Source: Synechococcus sp. MIT S9220 (GTDB taxonomy: Bacteria; Cyanobacteriota; Cyanobacteriia; PCC-6307; Cyanobiaceae). From it: 64,000 nt of DNA. The translations under genes and the position numbers were made by a program. Below the pieces are notes generated by a model, which saw nothing but the letters and a program-made list of their open reading frames with translations, was not told the DNA's origin and ran no database searches. Where the stretch lies: the NCBI RefSeq assembly GCF_014304815.1, contig NZ_CP047958.1:2294001-2358000 (forward strand). Direction: 5' to 3'. Numbering within the stretch: position 1 is the stretch's first letter; the number at the start of each line of letters is the position of its first letter. Shown one piece after another: positions 1 to 64,000 of the stretch.

Positions 1-758
<758 letters not shown>

Positions 759-793
759 GGCGGGTTCGGGCTTGAACAGCAGGTCCTCCAGCC

Positions 794-1207
794 ATGATCG
801 CATTTGAGCTGCCACCGACGTTGGCCGATAGCACCGACGAGCAGAGTCGCGCAGCGTTGAGACTGCGCTCCCTGGGCTGGGCCCTGATCGCAGGTCTAGC
901 GGCAGGGCTGCTCAGCCTGCCCTTCGGTGTGGATCAGGCGGTGCGATCCACCGGTTGTGGACTGTTCTACGGACTGCTGGCCTTCCATCTTTTTCGTGTG
1001 GATCCGGAGGACTCTCATCTGCAGGCTGGGCTCGTCGGAGCGGTCTGCGGGATCCGCAGTTTGGGAATGTGCCTGCCCTCCCCTTGGGCAGATGCTGATT
1101 CCCTGGCATCATTAGTGAAGGATCTCGTGATGGGGTGGCTGCCACTGATCGGCAGTTCGCTCCTGCTACACGGAACCCAACGCATGTTGTCTGCGTCGCG
1201 GCCATGA
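794..1207 (+). CDS. Conserved small membrane protein of unknown function
   Basis: The 137-residue product has hydrophobic stretches at about residues 28-46 ([18 protein letters not shown]), 52-67 and 80-94, plus one near residues 112-127, consistent with three or four membrane segments. I recognise no domain. Its stop overlaps the ATG of the SNF2 gene (ATGA at 1204-1207), so the two are probably co-transcribed and translationally coupled. That linkage and the sensible composition are the main reasons to call it real. Function is unknown; a link to the downstream helicase rests on position only. Confidence 0.75.
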
Positions 1208-4200
1208 GCCTGCTGCACGCCACCTGGCTTCCGGCCATTCGTACTCCCAGCAGCTCCGGTCGAGCTGCTCTGCTGGTGTGGGCTGACACCTGGCGTGTGG
1301 CCGAGCCGATGGGACCGGGCGCCACCCCCGCCATTCATCCCTTCACCCTCAGCCCTGAGGAACTTCGGTCCTTGCTCACGGAGCGTGACCTACTCCCAGA
1401 CGGAATCATTGACGCAACGGCCTGCCTGACCCTGCCCAGTCGCAGTGTTAAAGCGAAACGCAAGCGCTCAGCAGCCACAGAGACAGCCTCCGAGGACGAC
1501 CCACCGTGGTGCGGTCTGCCGCTGCAGGCCGGTGAACCGATTCCGAAGACCACCGAATGGTGGCCCTGGCAGGTGCAGGGCCTGGCCATCGAACCAATGG
1601 CTGCAACTGAGTGGCTGGCCAAGCTGCCGCTTTCCGGTCGTCATCCGGATCTAGCCGATGAACTGCGCTGGTGGAGCCACATGCAGCGCTGGGCCCTGAG
1701 CCTGGTGGCACGAGGCCGCTGGCTGCCCCAGGTGGAGCTGAGCAAGGGCGAGGGCTATCCCCACCGAGCCCGCTGGGTGCCACTGCTCAATCGGGAGGAA
1801 GACCGGCGCCGGCTGGAGGATCTGGCGGCAGGACTCCCCCTGGTTGCCACCTGTGCCCTGCCCTGGCGCGAACCAACCGGAAAACGCAGCAACCGCATGA
1901 CCCGGTTGCGACCGGAGGCGATGCGAGCCGCCAATCCCGTGGCCTGTTGTCGACCCCGCAGCGGCCGGCTGCGGGTAGCCACCCTGCTGGAAGACCTACT
2001 GGATGCCCAGCTGCGCAAAGGCTTCAGCCCTGATCAAGAAGGCCTGGACCCACTGCTCTGCGCCTGGGAAGAGGCTCTCAGCTCTGAAACCGGCGTGATC
2101 AACCTCAATGATGAGGATGCCGAGCGTTTAGCCACCGCCAGCCATCACTGGCGAGAGGGCGTGGCCGGCAATGTTGCTGCGGCACGGGCCTGCCTCGAAC
2201 TGGCTACACCGGCTGAGGGTGAAGAACTCTGGCCCCTGCGCTTCTTCCTGCAGGCGGAGTCGGACCCCACACTGAAGCTGCCGGCCAGTGCCGCATGGGC
2301 TGCAGGCCCCAAGGGTCTTCAGCTGGGAGAGATTCCCGTGGAGCATCCCAGCGAAGTGCTCCTGGAGGGCATGGGCCGAGCCTTGACGGTGTTCGAACCG
2401 ATCGAGCGAGGCCTCGAAAGCGCCACACCGGAGGCGATGCAGCTCACCCCTGCCGAAGCCTTCGTGCTGGTGCGCACGGCCGCACGTCAACTGCGCGATG
2501 TGGGTGTGGGCGTCGACCTGCCTCCGAGCCTGTCCGGCGGGCTGGCCAGCCGACTGGGACTGGCGATCAAAGCGGAACTGCCCGAGCGGTCCCGCGGCTT
2601 CACCCTGGGCGAGAGCCTCGACTGGAGCTGGGAGCTGATGATCGGCGGCGTCACGCTTACCCTGCGCGAACTGGAACGCCTGAGTGGCAAACGCAGCCCG
2701 CTGGTGCGTCACAAGGGAGCCTGGATCGAACTGCGGCCCAATGACCTCAAGAACGCTGAACGCTTCTGTGGCGCCAATCCAGAGCTCAGCCTGGACGATG
2801 CCCTGCGACTGACAGCCACCGAGGGCGACACGCTGATGCGCCTACCCGTGCATGCCTTCGATGCTGGCCCCCGGCTTCAGGGTGTCCTTGAGCAGTACCA
2901 CCAGCAGAAATCACCGGATCCACTGCCCGCACCTGAAGGATTCTGCGGACAACTGCGGCCTTATCAGGAGCGTGGGCTGGGCTGGCTCGCCTTCCTGCAC
3001 CGTTTCGACCAGGGTGCCTGCCTGGCCGATGACATGGGCCTGGGCAAAACGATCCAACTGCTGGCGTTTCTGCAACACCTCAAGGTGGAACAGGAACTGA
3101 AGAAGCCCGTACTGCTGGTGGCCCCGACATCGGTGCTGACCAACTGGAAACGGGAGGCCGCAGCCTTCACGCCTGAGCTCAACGTGCATGAGCACTACGG
3201 CCCCAAACGGCCCACAACTCTGGCTGCTCTCAAAAAGACTCTCAAAGATGTCGACCTGGTTCTCACCAGTTACGGACTGGTGCAACGGGACATCGAGCTG
3301 CTGGAGAGCTTCGACTGGCAAGGAACAGTGATCGATGAGGCTCAGGCCATCAAGAACCCGTCGGCCAAACAGAGCCAGGCCACGCGCGATCTGGCCCGCA
3401 CCCGCAAGGGCACCCGCTTTCGCATCGCCCTCACCGGTACGCCGGTGGAGAACAGGGTGAGTGAGTTGTGGGCCCTGATGGATTTCCTCAACCCCAGGGT
3501 TCTGGGTGAGGAGGAATTTTTCCGCCAGCGCTATCGCATGCCGATCGAACGCTACGGCGACATGTCGTCACTGCGTGACCTCAAGTCGCGGGTGGGACCC
3601 TTCATCCTCAGGCGCTTGAAGACCGACAAGGCGATCATCTCTGATCTGCCGGAGAAAGTGGAACTGAGCGAATGGGTCGGGCTGAGCAAGGAACAGAAAT
3701 CGCTCTATGCCAAAACCGTCGAGGACACCCTCGATGCCATTGCCCGTGCTCCGCGGGGCAAACGCCACGGACAGGTGCTGGGACTACTGACCCGCCTGAA
3801 ACAGATCTGCAACCATCCCGCCCTTGCGCTGAAGGAGAAGGACGCCAGTGAGGATTTCCTGCAACGTTCCGCGAAGCTGCAACGGCTCGAAGAGATCCTC
3901 GAAGAAGTGGTCGAGGCCGGCGACCGCGCTCTGCTCTTCACCCAGTTCGCGGAATGGGGAACATTGCTGAGGGAGTATCTGCAACGCCGCTGGCGCAGCG
4001 AAGTGCCCTTCCTTTGCGGCAGCACCAGCAAGACGGAGCGACAGGCCATGGTCGATCGTTTTCAGGAAGATCCCCGCGGACCACAACTGTTCCTGCTCTC
4101 ACTCAAGGCCGGTGGCGTGGGCCTGAACCTCACCCGGGCCAGCCATGTGTTCCACATCGATCGATGGTGGAACCCAGCGGTGGAAAACCAAGCCACAGAC

Positions 4201-4404
4201 AGGGCTTATCGGATCGGACAAACCAACCGCGTGATGGTGCACAAGTTCATCACCAGCGGCTCGGTGGAAGAAAAGATTGACCGGATGATCCGCGAGAAGT
4301 CCAGACTGGCGGAAGACATCGTGGGCTCCGGGGAGGAATGGCTCGGAGGACTCGAAATGGGCCAGCTCAAGGAGCTGGTGAGCCTGGAAGACAATCCCTC
4401 CTGA
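1204..4404 (+). CDS. SNF2-family DNA-dependent ATPase/helicase
   Basis: This is a large (1066-residue) SNF2/HepA-type protein that would use ATP to translocate on or remodel DNA-protein complexes. The C-terminal half carries both RecA-like lobes: Walker A DDMGLGKTIQ at about residues 609-618, the DEAQ box (VIDEAQAIKN) near 711, LTGTPVENRVSELW after it, and motifs V-VI (GGVGLNLTRASHV and RAYRIGQ at about 1000). The first ~550 residues match the SNF2-associated N-terminal extension common in bacterial members. The frame extends upstream to 1135, but I chose ATG 1204 because it forms an ATGA overlap with the preceding gene and begins [11 protein letters not shown], a natural N-terminus. A SWIM zinc-finger gene follows after 4 nt, a recurrent bacterial partnership. 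Confidence 0.93.
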   Translation: MSLLHATWLPAIRTPSSSGRAALLVWADTWRVAEPMGPGATPAIHPFTLSPEELRSLLTERDLLPDGIIDATACLTLPSRSVKAKRKRSAATETASEDDPPWCGLPLQAGEPIPKTTEWWPWQVQGLAIEPMAATEWLAKLPLSGRHPDLADELRWWSHMQRWALSLVARGRWLPQVELSKGEGYPHRARWVPLLNREEDRRRLEDLAAGLPLVATCALPWREPTGKRSNRMTRLRPEAMRAANPVACCRPRSGRLRVATLLEDLLDAQLRKGFSPDQEGLDPLLCAWEEALSSETGVINLNDEDAERLATASHHWREGVAGNVAAARACLELATPAEGEELWPLRFFLQAESDPTLKLPASAAWAAGPKGLQLGEIPVEHPSEVLLEGMGRALTVFEPIERGLESATPEAMQLTPAEAFVLVRTAARQLRDVGVGVDLPPSLSGGLASRLGLAIKAELPERSRGFTLGESLDWSWELMIGGVTLTLRELERLSGKRSPLVRHKGAWIELRPNDLKNAERFCGANPELSLDDALRLTATEGDTLMRLPVHAFDAGPRLQGVLEQYHQQKSPDPLPAPEGFCGQLRPYQERGLGWLAFLHRFDQGACLADDMGLGKTIQLLAFLQHLKVEQELKKPVLLVAPTSVLTNWKREAAAFTPELNVHEHYGPKRPTTLAALKKTLKDVDLVLTSYGLVQRDIELLESFDWQGTVIDEAQAIKNPSAKQSQATRDLARTRKGTRFRIALTGTPVENRVSELWALMDFLNPRVLGEEEFFRQRYRMPIERYGDMSSLRDLKSRVGPFILRRLKTDKAIISDLPEKVELSEWVGLSKEQKSLYAKTVEDTLDAIARAPRGKRHGQVLGLLTRLKQICNHPALALKEKDASEDFLQRSAKLQRLEEILEEVVEAGDRALLFTQFAEWGTLLREYLQRRWRSEVPFLCGSTSKTERQAMVDRFQEDPRGPQLFLLSLKAGGVGLNLTRASHVFHIDRWWNPAVENQATDRAYRIGQTNRVMVHKFITSGSVEEKIDRMIREKSRLAEDIVGSGEEWLGGLEMGQLKELVSLEDNPS

Positions 4405-4408
4405 CGCG

Positions 4409-5317
4409 ATGACCATCACCCCCAACAGCAGCGGCATCAACACCTCACTGAGTGACGAGGGACTCGGGCAGCAACCCTGGTGGGTTGAACAGTGGATGGA
4501 GCTGATCAACTCCTACCGCTTCAAAAAACGCCTCGAACGGGCCTGGACCTACGCCCGTGAAGGACACGTGACATCGATTCGCTTTGAAGGGCGACGCGTG
4601 CATGCCCGTGTTCAGGGAACCGATGAAGACCCCTACAAAGTGAAGCTCTGGCTTGATGTGCTGAGCGATGAGGACTGGGGCTTCGTGCTGGAAGCCCTGA
4701 CGCAAAAGGCCCGCTGGTCGGCACAGCTCCTGGCCGGAATCATGCCGGCCGACATCGAACGAGCCTTTGCGGCCAGTGGCCGCCGGCTCTTCCCCTTCAA
4801 GCTGCAGGAGGTGCGCAGTGAATGCAGCTGTCCGGATAAAGCCAATCCCTGCAAGCACATCAGTGCGGTGTACTTCCTGATGGGAGAACGCTTCAGTGAA
4901 GACCCCTTCGTGCTGTTTCAGCTGAGGGGGCGCACGCGCACGAAGCTGCTGGAAAACCTGGCAGAACACCGACTCAAGGCCCTGCAGGCCAGGGCCGATC
5001 AGGCCAAAGCTGAAAGCAAATCCATGCCACCCGCGGATGGCGGCGAGTCCAACCCGGACGACACCATCACGCCGCCGCATCCAGCGGTGCTGGACCCCAC
5101 GCTCTGGTGGCGTTACGAAGCCAACCTCGATGGTGATCTGGTGGTGATCACCCCCGCGATGGAAGGAGATACAGGCCTTGATGCAGCCGGCGATCTTCCC
5201 CTGGCTGAGGAGCCACGCTTCCCCGAATCCAGACCTCGCTTTCTGCAGCACCTACGTGATCAGGGTCAGGCCCTGGCACAGCGGGCCATGCTGGAAGCCA
5301 TGGCGGCCGGTGGCTGA
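4409..5317 (+). CDS. SWIM zinc-finger protein
   Basis: The 302-residue protein has a textbook SWIM motif CxCx6CxH (CSCPDKANPCKH) with C139, C141, C148 and H150 as likely zinc ligands. SWIM domains bind nucleic acid or protein and are often encoded beside SNF2 ATPases, as here, where the gap is 4 nt. The N-terminal ~120 residues are basic and aromatic (SYRFKKRLERAWTYAREGHV); the C-terminal third is acidic and Pro-rich. The start ATG at 4409 follows the SNF2 stop directly. It probably works with the SNF2 protein on DNA, which is inference from context. Its end overlaps the next gene by 8 nt. Confidence 0.88.
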   Translation: MTITPNSSGINTSLSDEGLGQQPWWVEQWMELINSYRFKKRLERAWTYAREGHVTSIRFEGRRVHARVQGTDEDPYKVKLWLDVLSDEDWGFVLEALTQKARWSAQLLAGIMPADIERAFAASGRRLFPFKLQEVRSECSCPDKANPCKHISAVYFLMGERFSEDPFVLFQLRGRTRTKLLENLAEHRLKALQARADQAKAESKSMPPADGGESNPDDTITPPHPAVLDPTLWWRYEANLDGDLVVITPAMEGDTGLDAAGDLPLAEEPRFPESRPRFLQHLRDQGQALAQRAMLEAMAAGG

Positions 5318-5774
5318 ATCAGCGCCCTGGCAGACGCCGGAGTCGCAGTGCCTGATCTCCAGACTGATGCTGTCTCACCAACGGGCCTTCAAGCGACCAC
5401 TGCTTGACTTGGACTGTGGAGACCCTGCAACGGACCTGTTCAGCAGCGAGATGGCGGTTCTCGCCCACGACAACAGCCATGATCCACGCCTGATTTATGC
5501 CAATGCCATCGCTCTGCGTCTGTGGGAGCGGTCTTGGCAAGAGATGATCGGCATGCCCTCCCGCTGCACCGCGGAGGAAGCGGCACGTGAGCAACGCGCT
5601 TCCGCCCTGCAACGCGCGCAAAACCAAGACGCTTTCGAGGGCTATAGCGGCGTGCGGGTGTCACGAACCGGTCAACGATTCATGATCAACAACGCAAGAA
5701 TCTGGACCCTCTGGGACGACAAAGGCCACAACTGCGGGCAGGCGGCAGCGTTCTCAAGCTGGTCCTGGCTATGA
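5310..5774 (+). CDS. MEKHLA-domain (PAS-like) protein
   Basis: The 154-residue product resembles the stand-alone MEKHLA domain, a PAS-related fold. The recognisable core is FSSEMAVLAHDNSHDPRLIY, then NAIALRLWERSWQEMIGMPS and the C-terminal GVRVSRTGQRFMINNARIW. PAS-like folds bind small ligands or partners; the ligand is not predictable. I use GTG 5310 (MAESAPWQTPE), which overlaps the SWIM gene stop at 5315-5317; longer in-frame starts would lie deep inside that gene. It is the last member of a four-gene plus-strand run of overlapping or nearly touching genes. Confidence 0.75.
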   Translation: MAESAPWQTPESQCLISRLMLSHQRAFKRPLLDLDCGDPATDLFSSEMAVLAHDNSHDPRLIYANAIALRLWERSWQEMIGMPSRCTAEEAAREQRASALQRAQNQDAFEGYSGVRVSRTGQRFMINNARIWTLWDDKGHNCGQAAAFSSWSWL

Positions 5775-5790
5775 GCGACATGCGCTAATG

Positions 5791-5842
5791 TTCGGTTGTC
5801 GCGAAAGAGATGTCGTAACAACCGAATCCGGTGGTCTAGACC
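5791..5842. promoter_or_regulatory. Inverted repeat plus palindrome upstream of hsp20
   Basis: A perfect 9-bp inverted repeat TTCGGTTGT / ACAACCGAA lies at 5791-5799 and 5818-5826 with an 18-nt spacer, followed by a perfect 10-bp palindrome GGTCTAGACC at 5833-5842. No T-tract follows, so it is not a standard terminator for the gene ending at 5774. It does not match CIRCE (TTAGCACTC-N9-GAGTGCTAA). It sits about 110-160 bp ahead of the small heat-shock gene and could be an operator or an RNA hairpin in its leader. Confidence 0.4.
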
Positions 5843-5949
5843 GAACAGAATCGGACGGTTCTCCCCCTGCTCAGAGTCAATCAGAGCGCACATATTGGCG
5901 TTGTGGGTGATGTCAACACCCCATCAACATCACTCTTCAGGAGTTACCC

Positions 5950-6363
5950 ATGATCACCCTTCGTCAGTCACCGTTTGATCTGTTCGAGCGTCTCGACCAG
6001 CAGCTTTCACAGGTCGAACGTGTACCAGCCGCCGAAATTCACGAAACCGAAGATCACTACTCCATTCGCCTGGAACTCCCCGGCGTGGCTCACGACAGCA
6101 TCGACGTCAAAGCCAGCGATCGCAGTCTCAGCGTCAGCGCTGAGCGTTTGAACCCTCAGGCCAATGCAGCCGATGAGGCCGAAGCATCGACCAACAACAC
6201 CTTGCTCAGCGAGTTTCGCTACGGCAACTGGAGCCGCAACTTTCGCTTCGCCCATTCTCTCGACCGCGACGCTCTTCGAGCCAGCTACCGCGACGGCATC
6301 CTCACGATCGAGGCGCCCAAAACCGATAACCGCACCACCGTGTCGGTGAAGGTCGAAAGCTGA
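5950..6363 (+). CDS. Small heat-shock protein, Hsp20/alpha-crystallin family
   Basis: The 137-residue chaperone should hold unfolding proteins during heat or light stress and form oligomers. An alpha-crystallin domain spans about residues 25-132: it opens with PAAEIHETEDHYSIRLELPG, includes the typical FRYGNWSRNFRF strand, and ends with YRDGILTIEAPK, the GxLxI signature (here GILTI). The ATG at 5950 has a good ribosome site (CAGGAGTT at 5938-5945). The gene is monocistronic, with its own upstream region containing inverted repeats and a strong terminator at 6402-6431. I see no CIRCE element. Cyanobacterial hspA is the closest named relative, but I do not assign the symbol. Confidence 0.93.
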   Translation: MITLRQSPFDLFERLDQQLSQVERVPAAEIHETEDHYSIRLELPGVAHDSIDVKASDRSLSVSAERLNPQANAADEAEASTNNTLLSEFRYGNWSRNFRFAHSLDRDALRASYRDGILTIEAPKTDNRTTVSVKVES

Positions 6364-6401
6364 TGACAACGCATTGAGCCTCAACCAAAAGAGAACGGTT
6401 C

Positions 6402-6431
6402 AGCCCTCTGCCAATGCAGGGGGCTTTTTTT
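6402..6431 (+). terminator. Rho-independent terminator after hsp20
   Basis: A 10-bp stem AGCCCTCTGC / GCAGGGGGCT (one G-T wobble) at 6402-6411 and 6416-6425 encloses a CAAT loop and runs into seven T residues (6425-6431). It ends the hsp20 transcript and lies before the TRAP operon. Confidence 0.9.
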
Positions 6432-6518
6432 GATTGCGAAACCAGGATCAAACCGGGGGCGATCGATAATCTTGCCCAGACAGCGTCGTCTACCAGGCGA
6501 CCAAACCAGGAGCACGTG

Positions 6519-7643
6519 ATGCAACGTCGGCAGCTGCTCCGGACCAGTGGGCAAGCGCTAGCCGCTGCAGCCGGAGCCGGAGCACTGAGCGCCTGCACGA
6601 TTCGTCGTGCTGAAAACGGTGGCAGCAGCAGCCTTCCCCAGGTGCGCTGGCGGATGGCAACAAGCTGGCCGGTTTCACTCGACACCATTTACGGAGGTGC
6701 CGAAACCATCTGTGAACAGGTGAAGGCGATGAGTGGCGGAGGGTTCACGATCGAACCGTTTGCCGCCGGTGAAATTGTTCCCGGACTTGAAGTGCTGGAT
6801 GCCGTGCAAGCCGGCTCCGTGGAATGCGGCCATACGGCCAGCTACTACTACGTGGGCAAGAATCCCGCGTTCGCCTTCGGCACTGCCGTGCCATTCGGGC
6901 TCACGGCCCAGCAACAGAATGCCTGGCTCTATCAGGGAGGCGGCAATGAAGCGATGGACGCCTTGTTCGCCGACTTCGGAGCCAAGAGCTTCCCAGCCGG
7001 CAACACCGGCGGCCAGCTGGGCGGCTGGTTCAAGCGACCTGTCGACAACCTGGCATCCCTCAAGGGTTTGAAGATGCGCATCCCAGGACTGGGAGGCAAG
7101 GTGATGGCCAGCCTGGGGGTGAATGTTCAAGTCTTGCCAGGCGGCGAGATCTATCTGGCACTGGAACGGGGAGCGATCGACGCAGCGGAGTTCACCGGCC
7201 CCTACGACGACGAAAAACTCGGACTCCCCAAAGCAGCGAAGTACTACTACTACCCAGGCTGGTGGGAACCAGGGCCAAGCCTGACCGCGCTGGTCAACCG
7301 CACGGCCTGGGAGAAATTGCCGGAGGAGTATCAGGCCATGTTCAGCACAGCCTGTTACCAGGCGAATCTGGGCATGCTCAGCAAGTACGAACAACGCAAC
7401 AGCGAGGCGCTGCTGAGGCTGCGGCGACAGGGAATCAAACTTGAGGCCTACAGCAACGACATTCTCGAAGCAGCCAAGGAAGCCACCAACGTGTTGTTTG
7501 CAGATCTGGCGGCTGACGATGCCGGCTTCCGAGATTTACTGGAACGCTGGCGGCTGTTCCAGAAAGAAACGCTGAACTGGAATCGCATCAACGAGCTGCC
7601 GCTGGCGAAGTTCAACACCAGGGCCGAGGGAGGTGAAGGATGA
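6519..7643 (+). CDS. TRAP transporter solute-binding protein (DctP/TakP type)
   Basis: This is the periplasmic receptor (374 residues) of a tripartite ATP-independent transporter. The N-terminus has twin arginines (R3-R4) and a lipobox-like LSAC ending at C26, so it is probably exported by Tat and lipid-anchored. Family hallmarks include SVECGHTASYYYVGKNPAF, the KMRIPGLGGKV segment whose Arg usually binds the ligand carboxylate, and AAEFTGPYDDEKLGL. The pattern resembles the alpha-keto-acid (TakP) and cyanobacterial glutamate (GtrC) receptors, so a carboxylate ligand is likely, but the exact one is not readable. I chose ATG 6519 over the upstream in-frame start at 6414, which lies inside the hsp20 terminator. 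It overlaps the small permease gene by 4 nt. Confidence 0.9.
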   Translation: MQRRQLLRTSGQALAAAAGAGALSACTIRRAENGGSSSLPQVRWRMATSWPVSLDTIYGGAETICEQVKAMSGGGFTIEPFAAGEIVPGLEVLDAVQAGSVECGHTASYYYVGKNPAFAFGTAVPFGLTAQQQNAWLYQGGGNEAMDALFADFGAKSFPAGNTGGQLGGWFKRPVDNLASLKGLKMRIPGLGGKVMASLGVNVQVLPGGEIYLALERGAIDAAEFTGPYDDEKLGLPKAAKYYYYPGWWEPGPSLTALVNRTAWEKLPEEYQAMFSTACYQANLGMLSKYEQRNSEALLRLRRQGIKLEAYSNDILEAAKEATNVLFADLAADDAGFRDLLERWRLFQKETLNWNRINELPLAKFNTRAEGGEG

Positions 7644-8212
7644 GCGAACCTCTCTCCGGAATGGTGCGCCTATTCGATCGCCTCAACGCCGCGGCCGCCT
7701 GGCTGGCGCGCTGGTCCGTGCTGCTAATGCTGGCCATCGGAATCTGGAACGTTGTTGGCCGCTATTTGGGCTCTGCCATCGGGATCAATCTCAGCTCCAA
7801 CGGGCTGATCGAGGCCCAGTGGTATCTCTTCGATCTGATCTTTCTGCTAGGCCTCGGCTGGACCCTACAGAAACAGGGCCACGTGCGTGTGGATGTGCTG
7901 CAGAGCCGCTGGTCACCACGCCGCCGCAACCGTCAGGAGCTCAACAGCATCCTGCTGCTCTTGCTGCCCTTCGCCTTCGGAGTGATGGCGATCTCCATTG
8001 CACCAGCGCTGCGCTCCTGGAGCATTGCCGAGATGTCGCCCGATCCAGGCGGACTGCCACGCACCTGGGTGAAATCGCTCATACCAATTGGCTTTCTGTT
8101 GTTAGGGCTGCAGGGAATCGCGGAAGCACTACGGCTGCGGCTGGCCCTCAGCAACCCCGAGGCCACCCAAGCTGCCGATGAGCAGCACCAAGAGGGAGGC
8201 ACCACGCTGTGA
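7640..8212 (+). CDS. TRAP transporter small permease (DctQ type)
   Basis: The 190-residue membrane protein is the small subunit of the TRAP transporter and would sit with DctM in the plasma membrane. Four hydrophobic segments are visible (about residues 25-43, 60-77, 96-118 and 148-168). The conserved block EAQWYLFDLIFLLGLGWTLQ followed by GHVRVDVL is the DctQ signature. The ATGA overlap with the receptor gene and a 4-nt overlap with dctM at 8209 make this a translationally coupled operon. Confidence 0.92.
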   Translation: MSEPLSGMVRLFDRLNAAAAWLARWSVLLMLAIGIWNVVGRYLGSAIGINLSSNGLIEAQWYLFDLIFLLGLGWTLQKQGHVRVDVLQSRWSPRRRNRQELNSILLLLLPFAFGVMAISIAPALRSWSIAEMSPDPGGLPRTWVKSLIPIGFLLLGLQGIAEALRLRLALSNPEATQAADEQHQEGGTTL

Positions 8213-9519
8213 TCGAAATCGAAGCCCTGGGCTGGGTGATCAGCTTTGACCCCTCGGCAGTGCTAGCTCCCGGAATGTTTTTGGCGCTGATCGTGGCGCT
8301 TCTGAGCGGATTTCCCGTCGCCTTCTGTCTTGGTGGGATTGGGGTGATCTTTGCCCTGCTGGGCATGCTCAGCGGAGAAATCGAACCGCAGTTCGTCACC
8401 GCCCTACCCCAGAGAATCTTGGGGATCATGGCCAACTTCACCCTTTTGGCCATCCCCGCTTTTGTGTTCATGGGTTCGATGCTGGAGAGCTCCGGCATCG
8501 CCGAACGGCTTCTGGAAACCATGGGCCGGCTGCTGGGACGCCTGCGCGGCGGCCTGGCGTTGGCCGTCGTTCTTGTCGGTTCACTTCTTGCGGCGACAAC
8601 CGGCGTAGTGGCAGCGACCGTGACCACCATGGGGCTGATCTCCTTGCCGGCCATGCTGCGGGCGGGATACGACAAAAGCCTCGCCACAGGTGTGATTGTG
8701 GCGTCGGGCACGCTCGGGCAGATCATCCCCCCCAGCATTGTCCTAGTGGTGCTGGGTGATCAGCTGGGCATTTCAGTCGGCGATCTCTTCATCGGAGCAC
8801 TGTTACCGGGCCTGTTGATGTCGGCCGTGTTCGCCATCTACGTGCTGTTGATCAGTGCACTCAAGCCGGAACTGGCACCCGAACTCAAACCCGAGCTCAC
8901 CGGCTCAAGCCATCCTCTGCAATTGGTGCAGTCGGTGTTGCCACCGATCGCTCTGATCGTGGCGGTGCTCGGCAGCATCTTCTTCGGCATTGCAACGCCC
9001 ACGGAAGCGGGCGTGATCGGAGCAATCGGCGCCATGGTGATGGCCATCCTGATGGGATCCACCGCCTTCAGCCTCGTGTTCCGCGGCGTGGGCGGCGATC
9101 AGCTGATTTCCGAACTGCTGCTCAACCTGCCGGGAGGGCGAGTGGGTTTCCTGGTGTTCAGCATGCTGATCATCTTCTTGCTGGGCTTTTTCATCGATTT
9201 CTTCGAAATCGCTTTCATCGCCGTGCCGCTGTTGCTTCCTGCCGCACGCCAGCTGCTGGGGCCCGAAGCGATGGTGTGGTTTGGCGTGATCATTGGCGCC
9301 AACCTGCAGACCTCCTTCCTCACACCGCCCTTCGGCTTTGCGCTGTTCTATCTGCGCGGCGTGGCTCCCGATGAAGTGAGCACGCGCGATATTTATCGGG
9401 GCGCCCTGCCGTTTGTGGGTCTGCAGGTTGCGGTTCTGGCCCTGATCATCGCGGTGCCCGGGCTGGTGGACTGGTTACCCCGCCTGGCTGGAGCCCTCAG
9501 CCCGGGTCCGATGACCTGA
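8209..9519 (+). CDS. TRAP transporter large permease (DctM type)
   Basis: The 436-residue protein is the ion-coupled translocation subunit, importing the receptor's ligand using a sodium or proton gradient. It is hydrophobic throughout, with about 12 membrane segments. Signature stretches include FPVAFCLGGIGVIFALLG, IPAFVFMGSMLESSGIAERL, VASGTLGQIIPPSIVLVVLG and TPTEAGVIGAIGAMVMA. The start is GTG 8209, overlapping the dctQ stop. Length and order (P-Q-M) are standard and no frameshift is seen. Confidence 0.95.
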   Translation: MIEIEALGWVISFDPSAVLAPGMFLALIVALLSGFPVAFCLGGIGVIFALLGMLSGEIEPQFVTALPQRILGIMANFTLLAIPAFVFMGSMLESSGIAERLLETMGRLLGRLRGGLALAVVLVGSLLAATTGVVAATVTTMGLISLPAMLRAGYDKSLATGVIVASGTLGQIIPPSIVLVVLGDQLGISVGDLFIGALLPGLLMSAVFAIYVLLISALKPELAPELKPELTGSSHPLQLVQSVLPPIALIVAVLGSIFFGIATPTEAGVIGAIGAMVMAILMGSTAFSLVFRGVGGDQLISELLLNLPGGRVGFLVFSMLIIFLLGFFIDFFEIAFIAVPLLLPAARQLLGPEAMVWFGVIIGANLQTSFLTPPFGFALFYLRGVAPDEVSTRDIYRGALPFVGLQVAVLALIIAVPGLVDWLPRLAGALSPGPMT

Positions 9520-9557
9520 AAATCTTCGTAAAGTTGGTTACAACGCGCGATTCGGTC

Positions 9558-11330
9558 ATGGTCACGGCAAGCCTGAACAGCACGAACTCCTCTGCTGTGA
9601 TCCCCCGCCTCTCACTGCAGTGCGAACCGATCGCAGCAGACAGCACCACCATCCGTTCCCTGGACTGGGAACGCAGCCGTTTCGATATTGAATTCGGCCT
9701 ACGCAACGGCACCACCTACAACGCGTTCCTGGTGCGGGGCGAACGCACCGCCCTGATCGACACCAGCCACGCCAAGTTCCGCGACACCTGGGTGCCACTG
9801 CTGAAGGAGCAGATCGATCCAAAAGCGATCGACCATTTGATCGTGAGTCACACCGAACCGGATCACTCAGGTCTGATCGGGGATCTGATCGACCTCAATC
9901 CAGACATCGAGATCGTGGGTTCGAAGGTGGCGATCCAGTTCCTCAAGGACCAGGTGCATCGGCCCTTCAACTCAAGGGCGGTGAAAACCGGCGACGAGCT
10001 GGATCTGGGCACCAATCCAGACAGCAGCGTGCAGCATCGCTTCGAGTTTCTGAGTGCCCCGAACCTGCACTGGCCCGACACGATCTTTTCGTTCGATCAC
10101 GGCAGCGGCATCCTTTACACCTGTGATGCCTTCGGACTGCATTACTGCTCCGATGAGTTATTCGACACGGATCCCGGGGCCATCGCTCCGGACTTCCGCT
10201 TCTATTACGACTGTCTGATGGGCCCCAATGCCCGCAGCGTGCTGCAAGCGCTGAAGCGCATGGATGGACTGCCGGAAATCAACACCGTCGCCGTGGGGCA
10301 CGGCCCGCTGCTGCGCCAACACCTCAGCCACTGGTTGAACGACTACAGGGAATGGAGCAGCCAGCGCAGCAAAGGCGACAGCTACGCCGCGGTCTGCTAC
10401 CTCAGCCAGTACGGCTTCTCGGACCGTCTCAGCCAGGCCATCGCCCACGGCATCGGTAAAGCCGATGCACAGGTTCAGCTGGTGGATCTGCGGGCCACCG
10501 ATCCACAGGAACTGACCGCACTGGTTGGCGAAGCCAAGGCGGTGGTGGTTCCCACCTGGCCGGCGGAACCGGATGGTGAACTGCAGGCCTCGATCGGAAC
10601 TCTTCTGGCTGCTCTGCAGCCCAAGCAATTGGTTGGGGTTTACGACGCTTTCGGTGGGAATGACGAACCGATCGATGCGGTAGCCGAACAGCTGCGCAAC
10701 CAAGGACTGAAACCAGCCTTTGAACCACTGCGCATCCGCCAGCTTCCGCAGGGCGGTGACTACCAGCGCTGTGAGGAATCAGGGACCGACCTCGGACAGA
10801 TCCTGACCCGCAAGAAGTCGATCGAGGCGCTGCGCAGCATTGATGCCAACCTCGACAAGGCACTCGGCCGCCTCACCGGCGGGTTGTACATCGTGACCGC
10901 AAGCCAGGGCGAGGGCGATGCCCGCCGCAGTGGAGCGATGGTGGCCAGCTGGGTGGCTCAGGCCAGTTTCCGCCCCCCCGGCCTCAGTGTTGCCGTGGCC
11001 AAGGATCGAGCGATTGAAGCGCTGATGCAGGTCGGCGACAGCTTCGTGATCAACGTGCTGCGGCAAGACCGCTACAAGCCCTTGATGCAGCACTTCCTCA
11101 AACGCTTTCCCCCAGGCGCCGATCGATTCGAGGGAGTGAACGTGCTGCACGGTGCCGCTGAAGGCGGCCCTGTGCTCACTGATGCACTGGCCTACCTGAG
11201 CTGTCGGGTAGAGCAGCGGATGGAAGGTCCGGATCATTGGATCATCTACGCGCTGGTTGAGCAGGGCAACGTGGCCGACATCGACGGGCGAACCGCCGTG
11301 CATCACCGCAAAACAGGCAACCACTATTGA
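9558..11330 (+). CDS. flv3: Flavodiiron protein Flv3
   Basis: With Flv1, this protein reduces O2 to water using photosynthetic electrons downstream of photosystem I, protecting against fluctuating light. The 590-residue protein has three parts: a beta-lactamase-like diiron domain (residues ~30-270), a flavodoxin-like FMN domain (~280-430) and a C-terminal flavin-reductase domain (~450-590, starting GRLTGGLYIVTAS). Diiron ligands are intact: H98-x-E100-x-D102-H103 (SHTEPDHSG), the His of NLHWPD, the Asp of YTCDAFG and the His of AVGHGPLL. Intact ligands identify it as the Flv3-like partner. I chose ATG 9558; a start at 9534 is also possible. In this genome an FkbM gene separates it from flv1. 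Confidence 0.94.
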   Translation: MVTASLNSTNSSAVIPRLSLQCEPIAADSTTIRSLDWERSRFDIEFGLRNGTTYNAFLVRGERTALIDTSHAKFRDTWVPLLKEQIDPKAIDHLIVSHTEPDHSGLIGDLIDLNPDIEIVGSKVAIQFLKDQVHRPFNSRAVKTGDELDLGTNPDSSVQHRFEFLSAPNLHWPDTIFSFDHGSGILYTCDAFGLHYCSDELFDTDPGAIAPDFRFYYDCLMGPNARSVLQALKRMDGLPEINTVAVGHGPLLRQHLSHWLNDYREWSSQRSKGDSYAAVCYLSQYGFSDRLSQAIAHGIGKADAQVQLVDLRATDPQELTALVGEAKAVVVPTWPAEPDGELQASIGTLLAALQPKQLVGVYDAFGGNDEPIDAVAEQLRNQGLKPAFEPLRIRQLPQGGDYQRCEESGTDLGQILTRKKSIEALRSIDANLDKALGRLTGGLYIVTASQGEGDARRSGAMVASWVAQASFRPPGLSVAVAKDRAIEALMQVGDSFVINVLRQDRYKPLMQHFLKRFPPGADRFEGVNVLHGAAEGGPVLTDALAYLSCRVEQRMEGPDHWIIYALVEQGNVADIDGRTAVHHRKTGNHY

Positions 11331-11387
11331 AAAACATTTGAAACTTCCCAGCATCCCTAGCAACTAATTATCCAAATCTGCTCCCAG

Positions 11388-12005
11388 TCAAATCCAATCC
11401 CAAGAAATCCGTTGAAAACCCGCCTTCCGAAAAACTTCCTTCATGCTCTCAGTAGGGCGGGCTAGAGAAGGATTCTTTTTTTCATGAGTCTCAACAAGAA
11501 TATTCGAGACTCGGGACAGGCAACCTGTCTTCAGGAGATATGGCAAAAGCTCGACCTCGTGACCCTCTATATCTATTTTTAAGACTCTAACAGGCATGTC
11601 CAGTTCAAATATATATCGCGAAAGGTCAATTGTTCTGACGGAAACAAAATTATTTGGATCAACATTTGTTTTACCCTTAAACAAGGAAGATCCAGATGAC
11701 CAAAGAACCGGATCCAACTCATGATTTTGATGTAGATACAAGTCGCTGACCCCATCAGAAGTAGATGCAGCGGCTCGAATTACCTCAACATTATGCTTGA
11801 GCGCAATCGCCTCCAATCTAGCAATGCAAGAAGGATTGGGTTCAAAACATTTAATAGAACAACCAGAGCCAAAAAATTGCTTCGCGAACTCCCCTACATT
11901 GGCGCCAATATCAATAACTATATCGTCTGGAGACGTATATTTAGCAATAGCTTTTGTTTTTTGAAAAAACTGATTTTTAAGAAAAAAAGAAATTTTTTTC
12001 ATCAT
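11388..12005 (-). CDS. FkbM-family SAM-dependent methyltransferase
   Basis: The 205-residue protein has the FkbM methyltransferase layout: SAM motif I VIDIGANVGEFAKQF at about residues 30-44, an acidic motif II CFEPNPSC, and the conserved VRVLKIDIEGHEVELL followed by NILVETHEKK. Family members O-methylate sugars or natural products, often in surface-polysaccharide clusters. The gene is strikingly AT-rich (a sampled 60-nt line has 19 G+C) and lies antisense between flv3 and flv1, which looks like an acquired gene. ATG 12005 is immediately followed by a second ATG; either may start. The 60 bp downstream and 240 bp to flv1 hold no other convincing gene. Confidence 0.88.
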   Translation of the reverse strand: MMKKISFFLKNQFFQKTKAIAKYTSPDDIVIDIGANVGEFAKQFFGSGCSIKCFEPNPSCIARLEAIALKHNVEVIRAAASTSDGVSDLYLHQNHELDPVLWSSGSSLFKGKTNVDPNNFVSVRTIDLSRYIFELDMPVRVLKIDIEGHEVELLPYLLKTGCLSRVSNILVETHEKKNPSLARPTESMKEVFRKAGFQRISWDWI

Positions 12006-12245
12006 AAATTACACTTTTAAATGCTATCATAAAGCCTGCTGTAATGCCAATTGTTTGCAATCTTGCTCAAGCGCGTCTGGATGAAACTGATCTTCATCTC
12101 CTTGTCCAACGACCACCCAGCAAAGAACCGATAATGGTTGGACTGACGCAGCAGGGGGAGGTTGAAAGGTAGCAATGGGAAGTGCAAAACAATTGAAACT
12201 GCCTACCGAATCAGTGAGAGACAGCAAAGTGAGGATGCACTACTG

Positions 12246-14075
12246 ATGGTCACCACCATCCCGGCCAGCTCTGCATCCGCTGACCGACAAGTGATCAGCC
12301 TGCCCATTGACCAAGGCCTGATCTGCCTGCGCGGACTAAGCCCTCAGCGTCTTCGGTTCGAGCTTGAATACGCACTGGAGCGCGGCAGCACGGCCAACAG
12401 TTTCCTGTTTGAAGCCGGGCTTGATGCAACAGGAGTCCAGCAACCCGCCGTTCTGGTGCATCCCCCGGGGATGGCCTACAGCAGCGTTTTCCTCCCTGCC
12501 CTGCTGGAAGCTTTGCCGGCCACGAACCAGCCCCTGCTGATTGTGGTGGGGCACGTGAATCCCAACCGTGTGGCGTTGCTGCAGGAACTGGCCGGGATCT
12601 ATCCAGGCCTCGAGCTGATCGCATCCAATCCCGGCGCCAAGCTGCTGGAGGAGCTCTGGAACCAACGCAAGCCCTCGCTCCTCGGTGTGGAAGAAGAGCA
12701 ACCACCAATTCCCCAGTTCCCGCCGCTGAGAGTGATTCGCAGGGAGCAGACGCTGGAGATGAGCCATGGGCGCAGCCTGCTGCTGCTGCCGGCACCAACA
12801 CCCCGTTGGCCGGGCGGACTGATGGCCTTCGAAGAGAGCCTGGGACTGTTGATGAGCGACAAGTTCTTCAGCGCCCACCTCTGCACCAACACCTGGGCTG
12901 AAGCCAACCGAAGCAGCACCGAAGAAGAACGTCGCCATTTCTACGACTGCCTGATGGCACCGATGGCCCGCAAGGTTGACTTGCTGGTGGAGCGGCTGGA
13001 GGAACTGAGCATCCGCACGATTGCGCCAGCCCATGGGCCCGCCATCGATGCCAGCTGGCGCAGCCTGCTGAATGACTACCGCCGCTGGGGTGAAAGTCAC
13101 CAGCAATCCAGCCTGAATGTGGTTCTGCTGTTCGCCAGTGCTTATGGCAACACCTCGGCGATTGCCGATGCCCTGGCGCGGGGCATCAATCGCACCGACA
13201 TCCGAGTCACCAGCCTCAACTGCGAGTTCACACCATCAGAAGAACTCGTTGCAGCGATCCAGTCTGCGGATGGGATCCTGATCGGCTCACCCACCCTCGG
13301 TGGTCACGCACCCACCCCGGTGGTCTCCGCTTTAGGAACTCTGCTGGCAGAGGGTGACCGCAGCAAACCGGTGGGAGTGTTCGGCAGCTTTGGCTGGAGC
13401 GGTGAAGCCGTGGACCTGCTGGAAACGAAGCTGCGAGATGGCGGCTTCAATTTCGGCTTCGAGCCGATCCGGGTCAAATTCAGCCCTGATCGAGCCAAGG
13501 TGAAGGAGCTAGAGGAAACCGGCACCCGTTTCGCCCGCAAACTGCTACAGGCGGAGAAGCGCGCCCAACGCCGTAACGCCGGAAGCATGAGCGAAAGCCG
13601 CAGCGATCCGGCTGTGCTGGCCCTCGGAAGGGTGGTGGGATCCCTGTGCATCCTCACCACGCGCAAGGGAGAACTCAGCGGCGCGATGGTGGCGAGCTGG
13701 GTCAGCCAAGCCAGCTTCACGCCTCCTGGACTGACGGTGGCCGTGGCCAAGGACCGCGCCGTGGAAGCCCTGCTGCACAAAGGCGATCGCTTTGCACTGA
13801 ACGTGCTGGCTGAGGGGCGAGAAAGCGGACCGATGAAACAGTTCCTGCAACCGTTTCAACCTGGCGCCGACCGATTCAGCGGGCTGGAACTCGAGACCAG
13901 TCCGAATGAACAACCACTGATCCCCGAGGCGCTGGCCTGGCTGGAAGGTCGCGTGAGCCAGCGGATGGAATGCGGAGATCACTGGCTGATCTACGCCGAG
14001 CTGGATCACGGCGGCGTGTTGGATCAGGAAGCCTCCACAGCAGTCCACCACCGGCGCAGCGGCGCTAACTACTAA
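12246..14075 (+). CDS. flv1: Flavodiiron protein Flv1 (degenerate diiron site)
   Basis: This is the partner of Flv3 in light-dependent O2 reduction. The 609-residue protein has the same three parts: diiron-type, flavodoxin (LFASAYGNTSAIADALARGI) and flavin-reductase (LGRVVGSLCILTTRKGELSG). Its metal site is altered: the canonical HxExDH reads H103-V-N105-P-N107-R108, and the later NLHWPD becomes TPRWPGG, whereas MSDKFF and PAHGPA remain. Loss of ligands is characteristic of cyanobacterial Flv1/Flv4, so this is an assignment feature, not damage. ATG 12246 (MVTTIPASS) has GAGGA about 10 nt upstream; the longer in-frame start at 12162 gives a poorly conserved-looking extension. Confidence 0.93.
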   Translation: MVTTIPASSASADRQVISLPIDQGLICLRGLSPQRLRFELEYALERGSTANSFLFEAGLDATGVQQPAVLVHPPGMAYSSVFLPALLEALPATNQPLLIVVGHVNPNRVALLQELAGIYPGLELIASNPGAKLLEELWNQRKPSLLGVEEEQPPIPQFPPLRVIRREQTLEMSHGRSLLLLPAPTPRWPGGLMAFEESLGLLMSDKFFSAHLCTNTWAEANRSSTEEERRHFYDCLMAPMARKVDLLVERLEELSIRTIAPAHGPAIDASWRSLLNDYRRWGESHQQSSLNVVLLFASAYGNTSAIADALARGINRTDIRVTSLNCEFTPSEELVAAIQSADGILIGSPTLGGHAPTPVVSALGTLLAEGDRSKPVGVFGSFGWSGEAVDLLETKLRDGGFNFGFEPIRVKFSPDRAKVKELEETGTRFARKLLQAEKRAQRRNAGSMSESRSDPAVLALGRVVGSLCILTTRKGELSGAMVASWVSQASFTPPGLTVAVAKDRAVEALLHKGDRFALNVLAEGRESGPMKQFLQPFQPGADRFSGLELETSPNEQPLIPEALAWLEGRVSQRMECGDHWLIYAELDHGGVLDQEASTAVHHRRSGANY

Positions 14076-14163
14076 AGAGCGACCCCAACACGACGACGAC
14101 CATTCGGCAGTCGCTCTCTTGAAAAAGTCGTCACAATTCAAACCTATGACGTGAACGCTGGTC

Positions 14164-14691
14164 ATGAGCAAGGAGAAAAGTGCTGATGTGCTGGTGATTG
14201 CTGCCAGCAACGGCGAAAACCTCAAACTGGCCCAACGCTTCGTGGACCAAGCACAGGCGCAGGGCAGCAGCGCTGATCTGCTCGACCTCACCACCCTCGA
14301 GCTGCCCCTGTTCACCCCGCGCGCGAAGGACCAAGGCATGCCAAACGGCGTGCAGCCCTTACAGCAACAACTGATGGCAGCTCCGCGATGGGTGATCTGC
14401 GCACCGGAATACAACGGTTCGATTCCGCCGGTGCTGACCAACGCCATCGCCTGGCTGTCTGTTCAGGGAGATGACTTCCGGTCTCTCTTCAACGGTCGGC
14501 CGATCGCCATGGCCAGCTTCTCCGGTGGCGGCGGAATGGAGCTGCTGGTGTCGCTGCGGATCCAGCTCACCCATCTCGGCGCACAGGTGGTGGGGCGCCA
14601 ACTGCTCAGCAACTACTCGAAAGCAGCGAAAGACGACAGCATTGCCGACCTCATCCAGCGCCTCATGCAAATGAAACCACTGCAACTGTGA
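14164..14691 (+). CDS. NADPH-dependent FMN reductase family protein
   Basis: The 175-residue flavodoxin-like protein should bind FMN and reduce flavins or quinones with NAD(P)H. Visible features are the N-terminal strand and phosphate loop (VLVIAASNGENLKLAQR), WVICAPEYNGSIPPVLTNAI with the family P-E-Y-N-G motif, and AMASFSGGGGMELLVSLR. The start ATG 14164 is preceded by a gap of 88 bp after flv1, and the shared orientation suggests flavin-related co-function, which is inference. The length is typical of the SsuE/azoreductase-like group. Confidence 0.88.
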   Translation: MSKEKSADVLVIAASNGENLKLAQRFVDQAQAQGSSADLLDLTTLELPLFTPRAKDQGMPNGVQPLQQQLMAAPRWVICAPEYNGSIPPVLTNAIAWLSVQGDDFRSLFNGRPIAMASFSGGGGMELLVSLRIQLTHLGAQVVGRQLLSNYSKAAKDDSIADLIQRLMQMKPLQL

Positions 14692-14848
14692 ATGCATTCA
14701 CTGGCGAATGATTCAGAAACAAGCGATCAATCAAGATTTGGCCACTGAACTCAAATAGAAATCAATTCAAAAGAGAATCGGGATTTCATACACACACCAC
14801 ATCTAGCGCACTGAAATAGCGAGGTCACTAACAATTTCCATTCCACGA

Positions 14849-15055
14849 ATGGGCCTGACCCGGGATCCTCAGTACGCAGTTCGCTACCGCGGCTTTGTTC
14901 TGTTGCAACAACGCAACAACAGTTGGCTGGTTAGACCGGAACGAAGCCCGATGAGACTATTGCCCTTTCGAACCCCGACCTGCTCGCTGGCGGATGTGAA
15001 AGCACTGTTGGACTGGCGACTGGAGCAGGACAAAAGCCTGATCTCAGTCGCCTGA
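14849..15055 (+). CDS. Small hypothetical protein
   Basis: The 68-residue protein contains a compact beta-rich, basic segment (YAVRYRGFVLLQQRNNSWLV) followed by a short acidic/basic helix (ADVKALLDWRLEQDKS). I recognise no named family, but sequence character and codon use are like neighbouring genes. It has no membrane segment or signal peptide. It converges on the minus-strand gene at 15060 with 4 bp between. The 157 bp upstream are AT-rich and contain no other gene. Confidence 0.65.
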   Translation: MGLTRDPQYAVRYRGFVLLQQRNNSWLVRPERSPMRLLPFRTPTCSLADVKALLDWRLEQDKSLISVA

Positions 15056-15059
15056 AAAC

Positions 15060-15320
15060 TCAGGCCGCCTGAGGTGGTGGCGTGGGCGATCCCTGAGACT
15101 GAATGGGGATCACCAGCGTTGCCCAGCGGTCAGGACGCTCGGGACGCTGACGACGTGCTTGACGAATTCCAAAGGGAACTCTCAGCACATTGGTGCCTTC
15201 GATCGGCAAGGTATGGCCTCGGCCGAGGGCAGCCTGAAGGCAATCAGGAATGTCGGGAAGCTGCAGCGAGTCTGAGGTCTGCTCCGTCGATTCAATTGAT
15301 TTTTTAGTGTCGCGACTCAT
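15060..15320 (-). CDS. Small hypothetical protein
   Basis: The 86-residue product has a polar N-terminus, a Leu/Pro-rich middle (LQLPDIPDCLQAALGRGHTL) and a basic tract (GIRQARRQRPERPDRWATLV). No domain was recognised and no signal peptide is visible. It is convergent with the 14849 gene and lies downstream of gcvP on the same strand, separated by 97 AT-rich bp. The overlapping plus-strand frame (15074-15307) is less protein-like. The call rests on composition and fit to the gap. Confidence 0.55.
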   Translation of the reverse strand: MSRDTKKSIESTEQTSDSLQLPDIPDCLQAALGRGHTLPIEGTNVLRVPFGIRQARRQRPERPDRWATLVIPIQSQGSPTPPPQAA

Positions 15321-15417
15321 TGATTCCCCATTTGCGACGGTGAATGCTGTGCAGTGTGATCAAAGTTCTCATTGCACGATTAAAAATCGAAGATTAATTT
15401 CCGATTTCGGTAAAAAT

Positions 15418-18360
15418 TTAACCCATCGCCTCAGAAGTGGCGGCAGCCATGTCTTCAACACTGGGGCAGGTGCAGATCAGATTGCGATCGCCATAGGCGT
15501 TATCAATCCGGGCCACGGCCGGCCAGAACTTGCTTTGCCGCTGATCCGGCAACGGGAACGCAGCCTGTTCCCGGGAATAGGGACGATCCCAATGGTCGGC
15601 GGTCACAGCACTCAAGGTGTGGGGAGCGCGGCGTAGGGGATTGTTGTCACGATCGCTATCACCGTTTTCGATCGCAGCGACTTCTGCGCGGATCGCGATC
15701 ATGGCATCGCAGAAGCGATCCAGCTCTTCGAGGCTCTCGCTCTCAGTGGGTTCAACCATCACGGTGCCCGCCACTGGCCAGCTCACCGTCGGCGCGTGAA
15801 AGCCGAAATCCATCAGACGCTTGGCCAGATCATCCACCTCAAGGCCGGCGCTGCGCCTCAGATCGCGCAGATCAAGAATGCATTCGTGGGCCACAAGCCC
15901 GCCTTCTCCCCGGAAGAGCACCGGGTAATGGGAATCCAGCCGATACGCCAGATAATTGGCCGACAGCAAGGCCACAGCCGTGGCTTGCCGCAGGCCAGCA
16001 GGGCCCATTAAACGCAGATACATCCAGCTGATCGGCAGGATGCCTGCACTGCCCAGGGGGGCGGCCGATACCGCTGAAATGGACTGGTCACCGCCGCAGG
16101 GCATCAAGGGGTGACCAGGAAGAAATGGCAAGAGATGCTCGCCCACGCCGATGGGGCCAACCCCTGGTCCACCACCGCCATGGGGAATACAGAACGTCTT
16201 GTGCAGGTTGAGGTGGCAGACATCGGCCCCAAAAGCTCCTGGCCTGCACACACCGACTTGAGCATTGAGGTTGGCACCATCCAGATACACCTGACCGCCA
16301 TGGTCATGAACCAGGCTGCAGATCTCACGGATTCGAGTCTCGAAGACCCCATGGGTTGAGGGATACGTCACCATCAGCGCCGCCAGGACATCGGCGTGCT
16401 CAGACAGCTTGCTGCGCAGATCGTCGACATCGACATTCCCCTGCTCATCACAGGCCACTGGCACAACTCGCATGCCAGCCATCACGGCACTGGCTGGGTT
16501 GGTGCCATGGGCACTCGTGGGAATCAGGCACACATCGCGATGGCCCTCGCCTCTTGCCTGATGCCAGGCGCGAATCACCAGCAGACCCGCGAACTCCCCC
16601 TGGGACCCTGCATTCGGCTGCAAAGACACACCGGCGAAACCGGTGAGCTCAGCCAACCAGCTCTCGAGGTCCTGCGCCATGCGCAGATTGCCTTTCAGCT
16701 GGTCAGCGGGGGCAAAGGGGTGAATGCTCCCAAACTCCCTCCAGCTCACAGGCGCCAGCTCCGCTGCCGCATTGAGCTTCATGGTGCAGCTGCCCAGGGG
16801 AATCATCCCGTGCACCAGCGAAAGGTCTTTGCTGACCAGACGCTGGATGTAGCGAAGCAACTCGGTCTCACTGCGATAGCGGTGAAACACCGGCTGCTGC
16901 AACCAGGGGTTGCAACGCAGCGGTAAGCCAGCCAGAGCTTGCTCGTGCTTTGCGGTATCCGGCAGGTCTGAAAGATGGCCTCCCGTGGCCTCAGCCACCA
17001 GCGACAGCAGCCGAGACACCTCCTTGTTGTCACTGAGCTCATCCAGGCTGATGCCGAAGCCTTCCGCCTGTTCGATCGCCGCACCGTCAGGCAGAACACG
17101 CAGGTTGAACCCAGCTCGGGCTGCCAGCTGATGCACGCGCGGCGCCTGAACACAGACCACATCAACACTGTCGAAGCGAGATCCCTGCGGTAGAGGGAGT
17201 CCAAGCGAGCTCAGTCCTTCTTCGAGCTGACAGCGCAGCTGCAGCACGCGTCGAGCGATCGCCTCGAGACCTTCCGGCCCGTGATGAACGGCATAAAACG
17301 AAGCCATCACCGCCAGCAGCACCTGGGCGGTGCAGATATTGCTGGTGGCTTTATCTCGCCGGATGTGCTGCTCACGGGTCTGCAGGGCCAGACGCAGGGC
17401 GACATTGCCTTCCCCATCTTTTGACTGGCCAACGATGCGCCCGGGCACCTGCCGGCGGTAGGCATCGCGGGTGGCAAAGAACGCCGCGTGGGGGCCGCCT
17501 CCACCCATCGGCACGCCAAAACGCTGGGCACTGCCTACGGCGATATCGGCACCGAGAGCACCCACCGGCTCAAGCAGCACCTGAGCTAATGGATCAATGG
17601 CCACCGTGACCAAAGCGCCATGCTCATGGGCCCTGGACATACAGGAACGGGGGTCCCAGAGCCGGCCACAGCGTCCAGGCAGCTGCAACAGCACTCCGAA
17701 CACATCGTCACCCAAGGCGAACTGATCCGGCTCAGCCACCTCGAGCTGAATCCCGATGGGTTGGGCCCTGGTGCGCAGAACTGCCAGGGTCTGCGGCAAC
17801 ACGGCGGCATCCACCAGAAAACGGCTGGCTTCAGCTCGCTTGCAAACGCCAAAGCTCATCGACATCGCTTCTGCTGCCGCAGTGGCCTCATCCAGAAGCG
17901 AGGCATTGGCAATCGGCAGGCCGGTCAGCTCACTGACCAAGGTCTGAAAATTGAGCAGTGCCTCCAGGCGTCCCTGAGCAATTTCGGCCTGATAAGGGGT
18001 GTAAGCCGTGTACCAGGAGGGGTTTTCCAACACCTGCCGCTGGATCAACGCGGGCGTGACCGTGCCGTAGTAGCCCAGGCCGATCAACGACCGCGTCACG
18101 CGGTTGAGACCGGCAAGCTGACGCAGTTCAGAGAGCGCTTGGGCTTCTCCAACGCCGTCCGGAAGCTGCCCCTTGGGCGGACTGGAATCGAGAATGTCCT
18201 CCGGGACGACGGCCTGCAAAAAGCGCTCAAGATCACTGAAGCCGAGCCGATCGAGCATCAGCTGATTGGCTTCGGATGCCGGGCCGATATGGCGTTGGGC
18301 GAAAGGCGGAAGAGTCTTTGCTGAAGCCGTCTCCACCATGCGCTGGTCCAGCAGGGTCAT
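15418..18360 (-). CDS. gcvP: Glycine dehydrogenase (decarboxylating), P-protein
   Basis: This is the P-protein of the glycine cleavage system, which decarboxylates glycine with PLP and passes the aminomethyl group to GcvH; in cyanobacteria it serves photorespiratory glycolate metabolism and one-carbon supply. At 980 residues it is the full-length fused form. The PLP lysine is K721 in [18 protein letters not shown]; the N-terminal half has [11 protein letters not shown] and [21 protein letters not shown] chose ATG 18360 ([11 protein letters not shown]); MVETAS at 18339 is an alternative, and the frame extends to 18393. gcvH lies 57 nt upstream; that gap contains a 6-bp inverted repeat (GGCGCA/TGCGCC, 18376-18401) of unknown use. 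gcvT is not in the window. Confidence 0.97.
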
Positions 18361-18417
18361 GGTGCAGCCACAGAAGGCGCAGACTTTAGGCAACTTGCGC
18401 CGAACGACGATGTGATA

Positions 18418-18807
18418 TCAGGTCGCGGCAACCTTCGCGGAGTAAGTCGCGGCGTCCATCAACTGCTCGAGCTGCGTCTCATCGCTTGGACGAATCACCA
18501 GCAACCAGCCCTCACCATGGGGATCCTTCTGCAGTTCTTCGGGATTAGCCAGCAGAGCTTCATTGCGCTGCACAACCTCGCCACTGAGGGGGGCATACAT
18601 CTCTTCCACAGCCTTCACCGACTCAACGGTGCCGAAACTGGATCCACGACTGAGATCAGCACCCACCTCGGGGAGATCGACAAACACAATGTCGCCGAGT
18701 TGATCCACGGCATAGGCGCTCAAGCCAATGCGGATTGAATCATCGTCCTGCCAGGCGTATTCATGGCTGTCCGCGTAGCGGTAGGAGGCAGGGAAGTCGA
18801 AGGCCAT
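18418..18807 (-). CDS. gcvH: Glycine cleavage system H protein
   Basis: The 129-residue lipoyl carrier shuttles the methylamine group among the P, T and L proteins. The N-terminal YRYADSHEYAWQDDDSIRIG, the DIVFVDLPEVGADLSRG block and the lipoylation segment SVKAVEEMYAPLSGEV are present, with the modified lysine as the K of SVKAVEE. It starts at ATG 18807, 19 nt after the upstream PLP-enzyme gene on the same strand, and precedes gcvP. The three genes are likely one transcript. No glycine riboswitch fits in the 19-nt gap. Confidence 0.97.
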   Translation of the reverse strand: MAFDFPASYRYADSHEYAWQDDDSIRIGLSAYAVDQLGDIVFVDLPEVGADLSRGSSFGTVESVKAVEEMYAPLSGEVVQRNEALLANPEELQKDPHGEGWLLVIRPSDETQLEQLMDAATYSAKVAAT

Positions 18808-18826
18808 CGGGCCGCACCAGCGTCTC

Positions 18827-20104
18827 TCAATCAGTGTGCGCCAGATTCAGATGTCCTGCCGCAGCCAGGGCTTCCAACGCCTTGATCAGGGCCAGCTCGA
18901 TATGGGCGTGATGGGTCCCGCCCTGAACGTAGAGATTGAACGGCTCGCGTAAGGGCGCGTCAGCGGAGAACTCGCTGGTGCTGCCATCAATGAAGGTGCC
19001 ACCGGCCATCACTAGATCACTGGCATAACCGGGCATCGCCGCCGGCACAGGGTCCAGGTAAGAGCCCACCGGGGAACAGGCCTGAAAGGCACGACAGATC
19101 AGCTTGAGTGGCTCAGGCTCCCCAAGCTGCACGGCCTGGATCAGATCACTGCGGGATGCACCGGCAACGGGCTGCACCGGGAATCCGAGATCAGCGAACA
19201 CACCTGCAACGAGATCAGCACCGATTAAGGCTTCAGCCACCATCTGAGGCGCCAGAAACAGTCCCTGCAGCAGCAGTCGGTGCAGATCAAAACCCGTCCC
19301 CCCTTCGCTGCCAATCCCTGGTGCAGTGAGACGGCAACAGGCTTGTTCCACCAGATCGGCGCGTCCAGCGATGTATCCACCAGCGGGCGCGATGGTTCCT
19401 CCCAAGTTTTTGATCAATGAACCAGCCACCAGATCCGCACCCACCTCAGGCGGCTCTTGGGCCTGAACCAGTTCGCCGTAGCAGTTATCCACGAAGCAGA
19501 CACAGTCAGGCTGACGTTCGTGAATGCGGGAGCAAAGGCGACCGATTGCTTGCACGCTGAGCGCAGGGCGCCAGCTATAACCACAGCTGCGCTGAATCAG
19601 GATCAGTCGACGCGGTCGAGCCAAGGCCTGCTCGAGGGCCTGCTCGTCCACAGTCCCGACATCGCTGAGCTGCAACTCGTCGTAGTCGATGCCGAAGTCC
19701 TTGAGGGATCCTTGCCCCTCTCCACGCAGACCAATGACCTCTTCAAGCGTGTCGTAGGGACGCCCGGTGATGGACAACATGCGATCGCCTGGACGGAGCA
19801 CACCGAACAAAGCGGCAGCGATGGCATGGGTGCCGCTCACAAACTGAAGTCGCACCGCGGCTGCTTCCGCACCCAGAACGCGTGCGAACACCCGGTCGAT
19901 CACCTCCCGGCCCTGATCACCGTGCCCGTATCCACTCACGGAGGCGAAATGCTGAGTGCCGACCCGCTCCGCCTCAAACGCGGCCAGAACCTTCTGCAGG
20001 CGATCAGCCACAGCCGCGGTGCGCTGCCGGGCAAAAGGCTGCTGACGCTCGCGTACAGAAGCGACCTTTCTGCGAGCAAATGCCCTGGCTTCACTGAGGT
20101 TCAT
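18827..20104 (-). CDS. PLP-dependent methionine gamma-lyase-like protein (aluminium-resistance family)
   Basis: The 425-residue fold-type I PLP enzyme matches the family annotated as methionine gamma-lyase or aluminium-resistance protein. Conserved elements are SGYGHGDQGREVIDRVFARV, QFVSGTHAIAAALFG (cofactor phosphate site), CVCFVDNCYGELV (Asp pairing with the PLP ring) and the PLP lysine in GSLIKNLGGTIAP. The true substrate in cyanobacteria is not established. I start at ATG 20104 (MNLSEARAFARRK); the longer frame to 20239 adds a cysteine-rich, unconserved-looking leader in the promoter region. It probably heads the operon with gcvH and gcvP, and is divergent from the desaturase. Confidence 0.85.
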   Translation of the reverse strand: MNLSEARAFARRKVASVRERQQPFARQRTAAVADRLQKVLAAFEAERVGTQHFASVSGYGHGDQGREVIDRVFARVLGAEAAAVRLQFVSGTHAIAAALFGVLRPGDRMLSITGRPYDTLEEVIGLRGEGQGSLKDFGIDYDELQLSDVGTVDEQALEQALARPRRLILIQRSCGYSWRPALSVQAIGRLCSRIHERQPDCVCFVDNCYGELVQAQEPPEVGADLVAGSLIKNLGGTIAPAGGYIAGRADLVEQACCRLTAPGIGSEGGTGFDLHRLLLQGLFLAPQMVAEALIGADLVAGVFADLGFPVQPVAGASRSDLIQAVQLGEPEPLKLICRAFQACSPVGSYLDPVPAAMPGYASDLVMAGGTFIDGSTSEFSADAPLREPFNLYVQGGTHHAHIELALIKALEALAAAGHLNLAHTD

Positions 20105-20266
20105 CCCCTCTGCACCACTGCTCTCTCCGTAGCGATTTGAAGCCTGTGGCATGGGAGAACCGCAAAAAGCCTGCTGTTTTCTTTTACATTCACACTCCCA
20201 ACCAACTGTTTTGGTTTCGGCCGTAGCCGTTCCAACCACGACAGATCTGGTTCAAGGAGAAACTTC

Positions 20267-21178
20267 TTGGTTACAACCACTCCGGCAGCTACCACCTCAA
20301 ACCGCGAATTGCGCATGCGCGCGGCGGTGATGGCGCCCCGTGAACGACTGCCGCGTAAACAGCGCAAGCTCAAAGGCGGCACCACGTCCTTCATGGTGGC
20401 CATGCACGTGCTGGCCACCATTGCACTGCTGCCACGGTTCTGGAGCATTCAAGGAGCCATTGCCTTCGGAATTCTCTACTGGGCCACGGTGCTCGGGGTG
20501 ACACTCGGCCTGCACCGTCTGGTGGCACACCGGAGCTTTGAGGTGCCCCGCTGGCTCGAGCGGGTGCTGGTGATCATGGGCACCCTGGCCGCACAAAGCG
20601 GACCGATCGACTGGGTGGCCCTGCATCGTCACCACCACAAGTTTTCCGATCAACCCAATGATCATCACGATGCAGGCAGGGGCCTGTGGTGGAGCCACAG
20701 CGAGTGGATGCTGCACGAAATTCCCGCTCTTGAGCACAAGGAACGATTTGGCGGCGACCTGCTGAAAGATCCCTTCTATGTCTGGCTGGACCGCTGGTTC
20801 CTTGTTCTGCAGATTCCGATCGGACTGGCGCTCTATTACTACGGCAATGCAGCCCAGATTCATGGAGGCGGCGTTGGCCTGGTGCTGTGGGCCATTCCTC
20901 TGCGTCTGGTGGTCGTGTATCACGTCACCTGGTTGGTGAACTCGGCGACACACGCCTTCGGTTATCGCAATTTCGACTGCCCGGATCTCTCACGCAATTG
21001 CTGGTGGGTGGCCGTGTTGTCGTTCGGAGAGGGTTGGCACAACAACCATCACGCCCATCCGGGCAGCGCACGCCACGGCCTGCGCTGGTTCGAGTTCGAC
21101 ATCACCTGGATGCACATCCGCATGCTGCAGAAGCTTGGCCTGACCAGGCGCGTGCGCCAAGCCCGTTATCCCGGCTGA
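20267..21178 (+). CDS. Membrane acyl desaturase (delta-9/DesC type)
   Basis: This integral-membrane diiron enzyme introduces a double bond into acyl chains of membrane lipids. Three histidine clusters are present: HRLVAH (H-x4-H), HRHHHKFSD (H-x2-HH) and HNNHHAHP. About four hydrophobic segments surround them (MVAMHVLATIALLPRF, ILYWATVLGVTLGLH, and two after residue 180). The start is TTG 20267, supported by AAGGAGA at 20254-20260, six nt upstream; no ATG comes before residue 17. The 303-residue length is normal. The last 13 bp overlap the convergent gene at 21166. Confidence 0.93.
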   Translation: MVTTTPAATTSNRELRMRAAVMAPRERLPRKQRKLKGGTTSFMVAMHVLATIALLPRFWSIQGAIAFGILYWATVLGVTLGLHRLVAHRSFEVPRWLERVLVIMGTLAAQSGPIDWVALHRHHHKFSDQPNDHHDAGRGLWWSHSEWMLHEIPALEHKERFGGDLLKDPFYVWLDRWFLVLQIPIGLALYYYGNAAQIHGGGVGLVLWAIPLRLVVVYHVTWLVNSATHAFGYRNFDCPDLSRNCWWVAVLSFGEGWHNNHHAHPGSARHGLRWFEFDITWMHIRMLQKLGLTRRVRQARYPG

Positions 21179-21891
21179 GCAGCAGCTCGTAATTCGGCCA
21201 GAAATGCTTCAGCACTCTGGCCCTTGCTGCCTTCTAAGGCCATATGTGTGGCATGAAGGTCGAGGAACTCTCCATCGAGCTCCTCGGCGCTGTATTCGCG
21301 TAGGCCAGCCATCACTTCGGCAAAACGATCACGGCGTTGGTTTTTGGTGACCGGATAGGCCTCCATCACCTGATCACGACACTGACGCCAGGCCTGACCG
21401 CGGCAAAGGCTGTCGGCAATTGCCGCACTCAGGGCAGCCGCTTCCGCTTGATCAATCCGCCAATCGAAACCTGGCGGCAATGGTCCGAGGCCGACAAAGA
21501 TCTCGAGCAGCTCGCCAGCACCGAGCGGCTCCCCATGGGCCGCAAGCAGAGGAACGGCACTATCGCTCAGCACCCGCAGCAGATCGGGGTGAACTTCCGC
21601 CAGCTGATCGCGGATCAGATCCAGGCCTTGGTGCAGCACGGCATTCGCCTGGCCAAGCGCGAGAAACACTTCCGGCCCTGGAGACGAGAGCTTGCCGTTG
21701 CGGAGATTGGAGATCTGTGAATTGTGCACGCGACCAAGGTCCAACGCATCAGCCAGGGCAGGCAACACCTTGTGCGACCAGCCGTTGCGCTCATGCCACA
21801 CATGAATCAGATGGGCCATCGCCTGGCGCCCTTCCTCGAGACGCTGGCGGTAACCCTTAGTCACATGATCAGAACCGCTTACCTTTTCCAT
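21166..21891 (-). CDS. Hypothetical protein with possible HTH, between two desaturases
   Basis: The 241-residue soluble protein has a basic N-terminal region with a helix-turn-helix-like stretch at about residues 44-75 (DALDLGRVHNSQISNLRNGK then a further helix). The remainder is acidic and helical (PLGAGELLEIFVGLGPLPPG and LREYSAEELDGEFLDLHATH). I do not recognise a named family. It is divergent from the second desaturase with only 56 bp between, which hold a 16-bp inverted repeat. Its 3' end overlaps the first desaturase by 13 bp. A regulator of the desaturases is a reasonable guess from placement only. Confidence 0.7.
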   Translation of the reverse strand: MEKVSGSDHVTKGYRQRLEEGRQAMAHLIHVWHERNGWSHKVLPALADALDLGRVHNSQISNLRNGKLSSPGPEVFLALGQANAVLHQGLDLIRDQLAEVHPDLLRVLSDSAVPLLAAHGEPLGAGELLEIFVGLGPLPPGFDWRIDQAEAAALSAAIADSLCRGQAWRQCRDQVMEAYPVTKNQRRDRFAEVMAGLREYSAEELDGEFLDLHATHMALEGSKGQSAEAFLAELRAAAQPG

Positions 21892-21896
21892 TGCTT

Positions 21897-21912
21897 GATA
21901 CGTATCCGTATC
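21897..21912. promoter_or_regulatory. Inverted repeat in divergent promoter (candidate operator)
   Basis: The sequence GATACG-TATC-CGTATC is a perfect 6-bp inverted repeat with a 4-nt centre. It lies 6 bp from the start codon of the HTH-like gene (21891) and 36 bp from the desaturase ATG (21948). A TTGATA hexamer at 21895-21900 could be a -35 element for the desaturase, so a protein bound here could affect both genes. No binding protein is known. Confidence 0.45.
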
Positions 21913-21947
21913 GCGTGTAGTGTGCTTAGATCAACCGGGATCAAGTC

Positions 21948-22880
21948 ATGGCACCAAGCGCGATTAGAACGCCGTCGCCACCCAGTCGGAAATCAGTTTC
22001 GCATCGTGGCCCCAAGCTGGCAATCAAGCCCTACCAGCGCCTCAAGAGCAAGGCGCCTATGGCTGCCAAGACCGAAAAAAGCTGGGTAACGATCGGATTC
22101 ATGATCGTGATCCATGCCCTGGCACTCCTGGCACTCGCTCCTGGCTTCTGGAGTTGGCCCGCCGTCACCAGCCTGCTGGTGCTGTATTGGGTCACCGCCT
22201 GCCTAGGTGTCACCGTCGGTTACCACCGACTGCTCTCACACCGCTCCTTCCGAGTGCCTCGCTGGCTGGAGCGTTTCTTTGCCACCTGCGGTGCCCTGAG
22301 CTGCCAGCACGGACCCATCGACTGGGTGGGACTGCATCGGCATCACCACAAGTATTCCGATACGGATGCGGATCACCACAACAGCAACAAAGGCTTCTGG
22401 TGGAGCCACATGGGCTGGATGTTCAATGCGATTCCGGCCATGAAGGAGGTTCCCCGCATGGCCGGTGATCTGGCCAAGGACCCCTACTACCGCTGGCTGA
22501 ACAACTGGTTCCTGATCTTGCAGCTGCCCCTGGCTGGTCTGCTGTTCTGGATCGGCAGTGCCACAGGTGCCGGCGGCTGGGCCTTAGTGCTCTGGGGCAT
22601 TCCCCTGCGTCTGGTGCTCGTGTATCACGTCACCTGGCTGGTGAATTCCGCCACCCACACTTGGGGCACCGTGGCCTTTGAAAGTGGCGACGCGTCCCGC
22701 AACAACAAGTGGGTCGCAGCACTGACCTTCGGCGAGGGCTGGCATAACAACCACCACGCCTTCCCCCACTCGGCTCGTCACGGCCTGCAATCGGGTCAGA
22801 TCGACCTCACCTGGGAGCACATCCGCTTGATGCGCGCCTTAGGCCTGGCCACCAAAGTGCGCCTGCCCGTGAAGTCGTAA
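21948..22880 (+). CDS. Membrane acyl desaturase (delta-9/DesC type), second copy
   Basis: This 310-residue paralogue of the 20267 desaturase has the same histidine clusters: HRLLSH, HRHHHKYSD and HNNHHAFP. It shares long blocks such as VYHVTWLVNSATH and SFRVPRWLERFFAT. It differs by a longer, basic, Ser/Pro-rich N-terminus (residues 1-40). The ATG 21948 lies 56 bp from the divergent HTH-like gene. Two DesC-type enzymes may act on different lipid positions or at different temperatures, which is known in marine Synechococcus in general but not assignable here. rplI follows after 42 bp. Confidence 0.93.
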   Translation: MAPSAIRTPSPPSRKSVSHRGPKLAIKPYQRLKSKAPMAAKTEKSWVTIGFMIVIHALALLALAPGFWSWPAVTSLLVLYWVTACLGVTVGYHRLLSHRSFRVPRWLERFFATCGALSCQHGPIDWVGLHRHHHKYSDTDADHHNSNKGFWWSHMGWMFNAIPAMKEVPRMAGDLAKDPYYRWLNNWFLILQLPLAGLLFWIGSATGAGGWALVLWGIPLRLVLVYHVTWLVNSATHTWGTVAFESGDASRNNKWVAALTFGEGWHNNHHAFPHSARHGLQSGQIDLTWEHIRLMRALGLATKVRLPVKS

Positions 22881-22922
22881 AGTTGTCGATCGCTCAACAG
22901 ACGTCGTCAGGATCGTTCTCCC

Positions 22923-23381
22923 ATGGCCAAGCGCGTACAAGTCGTACTCAATGAGGACGTTCTCAGCCTCGGCCGGGATGGAGATTTGGTGGAGGTTGCG
23001 CCTGGTTATGCCCGCAACTTCCTGCTGCCCTTCGGCAAAGCCGTGCCTGTGACCCCTGCGGTGATGAAGCAGGTGGAGCACCGCAGGGCCAAGGAGGTTG
23101 AGCGCCAGGCCGCACTCAAAGAAGAAGCAGTCGCCTTCCGCACAGCCCTCGACACCATTGGTCGCTTCACCGTGAAGAAGCAAACCGGAGAAGACGACGT
23201 GCTGTTCGGCACCGTCACCAATGGTGATGTGGCCGAGGTGATCGAAGAGGCCACCAAGAAAGAAGTGGATCGCCGTGACATCACCGTGCCCGACATCCAT
23301 CGGACCGGAAACTACAAGGTTCTGGTGAAGCTTCACAGCGAAGTGACCGCTGAGATCAACCTGGAAGTGGTCAGCTACTGA
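22923..23381 (+). CDS. rplI: 50S ribosomal protein L9
   Basis: The 152-residue ribosomal protein binds 23S rRNA in the large subunit. The N-terminal domain [20 protein letters not shown] and [15 protein letters not shown] is the L9 signature, followed by the long connecting helix (about residues 45-75) and a C-terminal domain ending AEINLEVV. It precedes dnaB by 75 bp containing a hairpin. Confidence 0.98.
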
Positions 23382-23397
23382 GCACAGAGCAAAAATG

Positions 23398-23429
23398 ACT
23401 CTGATGTCACCGACAAGGTGCGTCAGAGT
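23398..23429 (+). other. Hairpin in rplI-dnaB gap
   Basis: An outer 7-bp stem ACTCTGA / TCAGAGT (23398-23404, 23423-23429) encloses an inner CACC / GGTG stem. No good T-tract follows (GGATCTTCTTTC), so it may be a weak terminator, an RNA-processing site or a dnaB leader structure. Confidence 0.5.
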
Positions 23430-23456
23430 GGATCTTCTTTCTGAGCTGCTGCCGCC

Positions 23457-24875
23457 ATGGTGAGCGTTCCCTTGTCAGAGTCCGGTGGCGAGTCCACCGA
23501 AGGGGAACGCCGCGGTTTCGGCAAAGGTCGACGCCGAGAGGAACCCAGCTTCGAGGCCCTGCCGGATTCGATCCCGCCGCAAAACCTGGAAGCGGAAGAA
23601 GCGGTGCTGGGCGGCATCCTGCTCGACCCGGATGCCATCGGTCGCGTGGCCGACGTGCTGCAACCGGAAGCCTTTTATCTCAATGCCCATCGAGAGATCT
23701 TCCGCACGGCGGTGATGCTCCACAGTCAGGGCAAACCGACCGACCTCACGGCGATGACCGCCTGGCTGGCGGACACCGGCGCCCTCGAAAAAGTGGGTGG
23801 CAGCAGCAGGCTGGTGGAGCTGGTGGAACGGGTGGCCTCCACCGCCTCGATCGAACAGGTGGCCCGCCTGGTGATGGATAAGTATCTGCGCAGACAGCTG
23901 ATCCGCTCGGGCAACGAAGTGATCCAGCTGGGCTTTGATCAGGGCCTGCCGATGGAGCAGGTGCTCGACAAGGCCGAGCAGACCATCTTCGCGATCAGTC
24001 AGGAAAAACCATCGCAGGGTCTGACGCCCACCGCCGAAATTCTCACCAGCACCTTCAACGAGATCGAGAGCCGCTCGTTGGGCACCTCCGTGGCGGGCAT
24101 CCCGGTGAATTTCTACGACCTGGACGCCATGACCCAGGGCCTGCAGCGCAGTGACCTGATCATCGTGGCCGGACGCCCTGCCATGGGCAAAACATCGATC
24201 GTGCTCAACCTGGCCAAGAACGTGGCCCAGTTACACGACCTGCCGGTGTGCGTGTTCTCTCTGGAGATGAGTAAGGAGCAGCTCACCTACAGGCTGCTGT
24301 CGATGGAGGTGGGCATCGAAGCGGGCCGGCTGCGCACAGGCCGCCTGCAACAAGAGGAATGGCCACTGCTCGGCCAGGGCATCAACACCCTCGGCCAGCT
24401 GCCGATCTACATCGACGACAAACCCAACTCCGGCGTGCTGGAGATGCGTTCCCTCTGTCGCAGGCTGATGGCAGAACAGGGCAAGGAGCTTGGCCTGATC
24501 GTGATCGACTACCTGCAGCTGATGGAAGGATCGAGTCCTGATAACCGCGTGCAGGAGATTTCACGGATCACAAGAGCTCTCAAAGGCATGGCAAGGGAAC
24601 TGAACGTGCCGGTGATTGCCCTGTCTCAGCTCAGCCGTGGCGTGGAATCGCGCACCAACAAACGCCCGATGCTCAGCGACCTGCGCGAATCGGGCTCGAT
24701 TGAGCAGGACGCCGATCTGGTGCTGATGATCTACCGCGACGAGTACTACAACCCTGAAACTCCCGACCGCGGCATCACCGAAGTGATCGTGACCAAGCAC
24801 CGCAACGGGCCAGTGGGCACGGTGAAGCTGCTGTTCGAGCCGCAGTTCACTCGTTTCCGCAACCTGGCTGCCTAA
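23457..24875 (+). CDS. dnaB: Replicative DNA helicase
   Basis: This is the hexameric helicase that unwinds DNA at replication forks. The 472-residue protein has the N-terminal DnaB domain (PQNLEAEEAVLGGILLDPDA) and the RecA-like C-terminal domain with Walker A GRPAMGKTS, Walker B LIVIDYLQLM and the arginine-finger region DLRESGSIEQDADLV. The P-loop and neighbouring motifs are uninterrupted, so it carries no intein, unlike some cyanobacterial dnaB genes. ATG 23457 begins a basic, charged N-terminus. The 276 bp downstream before the surface-protein gene contain no other gene I can support. Confidence 0.98.
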   Translation: MVSVPLSESGGESTEGERRGFGKGRRREEPSFEALPDSIPPQNLEAEEAVLGGILLDPDAIGRVADVLQPEAFYLNAHREIFRTAVMLHSQGKPTDLTAMTAWLADTGALEKVGGSSRLVELVERVASTASIEQVARLVMDKYLRRQLIRSGNEVIQLGFDQGLPMEQVLDKAEQTIFAISQEKPSQGLTPTAEILTSTFNEIESRSLGTSVAGIPVNFYDLDAMTQGLQRSDLIIVAGRPAMGKTSIVLNLAKNVAQLHDLPVCVFSLEMSKEQLTYRLLSMEVGIEAGRLRTGRLQQEEWPLLGQGINTLGQLPIYIDDKPNSGVLEMRSLCRRLMAEQGKELGLIVIDYLQLMEGSSPDNRVQEISRITRALKGMARELNVPVIALSQLSRGVESRTNKRPMLSDLRESGSIEQDADLVLMIYRDEYYNPETPDRGITEVIVTKHRNGPVGTVKLLFEPQFTRFRNLAA

Positions 24876-25151
24876 GTCTCACGATGTGGATTAGCCGCAA
24901 CCTGCTGAAAGCGAACGAATTGGCTTCAAAAGAAGTCAAGAGATCGCGACGCACTGCGGCTTTCAAAACCAAAGCAACGTCACACAGTGCTGTGGTGAAA
25001 ACCTGGAGGTGCAGTCACAACGAACCATCTCCCGCAAAGCCCTCTTGAAAGGTGAAAAACCCGTGACTAAAGGATTTCGCACTATCGGGCTCTTGCATTC
25101 ATGCAAAAAACTCTGTCATGGCAAATAATATTCCTGAGATTCAAATGAGAG

Positions 25152-28100
25152 TTGGCTGAGGACAGCCCCAAAGCAACTGAATCCATCGACGCAGAAGAAG
25201 TTGACACCTCTTCTGCTGCTTCGCACTGCTCTCCAGTGCACCGAAACCATTCATTAGCCGTTGTCGTCGCTCCTGGCCTGGGGCTACCTCCACTCCGGAA
25301 TGAGGCGGAAGAAGCTGCCATCTGTCTTGGTCGAACCAACTCCCCTCTGACAAGGATCGGAGAGGAACTGAAGCTACGCCGACAGCAAGGAACACCCGCC
25401 AAAGAACTGCATCTCCTGGCCCATGGCAACAGCCAAGGGATTCAGTTGGCTGACGACTGGATCGATCAGGCCGCGTTACTGCGCCATGCCGCCGACATAG
25501 CCGAATGGCAGATCAGCACGTTGGTGCTGTGGTGCTGCCAGATCGGACGAAATCAAGCGTTCATTAATCAGCTCAGAAAGATCACCGGAGCCGAGATATT
25601 TGTCAGCGACAACCACATCAACAAAGAAGCAATCAAGACCCATAATGAATATGGAGATACTCACCAACTTTCTGAACTAATTGAAAATAATCAACTCCAA
25701 ACCTGGCAAGGTGATTTGGAATGGCTGCAAGTTGGCGATGAGATAGAAGGCCGCAAAAAAAATGCAAGATCTGGATCCAGCGTCAGTCTATCGAGTGACG
25801 GAAGTATTGCTGCCATTGGCAGCTGGAATGACCGCACAATTGGCAAACAGCGAGGCAGCGTTGCTGTTTACCAGTCGGTCAATAATAGCTGGACACAACT
25901 TGGCAATATTCTCAATGGAGACAACAACTACGACCGCTTCGGAGGTCAAGTCAGCCTCTCCGCTGATGGATCAAGACTGGCCGTTGGCACCACTCGAGAT
26001 GATGATGGCGGAGTATGGGCTGGCAGCGTATCAATTTACGAGCTCCAAAGCGGTACCTGGACAAAGCTCGGCAGCAATATTGATGGCGTTAGTGCAGATG
26101 ATCGCGCAGGCGTATCCCTAGCCCTCTCTGGAGATGGGAGCACAGTCATCATTGGAGCCGAGAGAGGTCATACCCAAAATCGTGGATATGCCGGGATCTA
26201 CGAATGGGACGGAACGTCTTGGGATCAAGTCGGCAGCCTCATTAAAGGAACTCAGAAAAAAGAATATTCAGGCAGGTCAGTCGCGATCTCAGAAGATGGC
26301 AGCAGAGTTGCCATTGGATCCTGGGCGTGGGACACCAGTGGAGTTGGAAATGACACTGGGCGCGTCAGAGTTTACGACAATATTGGAGGCACCTGGACAA
26401 AGAAATTCGAAATTAGTGGCGAAAAAAAGAAAGATTTCGCTTCATCTGTCTCTCTATCAGATAATGGCAATATTCTTGCTTTTGGCGCCAATGGAAACGA
26501 CGGAGCTGGCAACAATTCAGGTCATGCTCGTGTTTATGACATCAGTGGATCAAGCGAAAAGCAACTTGGCAATGACATCAATGGCCAAACAGCTGGTCAA
26601 GAACTTGGAGCCACAGTCAGCTTATCCAGCAATGGGCAACGTTTAGCGGTTGGCGCCCCAAAAGCTGATGGTGCCCACAGCAATTCAGGGCGAGTCACGA
26701 TCTTTGACTACGACAGCAGTAGTGATTCATGGACAAAGGTTGGCTCCCGCATCAATGGAGTCGGAACTGGAGATGCATCCGGTTCTGGCGTAACCGGACT
26801 GAGCCTGAGCGGCGATGGAGAGACTGTTGCGATCGGGGCACGATTCCATGATGGCGACACAAATGCACTGAAAAATGCAGGCCACGTCAGGGTTTTTGCA
26901 GCCAGTGGTCTCACCGTTGCCCAAACCGGCAGCACCGACGGCTCAGGCAATCTCCTCACCACAGAAGCAGGCTCCACTTCCACTTTCACCGTTGTTCTGG
27001 ATGCCAAACCAACGGCCAATGTCACCGTCTCCATCACTGGGGCTGACAGCACGGAGCATTCCCTCAGCTCCTCGTCGCTGACATTCACAACCGCTAACTG
27101 GAATACAGCTCAGACCATCACTGTCACCGGCGTTGACGACAGCCTCGACGATGGCGACATCACCACCACACTCACCGCCACCGCCTCCAATTCAGGCGGC
27201 TACGCCGGCAGCGAAAAAGCCACCACAACTCTCAAAACATCCGATAACGACACTGCTGGCATCACCATTGCCCAAACCGGCAGCACCGACGGCTCAGGCA
27301 ATCTCCTCACCACAGAAGCAGGCTCCACTTCCACTTTCACCGTTGTTCTGGATGCCAAACCAACGGCCAATGTCACCGTCTCCATCACTGGGGCCGACAG
27401 CACGGAGCATTCCCTCAGCTCCTCTTCACTGACATTCACTGCAGCCAACTGGAATACAGCTCAGACCATCACTGTCACCGGCGTTGACGACAGCCTCGAC
27501 GATGGCGACATCACCACCACACTCACCGCCACCGCCTCCAATTCAGGCGGCTACGCCGGCAGCGAAACAGCCACCACAACTCTCAAAACATCCGATAACG
27601 ACACTGCCGGCATCACCATTGCCCAAACCGGCAGCACCGACGGCTCAGGCAATCTCCTCACCACAGAAGCAGGCTCCACTTCCACTTTCACCGTTGTTCT
27701 GGATGCTCAACCCACAGCCAATGTCACGGTCAACCTCACAGGTGCCGACAGCACAGAGCATTCCCTCAGCTCCTCTTCACTGACATTCACTGCAGCCAAC
27801 TGGGATACAGCTCAGACCATCACTGTCACCGGCGTTGACGACAGCCTCGACGATAGCGACATCACCACCACACTCACCGCCACCGCTTCCAATTCAGGCG
27901 GCTACGCAGGCACTGAAACAGCCACCACCACGGTCAAAAACACCGACAACGACAGCGCCGGCATCACCATTGCCCAAACCGGCAGCACCGACGGCTCAGG
28001 CAATCTCCTCACCACAGAAGCAGGCTCCACTTCCACTTTCACCGTTGTTCTGGATGCCAAACCAACGGCCAATGTCACCGTCTCCATCACTGGGGCTGAC

Positions 28101-31100
28101 AGCACGGAGCATTCCCTCAGCTCCTCTTCACTGACATTCACTGCAGCCAACTGGAATACAGCTCAGACCATCACCATCACCGGTGCCAATGACGCCATCG
28201 TTGATGGCGACATCACCACCACACTCACCGCCATCGCCTCCAATTCAGGCGGCTACGCAGGCACTGAAACAGCCACCACCACGATCAAAAACACCGACGA
28301 CGACAGCGCCGGCATCACCATTGCCCAAACCGGCAGCACCGACGGCTCAGGCAATCTCCTCACCACAGAAGCAGGCTCCACCTCCACTTTCACCGTTGTT
28401 CTGGATGCCAAACCAACGGCCAATGTCACCGTCTCCATCACTGGGGCTGACAGCACGGAGCATTCCCTCAGCTCCTCGTCGCTGACATTCACTGCAGCCA
28501 ACTGGAATACAGCTCAGACCATCACCGTCACAGGAGTCGACGACAACCTTGACGATGGCGACATCATCACCACACTCACCGCCACTGCTTCCAACACAGG
28601 CGGCTACGCAGGCACTGAAACAGCCACCACCACGATCAAAAACACTGACAACGACAGTTCCGGAATCAGCATTGCCCAGACCGGAACCACCGATGGCTCA
28701 GGCAATCTCCTCACCACAGAAGCAGGTGGCTCATCCGCTTTCAGCATTGTTCTTGACAATGAACCAACAGCCAATGTCACGGTCACCCTCACCGGTGCCG
28801 ACAGCACGGAGCATTCCCTCAGCTCCTCATCGCTGACCTTCACAACCGCTAACTGGGATACAGCTCAAACCATCACCATCACGGGAGTTGACGACAACCT
28901 CGACGATGGTGACATCACCACCACACTCACCGCCACCGCTTCCAATACAGGGGGGTTTTCGGGATCAAAAGCTGTCTCGACAATCGTTAAAAACGCGGAC
29001 AACGACAGTTCCGGCATCACCATTGCTCAGACCGGAACCACCGATGGCTCAGGCAATCTCCTCACCACAGAAGCAGGTGGCTCCTCCACATTCACTGTTG
29101 TTCTTGATGCTCAACCCACGGCCAATGTCACCGTCACCCTCACAGGTGCCGACAGCACGGAGCATTCCCTCAGCTCCTCGTCGCTGACATTCACAACCGC
29201 TAACTGGGATACAGCTCAAACCGTCACCATCACGGGAGTTGATGAAAACCTTCTCGATGGCGACATCACCACCACACTCACCGCCACCGCTTCCAATACA
29301 GGTGGTTATGCCGGCACTGAAACAGCAACAACCACGGTCAAAACAACCGACAACGAAACAGCAGGCATCACCATTGCCCAGACCGGAACCACCGATGGCT
29401 CAGGCAATCTCCTCACCACAGAAGCAGGTGGCTCCTCCACATTCACTGTTGTTCTTGATGCTCAACCCACGGCCGATGTCACCGTCACCCTCACAGGTGC
29501 CGACAGCACGGAGCATTCCCTCAGCTCCTCGTCGCTGACATTCACTGCAGACAACTGGAATACAGCTCAAACCATCACCGTCACCGGTGCCAATGACAGT
29601 CTCGTTGATGGCGATATCACCACCACACTCACCGCCACCGCTTCCAACACAGGTGGTTATGCCGGCACCGAAACAGCAACAACCACGGTCAAAACAACCG
29701 ACAACGAAACAGCAGGCATCACCATTGCCCAGACCGGAACCACCGATGGCTCAGGCAATCTCCTCACCACAGAAGCAGGCTCCACTTCCACTTTCACCGT
29801 TGTTCTTGATGCCAAACCAACTGCCGATGTCACCGTCACCCTCACAGGTGCCGACAGCACGGAGCATTCCCTCAGCTCCTCGTCGCTGACATTCACAACC
29901 GCTAACTGGAATACAGCTCAAACCGTCACCGTCACTGGTGTTGATGACAATCTTCAGGATGGCGACATCACCACCACACTCACCGCCACTGCTTCCAACA
30001 CAGGTGGTTATGCCGGCACCGAGACAGCAAACACCACGGCTAAGAACACTGACAATGACAATCCACCTTCGATTTCCGATCAAAGTGAAGATGTTCTAGA
30101 GAATATAAGCAGCGGGAGCGAAATACTCGATCTAAATGACAACACTTCAAGCAATGATACAGATAAAGATGGTGATTCAATTACTTACTCAATCACCGAT
30201 GGCAATGACCTAGACCTCTTTGAGATTGAATCCAGCACAGGAAAGATATTACTAGCAGCGGGAAAATCTCTCGATCACGACAAGAGTGATTTGCATACCT
30301 TAGAAATATCTGCAACAGATGGAACTCTGACGACAACAGCAGAGATCAGCATTAATGTGATCGATGTCAATAATGCACCAGTAGCGGAAGCAGATAGTGG
30401 GTCCGTGAATGAAAACGAAACACTCAACATTACGGCAGCTTCCGGGCTCATACTCAGCAACGATACTGATGAAGACGGGGACAGCTTAGTAATCAATAGT
30501 TTCCATGCTGGTGTACTCAGTGCAAGCTCGCCACGCGTCGGTCAATTCAACACAGCGCTCGATGGCGACTTTGGACAACTGACACTACAGACGGATGGAT
30601 CATTCAGCTATATCGCCAACAAGTCGACAGCAGATGCACTTGCTGGCGGAGAAACAGAAAGCGACATATTTTCATACAGACTCAGCGATGGAAAACTAAC
30701 CGACTCAACAGAACTAACCATCACCATTACAGGTGTCAACGACGATCCATTTCTCGTCGACGCAATTAAGACAAAAAAATATATTGAGGGTCAAGGGAAT
30801 GTCATCGTCATCGACGGCAGTCTTGATATACGTGATATCGATGACACCAATATTGAATCCGCAACCGTCACAATCTCCAGTGACACATATGTCAGCTCAG
30901 AAGATCAACTCGCATTCACAAATGCTTACGGGGTATCAGGAAGCTGGAATTCCACGACAGGTGTACTGACGCTGAGCGGATCAACAACAAAGGCGAATTA
31001 CGTCAGCGCACTCCAAACAGTCACATACACCAATACCGATGATGCAGACCCTGTGATTGGTGCAAGGACTATTGATTGGGTTGTCAACGACGGCGACACA

Positions 31101-33284
31101 AGTTCGGCAGGAATCCAGTCAAAAATCATCGTTGGAGGGCGAAATGATGCCCCTTCTGCAACTAACGAAACAGCAAGTGTCGATGCAGGATCGACAGTGG
31201 CAACGCCTACACAAACAAATTTACTTGCGAACGATACTGACCCTGAAAGCCATACACTTTCGATCACATCATTTCGAGCCGGCAACGAACAAGAATCGAA
31301 TGTTGAGTTCGCAGCAGGCGCAACTTTGACAGGAACATATGGTCAAATGACCATTGAATCGAATGGCACATACAGCTACATTGCTCAAGAAACAGCAGCT
31401 CAAAAATTACTAGAAGGCGAAACAGCAACCGAAACTTTTACATACAAAATAACAGACAGTCAAAGTACTGATGAAGGCATCGATACTGGTGAAATTACAA
31501 TCACGATCACTGGAATAAACGATTCACCTACAGCAATCAATGATGATGCAGATGTCAATGAAGATAGCTCAAAACTGTTTGACTCTCACCAGGGTATCTT
31601 AAAAAATGATACCGACATTGACGGTGACAAGCTATTTATCAAAAGCATCAAGACAGGAGAAGAAACAAGTGGCGGCAGCTTTAGCCGCGAAGCAATAGGT
31701 TCTGAATTAAAAGGAACTTACGGCTCATTGATTGTTAATTCGGATGGCTCTTATCGTTTCACAGCAAATAACGCGGACAAATTAGATGCTGGTGACAAAG
31801 AAATTGATAATTTTTCATACACATTGACTGACCTCGCAAATGAGGACAGTGCCAACATCAAAATCCAAGTTACGGGGGTCAATGACGCGCCAACACTGAG
31901 CTCGATCACAAGAGGAACAGTGACCGATCAAGAAAATTCTACGTCAATTTCTAGTACAAACCTTACAGGCCAATTAATCGCTTCAGACCCGGATGAATCA
32001 GCTGTTTTGGAATATGGAATTAGCTCAGGCAGCACTACGAGCACTGTCATGAACGGGTCTTACGGACGACTCAATGTCAATTCCTCAACTGGGGCATATA
32101 CCTATACTCCGGACAATGCAGCGGTCAACAATCTTGCAGCAGATCAGACAGTCACTGAGTCGTTCACACTTTATGCAAGCGACGGAACTCTTACATCTTC
32201 ACAAAATTTTGATATCACAGTCAGTGGAGCAAAAGACACTACTAGCTCTGCAGATAGTGAAACCAGCGATGAGTATGTCGATGCTCTGATCGGCTCATTA
32301 AGCAACGAAAAAAGTTCGACAACAAACCAATTTTCGAACTTCCTAACATCTGCTGACTCATTTCTTATCGCTTCCAATGACCTCAGCATCTTGAAGTTGC
32401 AAACGTCGAATTCGGAATTATTCGATTCCAAAGAAGGTGTTACTGGCACAGAAGGAACACAACCCATTCAGTGGGATCAGCTGGCATCATTTAATCTTAA
32501 CAATGGCGTCCGCGTCATGCTTCCCAACTTTTCACTGACCGACTGGGAAGATACTATTCCAAATCAAAGAGCAGGTGAAATTCCAATTTTCATCTCTCTT
32601 TTGAAGCAACCTGATCAGGACACAAAGGTACAACTTCAGGCCAAAACTTTGCCCGCCACACTTTCGACCAATACTCTTCATTTTACTCCTAAAAACTGGG
32701 ACCAGCCCCAAATCGTTTGGGCCAACCTCAATAACAGAGGCTTAGGAGAGACTATTTCCACTCTAGACATTGCGATAAGCCTGCAGAGCAGTAACAATCC
32801 GGGTCAAATACAAACTGAAATCTTTTCAATTAGCCTTCCTAAGGCCAACGAATTAACTCTTGAAGGTTTCATGCAAGCATCAGACGACACCAGTCCATCA
32901 GACTCTGAAAATCCAAATATTGACCTGGAATTGAGCACTGTAAAAGAAGAAGAGTCACCTGCTTTCCTGCTACTCAGAGCCGCACTTTCTCCATTCATTC
33001 TGATAACCAGCATGGCAATACACAGCATTAAGCAGATCAATGGTGTGCAAACAAACGGGCTGAGAAAAGACCAAAAAGATAATCAACCATCCAACGAAAT
33101 CACACTGACAACAGAACTACCCAAAGAATCCAACCAAATTGATTCCAGCTTTGAGAAGATTGACCTAACACCCCAACAGACCAGTCCCGAGACAAATTGG
33201 GAGAGCTTTCTATCCCTGCAGATGGCACCGACTATCTCGAGCCTCGATGCAGATCAAAACCAAAGCACCATTGACTTGTGGTGA
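25152..33284 (+). CDS. Giant repeat-containing surface protein (DUF4347, propeller, tandem Ig-like repeats, cadherin/VCBS)
   Basis: The 2710-residue protein is probably a secreted or surface-attached adhesin. Order: a DUF4347-like domain (~35-185; LHLLAHGNSQGIQLADDW, VLWCCQIG); seven FG-GAP/propeller-like blades (~195-587), each with a W-x-x-L/V-G start and a SVSLSxDG strand; nine 117-residue repeats (588-1640); a cadherin-like domain (~1641-1742); VCBS-type domains ending in GVNDDP, GRNDAP, INDSP and GVNDAP at about 1861-2243 and one more to 2360; then a Ser/Thr-rich C-terminus. No signal peptide is visible; type I secretion is usual for such proteins but no secretion genes are nearby. A hydrophobic stretch lies at about 2603-2625. 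The TTG start is uncertain: an in-frame TGA at 25146 separates it from an ATG at 25101. Confidence 0.85.
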   Translation: MAEDSPKATESIDAEEVDTSSAASHCSPVHRNHSLAVVVAPGLGLPPLRNEAEEAAICLGRTNSPLTRIGEELKLRRQQGTPAKELHLLAHGNSQGIQLADDWIDQAALLRHAADIAEWQISTLVLWCCQIGRNQAFINQLRKITGAEIFVSDNHINKEAIKTHNEYGDTHQLSELIENNQLQTWQGDLEWLQVGDEIEGRKKNARSGSSVSLSSDGSIAAIGSWNDRTIGKQRGSVAVYQSVNNSWTQLGNILNGDNNYDRFGGQVSLSADGSRLAVGTTRDDDGGVWAGSVSIYELQSGTWTKLGSNIDGVSADDRAGVSLALSGDGSTVIIGAERGHTQNRGYAGIYEWDGTSWDQVGSLIKGTQKKEYSGRSVAISEDGSRVAIGSWAWDTSGVGNDTGRVRVYDNIGGTWTKKFEISGEKKKDFASSVSLSDNGNILAFGANGNDGAGNNSGHARVYDISGSSEKQLGNDINGQTAGQELGATVSLSSNGQRLAVGAPKADGAHSNSGRVTIFDYDSSSDSWTKVGSRINGVGTGDASGSGVTGLSLSGDGETVAIGARFHDGDTNALKNAGHVRVFAASGLTVAQTGSTDGSGNLLTTEAGSTSTFTVVLDAKPTANVTVSITGADSTEHSLSSSSLTFTTANWNTAQTITVTGVDDSLDDGDITTTLTATASNSGGYAGSEKATTTLKTSDNDTAGITIAQTGSTDGSGNLLTTEAGSTSTFTVVLDAKPTANVTVSITGADSTEHSLSSSSLTFTAANWNTAQTITVTGVDDSLDDGDITTTLTATASNSGGYAGSETATTTLKTSDNDTAGITIAQTGSTDGSGNLLTTEAGSTSTFTVVLDAQPTANVTVNLTGADSTEHSLSSSSLTFTAANWDTAQTITVTGVDDSLDDSDITTTLTATASNSGGYAGTETATTTVKNTDNDSAGITIAQTGSTDGSGNLLTTEAGSTSTFTVVLDAKPTANVTVSITGADSTEHSLSSSSLTFTAANWNTAQTITITGANDAIVDGDITTTLTAIASNSGGYAGTETATTTIKNTDDDSAGITIAQTGSTDGSGNLLTTEAGSTSTFTVVLDAKPTANVTVSITGADSTEHSLSSSSLTFTAANWNTAQTITVTGVDDNLDDGDIITTLTATASNTGGYAGTETATTTIKNTDNDSSGISIAQTGTTDGSGNLLTTEAGGSSAFSIVLDNEPTANVTVTLTGADSTEHSLSSSSLTFTTANWDTAQTITITGVDDNLDDGDITTTLTATASNTGGFSGSKAVSTIVKNADNDSSGITIAQTGTTDGSGNLLTTEAGGSSTFTVVLDAQPTANVTVTLTGADSTEHSLSSSSLTFTTANWDTAQTVTITGVDENLLDGDITTTLTATASNTGGYAGTETATTTVKTTDNETAGITIAQTGTTDGSGNLLTTEAGGSSTFTVVLDAQPTADVTVTLTGADSTEHSLSSSSLTFTADNWNTAQTITVTGANDSLVDGDITTTLTATASNTGGYAGTETATTTVKTTDNETAGITIAQTGTTDGSGNLLTTEAGSTSTFTVVLDAKPTADVTVTLTGADSTEHSLSSSSLTFTTANWNTAQTVTVTGVDDNLQDGDITTTLTATASNTGGYAGTETANTTAKNTDNDNPPSISDQSEDVLENISSGSEILDLNDNTSSNDTDKDGDSITYSITDGNDLDLFEIESSTGKILLAAGKSLDHDKSDLHTLEISATDGTLTTTAEISINVIDVNNAPVAEADSGSVNENETLNITAASGLILSNDTDEDGDSLVINSFHAGVLSASSPRVGQFNTALDGDFGQLTLQTDGSFSYIANKSTADALAGGETESDIFSYRLSDGKLTDSTELTITITGVNDDPFLVDAIKTKKYIEGQGNVIVIDGSLDIRDIDDTNIESATVTISSDTYVSSEDQLAFTNAYGVSGSWNSTTGVLTLSGSTTKANYVSALQTVTYTNTDDADPVIGARTIDWVVNDGDTSSAGIQSKIIVGGRNDAPSATNETASVDAGSTVATPTQTNLLANDTDPESHTLSITSFRAGNEQESNVEFAAGATLTGTYGQMTIESNGTYSYIAQETAAQKLLEGETATETFTYKITDSQSTDEGIDTGEITITITGINDSPTAINDDADVNEDSSKLFDSHQGILKNDTDIDGDKLFIKSIKTGEETSGGSFSREAIGSELKGTYGSLIVNSDGSYRFTANNADKLDAGDKEIDNFSYTLTDLANEDSANIKIQVTGVNDAPTLSSITRGTVTDQENSTSISSTNLTGQLIASDPDESAVLEYGISSGSTTSTVMNGSYGRLNVNSSTGAYTYTPDNAAVNNLAADQTVTESFTLYASDGTLTSSQNFDITVSGAKDTTSSADSETSDEYVDALIGSLSNEKSSTTNQFSNFLTSADSFLIASNDLSILKLQTSNSELFDSKEGVTGTEGTQPIQWDQLASFNLNNGVRVMLPNFSLTDWEDTIPNQRAGEIPIFISLLKQPDQDTKVQLQAKTLPATLSTNTLHFTPKNWDQPQIVWANLNNRGLGETISTLDIAISLQSSNNPGQIQTEIFSISLPKANELTLEGFMQASDDTSPSDSENPNIDLELSTVKEEESPAFLLLRAALSPFILITSMAIHSIKQINGVQTNGLRKDQKDNQPSNEITLTTELPKESNQIDSSFEKIDLTPQQTSPETNWESFLSLQMAPTISSLDADQNQSTIDLW
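26913..30071 (+). repeat. Nine tandem 351-bp coding repeats
   Basis: Nine direct repeats of 351 bp (117 codons) encode a beta-sandwich-like unit containing TDGSGNLLTTEAG, DSTEHSLSSSSLTFT and TGVDDxLxDGDITTTLTATA. Copies 1-5 carry GSTDG and STSTFT; copies 6-8 carry GTTDG and mostly GGSSTFT; copy 9 mixes GTTDG with STSTFT. Long stretches are identical at the DNA level, pointing to recent duplication or gene conversion. Each unit ends with an Asp/Asn-rich DNDxxGI segment, possibly binding calcium. Confidence 0.97.
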
Positions 33285-33364
33285 AACGGTTGACATGAAA
33301 CACCTCTCAACAACCTTCAGCAAGTGAATGAGGCCAGAGCGCTACCGATTCCGATAATGAATGC

Positions 33365-35341
33365 ATGAGCAGCAGTCCCGACCCCACTGAAGCCTTCGAC
33401 GTAATCGTCGTGGGAGGAGGTCATGCAGGTTGCGAGGCTGCGATCACGGCTGCCCGCCTAGGGCTGAACACAGCGCTGTTCACCCTCAACCTCGACCGCA
33501 TCGCCTGGCAGCCCTGCAATCCGGCCGTGGGTGGACCGGCCAAGAGCCAGCTGGTGCATGAAGTGGATGCCCTCGGTGGCGTAATCGGGCGCCTCGCAGA
33601 TGCCACGGCCATTCAGAAGCGAATCCTCAATGCCAGCCGCGGCCCAGCAGTGTGGGCCTTGCGTGCCCAGACCGACAAGCGGCAGTACTCACGCCAGATG
33701 CTGCAACTGCTGCAACAAACCCCCAACCTGGCTCTGCGCGAAGCGATGGTGACCGGTTTGGAGATCGAAGGCGATCCAAACGGCGGCGGAAAAGCCTGGA
33801 ATCCCAGCCAAGGCCCAGCCGTCCGCATCACGGGTGTGAGCACCTATTTCGGCAGCGTTTACAGCGCTAAAGCGGTTGTACTCACTGCAGGTACTTTCCT
33901 GGGAGGCCGCATTTGGGTCGGGCACCAGTCGATGGCCGCTGGCCGGGCCGGCGAGCAGGCTGCTGAAGGACTCACTGAAGCCCTGCAGCAGCTTGGCTTC
34001 CACACCGACCGTCTTAAAACCGGCACTCCAGCGCGTGTCGATCGGCGAAGCATCGCGCTCGATCAACTGGAGGAACAACCCAGCGACGCGGCAGACCGCT
34101 TTTTCTCGTTTGACCCAGGCTCATGGAGCAGTGGCGAACAGATGAGCTGTCACATCACCCGAACTACTGCGGCAACCCATCAGCTGATCAAGGACAACCT
34201 GCACCTCACCGCGATCTACGGCGGCGTGATCGACAGCAAGGGGCCCCGCTACTGCCCGTCGATCGAAGACAAGATCGTTCGCTTTGCCGATAAGGACAGC
34301 CACCAGATATTTCTGGAGCCCGAAGGTCGCGACACTCCCGAGATTTACGTGCAGGGGTTCTCAACCGGGCTGCCGGAGCCCATCCAGCTGCAATTGCTGC
34401 GCAGCCTGCCAGGACTGGAACAGTGCGTGATGCTGAGACCGGCTTACTCGGTGGATTACGACTACCTGCCAGCCACCCAGCTGCTGCCATCACTGGAAAC
34501 CAAGCGGGTGGAGGGATTGTTCAGCGCAGGCCAGCTCAACGGCACAACCGGCTACGAAGAGGCCGCTGCTCAGGGCCTGGTCGCTGGACTTAACGCCGTG
34601 CGGCGCATCCGCGGCCAGGAAGCCGTGCACTTTCCCCGGGAAAACAGCTACATCGGCACGATGATTGACGATCTGGTAACCAAGGATCTGCGCGAGCCCT
34701 ACAGGGTGCTGACCAGCCGCAGTGAATACCGCCTCGTGCTTCGCGGCGACAACGCCGACAGGCGCTTAACACCTCTCGGCCGAGACCTGGGCCTGATCGA
34801 TGACCGCCGCTGGCAGTTATTCGAGCAGAAGCTCGCTGCTATGGAAACCGAAAAGCAAAGGCTGCAGAGCCAGCGGCTCAAAGTGAGCGACCCGGTGGCA
34901 GAGGCTGTGGAAGCAGAGACCGGCGCACCGATCAAAGGGTCGATCACCCTGGCCGACCTGCTGCGCCGACCAGGAATGCACGCAGCAGACTTGGTACGCC
35001 ACGGCCTGGCCGCTGCCGATCTACCCCTACCGGTGCGGGAAGGAGCTGAGATCGATATCAAATACAGCGGCTATCTCCAGAGGCAACAGCAGCAGATCGA
35101 TCAGGTGAGACGTCAGGGCAAACGCAAACTGCCCGCAGGGATCGATTACGCCAACATCAACACGCTGTCGCGCGAAGCCCGCGAAAAACTGACCGACGTG
35201 CGTCCGCTCACCCTGGGCCAGGCCAGTCAGATCCCTGGTGTCAGCCAGGCTGATCTCAGCGCCCTGCTCGTCTGGCTTGAACTGCAGCAGCGACGCGACC
35301 AGAAGCGCACGTCACTCGCTTCAAGCAGCAATGCTCGATAG
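33365..35341 (+). CDS. mnmG: tRNA uridine-5-carboxymethylaminomethyl synthesis enzyme MnmG (GidA)
   Basis: With MnmE, this FAD protein modifies the wobble uridine of several tRNAs. The 658-residue protein has the FAD dinucleotide-binding site [20 protein letters not shown], then [35 protein letters not shown] and [20 protein letters not shown], and the C-terminal MnmE-binding domain ([20 protein letters not shown]). ATG 33365 fits the family N-terminus. An 80-bp gap separates it from the surface-protein gene. Confidence 0.98.
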
Positions 35342-35365
35342 CGTTGGACCAACGAACGGTCTGCG

Positions 35366-36097
35366 TTGCCACCTCAAATCCCCACATCCAGGGCTTACTG
35401 GAACCTGCGCGCTGAGCAGGTCCTCGACCGCGTGTTCAACGATGACGACAACATCCTGAAGACCGTGCAGGTCCAGGTCAATCCGCAGTCAAACCAGCAG
35501 GAAGCGAGCCATCAAAGCCCAGCAGGGTTGTCTTGGCCTCAGGTCTCTTTGGCTGCCCTGGGTCTGATTGCCGTGCTGGGCAGCAGCGGCCTGGCACTGC
35601 ACTGGAGGCTGAGCCAGCAGGCGCTGGAGCGGGAAGGCAATCTCGCCTTGATCGAACGACTGCGCAACAACCAACTCGTTCAACGCACGAACAACCAAAA
35701 CAAACCTGCTCCAACAACCACATCACAGACAGCCACGGAGCCATCGAGCCAAGCGACTTCAACAGCAAACGAACTGGAGATCAGCGCACTACCGAACGCA
35801 TCAGCGACACAACTTGATCCGATCACGGTTCCACTGCCGACAGCCGAGATCACCAACACCACTTCAATCGCTGGTCAAGCACCAGCGGTCGCGCCGCAAC
35901 CTCTGCTGGTTGGTGTCGTTCACGCCGGCAATGGCGACGGCTCAGCCATCTTTCAACTCGGTGACCTCTCCCTGTCCTCTGTTCCCGGTGAAGCAATCGG
36001 CAACAGCGGCTGGACTCTGCAAAGCGTCAGCGCCAATGGCGCGGTGATTGAGCGCTCGGGTGCAACGGAATCCCTGAGTGTCGGAGGTGCCTTCTGA
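35366..36097 (+). CDS. Single-pass membrane protein of unknown function
   Basis: The 243-residue protein has one membrane segment at about residues 60-77 (PQVSLAALGLIAVLGSSGLA), a Thr/Ser/Gln-rich linker of about 90 residues, and a C-terminal globular region (LLVGVVHAGNGDGSAIFQLG to the end) that resembles a small beta domain of the PilP/GspC kind. That resemblance is weak. The start is TTG 35366; no ATG exists early in the frame. The gene ends 5 bp before the chorismate lyase, so they are likely co-transcribed. Confidence 0.7.
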   Translation: MPPQIPTSRAYWNLRAEQVLDRVFNDDDNILKTVQVQVNPQSNQQEASHQSPAGLSWPQVSLAALGLIAVLGSSGLALHWRLSQQALEREGNLALIERLRNNQLVQRTNNQNKPAPTTTSQTATEPSSQATSTANELEISALPNASATQLDPITVPLPTAEITNTTSIAGQAPAVAPQPLLVGVVHAGNGDGSAIFQLGDLSLSSVPGEAIGNSGWTLQSVSANGAVIERSGATESLSVGGAF

Positions 36098-36102
36098 ACA
36101 CG

Positions 36103-36705
36103 GTGAGCGCCCTGATCCCCTCTCCTTCCGTGCTATGGGAAGCCCCGACATCCTCCGTTCTGGCAGGCGACGAACCTGGCTGGCTGCCGGGCCCATGGAG
36201 ACTGATGCTGCTTGGAGATGGCAGTCCCACCAGGCACCTGCGCTTGCTCACAGGTCACAGCGTGCAAGTGCGTCTGATCGCGATGGACGCGGACGCAAGC
36301 CTCAACAATGCAACAGGTGGACCACGACCAGCGGAGGTTCAGGAACTGCAACCACCCCTGCTGCGCCGCCAGGTGTGGCTGAACTGTGGCGACACCACAC
36401 TGGCCTGGGCCGAAAGCTGGTGGAATCAGGATGAAGCGGAGCGCAATCTGAGCAACCGTGAGCAGCCGATCTGGCTCAGCCTCACCCAAGGACGGTCGGA
36501 ACTGTTCCGTGAAGTGGATGGACTGGCACTCGTCACAGAACCATGGCTGGAAGAGGGTTTTGGCGAACAAGGGCCCTTCTGGAGCCGCCATTACCGCTTC
36601 TTTCGGCAAGGCAAAGAACTCACCGTGATCCGTGAAGTGTTCAGCCCAGCACTTGAGCGCTGGCTCGGCGAAGCGCCGAGGCGACCGCTTCATGCAACGT
36701 CATGA
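36103..36705 (+). CDS. Chorismate lyase, cyanobacterial type
   Basis: The 200-residue enzyme would convert chorismate to 4-hydroxybenzoate and pyruvate, the first step of plastoquinone head-group synthesis in cyanobacteria. Typical elements are the WRLMLLGDGSPTRHLRLLTG opening, RRQVWLNCG with AWAESWW, PIWLSLTQGRSELFREVDGL and GPFWSRHYRFFRQGKELTVI followed by REVFSP, including the conserved Arg/Glu residues. GTG 36103 lies 5 bp after the preceding stop. The family is the cyanobacterial relative of UbiC; I leave the symbol empty. Confidence 0.85.
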   Translation: MSALIPSPSVLWEAPTSSVLAGDEPGWLPGPWRLMLLGDGSPTRHLRLLTGHSVQVRLIAMDADASLNNATGGPRPAEVQELQPPLLRRQVWLNCGDTTLAWAESWWNQDEAERNLSNREQPIWLSLTQGRSELFREVDGLALVTEPWLEEGFGEQGPFWSRHYRFFRQGKELTVIREVFSPALERWLGEAPRRPLHATS

Positions 36706-36792
36706 AGAAAATCAGCGTTTGATGCGGATTTTCACTTGACAACTTGCCGGCTGTTGTGCTGGAGCAATCATGGCCTCATCGGCAATGGTTCC

Positions 36793-37224
36793 ATGGCGAC
36801 CTCCACCTGGATAACCCTCAACGATCTGGGCCGCAATTTCGGTATCTCCTCAATCCACTGCGGACGTGCCCTCGAACATGAGGGATGGCGTGACCGACAC
36901 GGACGTCCCACAGACGCAGCACTCGCGGCAGGTGCCGTTGATCAACTCACTCCACATCGCAGTGGACGTTCGGTGCTCTGGAACGCTGATCTTTGCGCCA
37001 ACGTCCTGGAACGATGTGGTTACAAGCCAGTGACGCGATCTGAGCGCATCAGCCAATGGACAGATCTATTGGAGGCTATGACCGCCGGCTCGCCATCGAT
37101 CACCACGACAGCGGATCAGATGGCTGAAGAGCTACCCACCGATCTGGTGGAAGACGTCAACCATCAACTGAACAGGCGGGGCTGCGGCTATCAAGTGTGC
37201 CGGCCACTGAGCAACCGGCACTGA
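36793..37224 (+). CDS. Hypothetical protein
   Basis: The product from ATG 36793 is 143 residues: a short N-terminal region that could form a small winged or HTH fold (TWITLNDLGRNFGISSIHCG), a basic loop, then helices (YKPVTRSERISQWTDLLEAM). The C-terminal helix DLVEDVNHQLNRRGCGYQV is distinctive. No family was recognised. The frame opens further upstream at TTG 36736, inside a TTGACA hexamer that could instead be a promoter -35. It is convergent with the gene ending at 37290. Confidence 0.65.
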   Translation: MATSTWITLNDLGRNFGISSIHCGRALEHEGWRDRHGRPTDAALAAGAVDQLTPHRSGRSVLWNADLCANVLERCGYKPVTRSERISQWTDLLEAMTAGSPSITTTADQMAEELPTDLVEDVNHQLNRRGCGYQVCRPLSNRH

Positions 37225-37289
37225 GCTAATTGGGTTAGGCCATCCGTAAGGCTTCGGCTTGCTTGCGATCCTGCTCCAAATGCTGTCGC

Positions 37290-37871
37290 TCAATCGCGAC
37301 GGCGACTAGAACGTGGCAAGGGACGTCGGGATGACGACCGAGAGGTTGGCGATGAGGCTGTCGGAGAAGAAGCTGTTGGCGAAGAACCAGAATCTGTCAA
37401 GGCATCACGATTGGCGGATCGCTTCCATCGCTCCACTCGGAAACTGTCATCTTCTGGCCAGACATCATCTTCGCCGGACGGACTCGCAGGCGATGTCGAG
37501 GTCACTGGCGGAGGCAACACCGGCTGGCGGCGGGAGAGCGCCTGGAGTGGCCGTTTACGTCTTGAAGGCGTTGATTGATCAACCGTTGGTGAAACGTTTG
37601 CAGGCTTAGGGCGTGCGGACTGCCAACTCTGCGAACGCTCAGACACCTCACGCCAGTCATCCTCTTCATCCAATAGCCAGTCGATTCGGTCACCAACCCA
37701 ACGACCCATCGCATCCAAGCGGGAAGCGCCATCCAGGCGATCCAAACTGCGTCGCCCCGGCCTGGCTCCGGAGACACCATCCACGAGCTGACGTCCGGTA
37801 TCCAACCAGCGGTCAAGCCGCCGGTCGAAGGGATCAGGACTGCGCTGCGAGCGTTGTCGACGTGAATCCAT
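37290..37871 (-). CDS. Basic, low-complexity hypothetical protein
   Basis: The 193-residue protein is rich in Arg, Ser, Asp and Pro. The N-terminal half looks structured (FDRRLDRWLDTGRQLVDGVS, MGRWVGDRIDWLLDEEDDWR). The C-terminal half is low complexity, with a short PTASSPTASSPTS repeat and a tail of SSRRPLPRSSRRRD that could bind nucleic acid or acidic surfaces. No named family. It is the last of three closely spaced minus-strand genes (SprT-like, a 31-residue ORF, this one), with 9 bp separating it from the small ORF. Confidence 0.65.
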   Translation of the reverse strand: MDSRRQRSQRSPDPFDRRLDRWLDTGRQLVDGVSGARPGRRSLDRLDGASRLDAMGRWVGDRIDWLLDEEDDWREVSERSQSWQSARPKPANVSPTVDQSTPSRRKRPLQALSRRQPVLPPPVTSTSPASPSGEDDVWPEDDSFRVERWKRSANRDALTDSGSSPTASSPTASSPTSRSSSRRPLPRSSRRRD

Positions 37872-37880
37872 GCACCGACG

Positions 37881-37976
37881 TTACCGACGTCTGTGCTGCA
37901 ACCAACGCTCCCGTTGCAGACCAATCAGCACGATCGAAACACCGCCTGCCTCCAACACCCAGAGAAAAACCTCCAT
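37881..37976 (-). CDS. Possible 31-residue membrane peptide
   Basis: A short frame runs from ATG 37976 to the TAA at 37881-37883. Its product MEVFLWVLEAGGVSIVLIGL is hydrophobic, followed by a strongly basic tail, like small single-pass membrane peptides. It fits exactly between the SprT-like gene (5 bp away) and the downstream gene (9 bp away). There is no strong ribosome site, and a longer in-frame opening exists only by overlapping the SprT gene. Real or not, it is the only coding possibility in this gap. Confidence 0.4.
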   Translation of the reverse strand: MEVFLWVLEAGGVSIVLIGLQRERWLQHRRR

Positions 37977-37981
37977 TCCGC

Positions 37982-38530
37982 TCAGCTCAGCTCCGCTGCT
38001 GGTTCGTAGCGAAGCAGACAACTGGAATTCCAGCGACCCCCATGAAGCCGATCGCAGCACAATCGACAGGCCGCCTGACGCATCCTGCGGCGATACGGAG
38101 TCTGGTGCCCGCATTGAGGACAGATCGCAATCCAGCGCGGAGAGCTCTGCGGCACAGGGAAGCGGTGGCGCACGCTGACCTCAAATCGTGTCTGAGCAGC
38201 GTTGATGGTCTCCATGCGATGCCGAAAGCAGGGTCCATGCCCCTCCTCGCGCTTCAGCACGAGGTCCACCCAGGCATGGATCATCTCGTGACAGAGGGTG
38301 CTTTCAGTGGCCTCTCTCGGTAGAGGGTCCAGTAAGGGTTTGGACAACACAATTTCACGCCCGAAGGGTGGCGCGACAGCAGGTCCTCGCCGGTAGAGAC
38401 CGGCCGTACGACGCAAGCGACCATCACTCCAACGCAACGCCAGCAAGGGTTGATGTCCTTGGCAGAGAGCTCCCTCGAAATGCTCCCGATTCAGGCGATG
38501 AAACAGAGGGAGCAGCGGCTCGAGCGGCAT
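37982..38530 (-). CDS. SprT-like zinc-dependent protein
   Basis: The 182-residue protein has the SprT-like metallopeptidase core with HEMIHAW (two zinc His and the catalytic Glu) and a third His supplied later (GHGPCFRHRM). Two CxxC pairs near the C-terminus (ICPQCGHQTPY and CRLCCD) form a zinc ribbon typical of SprT. A role in cleaving DNA-bound proteins is known for eukaryotic relatives but not shown in bacteria. I start at ATG 38530 (MPLEPLLPLFHRLNREHFEG) rather than the upstream 38605. The divergent gene begins about 90 bp away. Confidence 0.85.
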   Translation of the reverse strand: MPLEPLLPLFHRLNREHFEGALCQGHQPLLALRWSDGRLRRTAGLYRRGPAVAPPFGREIVLSKPLLDPLPREATESTLCHEMIHAWVDLVLKREEGHGPCFRHRMETINAAQTRFEVSVRHRFPVPQSSPRWIAICPQCGHQTPYRRRMRQAACRLCCDRLHGGRWNSSCLLRYEPAAELS

Positions 38531-38622
38531 GAGTGGCGGTGGCCTTGAACAACATCGTCGGCCCAGTCTGCCTCCATCCAGCGGTCCGTCAGTCAGACTC
38601 TGCACTCACTTGGAATCAGCTG

Positions 38623-39042
38623 ATGGATCTGGGTCTGGTGCGGGAGATCGGGAGCAAGGCCCTCCTGGCCGGGGGTGGTGCCCTGCTTCTTTATTGGACG
38701 ATCACCGCCGTGAAGCTGGTGCTCAGCGCCCGCGGCATCAACCCGCTGATCAAGCAATTTTTCACTCAGGTGGCGGCAGGCCGTGTGGATGCGGCCTATC
38801 TGCTCACCACCAAGTCGTACCGGCAGCACGTCAACCGACAGCAATTCATTCGCTTCCTTGCAGGCCTAAAGCTCAACCGCTTTCGCAACCTCAAATCCGG
38901 TCGGCCACGTTTACAGGAGGGCAGCATGATCCTCACTGTGAAGCTGATCGCGGAAAACAAGGAAGAGATGCCCCTCGACTTCACCTTCACCAAGGTGGAA
39001 GACACCTGGAAAATCGAGCGGATCGCCACCATCAAGAGCTAA
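38623..39042 (+). CDS. Membrane-anchored protein, NTF2-like/DUF4864-like
   Basis: The 139-residue product has an N-terminal membrane anchor (SKALLAGGGALLLYWTITAV) followed by a small globular domain resembling the NTF2-like/DUF4864 fold: IKQFFTQVAAGRVDAAYLLT, then beta strands MILTVKLIAENKEEMPLDFT and DTWKIERIATIKS. The ligand or partner is unknown. I use ATG 38623 although the frame opens at GTG 38533, because MDLGLVREIGSK better suits a membrane N-terminus. It ends 12 bp before ligA and may be co-transcribed with it. Confidence 0.7.
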   Translation: MDLGLVREIGSKALLAGGGALLLYWTITAVKLVLSARGINPLIKQFFTQVAAGRVDAAYLLTTKSYRQHVNRQQFIRFLAGLKLNRFRNLKSGRPRLQEGSMILTVKLIAENKEEMPLDFTFTKVEDTWKIERIATIKS

Positions 39043-41154
<2,112 letters not shown>

Positions 41155-41163
41155 AAATCGTGG

Positions 41164-41190
41164 CCCGTGATCAATACATCCGATCACGGG
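41164..41190 (+). terminator. 9-bp hairpin after ligA (weak terminator)
   Basis: A perfect 9-bp inverted repeat CCCGTGATC / GATCACGGG (41164-41172, 41182-41190) with a 9-nt loop starts 9 bp after the ligA stop. It is followed by TTGTGATG rather than a clean T-run, so it may terminate or stabilise the transcript only partly. Confidence 0.5.
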
Positions 41191-41239
41191 TTGTGATGAC
41201 GGAGACTGAACAGGCCGTCATGTTCAACACCTAGCCCGA

Positions 41240-42367
41240 TTGGACTCCTCATCTCCCTTTGGAAGCTTTCTGAACAATCTGTCCGGTGAATGGCAGATCA
41301 ACCTCGAAAGCCGGATCCCACGCAAGGAGCTTTACGAGGCCCGAATCGCTTCATCGAAACCCTCACTCGGTTTTTTCGTGCTGCTGCTGTGCGCAGCGGT
41401 GATCGCCACGCTGGGACTGATCTCCAACAGCGCCGCAGTAGTGATCGGAGCGATGATCGTGGCACCGCTGATGGACCCAATCCTCAGCCTCGCTTTTGCA
41501 CTCTCGATCAGCAACAACAAGCTGGCAAAGCGCTCGCTGCTGACGGTGGTGATCGGCGTGCTCACCGTGGTTGCCACCTCAGCATTGCTGGCATCACTGC
41601 TGGATGTGAGTGAAGTGAATCGAGAGATGACCTCCCGCACAGCTCCCAACCTGATCGACCTGGGCATAGCTGTAGCGGCGGCTGTGGCCGGATCATTCAG
41701 CATGACCCGTGAACGGCTCTCCAATTCACTGGCCGGAGTCGCAGTCGCCGTGGCGCTGGTTCCACCGCTGTGCGTCTGCGGTATCGGCCTGAGCATGGGC
41801 AAAGAGGTGGTGGCAGTGTTTGGTCGCGGCACCGTGGCCGGCATCACCAATCAGATTTCCGAAGGCTCCTTCCTGTTGTTCCTCGCCAACCTGATCGGAA
41901 TCACGGTGGCGAGCCTGTTCGTCTTCCTTGTGCAGCGCTACGGAAGCCTTGTTCATTGCTGGCGAAATCTTTTGCTTTGGTTGGGTCTGCTTGGACTGTT
42001 ATGCATTCCACTGTCCTCCGCGCTGCACGATTTCAGCATCAAGCAGGAGATTGAAAGTAAGTTCGATGCTTTTAAAGCAGGGCAGGTCCGTGAGCTCAAA
42101 GTCACCAGCGATAACCCCTATCTCTGGCAAAGAGTACGGATGCTGTTCAGCAACGTTCGCGTAAGTAACAACAATGCCACTGTGGATTTGGTCTTCAGCG
42201 CACCTAAAGGGGTGCTTACAGAAGACTTAGCCAACAATCTTTCTGCAGCCCTTGTGAAGAGAGGGAAAGAAGATCTTGGCCTTGAGGACATCAATGTAAC
42301 GATCAGCGTGATACCAAATCAGATCAATAAATACAGCGACACATCATCGCCGCCACAAACGCAATGA
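41240..42367 (+). CDS. DUF389 (TIGR00341-type) membrane protein
   Basis: The 375-residue integral-membrane protein belongs to the DUF389 family. The signature lies early: FFVLLLCAAVIATLGLISNS, AVVIGAMIVAPLMDPILSLA and VAVALVPPLCVCGIGLSMG. It has about six membrane segments in residues 40-270. The C-terminal ~110 residues form a soluble domain (VRELKVTSDNPYLWQRVRML and NNATVDLVFSAPKG). Biochemical function is not established for the family. The start is TTG 41240. Its stop overlaps the next small gene (ATGA, 42364-42367). Confidence 0.88.
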   Translation: MDSSSPFGSFLNNLSGEWQINLESRIPRKELYEARIASSKPSLGFFVLLLCAAVIATLGLISNSAAVVIGAMIVAPLMDPILSLAFALSISNNKLAKRSLLTVVIGVLTVVATSALLASLLDVSEVNREMTSRTAPNLIDLGIAVAAAVAGSFSMTRERLSNSLAGVAVAVALVPPLCVCGIGLSMGKEVVAVFGRGTVAGITNQISEGSFLLFLANLIGITVASLFVFLVQRYGSLVHCWRNLLLWLGLLGLLCIPLSSALHDFSIKQEIESKFDAFKAGQVRELKVTSDNPYLWQRVRMLFSNVRVSNNNATVDLVFSAPKGVLTEDLANNLSAALVKRGKEDLGLEDINVTISVIPNQINKYSDTSSPPQTQ

Positions 42368-42552
42368 ACCACGCAGAAAGAAATCGTCTAATTGTCTTCC
42401 GCTGGATCAAAACACAGTGCGGTCGTGCCAAATATGACGACCTCAGCAGCCGCAGCGGATTCACATCCAAAGCCCGGCTGGGTTGGTTTGTTGTGATCGC
42501 CGCTCTGCGTGACTGGCGATTGCCTGATCCCGATCAGAGCTCAGGATCCTGA
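42364..42552 (+). CDS. Small basic hypothetical protein
   Basis: The 62-residue product is basic and aromatic (LIVFRWIKTQCGRAKYDDLS, ARLGWFVVIAALRDWRLPDP). A middle stretch, about residues 38-48, is moderately hydrophobic. No family was recognised. The ATGA overlap with the DUF389 gene suggests coupled expression and is the main support. The final 19 bp overlap the convergent TVP38-type gene. Confidence 0.5.
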   Translation: MNHAERNRLIVFRWIKTQCGRAKYDDLSSRSGFTSKARLGWFVVIAALRDWRLPDPDQSSGS

Positions 42553-43175
42553 ACCTCCGCGCTTGCTTCCTGAAGGGCTTTGCGAGCGGAGCGTCCCACC
42601 AGCCACACCACTGCAACCGTGGCCAGCACCCCCACGACACGAAGCACCCAGGCCTGCGCGGAGGTCTCTCCAGCCAGCACCTCACCAAACCTTGCTGCGC
42701 TGCCGGCCAGGGCGCCGAGAGCGCAGAACAAAATCGTGCCGGGAATGATCCCGATTAAGCCGAGGTTGTAGTCCCGCAGACTCACCTCACTCAATCCGTA
42801 AGCCAGGTTCAGCAAAGAGAATGGGAAAGCGGGTGAGAGGCGCGTCAGCAACACCAAGCGAAACCCCTCCCGACTGACGGCCTTCTCAATCGCCAACAAC
42901 TTCGGGAAACGACTCAAGCGCTGCTGCGCCCAGCCCCTGAGCCAGTGCCGACCAAGCAGGAATGCAGTCTCCGCTCCAAGTGTTGCCCCAGCGAACACAA
43001 TCAGGCTTCCCAACCAGGGGCCATACAACGCGCCCGCCAACATCGATGCCCAGATCCCCGGCAGCAGCAGGGTCACCCACGTGGCGTAAAGCGGAATGAA
43101 CAGCAGGGCACCTGCAGGCGACTCCAGCCAGGCCAAAAGAGCGTCGGTGTCAATCAGCTGAACGATTGCTTCCAT
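42534..43175 (-). CDS. TVP38/TMEM64 (DedA-related) membrane protein
   Basis: The 213-residue membrane protein has the VTT/DedA-like core: the re-entrant motif GALYGPWLGSLIVFAGATLG with ETAFLLGRHWLRGWA, then RLSPAFPFSLLNLAYGLSEV and GLIGIIPGTILFCALGALAG. Family members are linked to lipid scrambling and membrane homeostasis. About five membrane segments are visible. It starts at ATG 43175 and is divergent from the solute-binding-protein gene at 43315 with a 139-bp shared upstream region. Confidence 0.9.
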   Translation of the reverse strand: MEAIVQLIDTDALLAWLESPAGALLFIPLYATWVTLLLPGIWASMLAGALYGPWLGSLIVFAGATLGAETAFLLGRHWLRGWAQQRLSRFPKLLAIEKAVSREGFRLVLLTRLSPAFPFSLLNLAYGLSEVSLRDYNLGLIGIIPGTILFCALGALAGSAARFGEVLAGETSAQAWVLRVVGVLATVAVVWLVGRSARKALQEASAEVQDPEL

Positions 43176-43314
43176 CCTTCATCCATCGGTGCCATCACTG
43201 TTCCTAGGACTGCAACAACAACAGAACCGCACCACACTGACCCAGGCAACCAGTGAGATCAGAACACTGACCCAACCCTTGTCAGGCTTAGCGTCGAAGC
43301 CCTGAAAGGAAGAC

Positions 43315-44598
43315 TTGCAGGCTGCTGTGCAACATCATTGTCACCGGGCACCACTGATCCGAAAGCGCTTGCTGTTGGTGGGGCTTCTCTGCACAGCTGG
43401 GCTACTGAGCTCTTGCAGCAGCAGCGGTCGAACACCGATCAAAATGCTGCGGGTGGCCCGCATCATGCCCACCGATGAAACAGTCACCCCGGCTGACAGC
43501 TCTAGGGACCGGAAACGTCTGCGCAGCTTTCAGACCAATCTTGGGGATGTGGTCCCAGGCTTGCGTATCCAACCCGCTCTCTATTCAGAATCTGTCGTCC
43601 AATCGGAACTGGCACGCCAGACCTCTAGCGGACTGGGTCCAGATCTGGTGATGGGCGATGCCCGCCTCATCCAGGAACTCTACGAAGCAAAGCTGCTGGA
43701 TCCGGTGCCCATCACACCAGAACAACGCAACGCCATCGCACCAGGCTTACTGCAACGCGTCACCAACTCGCGTGGCGAAGTCACAGGTCTTCCGGTCTCC
43801 CAGCACCTCCAGCTCGCCTGTTACGACAAACGCAAACTCAAAGAGCCGCCGACAACGCTGGCACTGATGTCCAAACAAAGCGGTGAGGGTCAGGTGTTTG
43901 GCATCGCCCAGAGCGTTGAAGACCTCTACTGGAGCATGAGCGGGTTCAAAGCGGGCAACGCACTGGTGAGTTCCCTGCGAGGCCAACAACCCACTGCTCA
44001 ACAAAATCAGCGTTTGGTTCGCTGGCTGAGCTGGCTGCGGGATGCCAGCTATCAGCAGAACGTGATGTTCCTCAGGGATCAGGCCACCCTGCGCAGACAG
44101 TTGATTGATGGCCAACTGCACTGGATCAGCTGCTGGAGCTCACAGTTACCTCAACTGAGAGAAGCGATGAAAGACAATCTCGGCATGTCCCTTTTGCCCG
44201 CTGGCCCCGAAGCTCCGGGCACGCCCATCAGCAAACTCCAGGTGTGGGGTCTGGGGCGCAACTCCAGTCCACGCCAGCGGCAAACCGCTGAAGAGCTGAT
44301 GCAATTCATCGTTCAACCCTGGGCCCAGAAGACCTGGGCACTTCGTTTTCGCACCAACTACCCCGTGAATCCCGCAGCGGCCACAATCATCAACCGCCAG
44401 ATCCCTGGAATCAAGAATCTCTATATCTTCAAAGGTAAGGAAGACATCAAAGTTGGCGATGAAATTGTCGCTGCCATCGATTCAAATCCAAAACTTGCCA
44501 AAACCATTCAAAACATCATCAATGATGTGATCTTTGGGGCGAAAACTCCCGCCAACGCAGCTAAGCAACTGCAGACCGTTTTGAGGTCATCCTCATGA
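43315..44598 (+). CDS. Lipoprotein solute-binding protein (SBP family 1-like), channel-linked copy A
   Basis: The 427-residue lipoprotein has an n-region with IRKR, a hydrophobic stretch and a lipobox LLSSC with C34. The mature part looks like a family-1 extracellular solute-binding protein: SGLGPDLVMGDARLIQELYE, VTGLPVSQHLQLACYDKRKL and NLGMSLLPAGPEAPGTPISK. It is clearly paralogous to the 52673 gene (shared NSSPRQRxxA block). No ABC permease or ATPase of an importer is adjacent; instead its stop overlaps an MscS channel gene by 4 nt. Compared with copy B it has a ~60-residue C-terminal extension. The start is TTG 43315, preceded by GAAAGGA. The ligand is unknown. Confidence 0.82.
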   Translation: MQAAVQHHCHRAPLIRKRLLLVGLLCTAGLLSSCSSSGRTPIKMLRVARIMPTDETVTPADSSRDRKRLRSFQTNLGDVVPGLRIQPALYSESVVQSELARQTSSGLGPDLVMGDARLIQELYEAKLLDPVPITPEQRNAIAPGLLQRVTNSRGEVTGLPVSQHLQLACYDKRKLKEPPTTLALMSKQSGEGQVFGIAQSVEDLYWSMSGFKAGNALVSSLRGQQPTAQQNQRLVRWLSWLRDASYQQNVMFLRDQATLRRQLIDGQLHWISCWSSQLPQLREAMKDNLGMSLLPAGPEAPGTPISKLQVWGLGRNSSPRQRQTAEELMQFIVQPWAQKTWALRFRTNYPVNPAAATIINRQIPGIKNLYIFKGKEDIKVGDEIVAAIDSNPKLAKTIQNIINDVIFGAKTPANAAKQLQTVLRSSS

Positions 44599-45977
44599 TG
44601 CTCACCTTCTCCAATCTTCTGATCACGGTGGCTCCAGGAGACATCCTGGTCGAAATGCTCAGTTGGCTGTCGTTTGTGGAGCGCTGGCCTGTTCTGATTC
44701 AGTTAATCCTGGTGCTAGTTGTGCTCCTAATTGCGCGTACACGCAGCATCCTTCTTAGGCGCAACCAACATCTCCAGCGCCTTCTCAACCGAGCAGGCCT
44801 ACATCAACGCTTACCGGATTCAATCCGCGTGCTGTTGGGGCCCGCTCTGGTGCTTTTGATCGCAGAAGTCTTCGCACTCGTACAAGTTCCCTACGGACTG
44901 CTGCGTTACTTCGGACTGCTCTGGCTGGGCTGGAATCTATTCACTCCCTTGAAAGTGTTGGTGGAAAAAACCAATCCTCGCTTTCCAATCGGAGAAGTGG
45001 AAACAAGCCTGTTCAAACCGATCTATGTCTTCGCAGCCACGTTGTCGCTGCTGAGCTTGCTTGGTAGTAGGGAAAATTTGGCGAGAATTGGGGTCGCCAA
45101 TCTCTTCGGAGTTGAGATGTCGCTCGGCAAAATGTATACGGCCGTTGTGGCGATCTACCTAATCGTGACCATTGCCTCCAGGCCTGCAGCACTGATGGCC
45201 TGGCTCAGCGGAGTGATCTTTGGAGTCAAGAAAAACAATCAGCGCGGTCTGGAGTTGTTGTTCCGATACAGCGTGATCGGCATCGGCATCACCGGTGTGG
45301 CCTATTACATCGGCATCGACGGCACTGCCTTTATCGCAATCGCAGGTGGATTGTCAGTAGGAATTGGTTTTGGTACCAAGGAAATCATCTCCAACTTCAT
45401 CAGCAGCATCTGGCTGCTCTTCGAAGGATCAGTCCGACCTGGGGAGATCCTGATGATCAATGGTGATCCCTGCACGGTACGGAAACTGGGTTTGCGCGCC
45501 ACACAATTGAGGCGAGGTCGTGATGGCGCCGAACTGCTAATTCCCAATCAGAATTTTTTCACCCAGGAGGCCGCTTCTTATACAGCGACTGAAACCTCAA
45601 GGCGCGACAGCGTATTTGTGAGTGCCGCCTATCAACACGACCCCGAAATGATCATCGACATGCTGTTGGAGATCGCGGCAGAGCATTCCAAAGTGAAGAC
45701 GTATCCGCCTGCAGCGGCATTTGTCATTGAATTCGCAGACTCCTCGATCAACTACAAAATGTCATTCTGGGTCTCAAACCCCCTCGATGCCTTCAACGTG
45801 GGTAGTGATCTTCGTCGTGCGATCTGGAAGCGCTTCGAGAAAGACAACATCAGTATTCCCTTCCCTCAGCGTCAGATCTACCCAATGGAATGGCCTCCAA
45901 GCACAAGCCAAAGCCTCAAGCCCCAGCTGCAAGCGGAGCAGGTGATTAACCAGGACACTCCAGACGACGTGAGCTAG
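44595..45977 (+). CDS. MscS-family mechanosensitive channel, SBP-linked copy A
   Basis: The 460-residue channel protein has about seven hydrophobic segments; the pore helix and loop are in AFIAIAGGLSVGIGFGTKEI, followed by the MscS beta domain (LLFEGSVRPGEILMINGDPC, KLGLRATQLRRGRDGAELLI ending PNQ) and an alpha/beta C-terminus. The pattern is closest to the MscK/YjeP-type MscS core but without their large periplasmic N-terminal domain. It should open under membrane tension to release small solutes. The ATG 44595 overlaps the lipoprotein gene stop (ATGA). It is paralogous to 53905 and is followed after 25 bp by a third channel gene. Confidence 0.9.
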   Translation: MMLTFSNLLITVAPGDILVEMLSWLSFVERWPVLIQLILVLVVLLIARTRSILLRRNQHLQRLLNRAGLHQRLPDSIRVLLGPALVLLIAEVFALVQVPYGLLRYFGLLWLGWNLFTPLKVLVEKTNPRFPIGEVETSLFKPIYVFAATLSLLSLLGSRENLARIGVANLFGVEMSLGKMYTAVVAIYLIVTIASRPAALMAWLSGVIFGVKKNNQRGLELLFRYSVIGIGITGVAYYIGIDGTAFIAIAGGLSVGIGFGTKEIISNFISSIWLLFEGSVRPGEILMINGDPCTVRKLGLRATQLRRGRDGAELLIPNQNFFTQEAASYTATETSRRDSVFVSAAYQHDPEMIIDMLLEIAAEHSKVKTYPPAAAFVIEFADSSINYKMSFWVSNPLDAFNVGSDLRRAIWKRFEKDNISIPFPQRQIYPMEWPPSTSQSLKPQLQAEQVINQDTPDDVS

Positions 45978-46002
45978 GTTCGCGACAGCGAAGCAGGGTC
46001 GC

Positions 46003-47112
46003 GTGACTCAGTCTCATTTGGCCGCGAAGTTACACCTCCAGTTCCTGCAAACCAACCTCGGATTACTGGTTGGAACCCTGGCTCTTCTCGGTGCCTGGGT
46101 AACACTTCAGATGTTGAGCCGCCATGGACGCAACATGGGCAGCCATCTCGCAGCAGCCCTGCGGCGCCCTGTTCTGTTCGGACTTGGCGTTTCTCTCTAT
46201 GCCAGCTGGATCATCCATCAACTGAACAAAGAGCTTGGACTCGGGCTAGTCGCTCAGTCTCAAGTGAACAAAATCTCCACAACTCTGGTGATCGCCAGCA
46301 TCACCTGGGCAGTGATGAATATCGGCCAAACCGTGGTGCGATCTGCATCGATGAGGCGATGGATTCGAATCGAGGACCAGCAGGATGAAGCCATGCTGAT
46401 CAACGTGATGAGCAGGCTTTACACTATTTTTGTGCTTCTTGTTGCGACCGCAGTTCTAATGGTGAACTTCGGAGTTCCGTCGGGAGCCATTGCCACGATG
46501 CTGGGCGGAGCAGGCATCGGCTTATCCTTCGCGACCCAACAAATCAGTCAGAACTTTCTCTCTGGCTTCATGCTGTTTTTCAACCGCCCATTCCGCGAAG
46601 GCGACTGGATCAACGCAAACAACCTGGAAGGGACGGTTGAAAACATTGGCTGGTACTACACCAGAATTCGTACTTTTGACCGCCGGCCCTTATATATACC
46701 GAATTCAGTCTTTGCAACAAACCCGATTGAAAATCCAGGCGAAATGTATAACCGCAGAATTCGCGCCAATATCAGTTTGCGCTATGAAGATTTAGGGAAG
46801 ATTGATGGCATTTCCAAAGAAGTTCGCAATCACCTTCGGCAACATCCAGACATTGATCAGAGCCAAAGCATTCTTGTGAACTTCAACGAATGGGATTCAT
46901 CGTCCATCAACATGATGGTTTATTGCTTCACCAAAACAACGGTATGGAAAGACTGGCTTGATATTCAACAATCCATTTTTCTTGATATTGCTGGCATTGT
47001 TCAACGCAGCGGCGCTGATTTTGCCTTTGACTGCACCACGCTGTATCCAGCACCAGGCTCCGATTCGAACACCCTCATCAATTCACTGAATCGAAGCAAC
47101 CCAACGTCATGA
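46003..47112 (+). CDS. MscS-family mechanosensitive channel (second subtype)
   Basis: The 369-residue channel has four or five hydrophobic segments, a pore-helix region VPSGAIATMLGGAGIGLSFA, and the MscS beta domain (NRPFREGDWINANNLEGTVE with YYTRIRTFDRRPLYIPNSVF). Its sequence differs clearly from the 44595 and 53905 channels and lies nearer the small general-type MscS proteins. It starts at GTG 46003, 25 bp after the preceding channel, so they are probably one operon. It has no lipoprotein partner of its own. Confidence 0.9.
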   Translation: MTQSHLAAKLHLQFLQTNLGLLVGTLALLGAWVTLQMLSRHGRNMGSHLAAALRRPVLFGLGVSLYASWIIHQLNKELGLGLVAQSQVNKISTTLVIASITWAVMNIGQTVVRSASMRRWIRIEDQQDEAMLINVMSRLYTIFVLLVATAVLMVNFGVPSGAIATMLGGAGIGLSFATQQISQNFLSGFMLFFNRPFREGDWINANNLEGTVENIGWYYTRIRTFDRRPLYIPNSVFATNPIENPGEMYNRRIRANISLRYEDLGKIDGISKEVRNHLRQHPDIDQSQSILVNFNEWDSSSINMMVYCFTKTTVWKDWLDIQQSIFLDIAGIVQRSGADFAFDCTTLYPAPGSDSNTLINSLNRSNPTS

Positions 47113-47129
47113 GAGCCGAATCCGCTCGG

Positions 47130-47918
47130 TTAGCTGGACGCCGAGGTGTAATGACGCAGTGCAAACAACCAAAAGCTCCGGGCAGCGGCAAAAAACACTG
47201 CTGACAAGACAACACCCAAGGCCAGCAAGGGGAGTGAAGCCCGACCAAGCAGCACCTCAGCAGGCACTGTGGTGAGAAACGCCACAGGAACCACCAAAGT
47301 GAACAGCAGCCTCAACGGCGCGGGATAAGCCTCAAGGGGATAGCGCCCAGACGCCAACACGGCCCGCAGCACTTCTGTGGCGTTCCAAGTCTTCACAAAC
47401 CAGATGCTGGTGGCAGCAATCAGAAACCACAGCGAATAAAGGATCACTGCGGCAACCAACAGCATCAGCAACACGGTGACCAGCACAGCTGGGGTCAACA
47501 CGACACCGGATTGGTGCGCGCCCCAAGCGGCCAGGCCTAGGCCCAGAACGACTTCAGACAGTCCCGCTGGAGCGAAGGTGCGCAGTGACACCCAGAACTG
47601 ACTGTCGATCGGTTTGAGCAGCACAAAATCAAGGTTGCCCTCACGCACATAGGTGACGATCGCTCCCAGGTTGGGCCTCAGCCAGGCGGTCGTCATACCG
47701 TCGAACACGGTGTAAAACCCCTGAACGATCAAAGCCTGGTTCCAGTTCCATCCCCCAAGCTCCCGGCCGGGACCAAAGAAAAGAGACAACAGCAACAGGC
47801 TGCCGCCGAGGCTGAGGACCACGGCCAGCAGCTCCACCACCACATTCAGCTGATATTCCAGCTGGGTGGCCAGAGCGGTGCCCCAGAAACGGCGCAAGGT
47901 TCGCCAGTAGCGCCCCAT
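47130..47918 (-). CDS. ABC-2 exporter permease (DUF990-like), second subunit
   Basis: The 262-residue membrane protein has six predicted membrane segments (for example LLAVVLSLGGSLLLLSLFFG and LLMLLVAAVILYSLWFLIAA). The periplasmic-side GNLDFVLLKPIDSQFWVSLR block is typical of the DUF990-type ABC-2 permeases found as pairs with an ATPase. I use ATG 47918 (MGRYWRTLRRFWGTAL); the longer frame to 48041 adds a Cys/Trp-rich leader inside the neighbouring gene. It lies 1 bp from the upstream permease gene. Substrate unknown. Confidence 0.88.
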   Translation of the reverse strand: MGRYWRTLRRFWGTALATQLEYQLNVVVELLAVVLSLGGSLLLLSLFFGPGRELGGWNWNQALIVQGFYTVFDGMTTAWLRPNLGAIVTYVREGNLDFVLLKPIDSQFWVSLRTFAPAGLSEVVLGLGLAAWGAHQSGVVLTPAVLVTVLLMLLVAAVILYSLWFLIAATSIWFVKTWNATEVLRAVLASGRYPLEAYPAPLRLLFTLVVPVAFLTTVPAEVLLGRASLPLLALGVVLSAVFFAAARSFWLFALRHYTSASS

Positions 47919-47919
47919 C

Positions 47920-48717
47920 TCAGGCCCCCATGGCGCTGTAGCGCCGAACACCGGCTCGCCAAAGCAACAACACCAGCGGCAGAAGCAAGCCCACCCATGC
48001 CAACTGTGCAGCGAAACCTGCTGCCAGATCCACCGAATCACCCGACAAAACCCGAGCTGGAAAATCGATCAGATAGGGGAAAGGTGTCCAGCGCACCCAG
48101 GCCTGCACAGCAGGTGGGAAGGCCGTTAAGGGAGCCAGCAGTCCGGAGAGGAACAGAAAAGGCAGAAACAGCAACCGCTCCAGCGCCGTGGCTTTCTCAC
48201 TCCAGAAACACAACGATGCAATCAGGCTCTGAAGCAAAAAAGCGATCGCAAAGGCCATCCAGGTGGCGATCCAAGCCAGCAGAAATCCACCCAGCGATGG
48301 AATCCAGAAGGCTTGCGGCTGAATCAGAAAAAACACACCGGCGATGCCGGCAGCGAAGGGCAGCCGGGTGAGCTGCTCACCCAGGTGCGAGGCCACATAG
48401 CGCCAGAGGGGATGCAACGGTTGAAGCAAATAGGGCGAGAGCCTGCCCAGCAGCGCATCTTCCTCGAAGGCATAAACCATCCAAACCACCGAAAACTGAC
48501 GCACCAGAAAGGCGCTGAGGAAATAACGGTCCAGAGCCACTCCGTCTAAACCCAGTTGAGACCGGGCGTCACTGCCGCTCCAGAGGCTGAGCATGATGAA
48601 CGGCAGCACTCCAGACAAAGCCCAGAGTGCGATCTCAGCGCGGTACTCGAGCATGTGCGCGTACTGACTACCCAACAGAGCGCGCACGATTCGACGATTG
48701 AGCCCGAAGAGACGCAT
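47920..48717 (-). CDS. ABC-2 exporter permease (DUF990-like), first subunit
   Basis: The 265-residue membrane protein has about six hydrophobic segments and the hallmarks of the DUF990-type permease: MLEYRAEIALWALSGVLPFI, then GRLSPYLLQPLHPLWRYVAS. It pairs with the 47130 permease and the ATPase at 48717; all three overlap or abut, so this is one operon transcribed ATPase, permease, permease. Such exporters are common in cyanobacteria but their substrates are not established. Confidence 0.88.
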   Translation of the reverse strand: MRLFGLNRRIVRALLGSQYAHMLEYRAEIALWALSGVLPFIMLSLWSGSDARSQLGLDGVALDRYFLSAFLVRQFSVVWMVYAFEEDALLGRLSPYLLQPLHPLWRYVASHLGEQLTRLPFAAGIAGVFFLIQPQAFWIPSLGGFLLAWIATWMAFAIAFLLQSLIASLCFWSEKATALERLLFLPFLFLSGLLAPLTAFPPAVQAWVRWTPFPYLIDFPARVLSGDSVDLAAGFAAQLAWVGLLLPLVLLLWRAGVRRYSAMGA

Positions 48718-49691
48718 CAGAGGCTTCCCTGGCGAAACAACTCGCCGATCAACTGATCAATCGGAGGGTCATTCACCTCCAGATCACGCACCTCAAAACG
48801 TTCCAGGATCTGTGCCAGAACCCTTGTGAGTGATGCCGGGTCCACCCGCAGGTTGACCTCGCAGTTCTCAAGGCTGTCGAGATGACCCAATCCAGAAAAG
48901 GCTTCGGCAGGAGCGGGCTCTTCCAATTCAAGCCTCACATGGCGCTCTGGAGCGAGACGACTGGTGAGGCGATCCAGGGGACCGTCATGGAACAACTGAC
49001 CCTGGTGAATCAGCAACACACGGGGACAAAGAGCCGTGATGTCAGCCATGTAGTGACTGGTCAATAAAACAGTGGCACCGGTGCGGCGGTTGTACTCGGC
49101 CAGAAACTGGCGCACCCGCAACTGGGCGTTCACATCCAACCCCAGGGTCGGCTCGTCCAGAAACAACAGCTCCGGTTCATGCAGCAAGGCAGCGAGCAGC
49201 TCAGCCTTCATGCGCTGACCCAACGACAACTTGCGCACCGGACGAGTGAGTTCTTCGCCCAGCTCAAGCAGGTCTGACAGCTCGGCAATCCGTCTGCTGG
49301 CAACACGATCCGGAATGCCGTAGACCGCCGCGTTGACGCGTAACGAATCCATCGGCGGCAAATCCCAAATGAGCTGTTGCTTCTGGCCCATCACCAACGT
49401 GATACGCCGCAGAAAATCGGGGTGCCGTCGCTGGGGGTGATGACCAGCCACCAGCACCTGTCCAGAACTGGGATAGATCAAGCCACACAGCATTTTGAGC
49501 GTGGTCGTCTTGCCGGCGCCGTTGGCTCCGAGAAAACCGACCATCTCTCCGGGAGCGATCGCGAACGACACATCCCGAACCGCCGACACATCTCGCTGGC
49601 GCCGACGCAGAAAATGGCGAAGAGTACCGGCCAGGCCAGGCTGCTTGTCAGCGACGCGATACGTCTTGCTCAGCCTTTCGACCTTGATCAA
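48717..49691 (-). CDS. ABC exporter ATP-binding protein
   Basis: The 324-residue ATPase drives the two ABC-2 permeases downstream. Walker A is GANGAGKTTTLKML at about residues 55-68, the Q-loop region is LVMGQKQQLIWDL, the signature is KLSLGQRMKAELL and Walker B is LLFLDEPTLGLD with the H-loop in VLLTSHYMAD. The ~90-residue C-terminal extension (ARLAPERHVRLELEEPAPAE) is typical of exporters of this type. It ends with a 1-bp overlap into the permease gene. Confidence 0.95.
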   Translation of the reverse strand: MIKVERLSKTYRVADKQPGLAGTLRHFLRRRQRDVSAVRDVSFAIAPGEMVGFLGANGAGKTTTLKMLCGLIYPSSGQVLVAGHHPQRRHPDFLRRITLVMGQKQQLIWDLPPMDSLRVNAAVYGIPDRVASRRIAELSDLLELGEELTRPVRKLSLGQRMKAELLAALLHEPELLFLDEPTLGLDVNAQLRVRQFLAEYNRRTGATVLLTSHYMADITALCPRVLLIHQGQLFHDGPLDRLTSRLAPERHVRLELEEPAPAEAFSGLGHLDSLENCEVNLRVDPASLTRVLAQILERFEVRDLEVNDPPIDQLIGELFRQGSL

Positions 49692-49755
49692 AGGAGAGTC
49701 CAGCGGTCACAACCAGAGCTGGGTGAAGGCTAGGGATCTGAGCAGCGCAAGCGAC

Positions 49756-52500
49756 TCAGCTGAGATCCTCCAGACGCCTGCGGGCCAGATCAGCCTGTGA
49801 CTCAGCCTCAGCCAAGTTGGCCTTGCATTCCGCCACCACCGCAGCCGGTGCCTTGTCAGCGAAATTGGGATTAGCCAGTCGACCGGAGAGACCCTTGATC
49901 TCCTTCTCAGCCTTGGCGATGTCCTTCTCCAGACGAGCCTTCAAGGCATCGAGATCCACCAAGCCTTCAATCGGAAGCAGCACCTGAAGCTCACCGCTGA
50001 CACCAGCCAAAGCCTTGGTCACCGGTGCTGCATCCGCCTCAGACGGCGTCATCACCTGAACCGTTTCAGCTCTGGTGAGCGCCGTGATGTCGGCCATCCC
50101 CTGCTGCAGCACCTCAACAAGATCGCCGCGGCCACTCACGAAACGCACCGGAACGGTCTGGGAAGGCTTGAGGCCAGCAACCGCGCGCAGATTGCGCACC
50201 ACGCGGATGGCGGCGATCAACTCGGCAAATGAGGCCTCGAGATCATCATCCAGCGCTGCCTGATTGACGTCCGGCCAGGCCTGAAGTGCCAACAACGTGG
50301 TCTCAGGCTCTGCGGTAACGCTGTGCCATAACTCCTCGGTGAGATGCGGCATCAGCGGATTCAGCATCAGGTGCATCTGACTGATCACCTTGGCCAGCAC
50401 CTGCCGGGCAGTGCGCTGGTCAGCGAGTACCTCAGCGCTGGCGTTGTCCCCTGGATTCAGCCTGCGCTTGCTCAGCTCCAGATACCAGTCGCAAACGTCG
50501 TTCCAAGCAAACTCATACAGCCCCTTGGCCGCTTCCCCCAGGCCGTAACGGCTGTAGCGGTCTGCGGTTTCGCGATTCACCCGGGCCAGGCGCGACAGGA
50601 TCCAACGATCCGCCAACTGCAGAGCAGCAGGATCAGCATCTCCCAATTGAGCCGGAGTCGCACCATCGAGATTCATCAACGCGAAACGGGTGGCGTTCCA
50701 AAGCTTGTTGGCGAAATTGCGTGAGGCTTCAACAGTGGCCGAGGTGTCTGTTTTGCGGTCGTAATCCAGGCGGATGTCCTGACCGGCACCAGCCACTTCC
50801 CTCACCAACGCGAAACGCAGAGCATCAGTGCCGTAACGCTCAATCAACAGCAGCGGATCGATGCCGTTGCCGGCGCTCTTGCTCATCTTGCGGTTCTGCT
50901 CGTCCCTCACCAGGCCGTGGATATAGACGTCCTTGAACGGCATCTCGCCCGTGAAGGCACCAGCCATCATCGTCATCCGGGCCACCCAGAAGAAGATGAT
51001 GTCGAAGCCTGTCACCAGGGTGCTGGTGGGGTACCAGCGCTGCAGATCGGCACTGTTGGCGTTAGGCCAACCCAACGTGGAAAAGGGCCAGAGGCCGCTG
51101 GAGAACCAGGTGTCGAGAACATCCTCGTCCTGCTCAATCACGGCGGCTGAACCGAACGTTTCCTTGGCCTTCTCCAGAGCTTCCGCTTCGTTGCGTGCCA
51201 CCACATAAGGCGTGGTGTCGGTGTACTTGCCACCGGTCTCACTGATCACGAACCAGGCCGGAATGCGATGTCCCCACCACAACTGACGGCTGATGCACCA
51301 GTCACGGATGTCGGTGAGCCAGTCGCGATAGACCTTTTCCCAGCGCTCGGGAATGAAGCGTGGATCCTGCTTCTCAAGCGCTTCACGACAACGGGCTGCC
51401 AACGGCTCGGTCTTAACGAACCACTGCGTGGACAAGAGAGGCTCCACAGGGACCTTGCCACGATCGGAGTGGGGAACACTGTGGCGATAGTCCTCCACCT
51501 TCACCAGCAGACCAAGGTCTTCGAGACCAGCCACCACCGCTTTGCGCGCCTCAAAGCGATCCAGCCCCTCAAACTCACCGGCCTCTTTGTTCATGGTGCC
51601 GTTCTTGCGCATCACCGTGATCTGGGGCAGACCGTGGCGCTGGCCGATGGCGAAATCATTGGGGTCATGGGCAGGCGTCACCTTGACGCAACCAGTACCG
51701 AACTCCTTCTCCACGTGGTCGTCAGCCACGATCGGAATCTCACGACCCACAAAGGGGAGCGTGAGGGTCTGACCCACGAGATGGGCGTAGCGCTCGTCGC
51801 TGGGATTCACCGCCACCGCCGTGTCGCCAAGCATCGTTTCGGGCCGGGTAGTGGCCACTTCCAGATGGCCCTCGCCACTGCTGAGCGGATAACGGAAATG
51901 CCAGAGATGACCATCCACCTCCTTCATTTCCACCTCCAGATCACTCACCGCCGAACCGGAGGCAGGGCACCAATTCACCAGATACTCGCCCCGATAGATC
52001 AGACCCTGCTCATGCAGACGCACAAAGGCTTCTTTGACGGCTTCGCTGAGACCTTCATCCAGGGTGAAACGCTGCCGACCCCAATCCACCGAATAGCCGA
52101 GCCTGCGCAGCTGATCGACGATGCGGCCACCGCTTTCGGCCTTCCACTTCCAGGCCCGCTCCAGAAAGGCATCACGGCCGAGACCATGACGAGTCTTGCC
52201 CTCCTCCTTGAGCTGCTTCTCCAGAATCGTCTGCACCGCGATCGAAGCATGATCCGTGCCGGGGAGACAGAGCACGTTTTTTCCCGCCAAGCGCTGGTAG
52301 CGCACGATCGTGTCGATCAAGGCCGTGTTGAAGGCGTGGCCCATGTGCAGGCTGCCGGTGACGTTCGGAGGGGGGATCACCACCGAAAACGGATCCCCAG
52401 GCGCCTTGGGGTCGGGATGAAAAGCACCTTGCTCCTCCCAGGCCTGCTGCCAGCGGGCCTCGGTGCCCACCGGGTCATAGGTCTTGGCCAGCTCGGACAC
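49756..52500 (-). CDS. valS: Valine--tRNA ligase
   Basis: This class I synthetase charges tRNA-Val. The 914-residue protein has the HIGH-type motif HMGH in [20 protein letters not shown], the editing domain, the KMSKS loop ([20 protein letters not shown]) and the C-terminal coiled coil ([20 protein letters not shown]). ATG 52500 begins [20 protein letters not shown], the standard N-terminus. A 426-codon open frame on the opposite strand (51268-52548) is a mirror effect and was rejected. Confidence 0.98.
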
Positions 52501-52672
52501 AGGACGCGCTCAACAACAGCGATCCATGCTCGCAAAACAGCTGTCTGAACAAACCAAGTCCGCAATATCAACAAGCTGGGCAATCGGGCGAGCTGGATGG
52601 CCCTTGAGAGAGCAGTAGCGAGACAGCCACGAATTTGAAGATCAGAATGGCTCGGTCAATCACTTCTCCACC

Positions 52673-53908
52673 GTGCGTGCTCGGCTTGCAGCCAGCGTCT
52701 TGCTCTCCACCCTGCTGCTCAGCGTCAGCGGTTGCAGTCGCCTCGGCAATGAGCTGCCGGTGATGCTTTACCTGGCCATGGTGATCGACCAGGACAGCAC
52801 GATCGACACCACCACACAGACCGACTTCCGCCAACGCATTGAGCTGATCATCAGCGATTTCCGCAAGATCAAGCCCAACGTGGAAGTGCAGGTCGCGCTT
52901 TACAAGCGCGCCAATCTCAACCAGGAACTGCAGCGCCGCAATGCCTCAGATCTAGGCCCTGACCTGGTGGTCACGGATGCCCCTCAGGCCAATCAATTGC
53001 TGAGTGACGGGCTGACGGACGAGCTTCCTTTGCAGGACTTCAAACGCCAACAAACTGAGACAACGTTGTGGGAGCGGGTGAAGCTCAACGACGGCCGAAT
53101 CACGGCCCAGCCGATCGTGATCTATCCGCAGATCGCCTGCTTCAACAGCGAGACCGTTCAGAGCCCTCCCACCACATTGCAGGAGCTTCTCCAACAGGGC
53201 GCATCCGGGACCCGCATTGGATTGGCGGTGAGCTTCTCGGAAGTGCTGTGGACCGCTGGGAGTCTGGGAGCCATGCAAAGCCTGTCGCGCGCCAACGATG
53301 ACCAGAACCTGAGTGCACAAGACACCGAGTCGCTGGTGGCATGGCTGACCTGGTTGCAACGAGCCAGTGCTCAGCAAAACATCTCCTTTTTCCAGGACCA
53401 GGGGCAACTGGAAAACCTGCTCAACGAGGGTGAGCTCGACTGGGTGAGCTGCAACTCCAACAGCCTGCTGCGACTCAGAGATCTGATGGGCGACAACCTC
53501 GGGGTTTCGCCACTTCCCCGAGGCCCTGCCGGCACCGCAAGCCCCATGAATGCCGTGAGGGTGCTGGCACTCGGAGCGAACTCAAGTCCACGCCAACGTG
53601 AAGTAGCCGTGAGCCTGGCCCAGTTCCTCACCAACCCGATGGTGCAGAGGAATCTGTCGCTGCGCTCCCTTGCTTTCCTGCCAGTGAACCCTGCCGTGTC
53701 TGTGCCGGTGCGGAGTTCCCAAACGCTGGCCACGTTGGTGCAGTCTCGAGAAGATTCGATGCTGCATGAATCAGCCCTGGCACGGCTGGCTCACCATCGC
53801 AACCTCGCTCGCGATGGGTCACAAGTGCTGGTTCCACTGGTGTTTGGAACCTCAAACCCGCGGTCCAGCCTGGATTCCCTGCTCAAAGCCCTGGGGAGTG
53901 GATCATGA
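52673..53908 (+). CDS. Lipoprotein solute-binding protein (SBP family 1-like), channel-linked copy B
   Basis: The 411-residue lipoprotein (C21 in SVSGC) is a paralogue of the 43315 protein. It shares SDLGPDLVVTDAPQANQLLS, ITAQPIVIYPQIACFNSETV and LGANSSPRQREVAVSLAQFL ahead of PVNPA. It lacks the C-terminal extension of copy A. Again no importer permease or ATPase is adjacent, and the stop overlaps an MscS gene by 4 nt (ATGA at 53905). GTG 52673 gives a good signal peptide. The 172-bp divergent region with valS has no other gene. Ligand unknown. Confidence 0.82.
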   Translation: MRARLAASVLLSTLLLSVSGCSRLGNELPVMLYLAMVIDQDSTIDTTTQTDFRQRIELIISDFRKIKPNVEVQVALYKRANLNQELQRRNASDLGPDLVVTDAPQANQLLSDGLTDELPLQDFKRQQTETTLWERVKLNDGRITAQPIVIYPQIACFNSETVQSPPTTLQELLQQGASGTRIGLAVSFSEVLWTAGSLGAMQSLSRANDDQNLSAQDTESLVAWLTWLQRASAQQNISFFQDQGQLENLLNEGELDWVSCNSNSLLRLRDLMGDNLGVSPLPRGPAGTASPMNAVRVLALGANSSPRQREVAVSLAQFLTNPMVQRNLSLRSLAFLPVNPAVSVPVRSSQTLATLVQSREDSMLHESALARLAHHRNLARDGSQVLVPLVFGTSNPRSSLDSLLKALGSGS

Positions 53909-55179
53909 ACCAACTGTTCTGGGAAATCGTCGGCTGGCTGGGTTATCTGCAGCGAACCGCTGTGGTTGCCCAAGTGCTGCTGATCCTTGGACTGACTGTG
54001 GGATGGCACCTGAGCAACCCGCAACGGCGGTTTGAAAGCCTCCATCCGGCACTGAGATTGCTGGTGGCGCCGATCGCCATGTTGTTCATCGCCTGGCTGA
54101 TCGAGCTTCCAGGCGGAAAGACTGGGCTGGTGAGCTACGCCGGCCTCTGCTGGCTGGGCTGGAATCTGCTCAACCTCTTGAACCAACTGCTGCAGCTGCT
54201 ACTGCCTACCTCCAGCGTTCATCAACTGGAAAGTCGTCTGCTCAGACCGCTGTTTCTGCTTCTGGTGGGCTTGAACCTGATCAGCAAGTTCGACAATCCC
54301 GCTGATCTGGGCGTGATCAAGCTGGGCAGCCTCTTCGGTGAGATCCTCACCGTGAACAACCTGGTCGTCGCCCTGCTGGTGACCTATCTACTGCTGGTGG
54401 GCACCAAACTTCCAGCCGCTGGCCTGGCCTGGATGCTGCAGAAACTGCTCAGCTGCAGCGACAGCAGCCGCAAGGCTCTTGAGCTGATCGTCCGCTATTT
54501 GGTCGTTGGCATTGGCATCACGGCTGTGGGGTTTCACATCGGGCTGAACTCCACGGCTCTGGTCGCCATCGCCGGTGGACTGTCCGTGGGCCTTGGCTTC
54601 GGCATCAAGGAGGTCTTCTCCAACTTCATCAGCGGCATCTGGCTGCTGTTTGAAGGGTCAGTGCGTCCAGGCGAAATTTTGATGGTGGATGGAGATCCTT
54701 GCGAAGTGCGCAAGCTGGGCCTGCGCGCCACCTTGCTCTGGCGAGATCGAGACAACGCGGAACTGCTGATTCCCAACCAGATGTTTTTCACCGCGCAAGC
54801 CACTAGTTACACCGCTACCGACCGGATGCGGCGCAGTGAGATCCGTGTTGGTGCCGCCTATCACCATGACCCCCAGCTGGTGCTGAAGCTCTTGGAGCAG
54901 ACAGCTCTGAGCGTGCCAAGAGTGCTGAATCATCCAGCGCCGAGGGCGCTGCAGGTGCACTACGGCGACTCCGCCATCGAATATTCACTGCGCTATTGGA
55001 TCTCCGACCCCATGAACAACATCGGCATTGTGAGTGAGGTGAATCAGGCGATTTGGACAGCGTTCAAACGGGACGGGATTGAAATTCCTTTCCCACAGCA
55101 GGTCAACACCGTGCGTGAGATCCCAGCGTTCAGGAACGAGCCAAACGCTGGTGATAACCCTCCTGTGTCCCTGCGTTGA
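53905..55179 (+). CDS. MscS-family mechanosensitive channel, SBP-linked copy B
   Basis: The 424-residue channel is the close paralogue of the 44595 protein: LVAIAGGLSVGLGFGIKEVF, LLFEGSVRPGEILMVDGDPC and NAELLIPNQMFFTAQATSYT match nearly residue for residue. Seven or so hydrophobic segments precede the MscS beta domain. It is probably opened by membrane tension and lets small solutes out. The ATGA overlap with the lipoprotein gene repeats the arrangement at 44595. Its last 50 bp overlap a convergent oxygenase gene. Confidence 0.9.
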   Translation: MNQLFWEIVGWLGYLQRTAVVAQVLLILGLTVGWHLSNPQRRFESLHPALRLLVAPIAMLFIAWLIELPGGKTGLVSYAGLCWLGWNLLNLLNQLLQLLLPTSSVHQLESRLLRPLFLLLVGLNLISKFDNPADLGVIKLGSLFGEILTVNNLVVALLVTYLLLVGTKLPAAGLAWMLQKLLSCSDSSRKALELIVRYLVVGIGITAVGFHIGLNSTALVAIAGGLSVGLGFGIKEVFSNFISGIWLLFEGSVRPGEILMVDGDPCEVRKLGLRATLLWRDRDNAELLIPNQMFFTAQATSYTATDRMRRSEIRVGAAYHHDPQLVLKLLEQTALSVPRVLNHPAPRALQVHYGDSAIEYSLRYWISDPMNNIGIVSEVNQAIWTAFKRDGIEIPFPQQVNTVREIPAFRNEPNAGDNPPVSLR

Positions 55180-55774
55180 TCCAACCTGTGGCAATGGTTT
55201 TGCTGTGCTTCTGCGTCACCCTGCCGCGGTGAATGTGACTGGGGCCAGCAGGAAAAATCACCAGTTTTCCGCGCACCGCCTCCTCGTGATGCTGCTGCCA
55301 GTGAAACTCCGTACCGGCCTCAGCCACGGTGTCGCAGTAGAGGATCCAAGCCAGAACGCGATGAACAGGTTCCGTCGCCTCATCGCTGATGGTCCAGTCG
55401 CAGTGCCACTGACGAAATCCCTCACCGGGCGCATAGCGCTGCAGATTGAAAATCGGCAACACGAACAGAGCCTGGTCAGGGCAGACTTCACGGAACAGGG
55501 GGCGTTCCTGCAAATAGCGATCCAACCCCGCACGAACGCCCCGGACAATCACCTCTGAGAGGGCACAGGACTCCGGATCCTCACGATCGATGGCCACCAG
55601 GCTGATATCGGTGCTCAGCTTCGACGGCTCCTGATCTCCGGCAGGACCGAAGGCGATACCCGGTCGGTGCAAGTCAGTGCGTCGATCAAAAAATGCCATC
55701 ACCGCATCCGCGACGGCTTCATAGCCGGCATTGCCGTAGCGACCGATCAGGCTGGTGCCGTTGTTCTCAGACAT
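55130..55774 (-). CDS. 2OG-Fe(II) oxygenase family protein
   Basis: The 214-residue protein has the 2-oxoglutarate/iron oxygenase facial triad: H-x-D in RQWHCDWT, a distal His in GPSHIHRGR, and a basic residue (TQKHSKTIATGW) that would bind 2-oxoglutarate. Between them lies LAWILYCDTVAEAGTEFHWQ, the typical core strand. It resembles proline hydroxylase-like members; the substrate cannot be read. I start at ATG 55774 (MSENNG) rather than 55819, because the upstream gene ends at 55774. The 3' end overlaps the MscS gene by 50 bp. Confidence 0.85.
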   Translation of the reverse strand: MSENNGTSLIGRYGNAGYEAVADAVMAFFDRRTDLHRPGIAFGPAGDQEPSKLSTDISLVAIDREDPESCALSEVIVRGVRAGLDRYLQERPLFREVCPDQALFVLPIFNLQRYAPGEGFRQWHCDWTISDEATEPVHRVLAWILYCDTVAEAGTEFHWQQHHEEAVRGKLVIFPAGPSHIHRGRVTQKHSKTIATGWINAGTQEGYHQRLARS

Positions 55775-56223
55775 CAGCCCTTCCAGGGAATCGCCACCAC
55801 GGCCTCCAGCTGTTGCCAACGACTGCGTTCCGCAACAACCCGGTCGGTCAGTCCCACCCTGTCCAGAGCTACTGAGAGTCGATCAGGCCTGAGCACAACA
55901 GGGTCCTGGGGAGCCTGCGACAACAGCAAAACCTGCTGTTCAGCCGGATCAGCCAGCACCTGCAGTTCCAGATCCGCCAGCTCTCGCTCAAAGAAAGTTC
56001 GACGCAACCGCGAGGTAATGCGTTCACCAAGGGCAGCGGCGAAGTGCTCCAGGGCATCACGTTCTCCAGACAAACCGCAATTGAGCGAAAGCCAGATCAT
56101 CAACTTGGCCCAGCTATCAACGGTCCAGAGCGGCTGAAAGCTCTCGCGGTGCTGGCGAATCAGTTCCAGCAGAGCGAAGTCCACAAGCGTGCCCTGCAAC
56201 TGTTCGGGATCCGGACGGCTCAT
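55774..56223 (-). CDS. Hypothetical protein
   Basis: The 149-residue soluble protein is Leu/Arg-rich and helical (GTLVDFALLELIRQHRESFQ, LGERITSRLRRTFFERELAD), ending in a short beta region (EQQVLLLSQAPQDPVVL). No family was recognised. Its stop shares a base with the ATG of the oxygenase gene, so they are coupled. ATG 56223 (MSRPDPEQLQG) fits better than the frame's first ATG at 56235. Confidence 0.65.
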   Translation of the reverse strand: MSRPDPEQLQGTLVDFALLELIRQHRESFQPLWTVDSWAKLMIWLSLNCGLSGERDALEHFAAALGERITSRLRRTFFERELADLELQVLADPAEQQVLLLSQAPQDPVVLRPDRLSVALDRVGLTDRVVAERSRWQQLEAVVAIPWKG

Positions 56224-56291
56224 GCTGATCCTCACTTGAAGACATCCTCTCCCCCGGGGGTCAGACTGGTGTTGCGCGTCTACGCCTGACC

Positions 56292-56549
56292 ATGACCCTG
56301 GATCTCAATGATCCCGAACTCGAGTTCTCGGATCTGGTTTATGCCTATCAGAGCTGGGTGATGGCCATCATCAACGACGAAAAACTGGATTCCGAAGACG
56401 TCCTGCTCACCGACGAGATCGCTGAAGACGCTCTCAATGCCATGCGCTTCCTGCCTGGCGAGGTGACCAGCGCGATCGAAACTTCGCTGGCGCGCGTCTA
56501 TGACGTGGATGCCGACGAGCTTGCTGACTTGCTCTTCCCCGAAGACTGA
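56292..56549 (+). CDS. Small acidic conserved-type protein
   Basis: The 85-residue protein is strongly acidic and helical: DLNDPELEFSDLVYAYQSWV, then EDVLLTDEIAEDALNAMRFL and a DxxD-rich end (VYDVDADELADLLFPED). There is no membrane segment. No family name was recognised, but composition and independent position suggest a real gene. It is divergent from 56223 with 68 bp between and precedes the SDR by 38 bp. Confidence 0.7.
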   Translation: MTLDLNDPELEFSDLVYAYQSWVMAIINDEKLDSEDVLLTDEIAEDALNAMRFLPGEVTSAIETSLARVYDVDADELADLLFPED

Positions 56550-56587
56550 GCGAACCCGCGAGACTGATCCGGCGCTGACTTCGCCGC

Positions 56588-57508
56588 ATGGGCTGGACCA
56601 TCGACGACATGCCTGACTTGCGAGGACGGATCGCCCTCGTCACAGGTGCCAACAGCGGCCTCGGCCTCGAAACCACGCGGGCCTTGCTCCGGTCGGGAGC
56701 GACTGTGCTGATGGCCTGTCGCAGCCGCCGCAAAGGAGAGGCGGCCCGCGCGGAACTGTTAGAGCTGGGGTCCACAGGCGTGGACCTGCTCGACCTGGAT
56801 CTCGCTGATCTCGACAGTGTCGATGCCTGTTGCCAAGAGGTTCGGTCGCGCTACGAGCGGTTGGATCTTTTGATCAACAACGCGGGATTGATGGCACCTC
56901 CACGGCTGCTGAGTCAGCAGGGGCATGAAATGCAGTTCGCGGTGAATCACCTTGGCCACTTCGCTCTGACGCAGGCCTTACTGCCTCTGATGGAGGGCCG
57001 TGAGCACGCTCGAGTCGTCACCGTCACCTCGGGAGCGCAATATTTCGGAGCGATCGCTTGGGATGACCTGAGCGGTGAAAAGTGCTACGACCGCTGGAAG
57101 GCTTACAGCCAGAGCAAGTTGGCCAATGTGATGTTTGCACTGGAATTCAATCAGCGTCTCGAGCAATCTGGGAGCAGCGTGAGATCGCTGGCAGCCCATC
57201 CAGGCCTGGCGCGGACGAATCTTCAACCGCTCTCGGTGGCATCCAGTGGCGCCTGGCAGGAAGCCCTGGCTTACCGATTGATGGATCCCATGTTCCAGAG
57301 CGCAGCACAGGGGGCACTACCGCAGCTACTGGCGGCAACATCCCCATCAGCAAAAGGTGGAGAGCACTACGGCCCCAGTCAGTTTGGAGGACTGCGAGGT
57401 GCTCCAAAACAGCAGCCCGTGGCTCGCGCCGCTCGCAGCCAAGAACAGAGATCCCGCCTTTGGACCATCAGTGCCGAACTGATCCAGAGCAGAAGCGCAG
57501 CGGCATGA
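56588..57508 (+). CDS. Short-chain dehydrogenase/reductase (POR/retinol-dehydrogenase-like)
   Basis: The 306-residue SDR binds NADP(H) through GxxxGxG (VTGANSGLGLETTRALLRSG) and has the arginine-rich specificity loop MACRSRRKGE that points to NADPH. The NNAG block (DLLINNAGLMAPP) and the active-site YxxxK motif (AYSQSKLANVMFA) are intact. The layout resembles light-dependent protochlorophyllide reductase relatives and retinol dehydrogenases, but the POR-specific cysteines are not evident, so the substrate is open. Its stop overlaps the Fur-family gene (ATGA at 57505). Confidence 0.85.
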   Translation: MGWTIDDMPDLRGRIALVTGANSGLGLETTRALLRSGATVLMACRSRRKGEAARAELLELGSTGVDLLDLDLADLDSVDACCQEVRSRYERLDLLINNAGLMAPPRLLSQQGHEMQFAVNHLGHFALTQALLPLMEGREHARVVTVTSGAQYFGAIAWDDLSGEKCYDRWKAYSQSKLANVMFALEFNQRLEQSGSSVRSLAAHPGLARTNLQPLSVASSGAWQEALAYRLMDPMFQSAAQGALPQLLAATSPSAKGGEHYGPSQFGGLRGAPKQQPVARAARSQEQRSRLWTISAELIQSRSAAA

Positions 57509-57918
57509 GGTCAGATTTCAGCATGGAGCAGCAAGGATCCACAGGCACGCAACGGCAGCAATTGCTGCTGGAGGAACTGCAAAAGAGTCAGTCCGAAATG
57601 ACCGGCCAGCAGTTGCATCGCTGCCTGGAAGGGCAACCGGGCGCCATGGGGCTTGCAACCGTTTATCGCAATCTGCGCAAACTCCATCAACAGGGCAAGG
57701 TGCGCTGCCGGCATCTGCCGACAGGCGAAGCGCTCTACGCACCGGTCGATCGTGATCAGCACCATCTCACCTGTGTGAGCTGCGGCACGACGCAGACACT
57801 CGAGCAGTGCCCGATTCATGAAATGAACGTGCAGGCTCCGGAAACGGACAACTTCAAGCTGATCTTTCACACGCTGGAATTCTTCGGGCTCTGCAACAGA
57901 TGCCGCCCCAAGAGCTGA
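57505..57918 (+). CDS. Fur-family transcriptional regulator, Zur-like
   Basis: The 137-residue Fur-family repressor has a winged-helix region (MTGQQLHRCLEGQPGAMGLA with TVYRNLRKLHQQGKV), the metal-site histidines in DRDQHHLTCVSCG and two CxxC pairs (CVSC and CNRC) for structural zinc. The sequence around LEFFGLCNRC suits the Zur branch more than Fur, but this is a judgement. ATG 57505 overlaps the SDR stop; MEQQ at 57523 is an alternative. The 76 bp downstream before the next gene contain nothing obvious. Confidence 0.85.
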   Translation: MRSDFSMEQQGSTGTQRQQLLLEELQKSQSEMTGQQLHRCLEGQPGAMGLATVYRNLRKLHQQGKVRCRHLPTGEALYAPVDRDQHHLTCVSCGTTQTLEQCPIHEMNVQAPETDNFKLIFHTLEFFGLCNRCRPKS

Positions 57919-57993
57919 ATCACACCAACACCGGATCAAGCCAGCATTGGGCCTGGTGATCCTTCTGAGCAGGGTGTGATCAGACTGCTAAAC

Positions 57994-58266
57994 ATGCCAA
58001 ACCGCAATCGAACCACCCCAGAACCCCCAGTGAAGTCCGGAGGAGAGGGGTGGTTGGTGAACGGTGCACAAAAGCTGCTGGTGCAGTTCAAACCCGACAC
58101 GCCATCGGCCCAGGAGCAGTGGGTCTCCGTGAGAACTTATGGATGGGTGCCACCGCATCCGCCCGAGCCCCAGTCACGACGACGCATGCTCAGACACAAC
58201 GCCATGGAAGCTTGGGAGACGATGTTGAAGACAGGCTGGCGACGCTGTTCGCCGCCAGTGCACTAG
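57994..58266 (+). CDS. Small basic hypothetical protein
   Basis: The 90-residue protein has a Pro/Arg-rich N-terminus, a core VNGAQKLLVQFKPDTPSAQE that ends in WVSVRTYGWVPP, and a basic tail (RRRMLRHNAMEAWETMLKTG). No domain was recognised. The frame also opens at GTG 57976. It is followed by three short direct repeats at 58280-58322 and then a convergent small gene. Confidence 0.6.
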   Translation: MPNRNRTTPEPPVKSGGEGWLVNGAQKLLVQFKPDTPSAQEQWVSVRTYGWVPPHPPEPQSRRRMLRHNAMEAWETMLKTGWRRCSPPVH

Positions 58267-58279
58267 AGACTCGGAGATG

Positions 58280-58322
58280 TGACTCTCCACAGAAACCATG
58301 ACTCTCCAGTGACTCTCCACAG
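58280..58322. repeat. Three short direct repeats (TGACTCTCCA core)
   Basis: TGACTCTCCA occurs at 58280-58289, 58299-58308 and 58310-58319; the first and third extend to TGACTCTCCACAG. They lie in the gap between two convergent small genes. No function is evident; a protein-binding or RNA-binding array or slippage product are options. Confidence 0.6.
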
Positions 58323-58338
58323 GTCCAGACCTGGCGAT

Positions 58339-58545
58339 TTAGTGGGGTACTCGAATCAGAGTCCTTTCGGAGGAGTCAACGCGATCCAGGGCAGTGTCCA
58401 GCGGCAGTCTGGAGCTGTTGGCTCGCGAAGCAGTGACAAGCCAGACCACCACAGCCACAACGCTGACCCCGACCAGAACCCCGAAAGCTCGCACCAGATG
58501 GTGGGTGATGTCGTCGGGATGCCTCTGGGGAGCGCTCGGTGCCAT
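58339..58545 (-). CDS. Small single-pass membrane protein
   Basis: The 68-residue product has a polar N-terminus, one strong membrane segment (FGVLVGVSVVAVVVWLVTAS at about residues 21-40) and a charged, partly basic tail. No family is recognised. ATG 58545 follows a TTG codon that opens the frame. It is convergent with 57994. The composition supports a genuine small membrane protein. Confidence 0.6.
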   Translation of the reverse strand: MAPSAPQRHPDDITHHLVRAFGVLVGVSVVAVVVWLVTASRANSSRLPLDTALDRVDSSERTLIRVPH

Positions 58546-58682
58546 CAAGACTGCGCGGATGGTTTAGTTCTGGCCAACCCAAATCACCTGGGCAAGCAAA
58601 TGCGCAATTGTTTCCTGAATTGCTGAAGCATTTGCGGGCCTGTCTGAACCAGGGCTAAAGCAAGTGGATGCCGTGCATCCCC

Positions 58683-58847
58683 ATGACAAGCAGCACTGAC
58701 CATTCCGAATCCTTGCTGGAGGATGTCGTCGCAGAGGAAATTGCCCTCCAGATTGATCACATTGCTGAGTCACTGCAGCGCGAAGGTTGGCCCATGCCGC
58801 TGGTGAAACGTTTCATGCACCGTGCGGTCGAAAACTTGCCTGAGTAG
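58683..58847 (+). CDS. Small (54-residue) helical protein
   Basis: An open frame from ATG 58683 to TAG 58845-58847 encodes an acidic, helical 54-residue protein (SLLEDVVAEEIALQIDHIAE then LQREGWPMPLVKRFMHRAVE). It is too short for usual 60-codon cut-offs but has coherent amphipathic helices and lies in its own gap. A GGATGC-CGT-GCATCC inverted repeat (58666-58680) ends 2 bp before the ATG and could mask the ribosome site. Confidence 0.55.
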   Translation: MTSSTDHSESLLEDVVAEEIALQIDHIAESLQREGWPMPLVKRFMHRAVENLPE

Positions 58848-59008
58848 GCGGAGGTCAGTGTCCCGCACTTGGGACAACCAATCAGTGAATGTGCTCCCGT
58901 GGAACCAGTCTGAAAAGGTCCTGAAACCGAACCTGCATGGGCGGCTGTCCTGCCTCCCAGGCAGCCAACAGCAGGCGTAGACCAAACAGGTCCGACTCGG
59001 AGACATCC

Positions 59009-59242
59009 ATGACAGCAACCACACTTCAGGTACCCACCGGACTGGTGACTCACGATCTTGAGGGGCACGACAACGTCTACCCCAAGGAACCACACATGGA
59101 ACTTGCTGGACCTGACGCTGGTTGGGGGTTCCACGCACGGGCGGAGAAGTTAAACGGGCGTCTAGCCATGCTCGGATTCATTGCTGCGATCGCAACGGAA
59201 TTGATCAGTGGCGAAGGCTTACTCCACACCATTGGCCTTTAA
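59009..59242 (+). CDS. High-light-inducible protein (one-helix Hli/SCP)
   Basis: The 77-residue thylakoid protein belongs to the high-light-inducible family, which binds chlorophyll/carotenoid and protects photosystem assembly under light stress. The hallmark helix RAEKLNGRLAMLGFIAAIAT at about residues 44-63 has the E-x2-N-G-R chlorophyll-ligand motif. The C-terminal TELISGEGLLHTIGL is also typical. The N-terminal extension is soluble. ATG 59009 is chosen over a longer frame beginning at 58937. The 160 bp upstream hold no other gene and probably include a light-responsive promoter. Confidence 0.93.
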   Translation: MTATTLQVPTGLVTHDLEGHDNVYPKEPHMELAGPDAGWGFHARAEKLNGRLAMLGFIAAIATELISGEGLLHTIGL

Positions 59243-59343
59243 CCGTGATCCAAACCAGACATCGACGCTCAACCGATGTCTGGCTGATCCATTCATTGAG
59301 GTCGAAACATCATGAATGACGATCCTCTACTGCCGAACTCAAC

Positions 59344-59940
59344 ATGCGCATCGCCATCAGCGGATCTCACTCTCTCGGCAAAAGCACCTTGGTCTGGGAC
59401 TGGACCAAACGGCATCCCCAATACACACGTGAAGAGGAGCCGTTTCGTGCCCTAGATGGCGAAATGTATGACATCCGATTCCGTCAGGAAAGCAACCGTC
59501 TTCACAACGGCATCCAGATGTATTACAACGCTAGTCGCGTGAACCTTTATTCATCAATCAACGACTGTGTGATTTTCGATCGCGCACCTATTGATTACAT
59601 CGCCTACTCGCAATACACAGCCGATAAACAAACAACCGATATCGATAATGCATTTGTGGAAGCAATGGTGCCGAGAGTCAGAGAGACGCTTCAGAGGCTT
59701 GATTTGGTGGTCTTTGTCCCCATGACTGATCGCTGGCCAGTGGACATGGAGGATGACGGCATCAGACCCGTCGATCTTCCCTACCGAGCAGAAGTCGATG
59801 CGATCTTTAAACAGATCTATCGGGGTGAACGCTTCTCAGTCATGCCAGACAAGAATCGGCCAAAGCTGATCGAACTCTGGGGCTCCCGTGAGCAAAGGCT
59901 CGATCGACTCCAGCAAGCAGCAGCCTCATCCCTGCCCTGA
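59344..59940 (+). CDS. P-loop NTPase (AAA/kinase-like)
   Basis: The 198-residue protein has a Walker A motif GSHSLGKSTLVWDW at residues 7-20 and downstream motifs CVIFDRAPIDYIAYSQY (Walker B/catalytic Asp) and LDLVVFVPMTDRWPVDMEDD. The layout resembles NadR-like or AAA-ATPase small-molecule kinases rather than remodelling ATPases. Substrate unknown. ATG 59344 begins at MRIAISGSHSLGK with no upstream ribosome site visible. The following frame (59941 on) starts immediately after its stop. Confidence 0.8.
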   Translation: MRIAISGSHSLGKSTLVWDWTKRHPQYTREEEPFRALDGEMYDIRFRQESNRLHNGIQMYYNASRVNLYSSINDCVIFDRAPIDYIAYSQYTADKQTTDIDNAFVEAMVPRVRETLQRLDLVVFVPMTDRWPVDMEDDGIRPVDLPYRAEVDAIFKQIYRGERFSVMPDKNRPKLIELWGSREQRLDRLQQAAASSLP

Positions 59941-60090
59941 TTGCTTCGCCAAAAGCGATGGGGCCCTGCAGCTGAGCATTGCGAGACATGTGTCCCCTGC
60001 TTGACAGACACATGGTCAGATTTCCGAGATGGTGGCTTCAACCGCGATGGATCCAATGTCCAGAAGCAGTTGGCTGAAGAGCCCAACACG

Positions 60091-60246
60091 ATGCTCAGCC
60101 GCCTCCACATGGCAGACGTCTCCACAACCTTCAGCAGAGGAAACCAAACAACGGATCGAGATGCTGTGGTCGATACCTTCGTCAACCAACGAGAAAGCGA
60201 CAAAATCTGGTTGATCAAGCAGGATTCAACGCCTGAGCAACGTTGA
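60091..60246 (+). CDS. Possible small protein (51 residues)
   Basis: A plus-strand frame from ATG 60091 (open from 59941) reads MLSRLHMADVSTTFSRGNQT and ends SDKIWLIKQDSTPEQR. It is polar with no domain. A hairpin lies directly after its stop. The opposite strand also has an open frame (59817-60263), so coding evidence is weak; I prefer the plus strand because it does not overlap the NTPase gene. Confidence 0.3.
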   Translation: MLSRLHMADVSTTFSRGNQTTDRDAVVDTFVNQRESDKIWLIKQDSTPEQR

Positions 60247-60248
60247 CT

Positions 60249-60284
60249 AACCCGACGCTGCAATCCGCATTACGCCGTCGGGTT
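60249..60284 (+). terminator. 9-bp hairpin, possible terminator
   Basis: AACCCGACG / CGTCGGGTT (60249-60257, 60276-60284) is a perfect 9-bp stem with an 18-nt loop. Only three T residues close it (60283-60285), so termination may be weak. It lies just after the possible small ORF. Confidence 0.5.
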
Positions 60285-60429
60285 TGTCGAGACGTGCGTG
60301 GGCCTTTCATTTCCCCGCGACGAGATCATGGCAATCGCATGGGTGCTGGCGTGGCTCCCGGTGACTGAACTGACCTCAGCTGAATTCGGTTGGGAAAGGT
60401 GCTGAAACCCTTCTGGCTGAAGCGCGCAT

Positions 60430-60590
60430 CGGGGCGTCCTGATTGTCCGTTCGACCTTCTCCAACGGTCCGCTGTCGGACTTAAGTCATGGTTGGTCATC
60501 ACTGACCGGCTGGACAGCTCAGAAATCTCAAGTTGAATACCCATGACACGGATCCTCACTTCGCGCCCCCTTGAGAAAGGGGCGTTTTTT
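60430..60590 (+). ncRNA. Candidate structured small RNA region
   Basis: The gene-poor stretch 60247-60669 (423 bp) has no convincing ORF but carries successive hairpins: CCGTT/AACGG (60447-60467), TCCG-CTGT-CGGA (60468-60479), GGTCA/TGACC (60494-60507), and then a strong terminator at 60564-60590. A terminator with no gene directly before it suggests a transcript ending there. The 5' end and identity are unknown; I could not match it to 6S, Yfr or other named cyanobacterial RNAs. Confidence 0.4.
60564..60590 (+). terminator. Strong Rho-independent terminator
   Basis: CGCCCC / GGGGCG (60564-60569, 60579-60584), extended by TT/AA pairs inside, is followed by six T residues. It sits 80 bp before the 60670 gene and more than 300 bp after the last plausible ORF. 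Confidence 0.85.
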
Positions 60591-60669
60591 GTGGGGCTGG
60601 ATCAGGCCATTCAAGATCTGAACATCGTTCTGAGTTCACTCACGAGTAAGGTCAGCCTCCTCGATCGAG

Positions 60670-60942
60670 ATGGCGATGCTGCAAAGCCTGTTTTCAGTCG
60701 TCCTTGTAGCTGTCATGTGGGTGCAAGTTCCGCAATGGCAAGCCGATTGGTCGCAGTGCTCGGTGGACGTACCAGACGTTGACTGCCATTGGTATGTCGT
60801 CGCTCCAGACAACACCTTTGGCGAAGGCTTCAGCTGGGAAAACTCTCCATGGTTCAGCGCTGAAGGGCTCCTTGATGTTGCCGAGCTGAACAACACCATG
60901 AACGCAATCCAGCAGCCCGAACTTGGCTTAGCTCCTGCCTAA
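60670..60942 (+). CDS. Small secreted hypothetical protein
   Basis: The 90-residue product has a hydrophobic N-terminal export signal (MLQSLFSVVLVAVMWVQVPQ) and an acidic, aromatic mature part with two Cys (WSQCSVDVPDVDCHWYVV) and FGEGFSWENSPWFSAEG. ATG 60676 would also fit. No family was recognised, though the composition is like small exported proteins. It is followed by tRNA-Val on the opposite strand. Confidence 0.65.
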   Translation: MAMLQSLFSVVLVAVMWVQVPQWQADWSQCSVDVPDVDCHWYVVAPDNTFGEGFSWENSPWFSAEGLLDVAELNNTMNAIQQPELGLAPA

Positions 60943-61005
60943 CCGCTTCTCAGACGAAAGCCTTGTTACCGCTTTAGAGCTGCGTTTTGAAGTGATGGCT
61001 CGGAA

Positions 61006-61077
61006 TGGGCGATACGGGGATCGAACCTGTGACAATCTCCTTGTAAGGGAGGTGCTCTACCGCTGAGCTAATCGCCC
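61006..61077 (-). tRNA. tRNA-Val (anticodon UAC)
   Basis: Reading the minus strand gives a 72-nt cloverleaf: acceptor GGGCGAT/ATCGCCC with discriminator A, D-arm GCTC/GAGC, anticodon loop CTTACAA with anticodon TAC, and T-loop TTCGATC. Anticodon UAC decodes Val GUA/GUG codons. One A-C mismatch is in the T-stem (ACAGG/CCCGT). The CCA tail is not encoded. Confidence 0.97.
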
Positions 61078-61132
61078 GAGAAGCCGATTCTGCCTGATCG
61101 AGGCACGCTGGAACAGCTCAACACGAATTGCT

Positions 61133-61645
61133 GTGGCCTCAGGCCGAGACCATGACCGGGCCACCCTGGCCTGGTGCCTGCCCATGGGCCTGCTGACGGG
61201 ATGGTGGCTGGGATGGATCAACGGTGCCCTAACGGCGCTGGCCTTCATCGTGGGAGGCCTCTGGCTATCACCAGACCTTGACGTGCGCTCCGCCGCACTC
61301 AGGCGCTGGGGGGTATTGGGTGCGATCTGGTGGCCCTATCGACGCCTGCTGCCGCATCGATCACTCTTATCCCACGGCCCCCTAATCGGCATGGCACTGC
61401 GATTGGCATGGCTGTCAGCCCTGATGCTGCTGGTCTGGATCAGCGCTGCATCCCTGCTTGCACCTGCCATCCCAACCCCGTCCCAGGCATGGCCAGACCT
61501 TGTGATGACATTCAGGCAACATCCACGGACCTTGATCGGCGTCCTGCTGGGTCTGGAAAGCAGCGTATGGCTGCATCTGATCCTTGATGGAGATCCACTG
61601 CCTGCAGAGTGCGCAAAACCCTGGCGAAAGCGTCGACGTCGGTGA
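61133..61645 (+). CDS. DUF2227-type membrane protein, putative metal-binding
   Basis: The 170-residue protein has three or four membrane segments (LAWCLPMGLLTGWWLGWING and LALIVGG-like region after it, then ALRLAWLSALMLLVWISAAS). Conserved His/Asp groups (GRDHDRAT, LSPDLDVRS, LPHRSLLSHGPL, HLILDGDP) resemble the DUF2227/YdjM-type membrane metal-dependent hydrolase pattern. The start is GTG 61133. Activity is unknown. It ends 29 bp before mazG. Confidence 0.8.
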   Translation: MASGRDHDRATLAWCLPMGLLTGWWLGWINGALTALAFIVGGLWLSPDLDVRSAALRRWGVLGAIWWPYRRLLPHRSLLSHGPLIGMALRLAWLSALMLLVWISAASLLAPAIPTPSQAWPDLVMTFRQHPRTLIGVLLGLESSVWLHLILDGDPLPAECAKPWRKRRRR

Positions 61646-61674
61646 GAGGGTGACCACAAGCGTGTGCGGTTTCC

Positions 61675-62523
61675 ATGGCCTCAGGCTCCGACGTGTTCCA
61701 GCACCAGGACCCCCTGCGCCGGCTGGAGAACTTGGTGGCACGGTTACGCGATCCCGCAGAAGGCTGCCCCTGGGACCTGGAACAGACCCACCAATCTCTC
61801 ACCCCCTTCGTGCTGGAGGAAGCCCATGAGGTGGCCGATGCAATCCGTCATGGCGATGACCAGCACTTAAAGGAGGAGCTCGGCGACCTGCTGCTGCAGG
61901 TGGTGCTGCATGCACGCATCGCCGAGGAAGACAACCGTTTCGATCTGAATGCTGTGGCTGCGGGCATCAGCGACAAACTGATCCGTCGCCATCCCCATGT
62001 CTTTGCTGACGCCGAAGCCCGCGACAGCGCAGCTGTTCGCATCAGCTGGGAAGCCATCAAGGCGCAGGAAAGAGCTGGGGCCAAAGCTGCTGCAGTTTCT
62101 GCATCTCCCCTCAGCGATCAGCTGGCCAGCAAGGTGCGTGGACAGCCGGCCCTCTCTGGGGCGATGACCATCTCCAGAAAAGCCGCAAAGGCTGGATTCG
62201 AATGGGAGGACATCACCGGCGTCTGGAGCAAGGTGAATGAGGAACTCGAGGAGCTCAAGGACGCCATCTGCTCAGGCGACAAAGCCCATGCACAGGAGGA
62301 GCTTGGAGATGTGTTGTTCACCCTGGTGAATGTGGCCCGCTGGTGTGAGCTCAGCCCGGAGGAAGGACTGGCAGGAACCAATCAACGCTTCCTGGATCGC
62401 TTCTCACGGGTGGAAGCAGCTCTGGACGGTGATCTGGAAGGCCACAGCATCCAAAAACTGGAGGAGCTGTGGCAGCAAGCAAAACAAGCGATCCGAAGCC
62501 AATCTCAGGATCAGGAACGCTGA
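61675..62523 (+). CDS. mazG: Nucleoside triphosphate pyrophosphohydrolase MazG
   Basis: The 282-residue enzyme hydrolyses (d)NTPs to monophosphates and pyrophosphate. Both MazG domains are present: the first with CPWDLEQTHQSLTPFVLEEA and EELGDLLLQVVLHARIAEED, the second with FEWEDITGVWSKVNEELEEL and EELGDVLFTLVNVARWCEL. The ExxED metal-binding acids (EEAHEVADAI, EELGDLL) are intact. The two-domain length is full. ATG 61675. Confidence 0.95.
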   Translation: MASGSDVFQHQDPLRRLENLVARLRDPAEGCPWDLEQTHQSLTPFVLEEAHEVADAIRHGDDQHLKEELGDLLLQVVLHARIAEEDNRFDLNAVAAGISDKLIRRHPHVFADAEARDSAAVRISWEAIKAQERAGAKAAAVSASPLSDQLASKVRGQPALSGAMTISRKAAKAGFEWEDITGVWSKVNEELEELKDAICSGDKAHAQEELGDVLFTLVNVARWCELSPEEGLAGTNQRFLDRFSRVEAALDGDLEGHSIQKLEELWQQAKQAIRSQSQDQER

Positions 62524-62537
62524 TCAGCTGATCGGAA

Positions 62538-62714
62538 TTAGTCGTGTGCAGCGATCGTGCCTTCCGTTGTGCCCCAGAGGTGGCGCTTTGCCTGGTCGGC
62601 TTCGCGGATGAAAGCGCGAGCCTGATCACGGGTTGTGCAACTCCTGGCACCTTCTTCCAGGCGCATCAGGTTGACTAGCTCTGCTGAAGGATGGTGAGTA
62701 TTTGATTGATTCAT
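62538..62714 (-). CDS. Small (58-residue) conserved-type protein
   Basis: From ATG 62714 to TAA 62538-62540 a 58-residue helical protein is encoded (ELVNLMRLEEGARSCTTRDQ and ARAFIREADQAKRHLWG). A strong Shine-Dalgarno sequence (GGAGGTGG on the minus strand, about 7 nt before the ATG) supports translation. It is too short for usual cut-offs. No family name known. It lies downstream of arfB on the same strand, with a 64-bp gap. Confidence 0.75.
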   Translation of the reverse strand: MNQSNTHHPSAELVNLMRLEEGARSCTTRDQARAFIREADQAKRHLWGTTEGTIAAHD

Positions 62715-62778
62715 CCATCCACCTCCAAGACAACTTGGTTAATCGCACCTTAATCAAGAAATCCATCTGGACCAATCT

Positions 62779-63213
62779 CTAGTCATCCAGTGAGGGCCGG
62801 CCTTGCCGGCGACGTTTGACTTCGCTGCGCTTGCCTTTGGCATCCAGCCTGCGTTGAACAGCAGCACGTCCCGGCCGTGTGGGCCTGCGCTTCGGAGGTG
62901 GCGGCTTGAGTCCCTCTCTCAGCAAGTCCGCCAGTCGCGCCATGGCCCTCTGACGGTTTTGCCACTGGGAACGCTCCTCAGCAGCAACCACCCTCAGACA
63001 GTTCCCCTCCAATCGCGATGCCAATTGCTGCCGCAACCGGGCCTTGCGGAACGGACCCAGGGCCTTCGAACTCTCCAGGTCAAATCTCAGTTCCACTCTC
63101 GAATCGGTGGTGTTCACTCCCTGCCCGCCCGGGCCCGAGGACCTGGAAAACCGCCACTGCAACTCAGCCGCTGGAATCACCAAACGGTCATTAATCGGCA
63201 GATCCTGAATCAC
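62779..63213 (-). CDS. arfB: Peptidyl-tRNA hydrolase ArfB-type (release-factor GGQ domain)
   Basis: The 144-residue protein carries the release-factor GGQ motif in SSGPGGQGVNTTDSRVELRF (Q31), which hydrolyses peptidyl-tRNA, and a basic C-terminal tail (KPPPPKRRPTRPGRAAVQRR) that would enter the mRNA channel. This is the ArfB/YaeJ/ICT1 layout, rescuing stalled ribosomes. The start ATG 63213 gives the short N-terminus normal for the family. Confidence 0.92.
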   Translation of the reverse strand: MIQDLPINDRLVIPAAELQWRFSRSSGPGGQGVNTTDSRVELRFDLESSKALGPFRKARLRQQLASRLEGNCLRVVAAEERSQWQNRQRAMARLADLLREGLKPPPPKRRPTRPGRAAVQRRLDAKGKRSEVKRRRQGRPSLDD

Positions 63214-63225
63214 ACTCCGACTCCA

Positions 63226-64000
<775 letters not shown>

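What the first reader, a model, noticed from the sequence alone, without database searches (positions are those of the whole stretch)
43315..55179. Duplicated operon joining a solute-binding lipoprotein to an MscS-type channel
Seen: two gene pairs (43315/44595 and 52673/53905) encode paralogous lipoproteins shaped like ABC solute-binding proteins, each overlapping by 4 nt the gene for a closely paralogous MscS channel. No importer permease or ATPase is adjacent in either case. Known: MscK/YjeP-type MscS proteins carry a large periplasmic N-terminal domain; these channels lack it. Inference: the lipoprotein could supply a ligand-sensing periplasmic part in trans, giving a solute-gated or solute-tuned channel. 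The repetition argues against a chance neighbour.
Basis: partly seen in the sequence, partly recalled or inferred. Interest (0 to 1): 0.85.

Follow-up and report, generated by a model that had tools for sequence, protein, structure and literature searches.

The report
Binding-protein lipoprotein paired with MscS channel
In many cyanobacteria a lipoprotein derived from a sugar-import binding protein is encoded right next to one kind of pressure-release channel, which suggests that it has been recruited as a permanent channel partner, although its sugar-binding pocket does not look preserved.

Summary
The window has two pairs of a solute-binding-protein (SBP) lipoprotein and an MscS channel, each with a 4-nt ATGA overlap. 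In 386 sampled genomes of the phylum this SBP family and this MscS subfamily occur only together: 56 loci in 47 genomes, SBP directly upstream each time. In 221 genomes of the window's family 127 of 128 SBP matches are followed by the channel; the last is cut by a contig end. Of 25 next-ranked other SBP loci 11 have an ABC permease as next gene and none an MscS; 0 of 20 next-ranked other MscS loci have such an SBP. The SBP and channel trees show no supported conflict. So the pair is a real, old two-gene unit. The proposed solute gating is not supported: nine testable sugar-contact columns are less conserved than random columns across the family, the importer 'NGPW' loop is gone, and two cysteines (169, 273), probably a disulfide, are (nearly) invariant. 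I favour an SBP-derived, lipid-anchored auxiliary subunit that tunes an MscK-like channel lacking its own periplasmic domain. Complex, ligand and gating are untested.

The parts
43315..44598 (+). SBP-type lipoprotein of pair 1 (P0001; lipobox LSSC34; C169, C273, W206)
   Evidence: Pfam PF13416 74 bits; AF2 mean pLDDT 76.9, VIA-align Z 30.8 to MalE3; relatives are followed by the channel
44595..45977 (+). MscS-superfamily channel of pair 1 (P0002), 4-nt ATGA overlap with the SBP gene
   Evidence: PF00924 and PF21082 over cut-off; profile best PDB hit MscK 7uw5 E 2.3e-57 over profile 138-429; overlap read
52673..53908 (+). SBP-type lipoprotein of pair 2 (P0004; lipobox VSGC21)
   Evidence: PF13416 61.5 bits; 33% identical to pair-1 SBP
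53905..55179 (+). MscS-superfamily channel of pair 2 (P0005), 4-nt ATGA overlap with the SBP gene
   Evidence: PF00924, PF21082 and PF21088 over cut-off; 42% identical to pair-1 channel; overlap read
46003..47112 (+). Third MscS gene of another subfamily, 25 nt after pair 1; an occasional neighbour, not part of the conserved unit
   Evidence: follows the pair in six fetched Synechococcus-type loci (L038, L039, L040, L044, L049, L050)

Best explanation
The pair is one functional unit: an MscK-like MscS channel without a periplasmic domain, plus a (mostly lipid-anchored) periplasmic protein recruited from an ABC sugar importer's binding protein. SHOWN: fold, gene order, near-perfect reciprocal linkage, joint inheritance, loss of most of the importer's sugar-site signature, gain of two (near-)invariant cysteines, and a channel too short for a periplasmic domain. 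INFERRED: the SBP-fold lipoprotein is an auxiliary subunit that docks on the short periplasmic face of the channel (candidate site: the invariant R30...Q36 segment at the outer end of TM1) and replaces in trans the periplasmic domain that MscK and MscM carry in cis, setting the tension threshold or inactivation of a solute-release valve. It is unlikely to gate the channel through one conserved solute bound in the ancestral sugar pocket. My separate estimates: functional partnership about 0.9; physical complex about 0.65; auxiliary subunit rather than solute sensor about 0.5.
For: Linkage: 56 SBP and 56 MscS loci in the same 47 of 386 genomes, each SBP directly upstream; in 221 family genomes 126 of 128 SBP matches by coordinates, plus one whose channel is cut by a contig end (127), the last SBP itself cut by a contig end. 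Of 127 MscS matches there, the one without SBP is a C-terminal fragment. Controls: of 25 next-ranked other SBP loci, 14 have an importer-type permease in the flank, 11 as next gene, none an MscS match; 0 of 20 next-ranked other MscS loci have an SBP match, and 16 of these 20 channels match the profile only from position 134 on. Only the two genes recur in all 22 loci outside the window's family. Trees of 62 pairs: 30 of 34 SBP clades at 95 or more are in the channel tree, 28 of 33 in reverse, 0 conflicts; distance rho 0.91. Divergence: C169 63/63, C273 62/63 (0/25 and 0/25 in the other SBPs), W206 63/63; exactly two Cys after position ~60 in 63/63. Channel R30 and Q36 62/62.
Against: No direct evidence of a complex: no multimer model could be run, and the channel model was poor (mean pLDDT 55.1). 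Tight gene linkage could reflect co-regulation or a shared pathway. C169, W206, C273 and S275 (57 of 63) map next to the cleft (MBP 116, 159, 227, 229 by alignment), so the cleft may be rebuilt rather than dead and could bind a new ligand. Part of the importer signature survives outside the window's family: W48 in 21 of 22 and N314 in 20 of 22 of those SBPs, against 1 and 1 of 41 in the rest. Inside single clades the contact columns are below average but not strikingly so (73 to 95% of random sets higher, 99.9% in one clade). In three SBPs (L080, L083, L092) no lipobox was found. G291 keeps an intact channel with a frameshifted SBP. R30/Q36 may serve the membrane or assembly rather than docking.
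Confidence: 0.5

Rival explanations
1. Solute-tuned channel: the SBP binds a solute in the periplasm, perhaps a compatible solute just released, and its open-closed movement changes the gating of the channel. The ligand differs between lineages, so no single pocket is conserved.
For: SBP fold intact (VIA-align Z 30.8 to maltose-bound MalE3); precedent of binding-protein domains fused to or operonic with prokaryotic ligand-gated channels (PMC549065, passages) and of GluR0 in cyanobacteria (PMC13099474, passages); invariant or nearly invariant residues map near the cleft; W48 and N314 kept outside the window's family.
Against: Nine testable MBP contact columns have mean pairwise identity 0.17 in the 63 SBPs against 0.31 for random columns (99.1% of random sets higher); also below average in the clades of both window copies (0.42 vs 0.50, 79% of random sets higher; 0.40 vs 0.54, 91%). 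In the 10 importer SBPs the same columns are above average (0.68 vs 0.42; 0.6% of random sets reach it).
Confidence: 0.27
2. Recapture: the SBP catches compatible solutes leaking through the channel and hands them to an importer encoded elsewhere (Ggt type), so that carbon is not lost.
For: The genome has a separate SBP-plus-two-permease cluster at G000:1124281-1127053; the Ggt system is thought to re-import leaked glucosylglycerol (PMC6753628, passages). That this cluster is the Ggt system is my assumption.
Against: That importer has its own SBP; the paired SBPs have lost most sugar-site positions that importer SBPs conserve; no importer-type permease in the fetched flanks of 56 of 57 family loci.
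Confidence: 0.08
3. Redox-tuned channel: the two cysteines form a disulfide near the hinge of the SBP that is made or broken with periplasmic redox state, and this state is passed to the channel.
For: C169 63/63, C273 62/63, and exactly two Cys after position ~60 in every SBP; both lie in predicted beta strands (159-171 and 270-274).
Against: A disulfide may be purely structural; no coordinates were available to measure the distance, and L037 lacks C273.
Confidence: 0.07
4. Co-expression only: the two proteins act in the same stress response without touching each other.
For: No interaction data; in the 22 loci outside the window's family the genes are close but do not overlap by 4 nt (gaps -20 to 138).
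Against: Strict reciprocal linkage of these two genes alone over several families, with no other partner in more than 10 of 22 loci, and a channel N-terminal part largely restricted to this subfamily in the sample.
Confidence: 0.08

Closest known systems
MscK (KefA) and MscM (YjeP) of E. coli, MscS superfamily
   Same: Best PDB matches of the channel profile: MscK 7uw5 E 2.3e-57, MscM E 8.4e-47, over profile 138-429 and 133-424
   Different: Full-length MscK and MscM chains are 1120 and 1113 residues; these are 424-460 aa, read as 7 TM helices without a periplasmic domain, and far below the NCBIfam MscK cut-off (123 and 154 of 991 bits)
CUT1-type sugar-binding proteins of ABC importers (MalE, GacH, TMBP; SBP_bac_8)
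   Same: Fold (Z 30.8 MalE3, 29.6 GacH, 29.5 TMBP), lipoprotein signal, Pfam PF13416
   Different: No importer permease beside it; importer NGPW loop and sugar-contact columns not conserved; near-invariant Cys pair instead
Prokaryotic pentameric ligand-gated channels with PBP domains or operonic PBP genes (PMC549065, abstract and passages seen)
   Same: A binding-protein-fold partner for an ion channel, fused or in the same operon
   Different: Unrelated channel family; there a ligand role is proposed, here the pocket positions are not conserved
GluR0, cyanobacterial glutamate-receptor K+ channel (PMC13099474, passages seen)
   Same: A ligand-binding domain attached to a cyanobacterial channel tied to cell volume control
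   Different: One polypeptide and a K+ channel; here two genes and an MscS channel

Membership tests
MscS superfamily | MscS beta-domain (PF00924) and C-terminal domain (PF21082) over cut-off | tested here: met
   P0002 40.5 and 53.7 bits, P0005 36.5 and 53 bits, cut-offs 20.2 and 21
MscS superfamily | Transmembrane helices 2/3 domain PF21088 over cut-off | tested here: inconclusive
   P0005 27.7 (over 23.1), P0002 19.6 (under); the profile aligns through this region with MscK at E 2.3e-57
MscS superfamily | Opens with membrane tension; heptamer | not testable with these tools
   needs patch clamp and a structure
MscK/MscM subfamily | Large N-terminal periplasmic domain in the same polypeptide | tested here: not met
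   424-460 aa; short loops only; NCBIfam MscK 123 and 154 of 991 bits
CUT1/SBP_bac_8 binding proteins | SBP fold and Pfam model | tested here: met
   (74 and 61.5 bits, cut-off 27)
CUT1/SBP_bac_8 binding proteins | Gene next to importer permease | tested here: not met
   importer-type permease in the flank of 1 of 57 family loci, about 1 kb away; 11 of 25 other SBPs have it as next gene
CUT1/SBP_bac_8 binding proteins | Conserved sugar site (NGPW loop, contact positions) | tested here: not met
   N, G, P, W at 273-276: 10 of 10 each in importers, 0, 2, 0, 0 of 63 here; contact columns 0.17 vs 0.31; but W48 kept in 22 of 63
Ligand-gated channels with a binding-protein domain (GluR0, PBP-pLGIC) | Binding-protein fold fused to or operonic with a channel | tested here: met
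   adjacent genes with ATGA overlap in the window; co-transcription itself not tested
Ligand-gated channels with a binding-protein domain (GluR0, PBP-pLGIC) | Channel opened by the ligand | not testable with these tools
   needs binding and patch-clamp data; pocket conservation argues against one shared ligand

The most novel reading that the evidence does not exclude
An ABC-importer binding protein was converted, long ago in cyanobacteria, into an obligate periplasmic regulatory subunit of a mechanosensitive channel: a two-component tension valve whose gating is set from the periplasm by the SBP's conformation, either through lineage-specific ligands or through its near-invariant cysteine pair.
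Probability: 0.3. Interest if true: 0.85.

Novelty: new variant of a known kind. Interest (0 to 1): 0.62.

Why it matters
MscS is the textbook case of a channel gated by membrane tension (recalled); an obligate periplasmic partner would add a control input. It would also be a clear case of a transport receptor re-used as a channel subunit, which is how the glutamate-receptor architecture is thought to have arisen (recalled). The pair occurs in Synechococcus and relatives, whose release of compatible solutes when salinity drops matters for carbon loss from these cells. Either answer, sensor or dead-pocket subunit, can be tested with two genes.

Tried and rejected
Chance neighbour: rejected by reciprocal linkage. 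Recent tandem duplication: rejected; the 43315-type and 52673-type pairs fall in separate clades, and members of both clades occur together in G288 and G205. Importer with a distant permease: weakened, see rivals. SBP-MscS gene fusion: none seen in the fetched loci; I read the long open frames in L065 and L069 as overextended starts. Spread outside the phylum: I could not test it with the genome tool; P0004 had no match in plasmids, and P0005 only partial MscS matches in phage records, at most 63% of the query in the eight rows shown of 16. Third MscS, DUF389 and DUF1400 neighbours as part of the unit: rejected, not conserved across families.

Selection of controls: the 25 other SBP loci are 5 distant matches plus 20 picked from the next-ranked rows, not every row; the 20 other MscS loci were picked from the next-ranked rows, one per genome, with several rows passed over (for example G262 and G354). 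The ten importer SBPs used for the pocket test were my choice among those 25: L094-L101, L104, L105, all with an importer-type permease in the fetched flank; L107, L114, L117 and L118, which also have one, were left out, as were the loci without one.

Channel structure: AF2 model too poor to use beyond secondary structure (pLDDT 55.1). Disulfide distance could not be measured because no coordinates are given. Paralog-matching test: of 45 genome comparisons 23 agree, 0 are opposite and 22 are uninformative (difference under 0.02 in a tree) (one search had counted signs only, 29 and 16). Sigma-70 promoter scan gave 0 sites, fewer than the 3.3 expected; not used. One search carried an off-by-one in MBP numbering and is replaced; in it the loci outside the window's family came out slightly above average (0.51 against 0.45), the other sets of paired SBPs below. 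In one search columns 54-61 look invariant only because few sequences have letters there; ignored. The lipobox count 58 of 63 missed L057 and L059, which read SAGC in that output; the remaining misses are L080, L083, L092.

Literature: seven searches of the held open-access library (lists capped, e.g. 30 of 59, 20 of 62 and 10 of 26) listed no paper whose title or abstract start describes an SBP-MscS unit; passages read in nine papers did not mention one, and one of these has no mechanosensitive passage at all. Subscription papers are mostly not held.
Full report
WHAT IS THERE. The window lies in a genome of 2,424,175 bases in one contig (positions 2294001-2358000). Named relatives of the locus are Synechococcus (titles). 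Pair 1 is an SBP lipoprotein (43315-44598) followed by an MscS channel (44595-45977); pair 2 is 52673-53908 followed by 53905-55179. Each overlap is ATGA. Pfam places both SBPs in SBP_bac_8 and both channels in MscS. The two SBPs are 33% identical and the two channels 42%. Between the pairs lie a third MscS of another subfamily, two ABC-2 membrane proteins and an ABC ATPase on the other strand, and valyl-tRNA synthetase. In the whole genome the SBP profile finds only these two members and the channel profile five MscS-type matches.

IS THE PAIRING REAL. I built profiles from 22 SBPs (A3) and 19 channels (A4). In 386 genomes of the phylum the channel profile gives 56 matches over nearly its whole length at E <= 1.7e-124; the next falls to 1.8e-68 and covers positions 122-430 only. 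The SBP profile gives 55 near-full-length matches down to 1.4e-79, plus G291, whose SBP is split by frameshifts. These are the same 56 places in the same 47 genomes; in the window and the 50 loci fetched for them the SBP is directly upstream of the channel on the same strand. In 221 genomes of the window's family there are 128 SBP and 127 channel matches; 126 SBPs have the channel within 1 kb downstream on the same strand. Of the other two, one shows the start of the channel before its contig ends and one is itself cut by the contig end. The one channel match without an SBP is a C-terminal fragment. The unit is absent from many genomes: 97 of 221 family genomes have the channel, 98 the SBP; 17 of the 20 listed genomes without it are of 1.3-1.9 Mb.

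CONTROLS. Of 25 next-ranked other SBP loci, 14 have an importer-type permease in the flank and 11 have it as next gene; none has an MscS match. Of 20 next-ranked other MscS loci, 0 have an SBP match (E <= 1e-3) in the fetched flanks, roughly 4-5 kb each side and less at one contig end. In 16 of those 20 the channel's match to the profile begins at position 134 or later. Neither control set takes every ranked row (see Tried and rejected). In 22 loci outside the window's family the only gene groups present in all are the SBP and the channel; the next group, a DUF1400 hydrolase, is in 10.

HISTORY. Trees of 62 pairs (quick method) agree: 30 of 34 SBP clades with support 95 or more occur in the channel tree, 28 of 33 the other way, with no conflict among supported clades; patristic distances correlate at rho 0.91. 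In genomes with two pairs, the matching of paralogs between genomes agrees in 23 of 45 comparisons, is opposite in 0 and uninformative in 22. The two window pairs belong to separate old clades. The SBP tree is longer than the channel tree (41.2 against 27.0), so the SBP changes faster. The 4-nt overlap is found in 37 of the 62 pairs (37 of 40 in the window's family and close Synechococcus loci); my script preferred a -4 start where one existed. Outside the family the gaps run from -20 to 138.

THE SBP HAS CHANGED. Fold: AF2 mean pLDDT 76.9; VIA-align Z 30.8 (rmsd 3.3, 350 residues) to maltose-bound MalE3, 29.6 to GacH, 29.5 to the trehalose/maltose-binding protein; Foldseek gives UgpB and MBP. 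Columns that are the same in 10 of 10 importer SBPs are mostly gone in the 63 paired SBPs: W118 0, Y256 1, N273 0, G274 2, P275 0, W276 0, G307 0 of 63. But W48 stays in 22 of 63 and N314 in 21 of 63, almost all of them outside the window's family (21 and 20 of 22). Nine columns aligned to MBP's maltose contacts (contacts recalled; only the stretch printed could be mapped) have mean identity 0.68 in importers (random sets 0.42; 0.6% reach it) but 0.17 in the paired SBPs (random 0.31; 99.1% are higher). Inside clades they are below average to varying degree: 0.42 against 0.50 (16 relatives of pair 1; 79% of random sets higher), 0.40 against 0.54 (7 of pair 2; 91%), 0.19 against 0.43 (16, wider clade of pair 2; 99.9%), 0.31 against 0.45 (22 outside the family; 95%), 0.61 against 0.67 (12 of these; 73%). 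New constraints appear instead: C169 in 63 of 63, C273 in 62 of 63, W206 in 63 of 63, W237 in 62 of 63, with no Cys at 169 or 273 in any of the 25 other SBPs; all 63 have exactly two cysteines after position ~60. The stretch most conserved relative to importers is the 240-249 block of a predicted helix (0.50 against 0.26). C169 and C273 lie in predicted strands, so a disulfide is likely but was not measured. C169, W206, C273 and S275 align to MBP 116, 159, 227 and 229, beside the cleft: the cleft may be rebuilt, not merely abandoned.

THE CHANNEL. Its profile matches MscK best (7uw5, E 2.3e-57), then MscM, from about position 126-138 on. Hydropathy, charges and the AF2 secondary structure fit seven TM helices with the N-terminus outside: loop 49-78 carries 6.5 K+R per sequence, the N-terminal 36 residues 1.8 (the helix count is my reading, as the threshold itself marked five segments). 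No periplasmic domain fits in the loops. R30 and Q36, at the outer end of the first helix, are invariant in 62 of 62.

HOW IT MOST LIKELY WORKS. An importer's binding protein was recruited to a shortened MscK-like channel and became its lipid-anchored auxiliary subunit. Strict pairing, joint inheritance and the shift of constraint from the sugar site to other positions are shown; docking and effect on gating are inferred.

WHAT IS KNOWN. Binding-protein domains fused to or operonic with channels are known for prokaryotic pentameric channels (PMC549065, abstract and passages) and a ligand-binding domain for GluR0 (PMC13099474, passages). Picocyanobacterial studies count MscS genes (24 in PMC9361551, passages; also PMC9948718 and PMC7522525, passages), but the passages I saw do not mention an SBP partner. 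Seven searches of the held library listed no description of this unit. Each component family is known; the pairing is a new variant.

Noticed in passing
window 46003-47112: A third MscS gene of another subfamily begins 25 nt after pair 1; it follows the pair in six fetched Synechococcus-type loci (L038, L039, L040, L044, L049, L050).
   Followed up: partly
window 41240-42367: DUF389/TIGR00341 membrane protein upstream of pair 1, on the same strand; its group is in 8 fetched loci of the window's family.
   Followed up: partly
L078:10829-12529 and nine other loci: A DUF1400 alpha/beta hydrolase lies near the pair in 10 of 22 loci outside the window's family.
   Followed up: partly
L071 (G291) 6000-7245: The SBP gene is split into three overlapping pieces while the channel gene downstream is intact.
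   Followed up: no
L158 (G440:C19): A C-terminal fragment of the paired-type channel and a second, shorter one stand without an SBP, apparently relics.
   Followed up: no
window 28001-32000: GC content falls to 0.50 with GC skew -0.18, the lowest values in the window's 4-kb profile.
   Followed up: no
L102, L103, L106, L108-L113, L115, L116: Eleven other SBPs stand without an importer-type permease or MscS match in the fetched flanks (some on short contigs); their partners are unknown.
   Followed up: no
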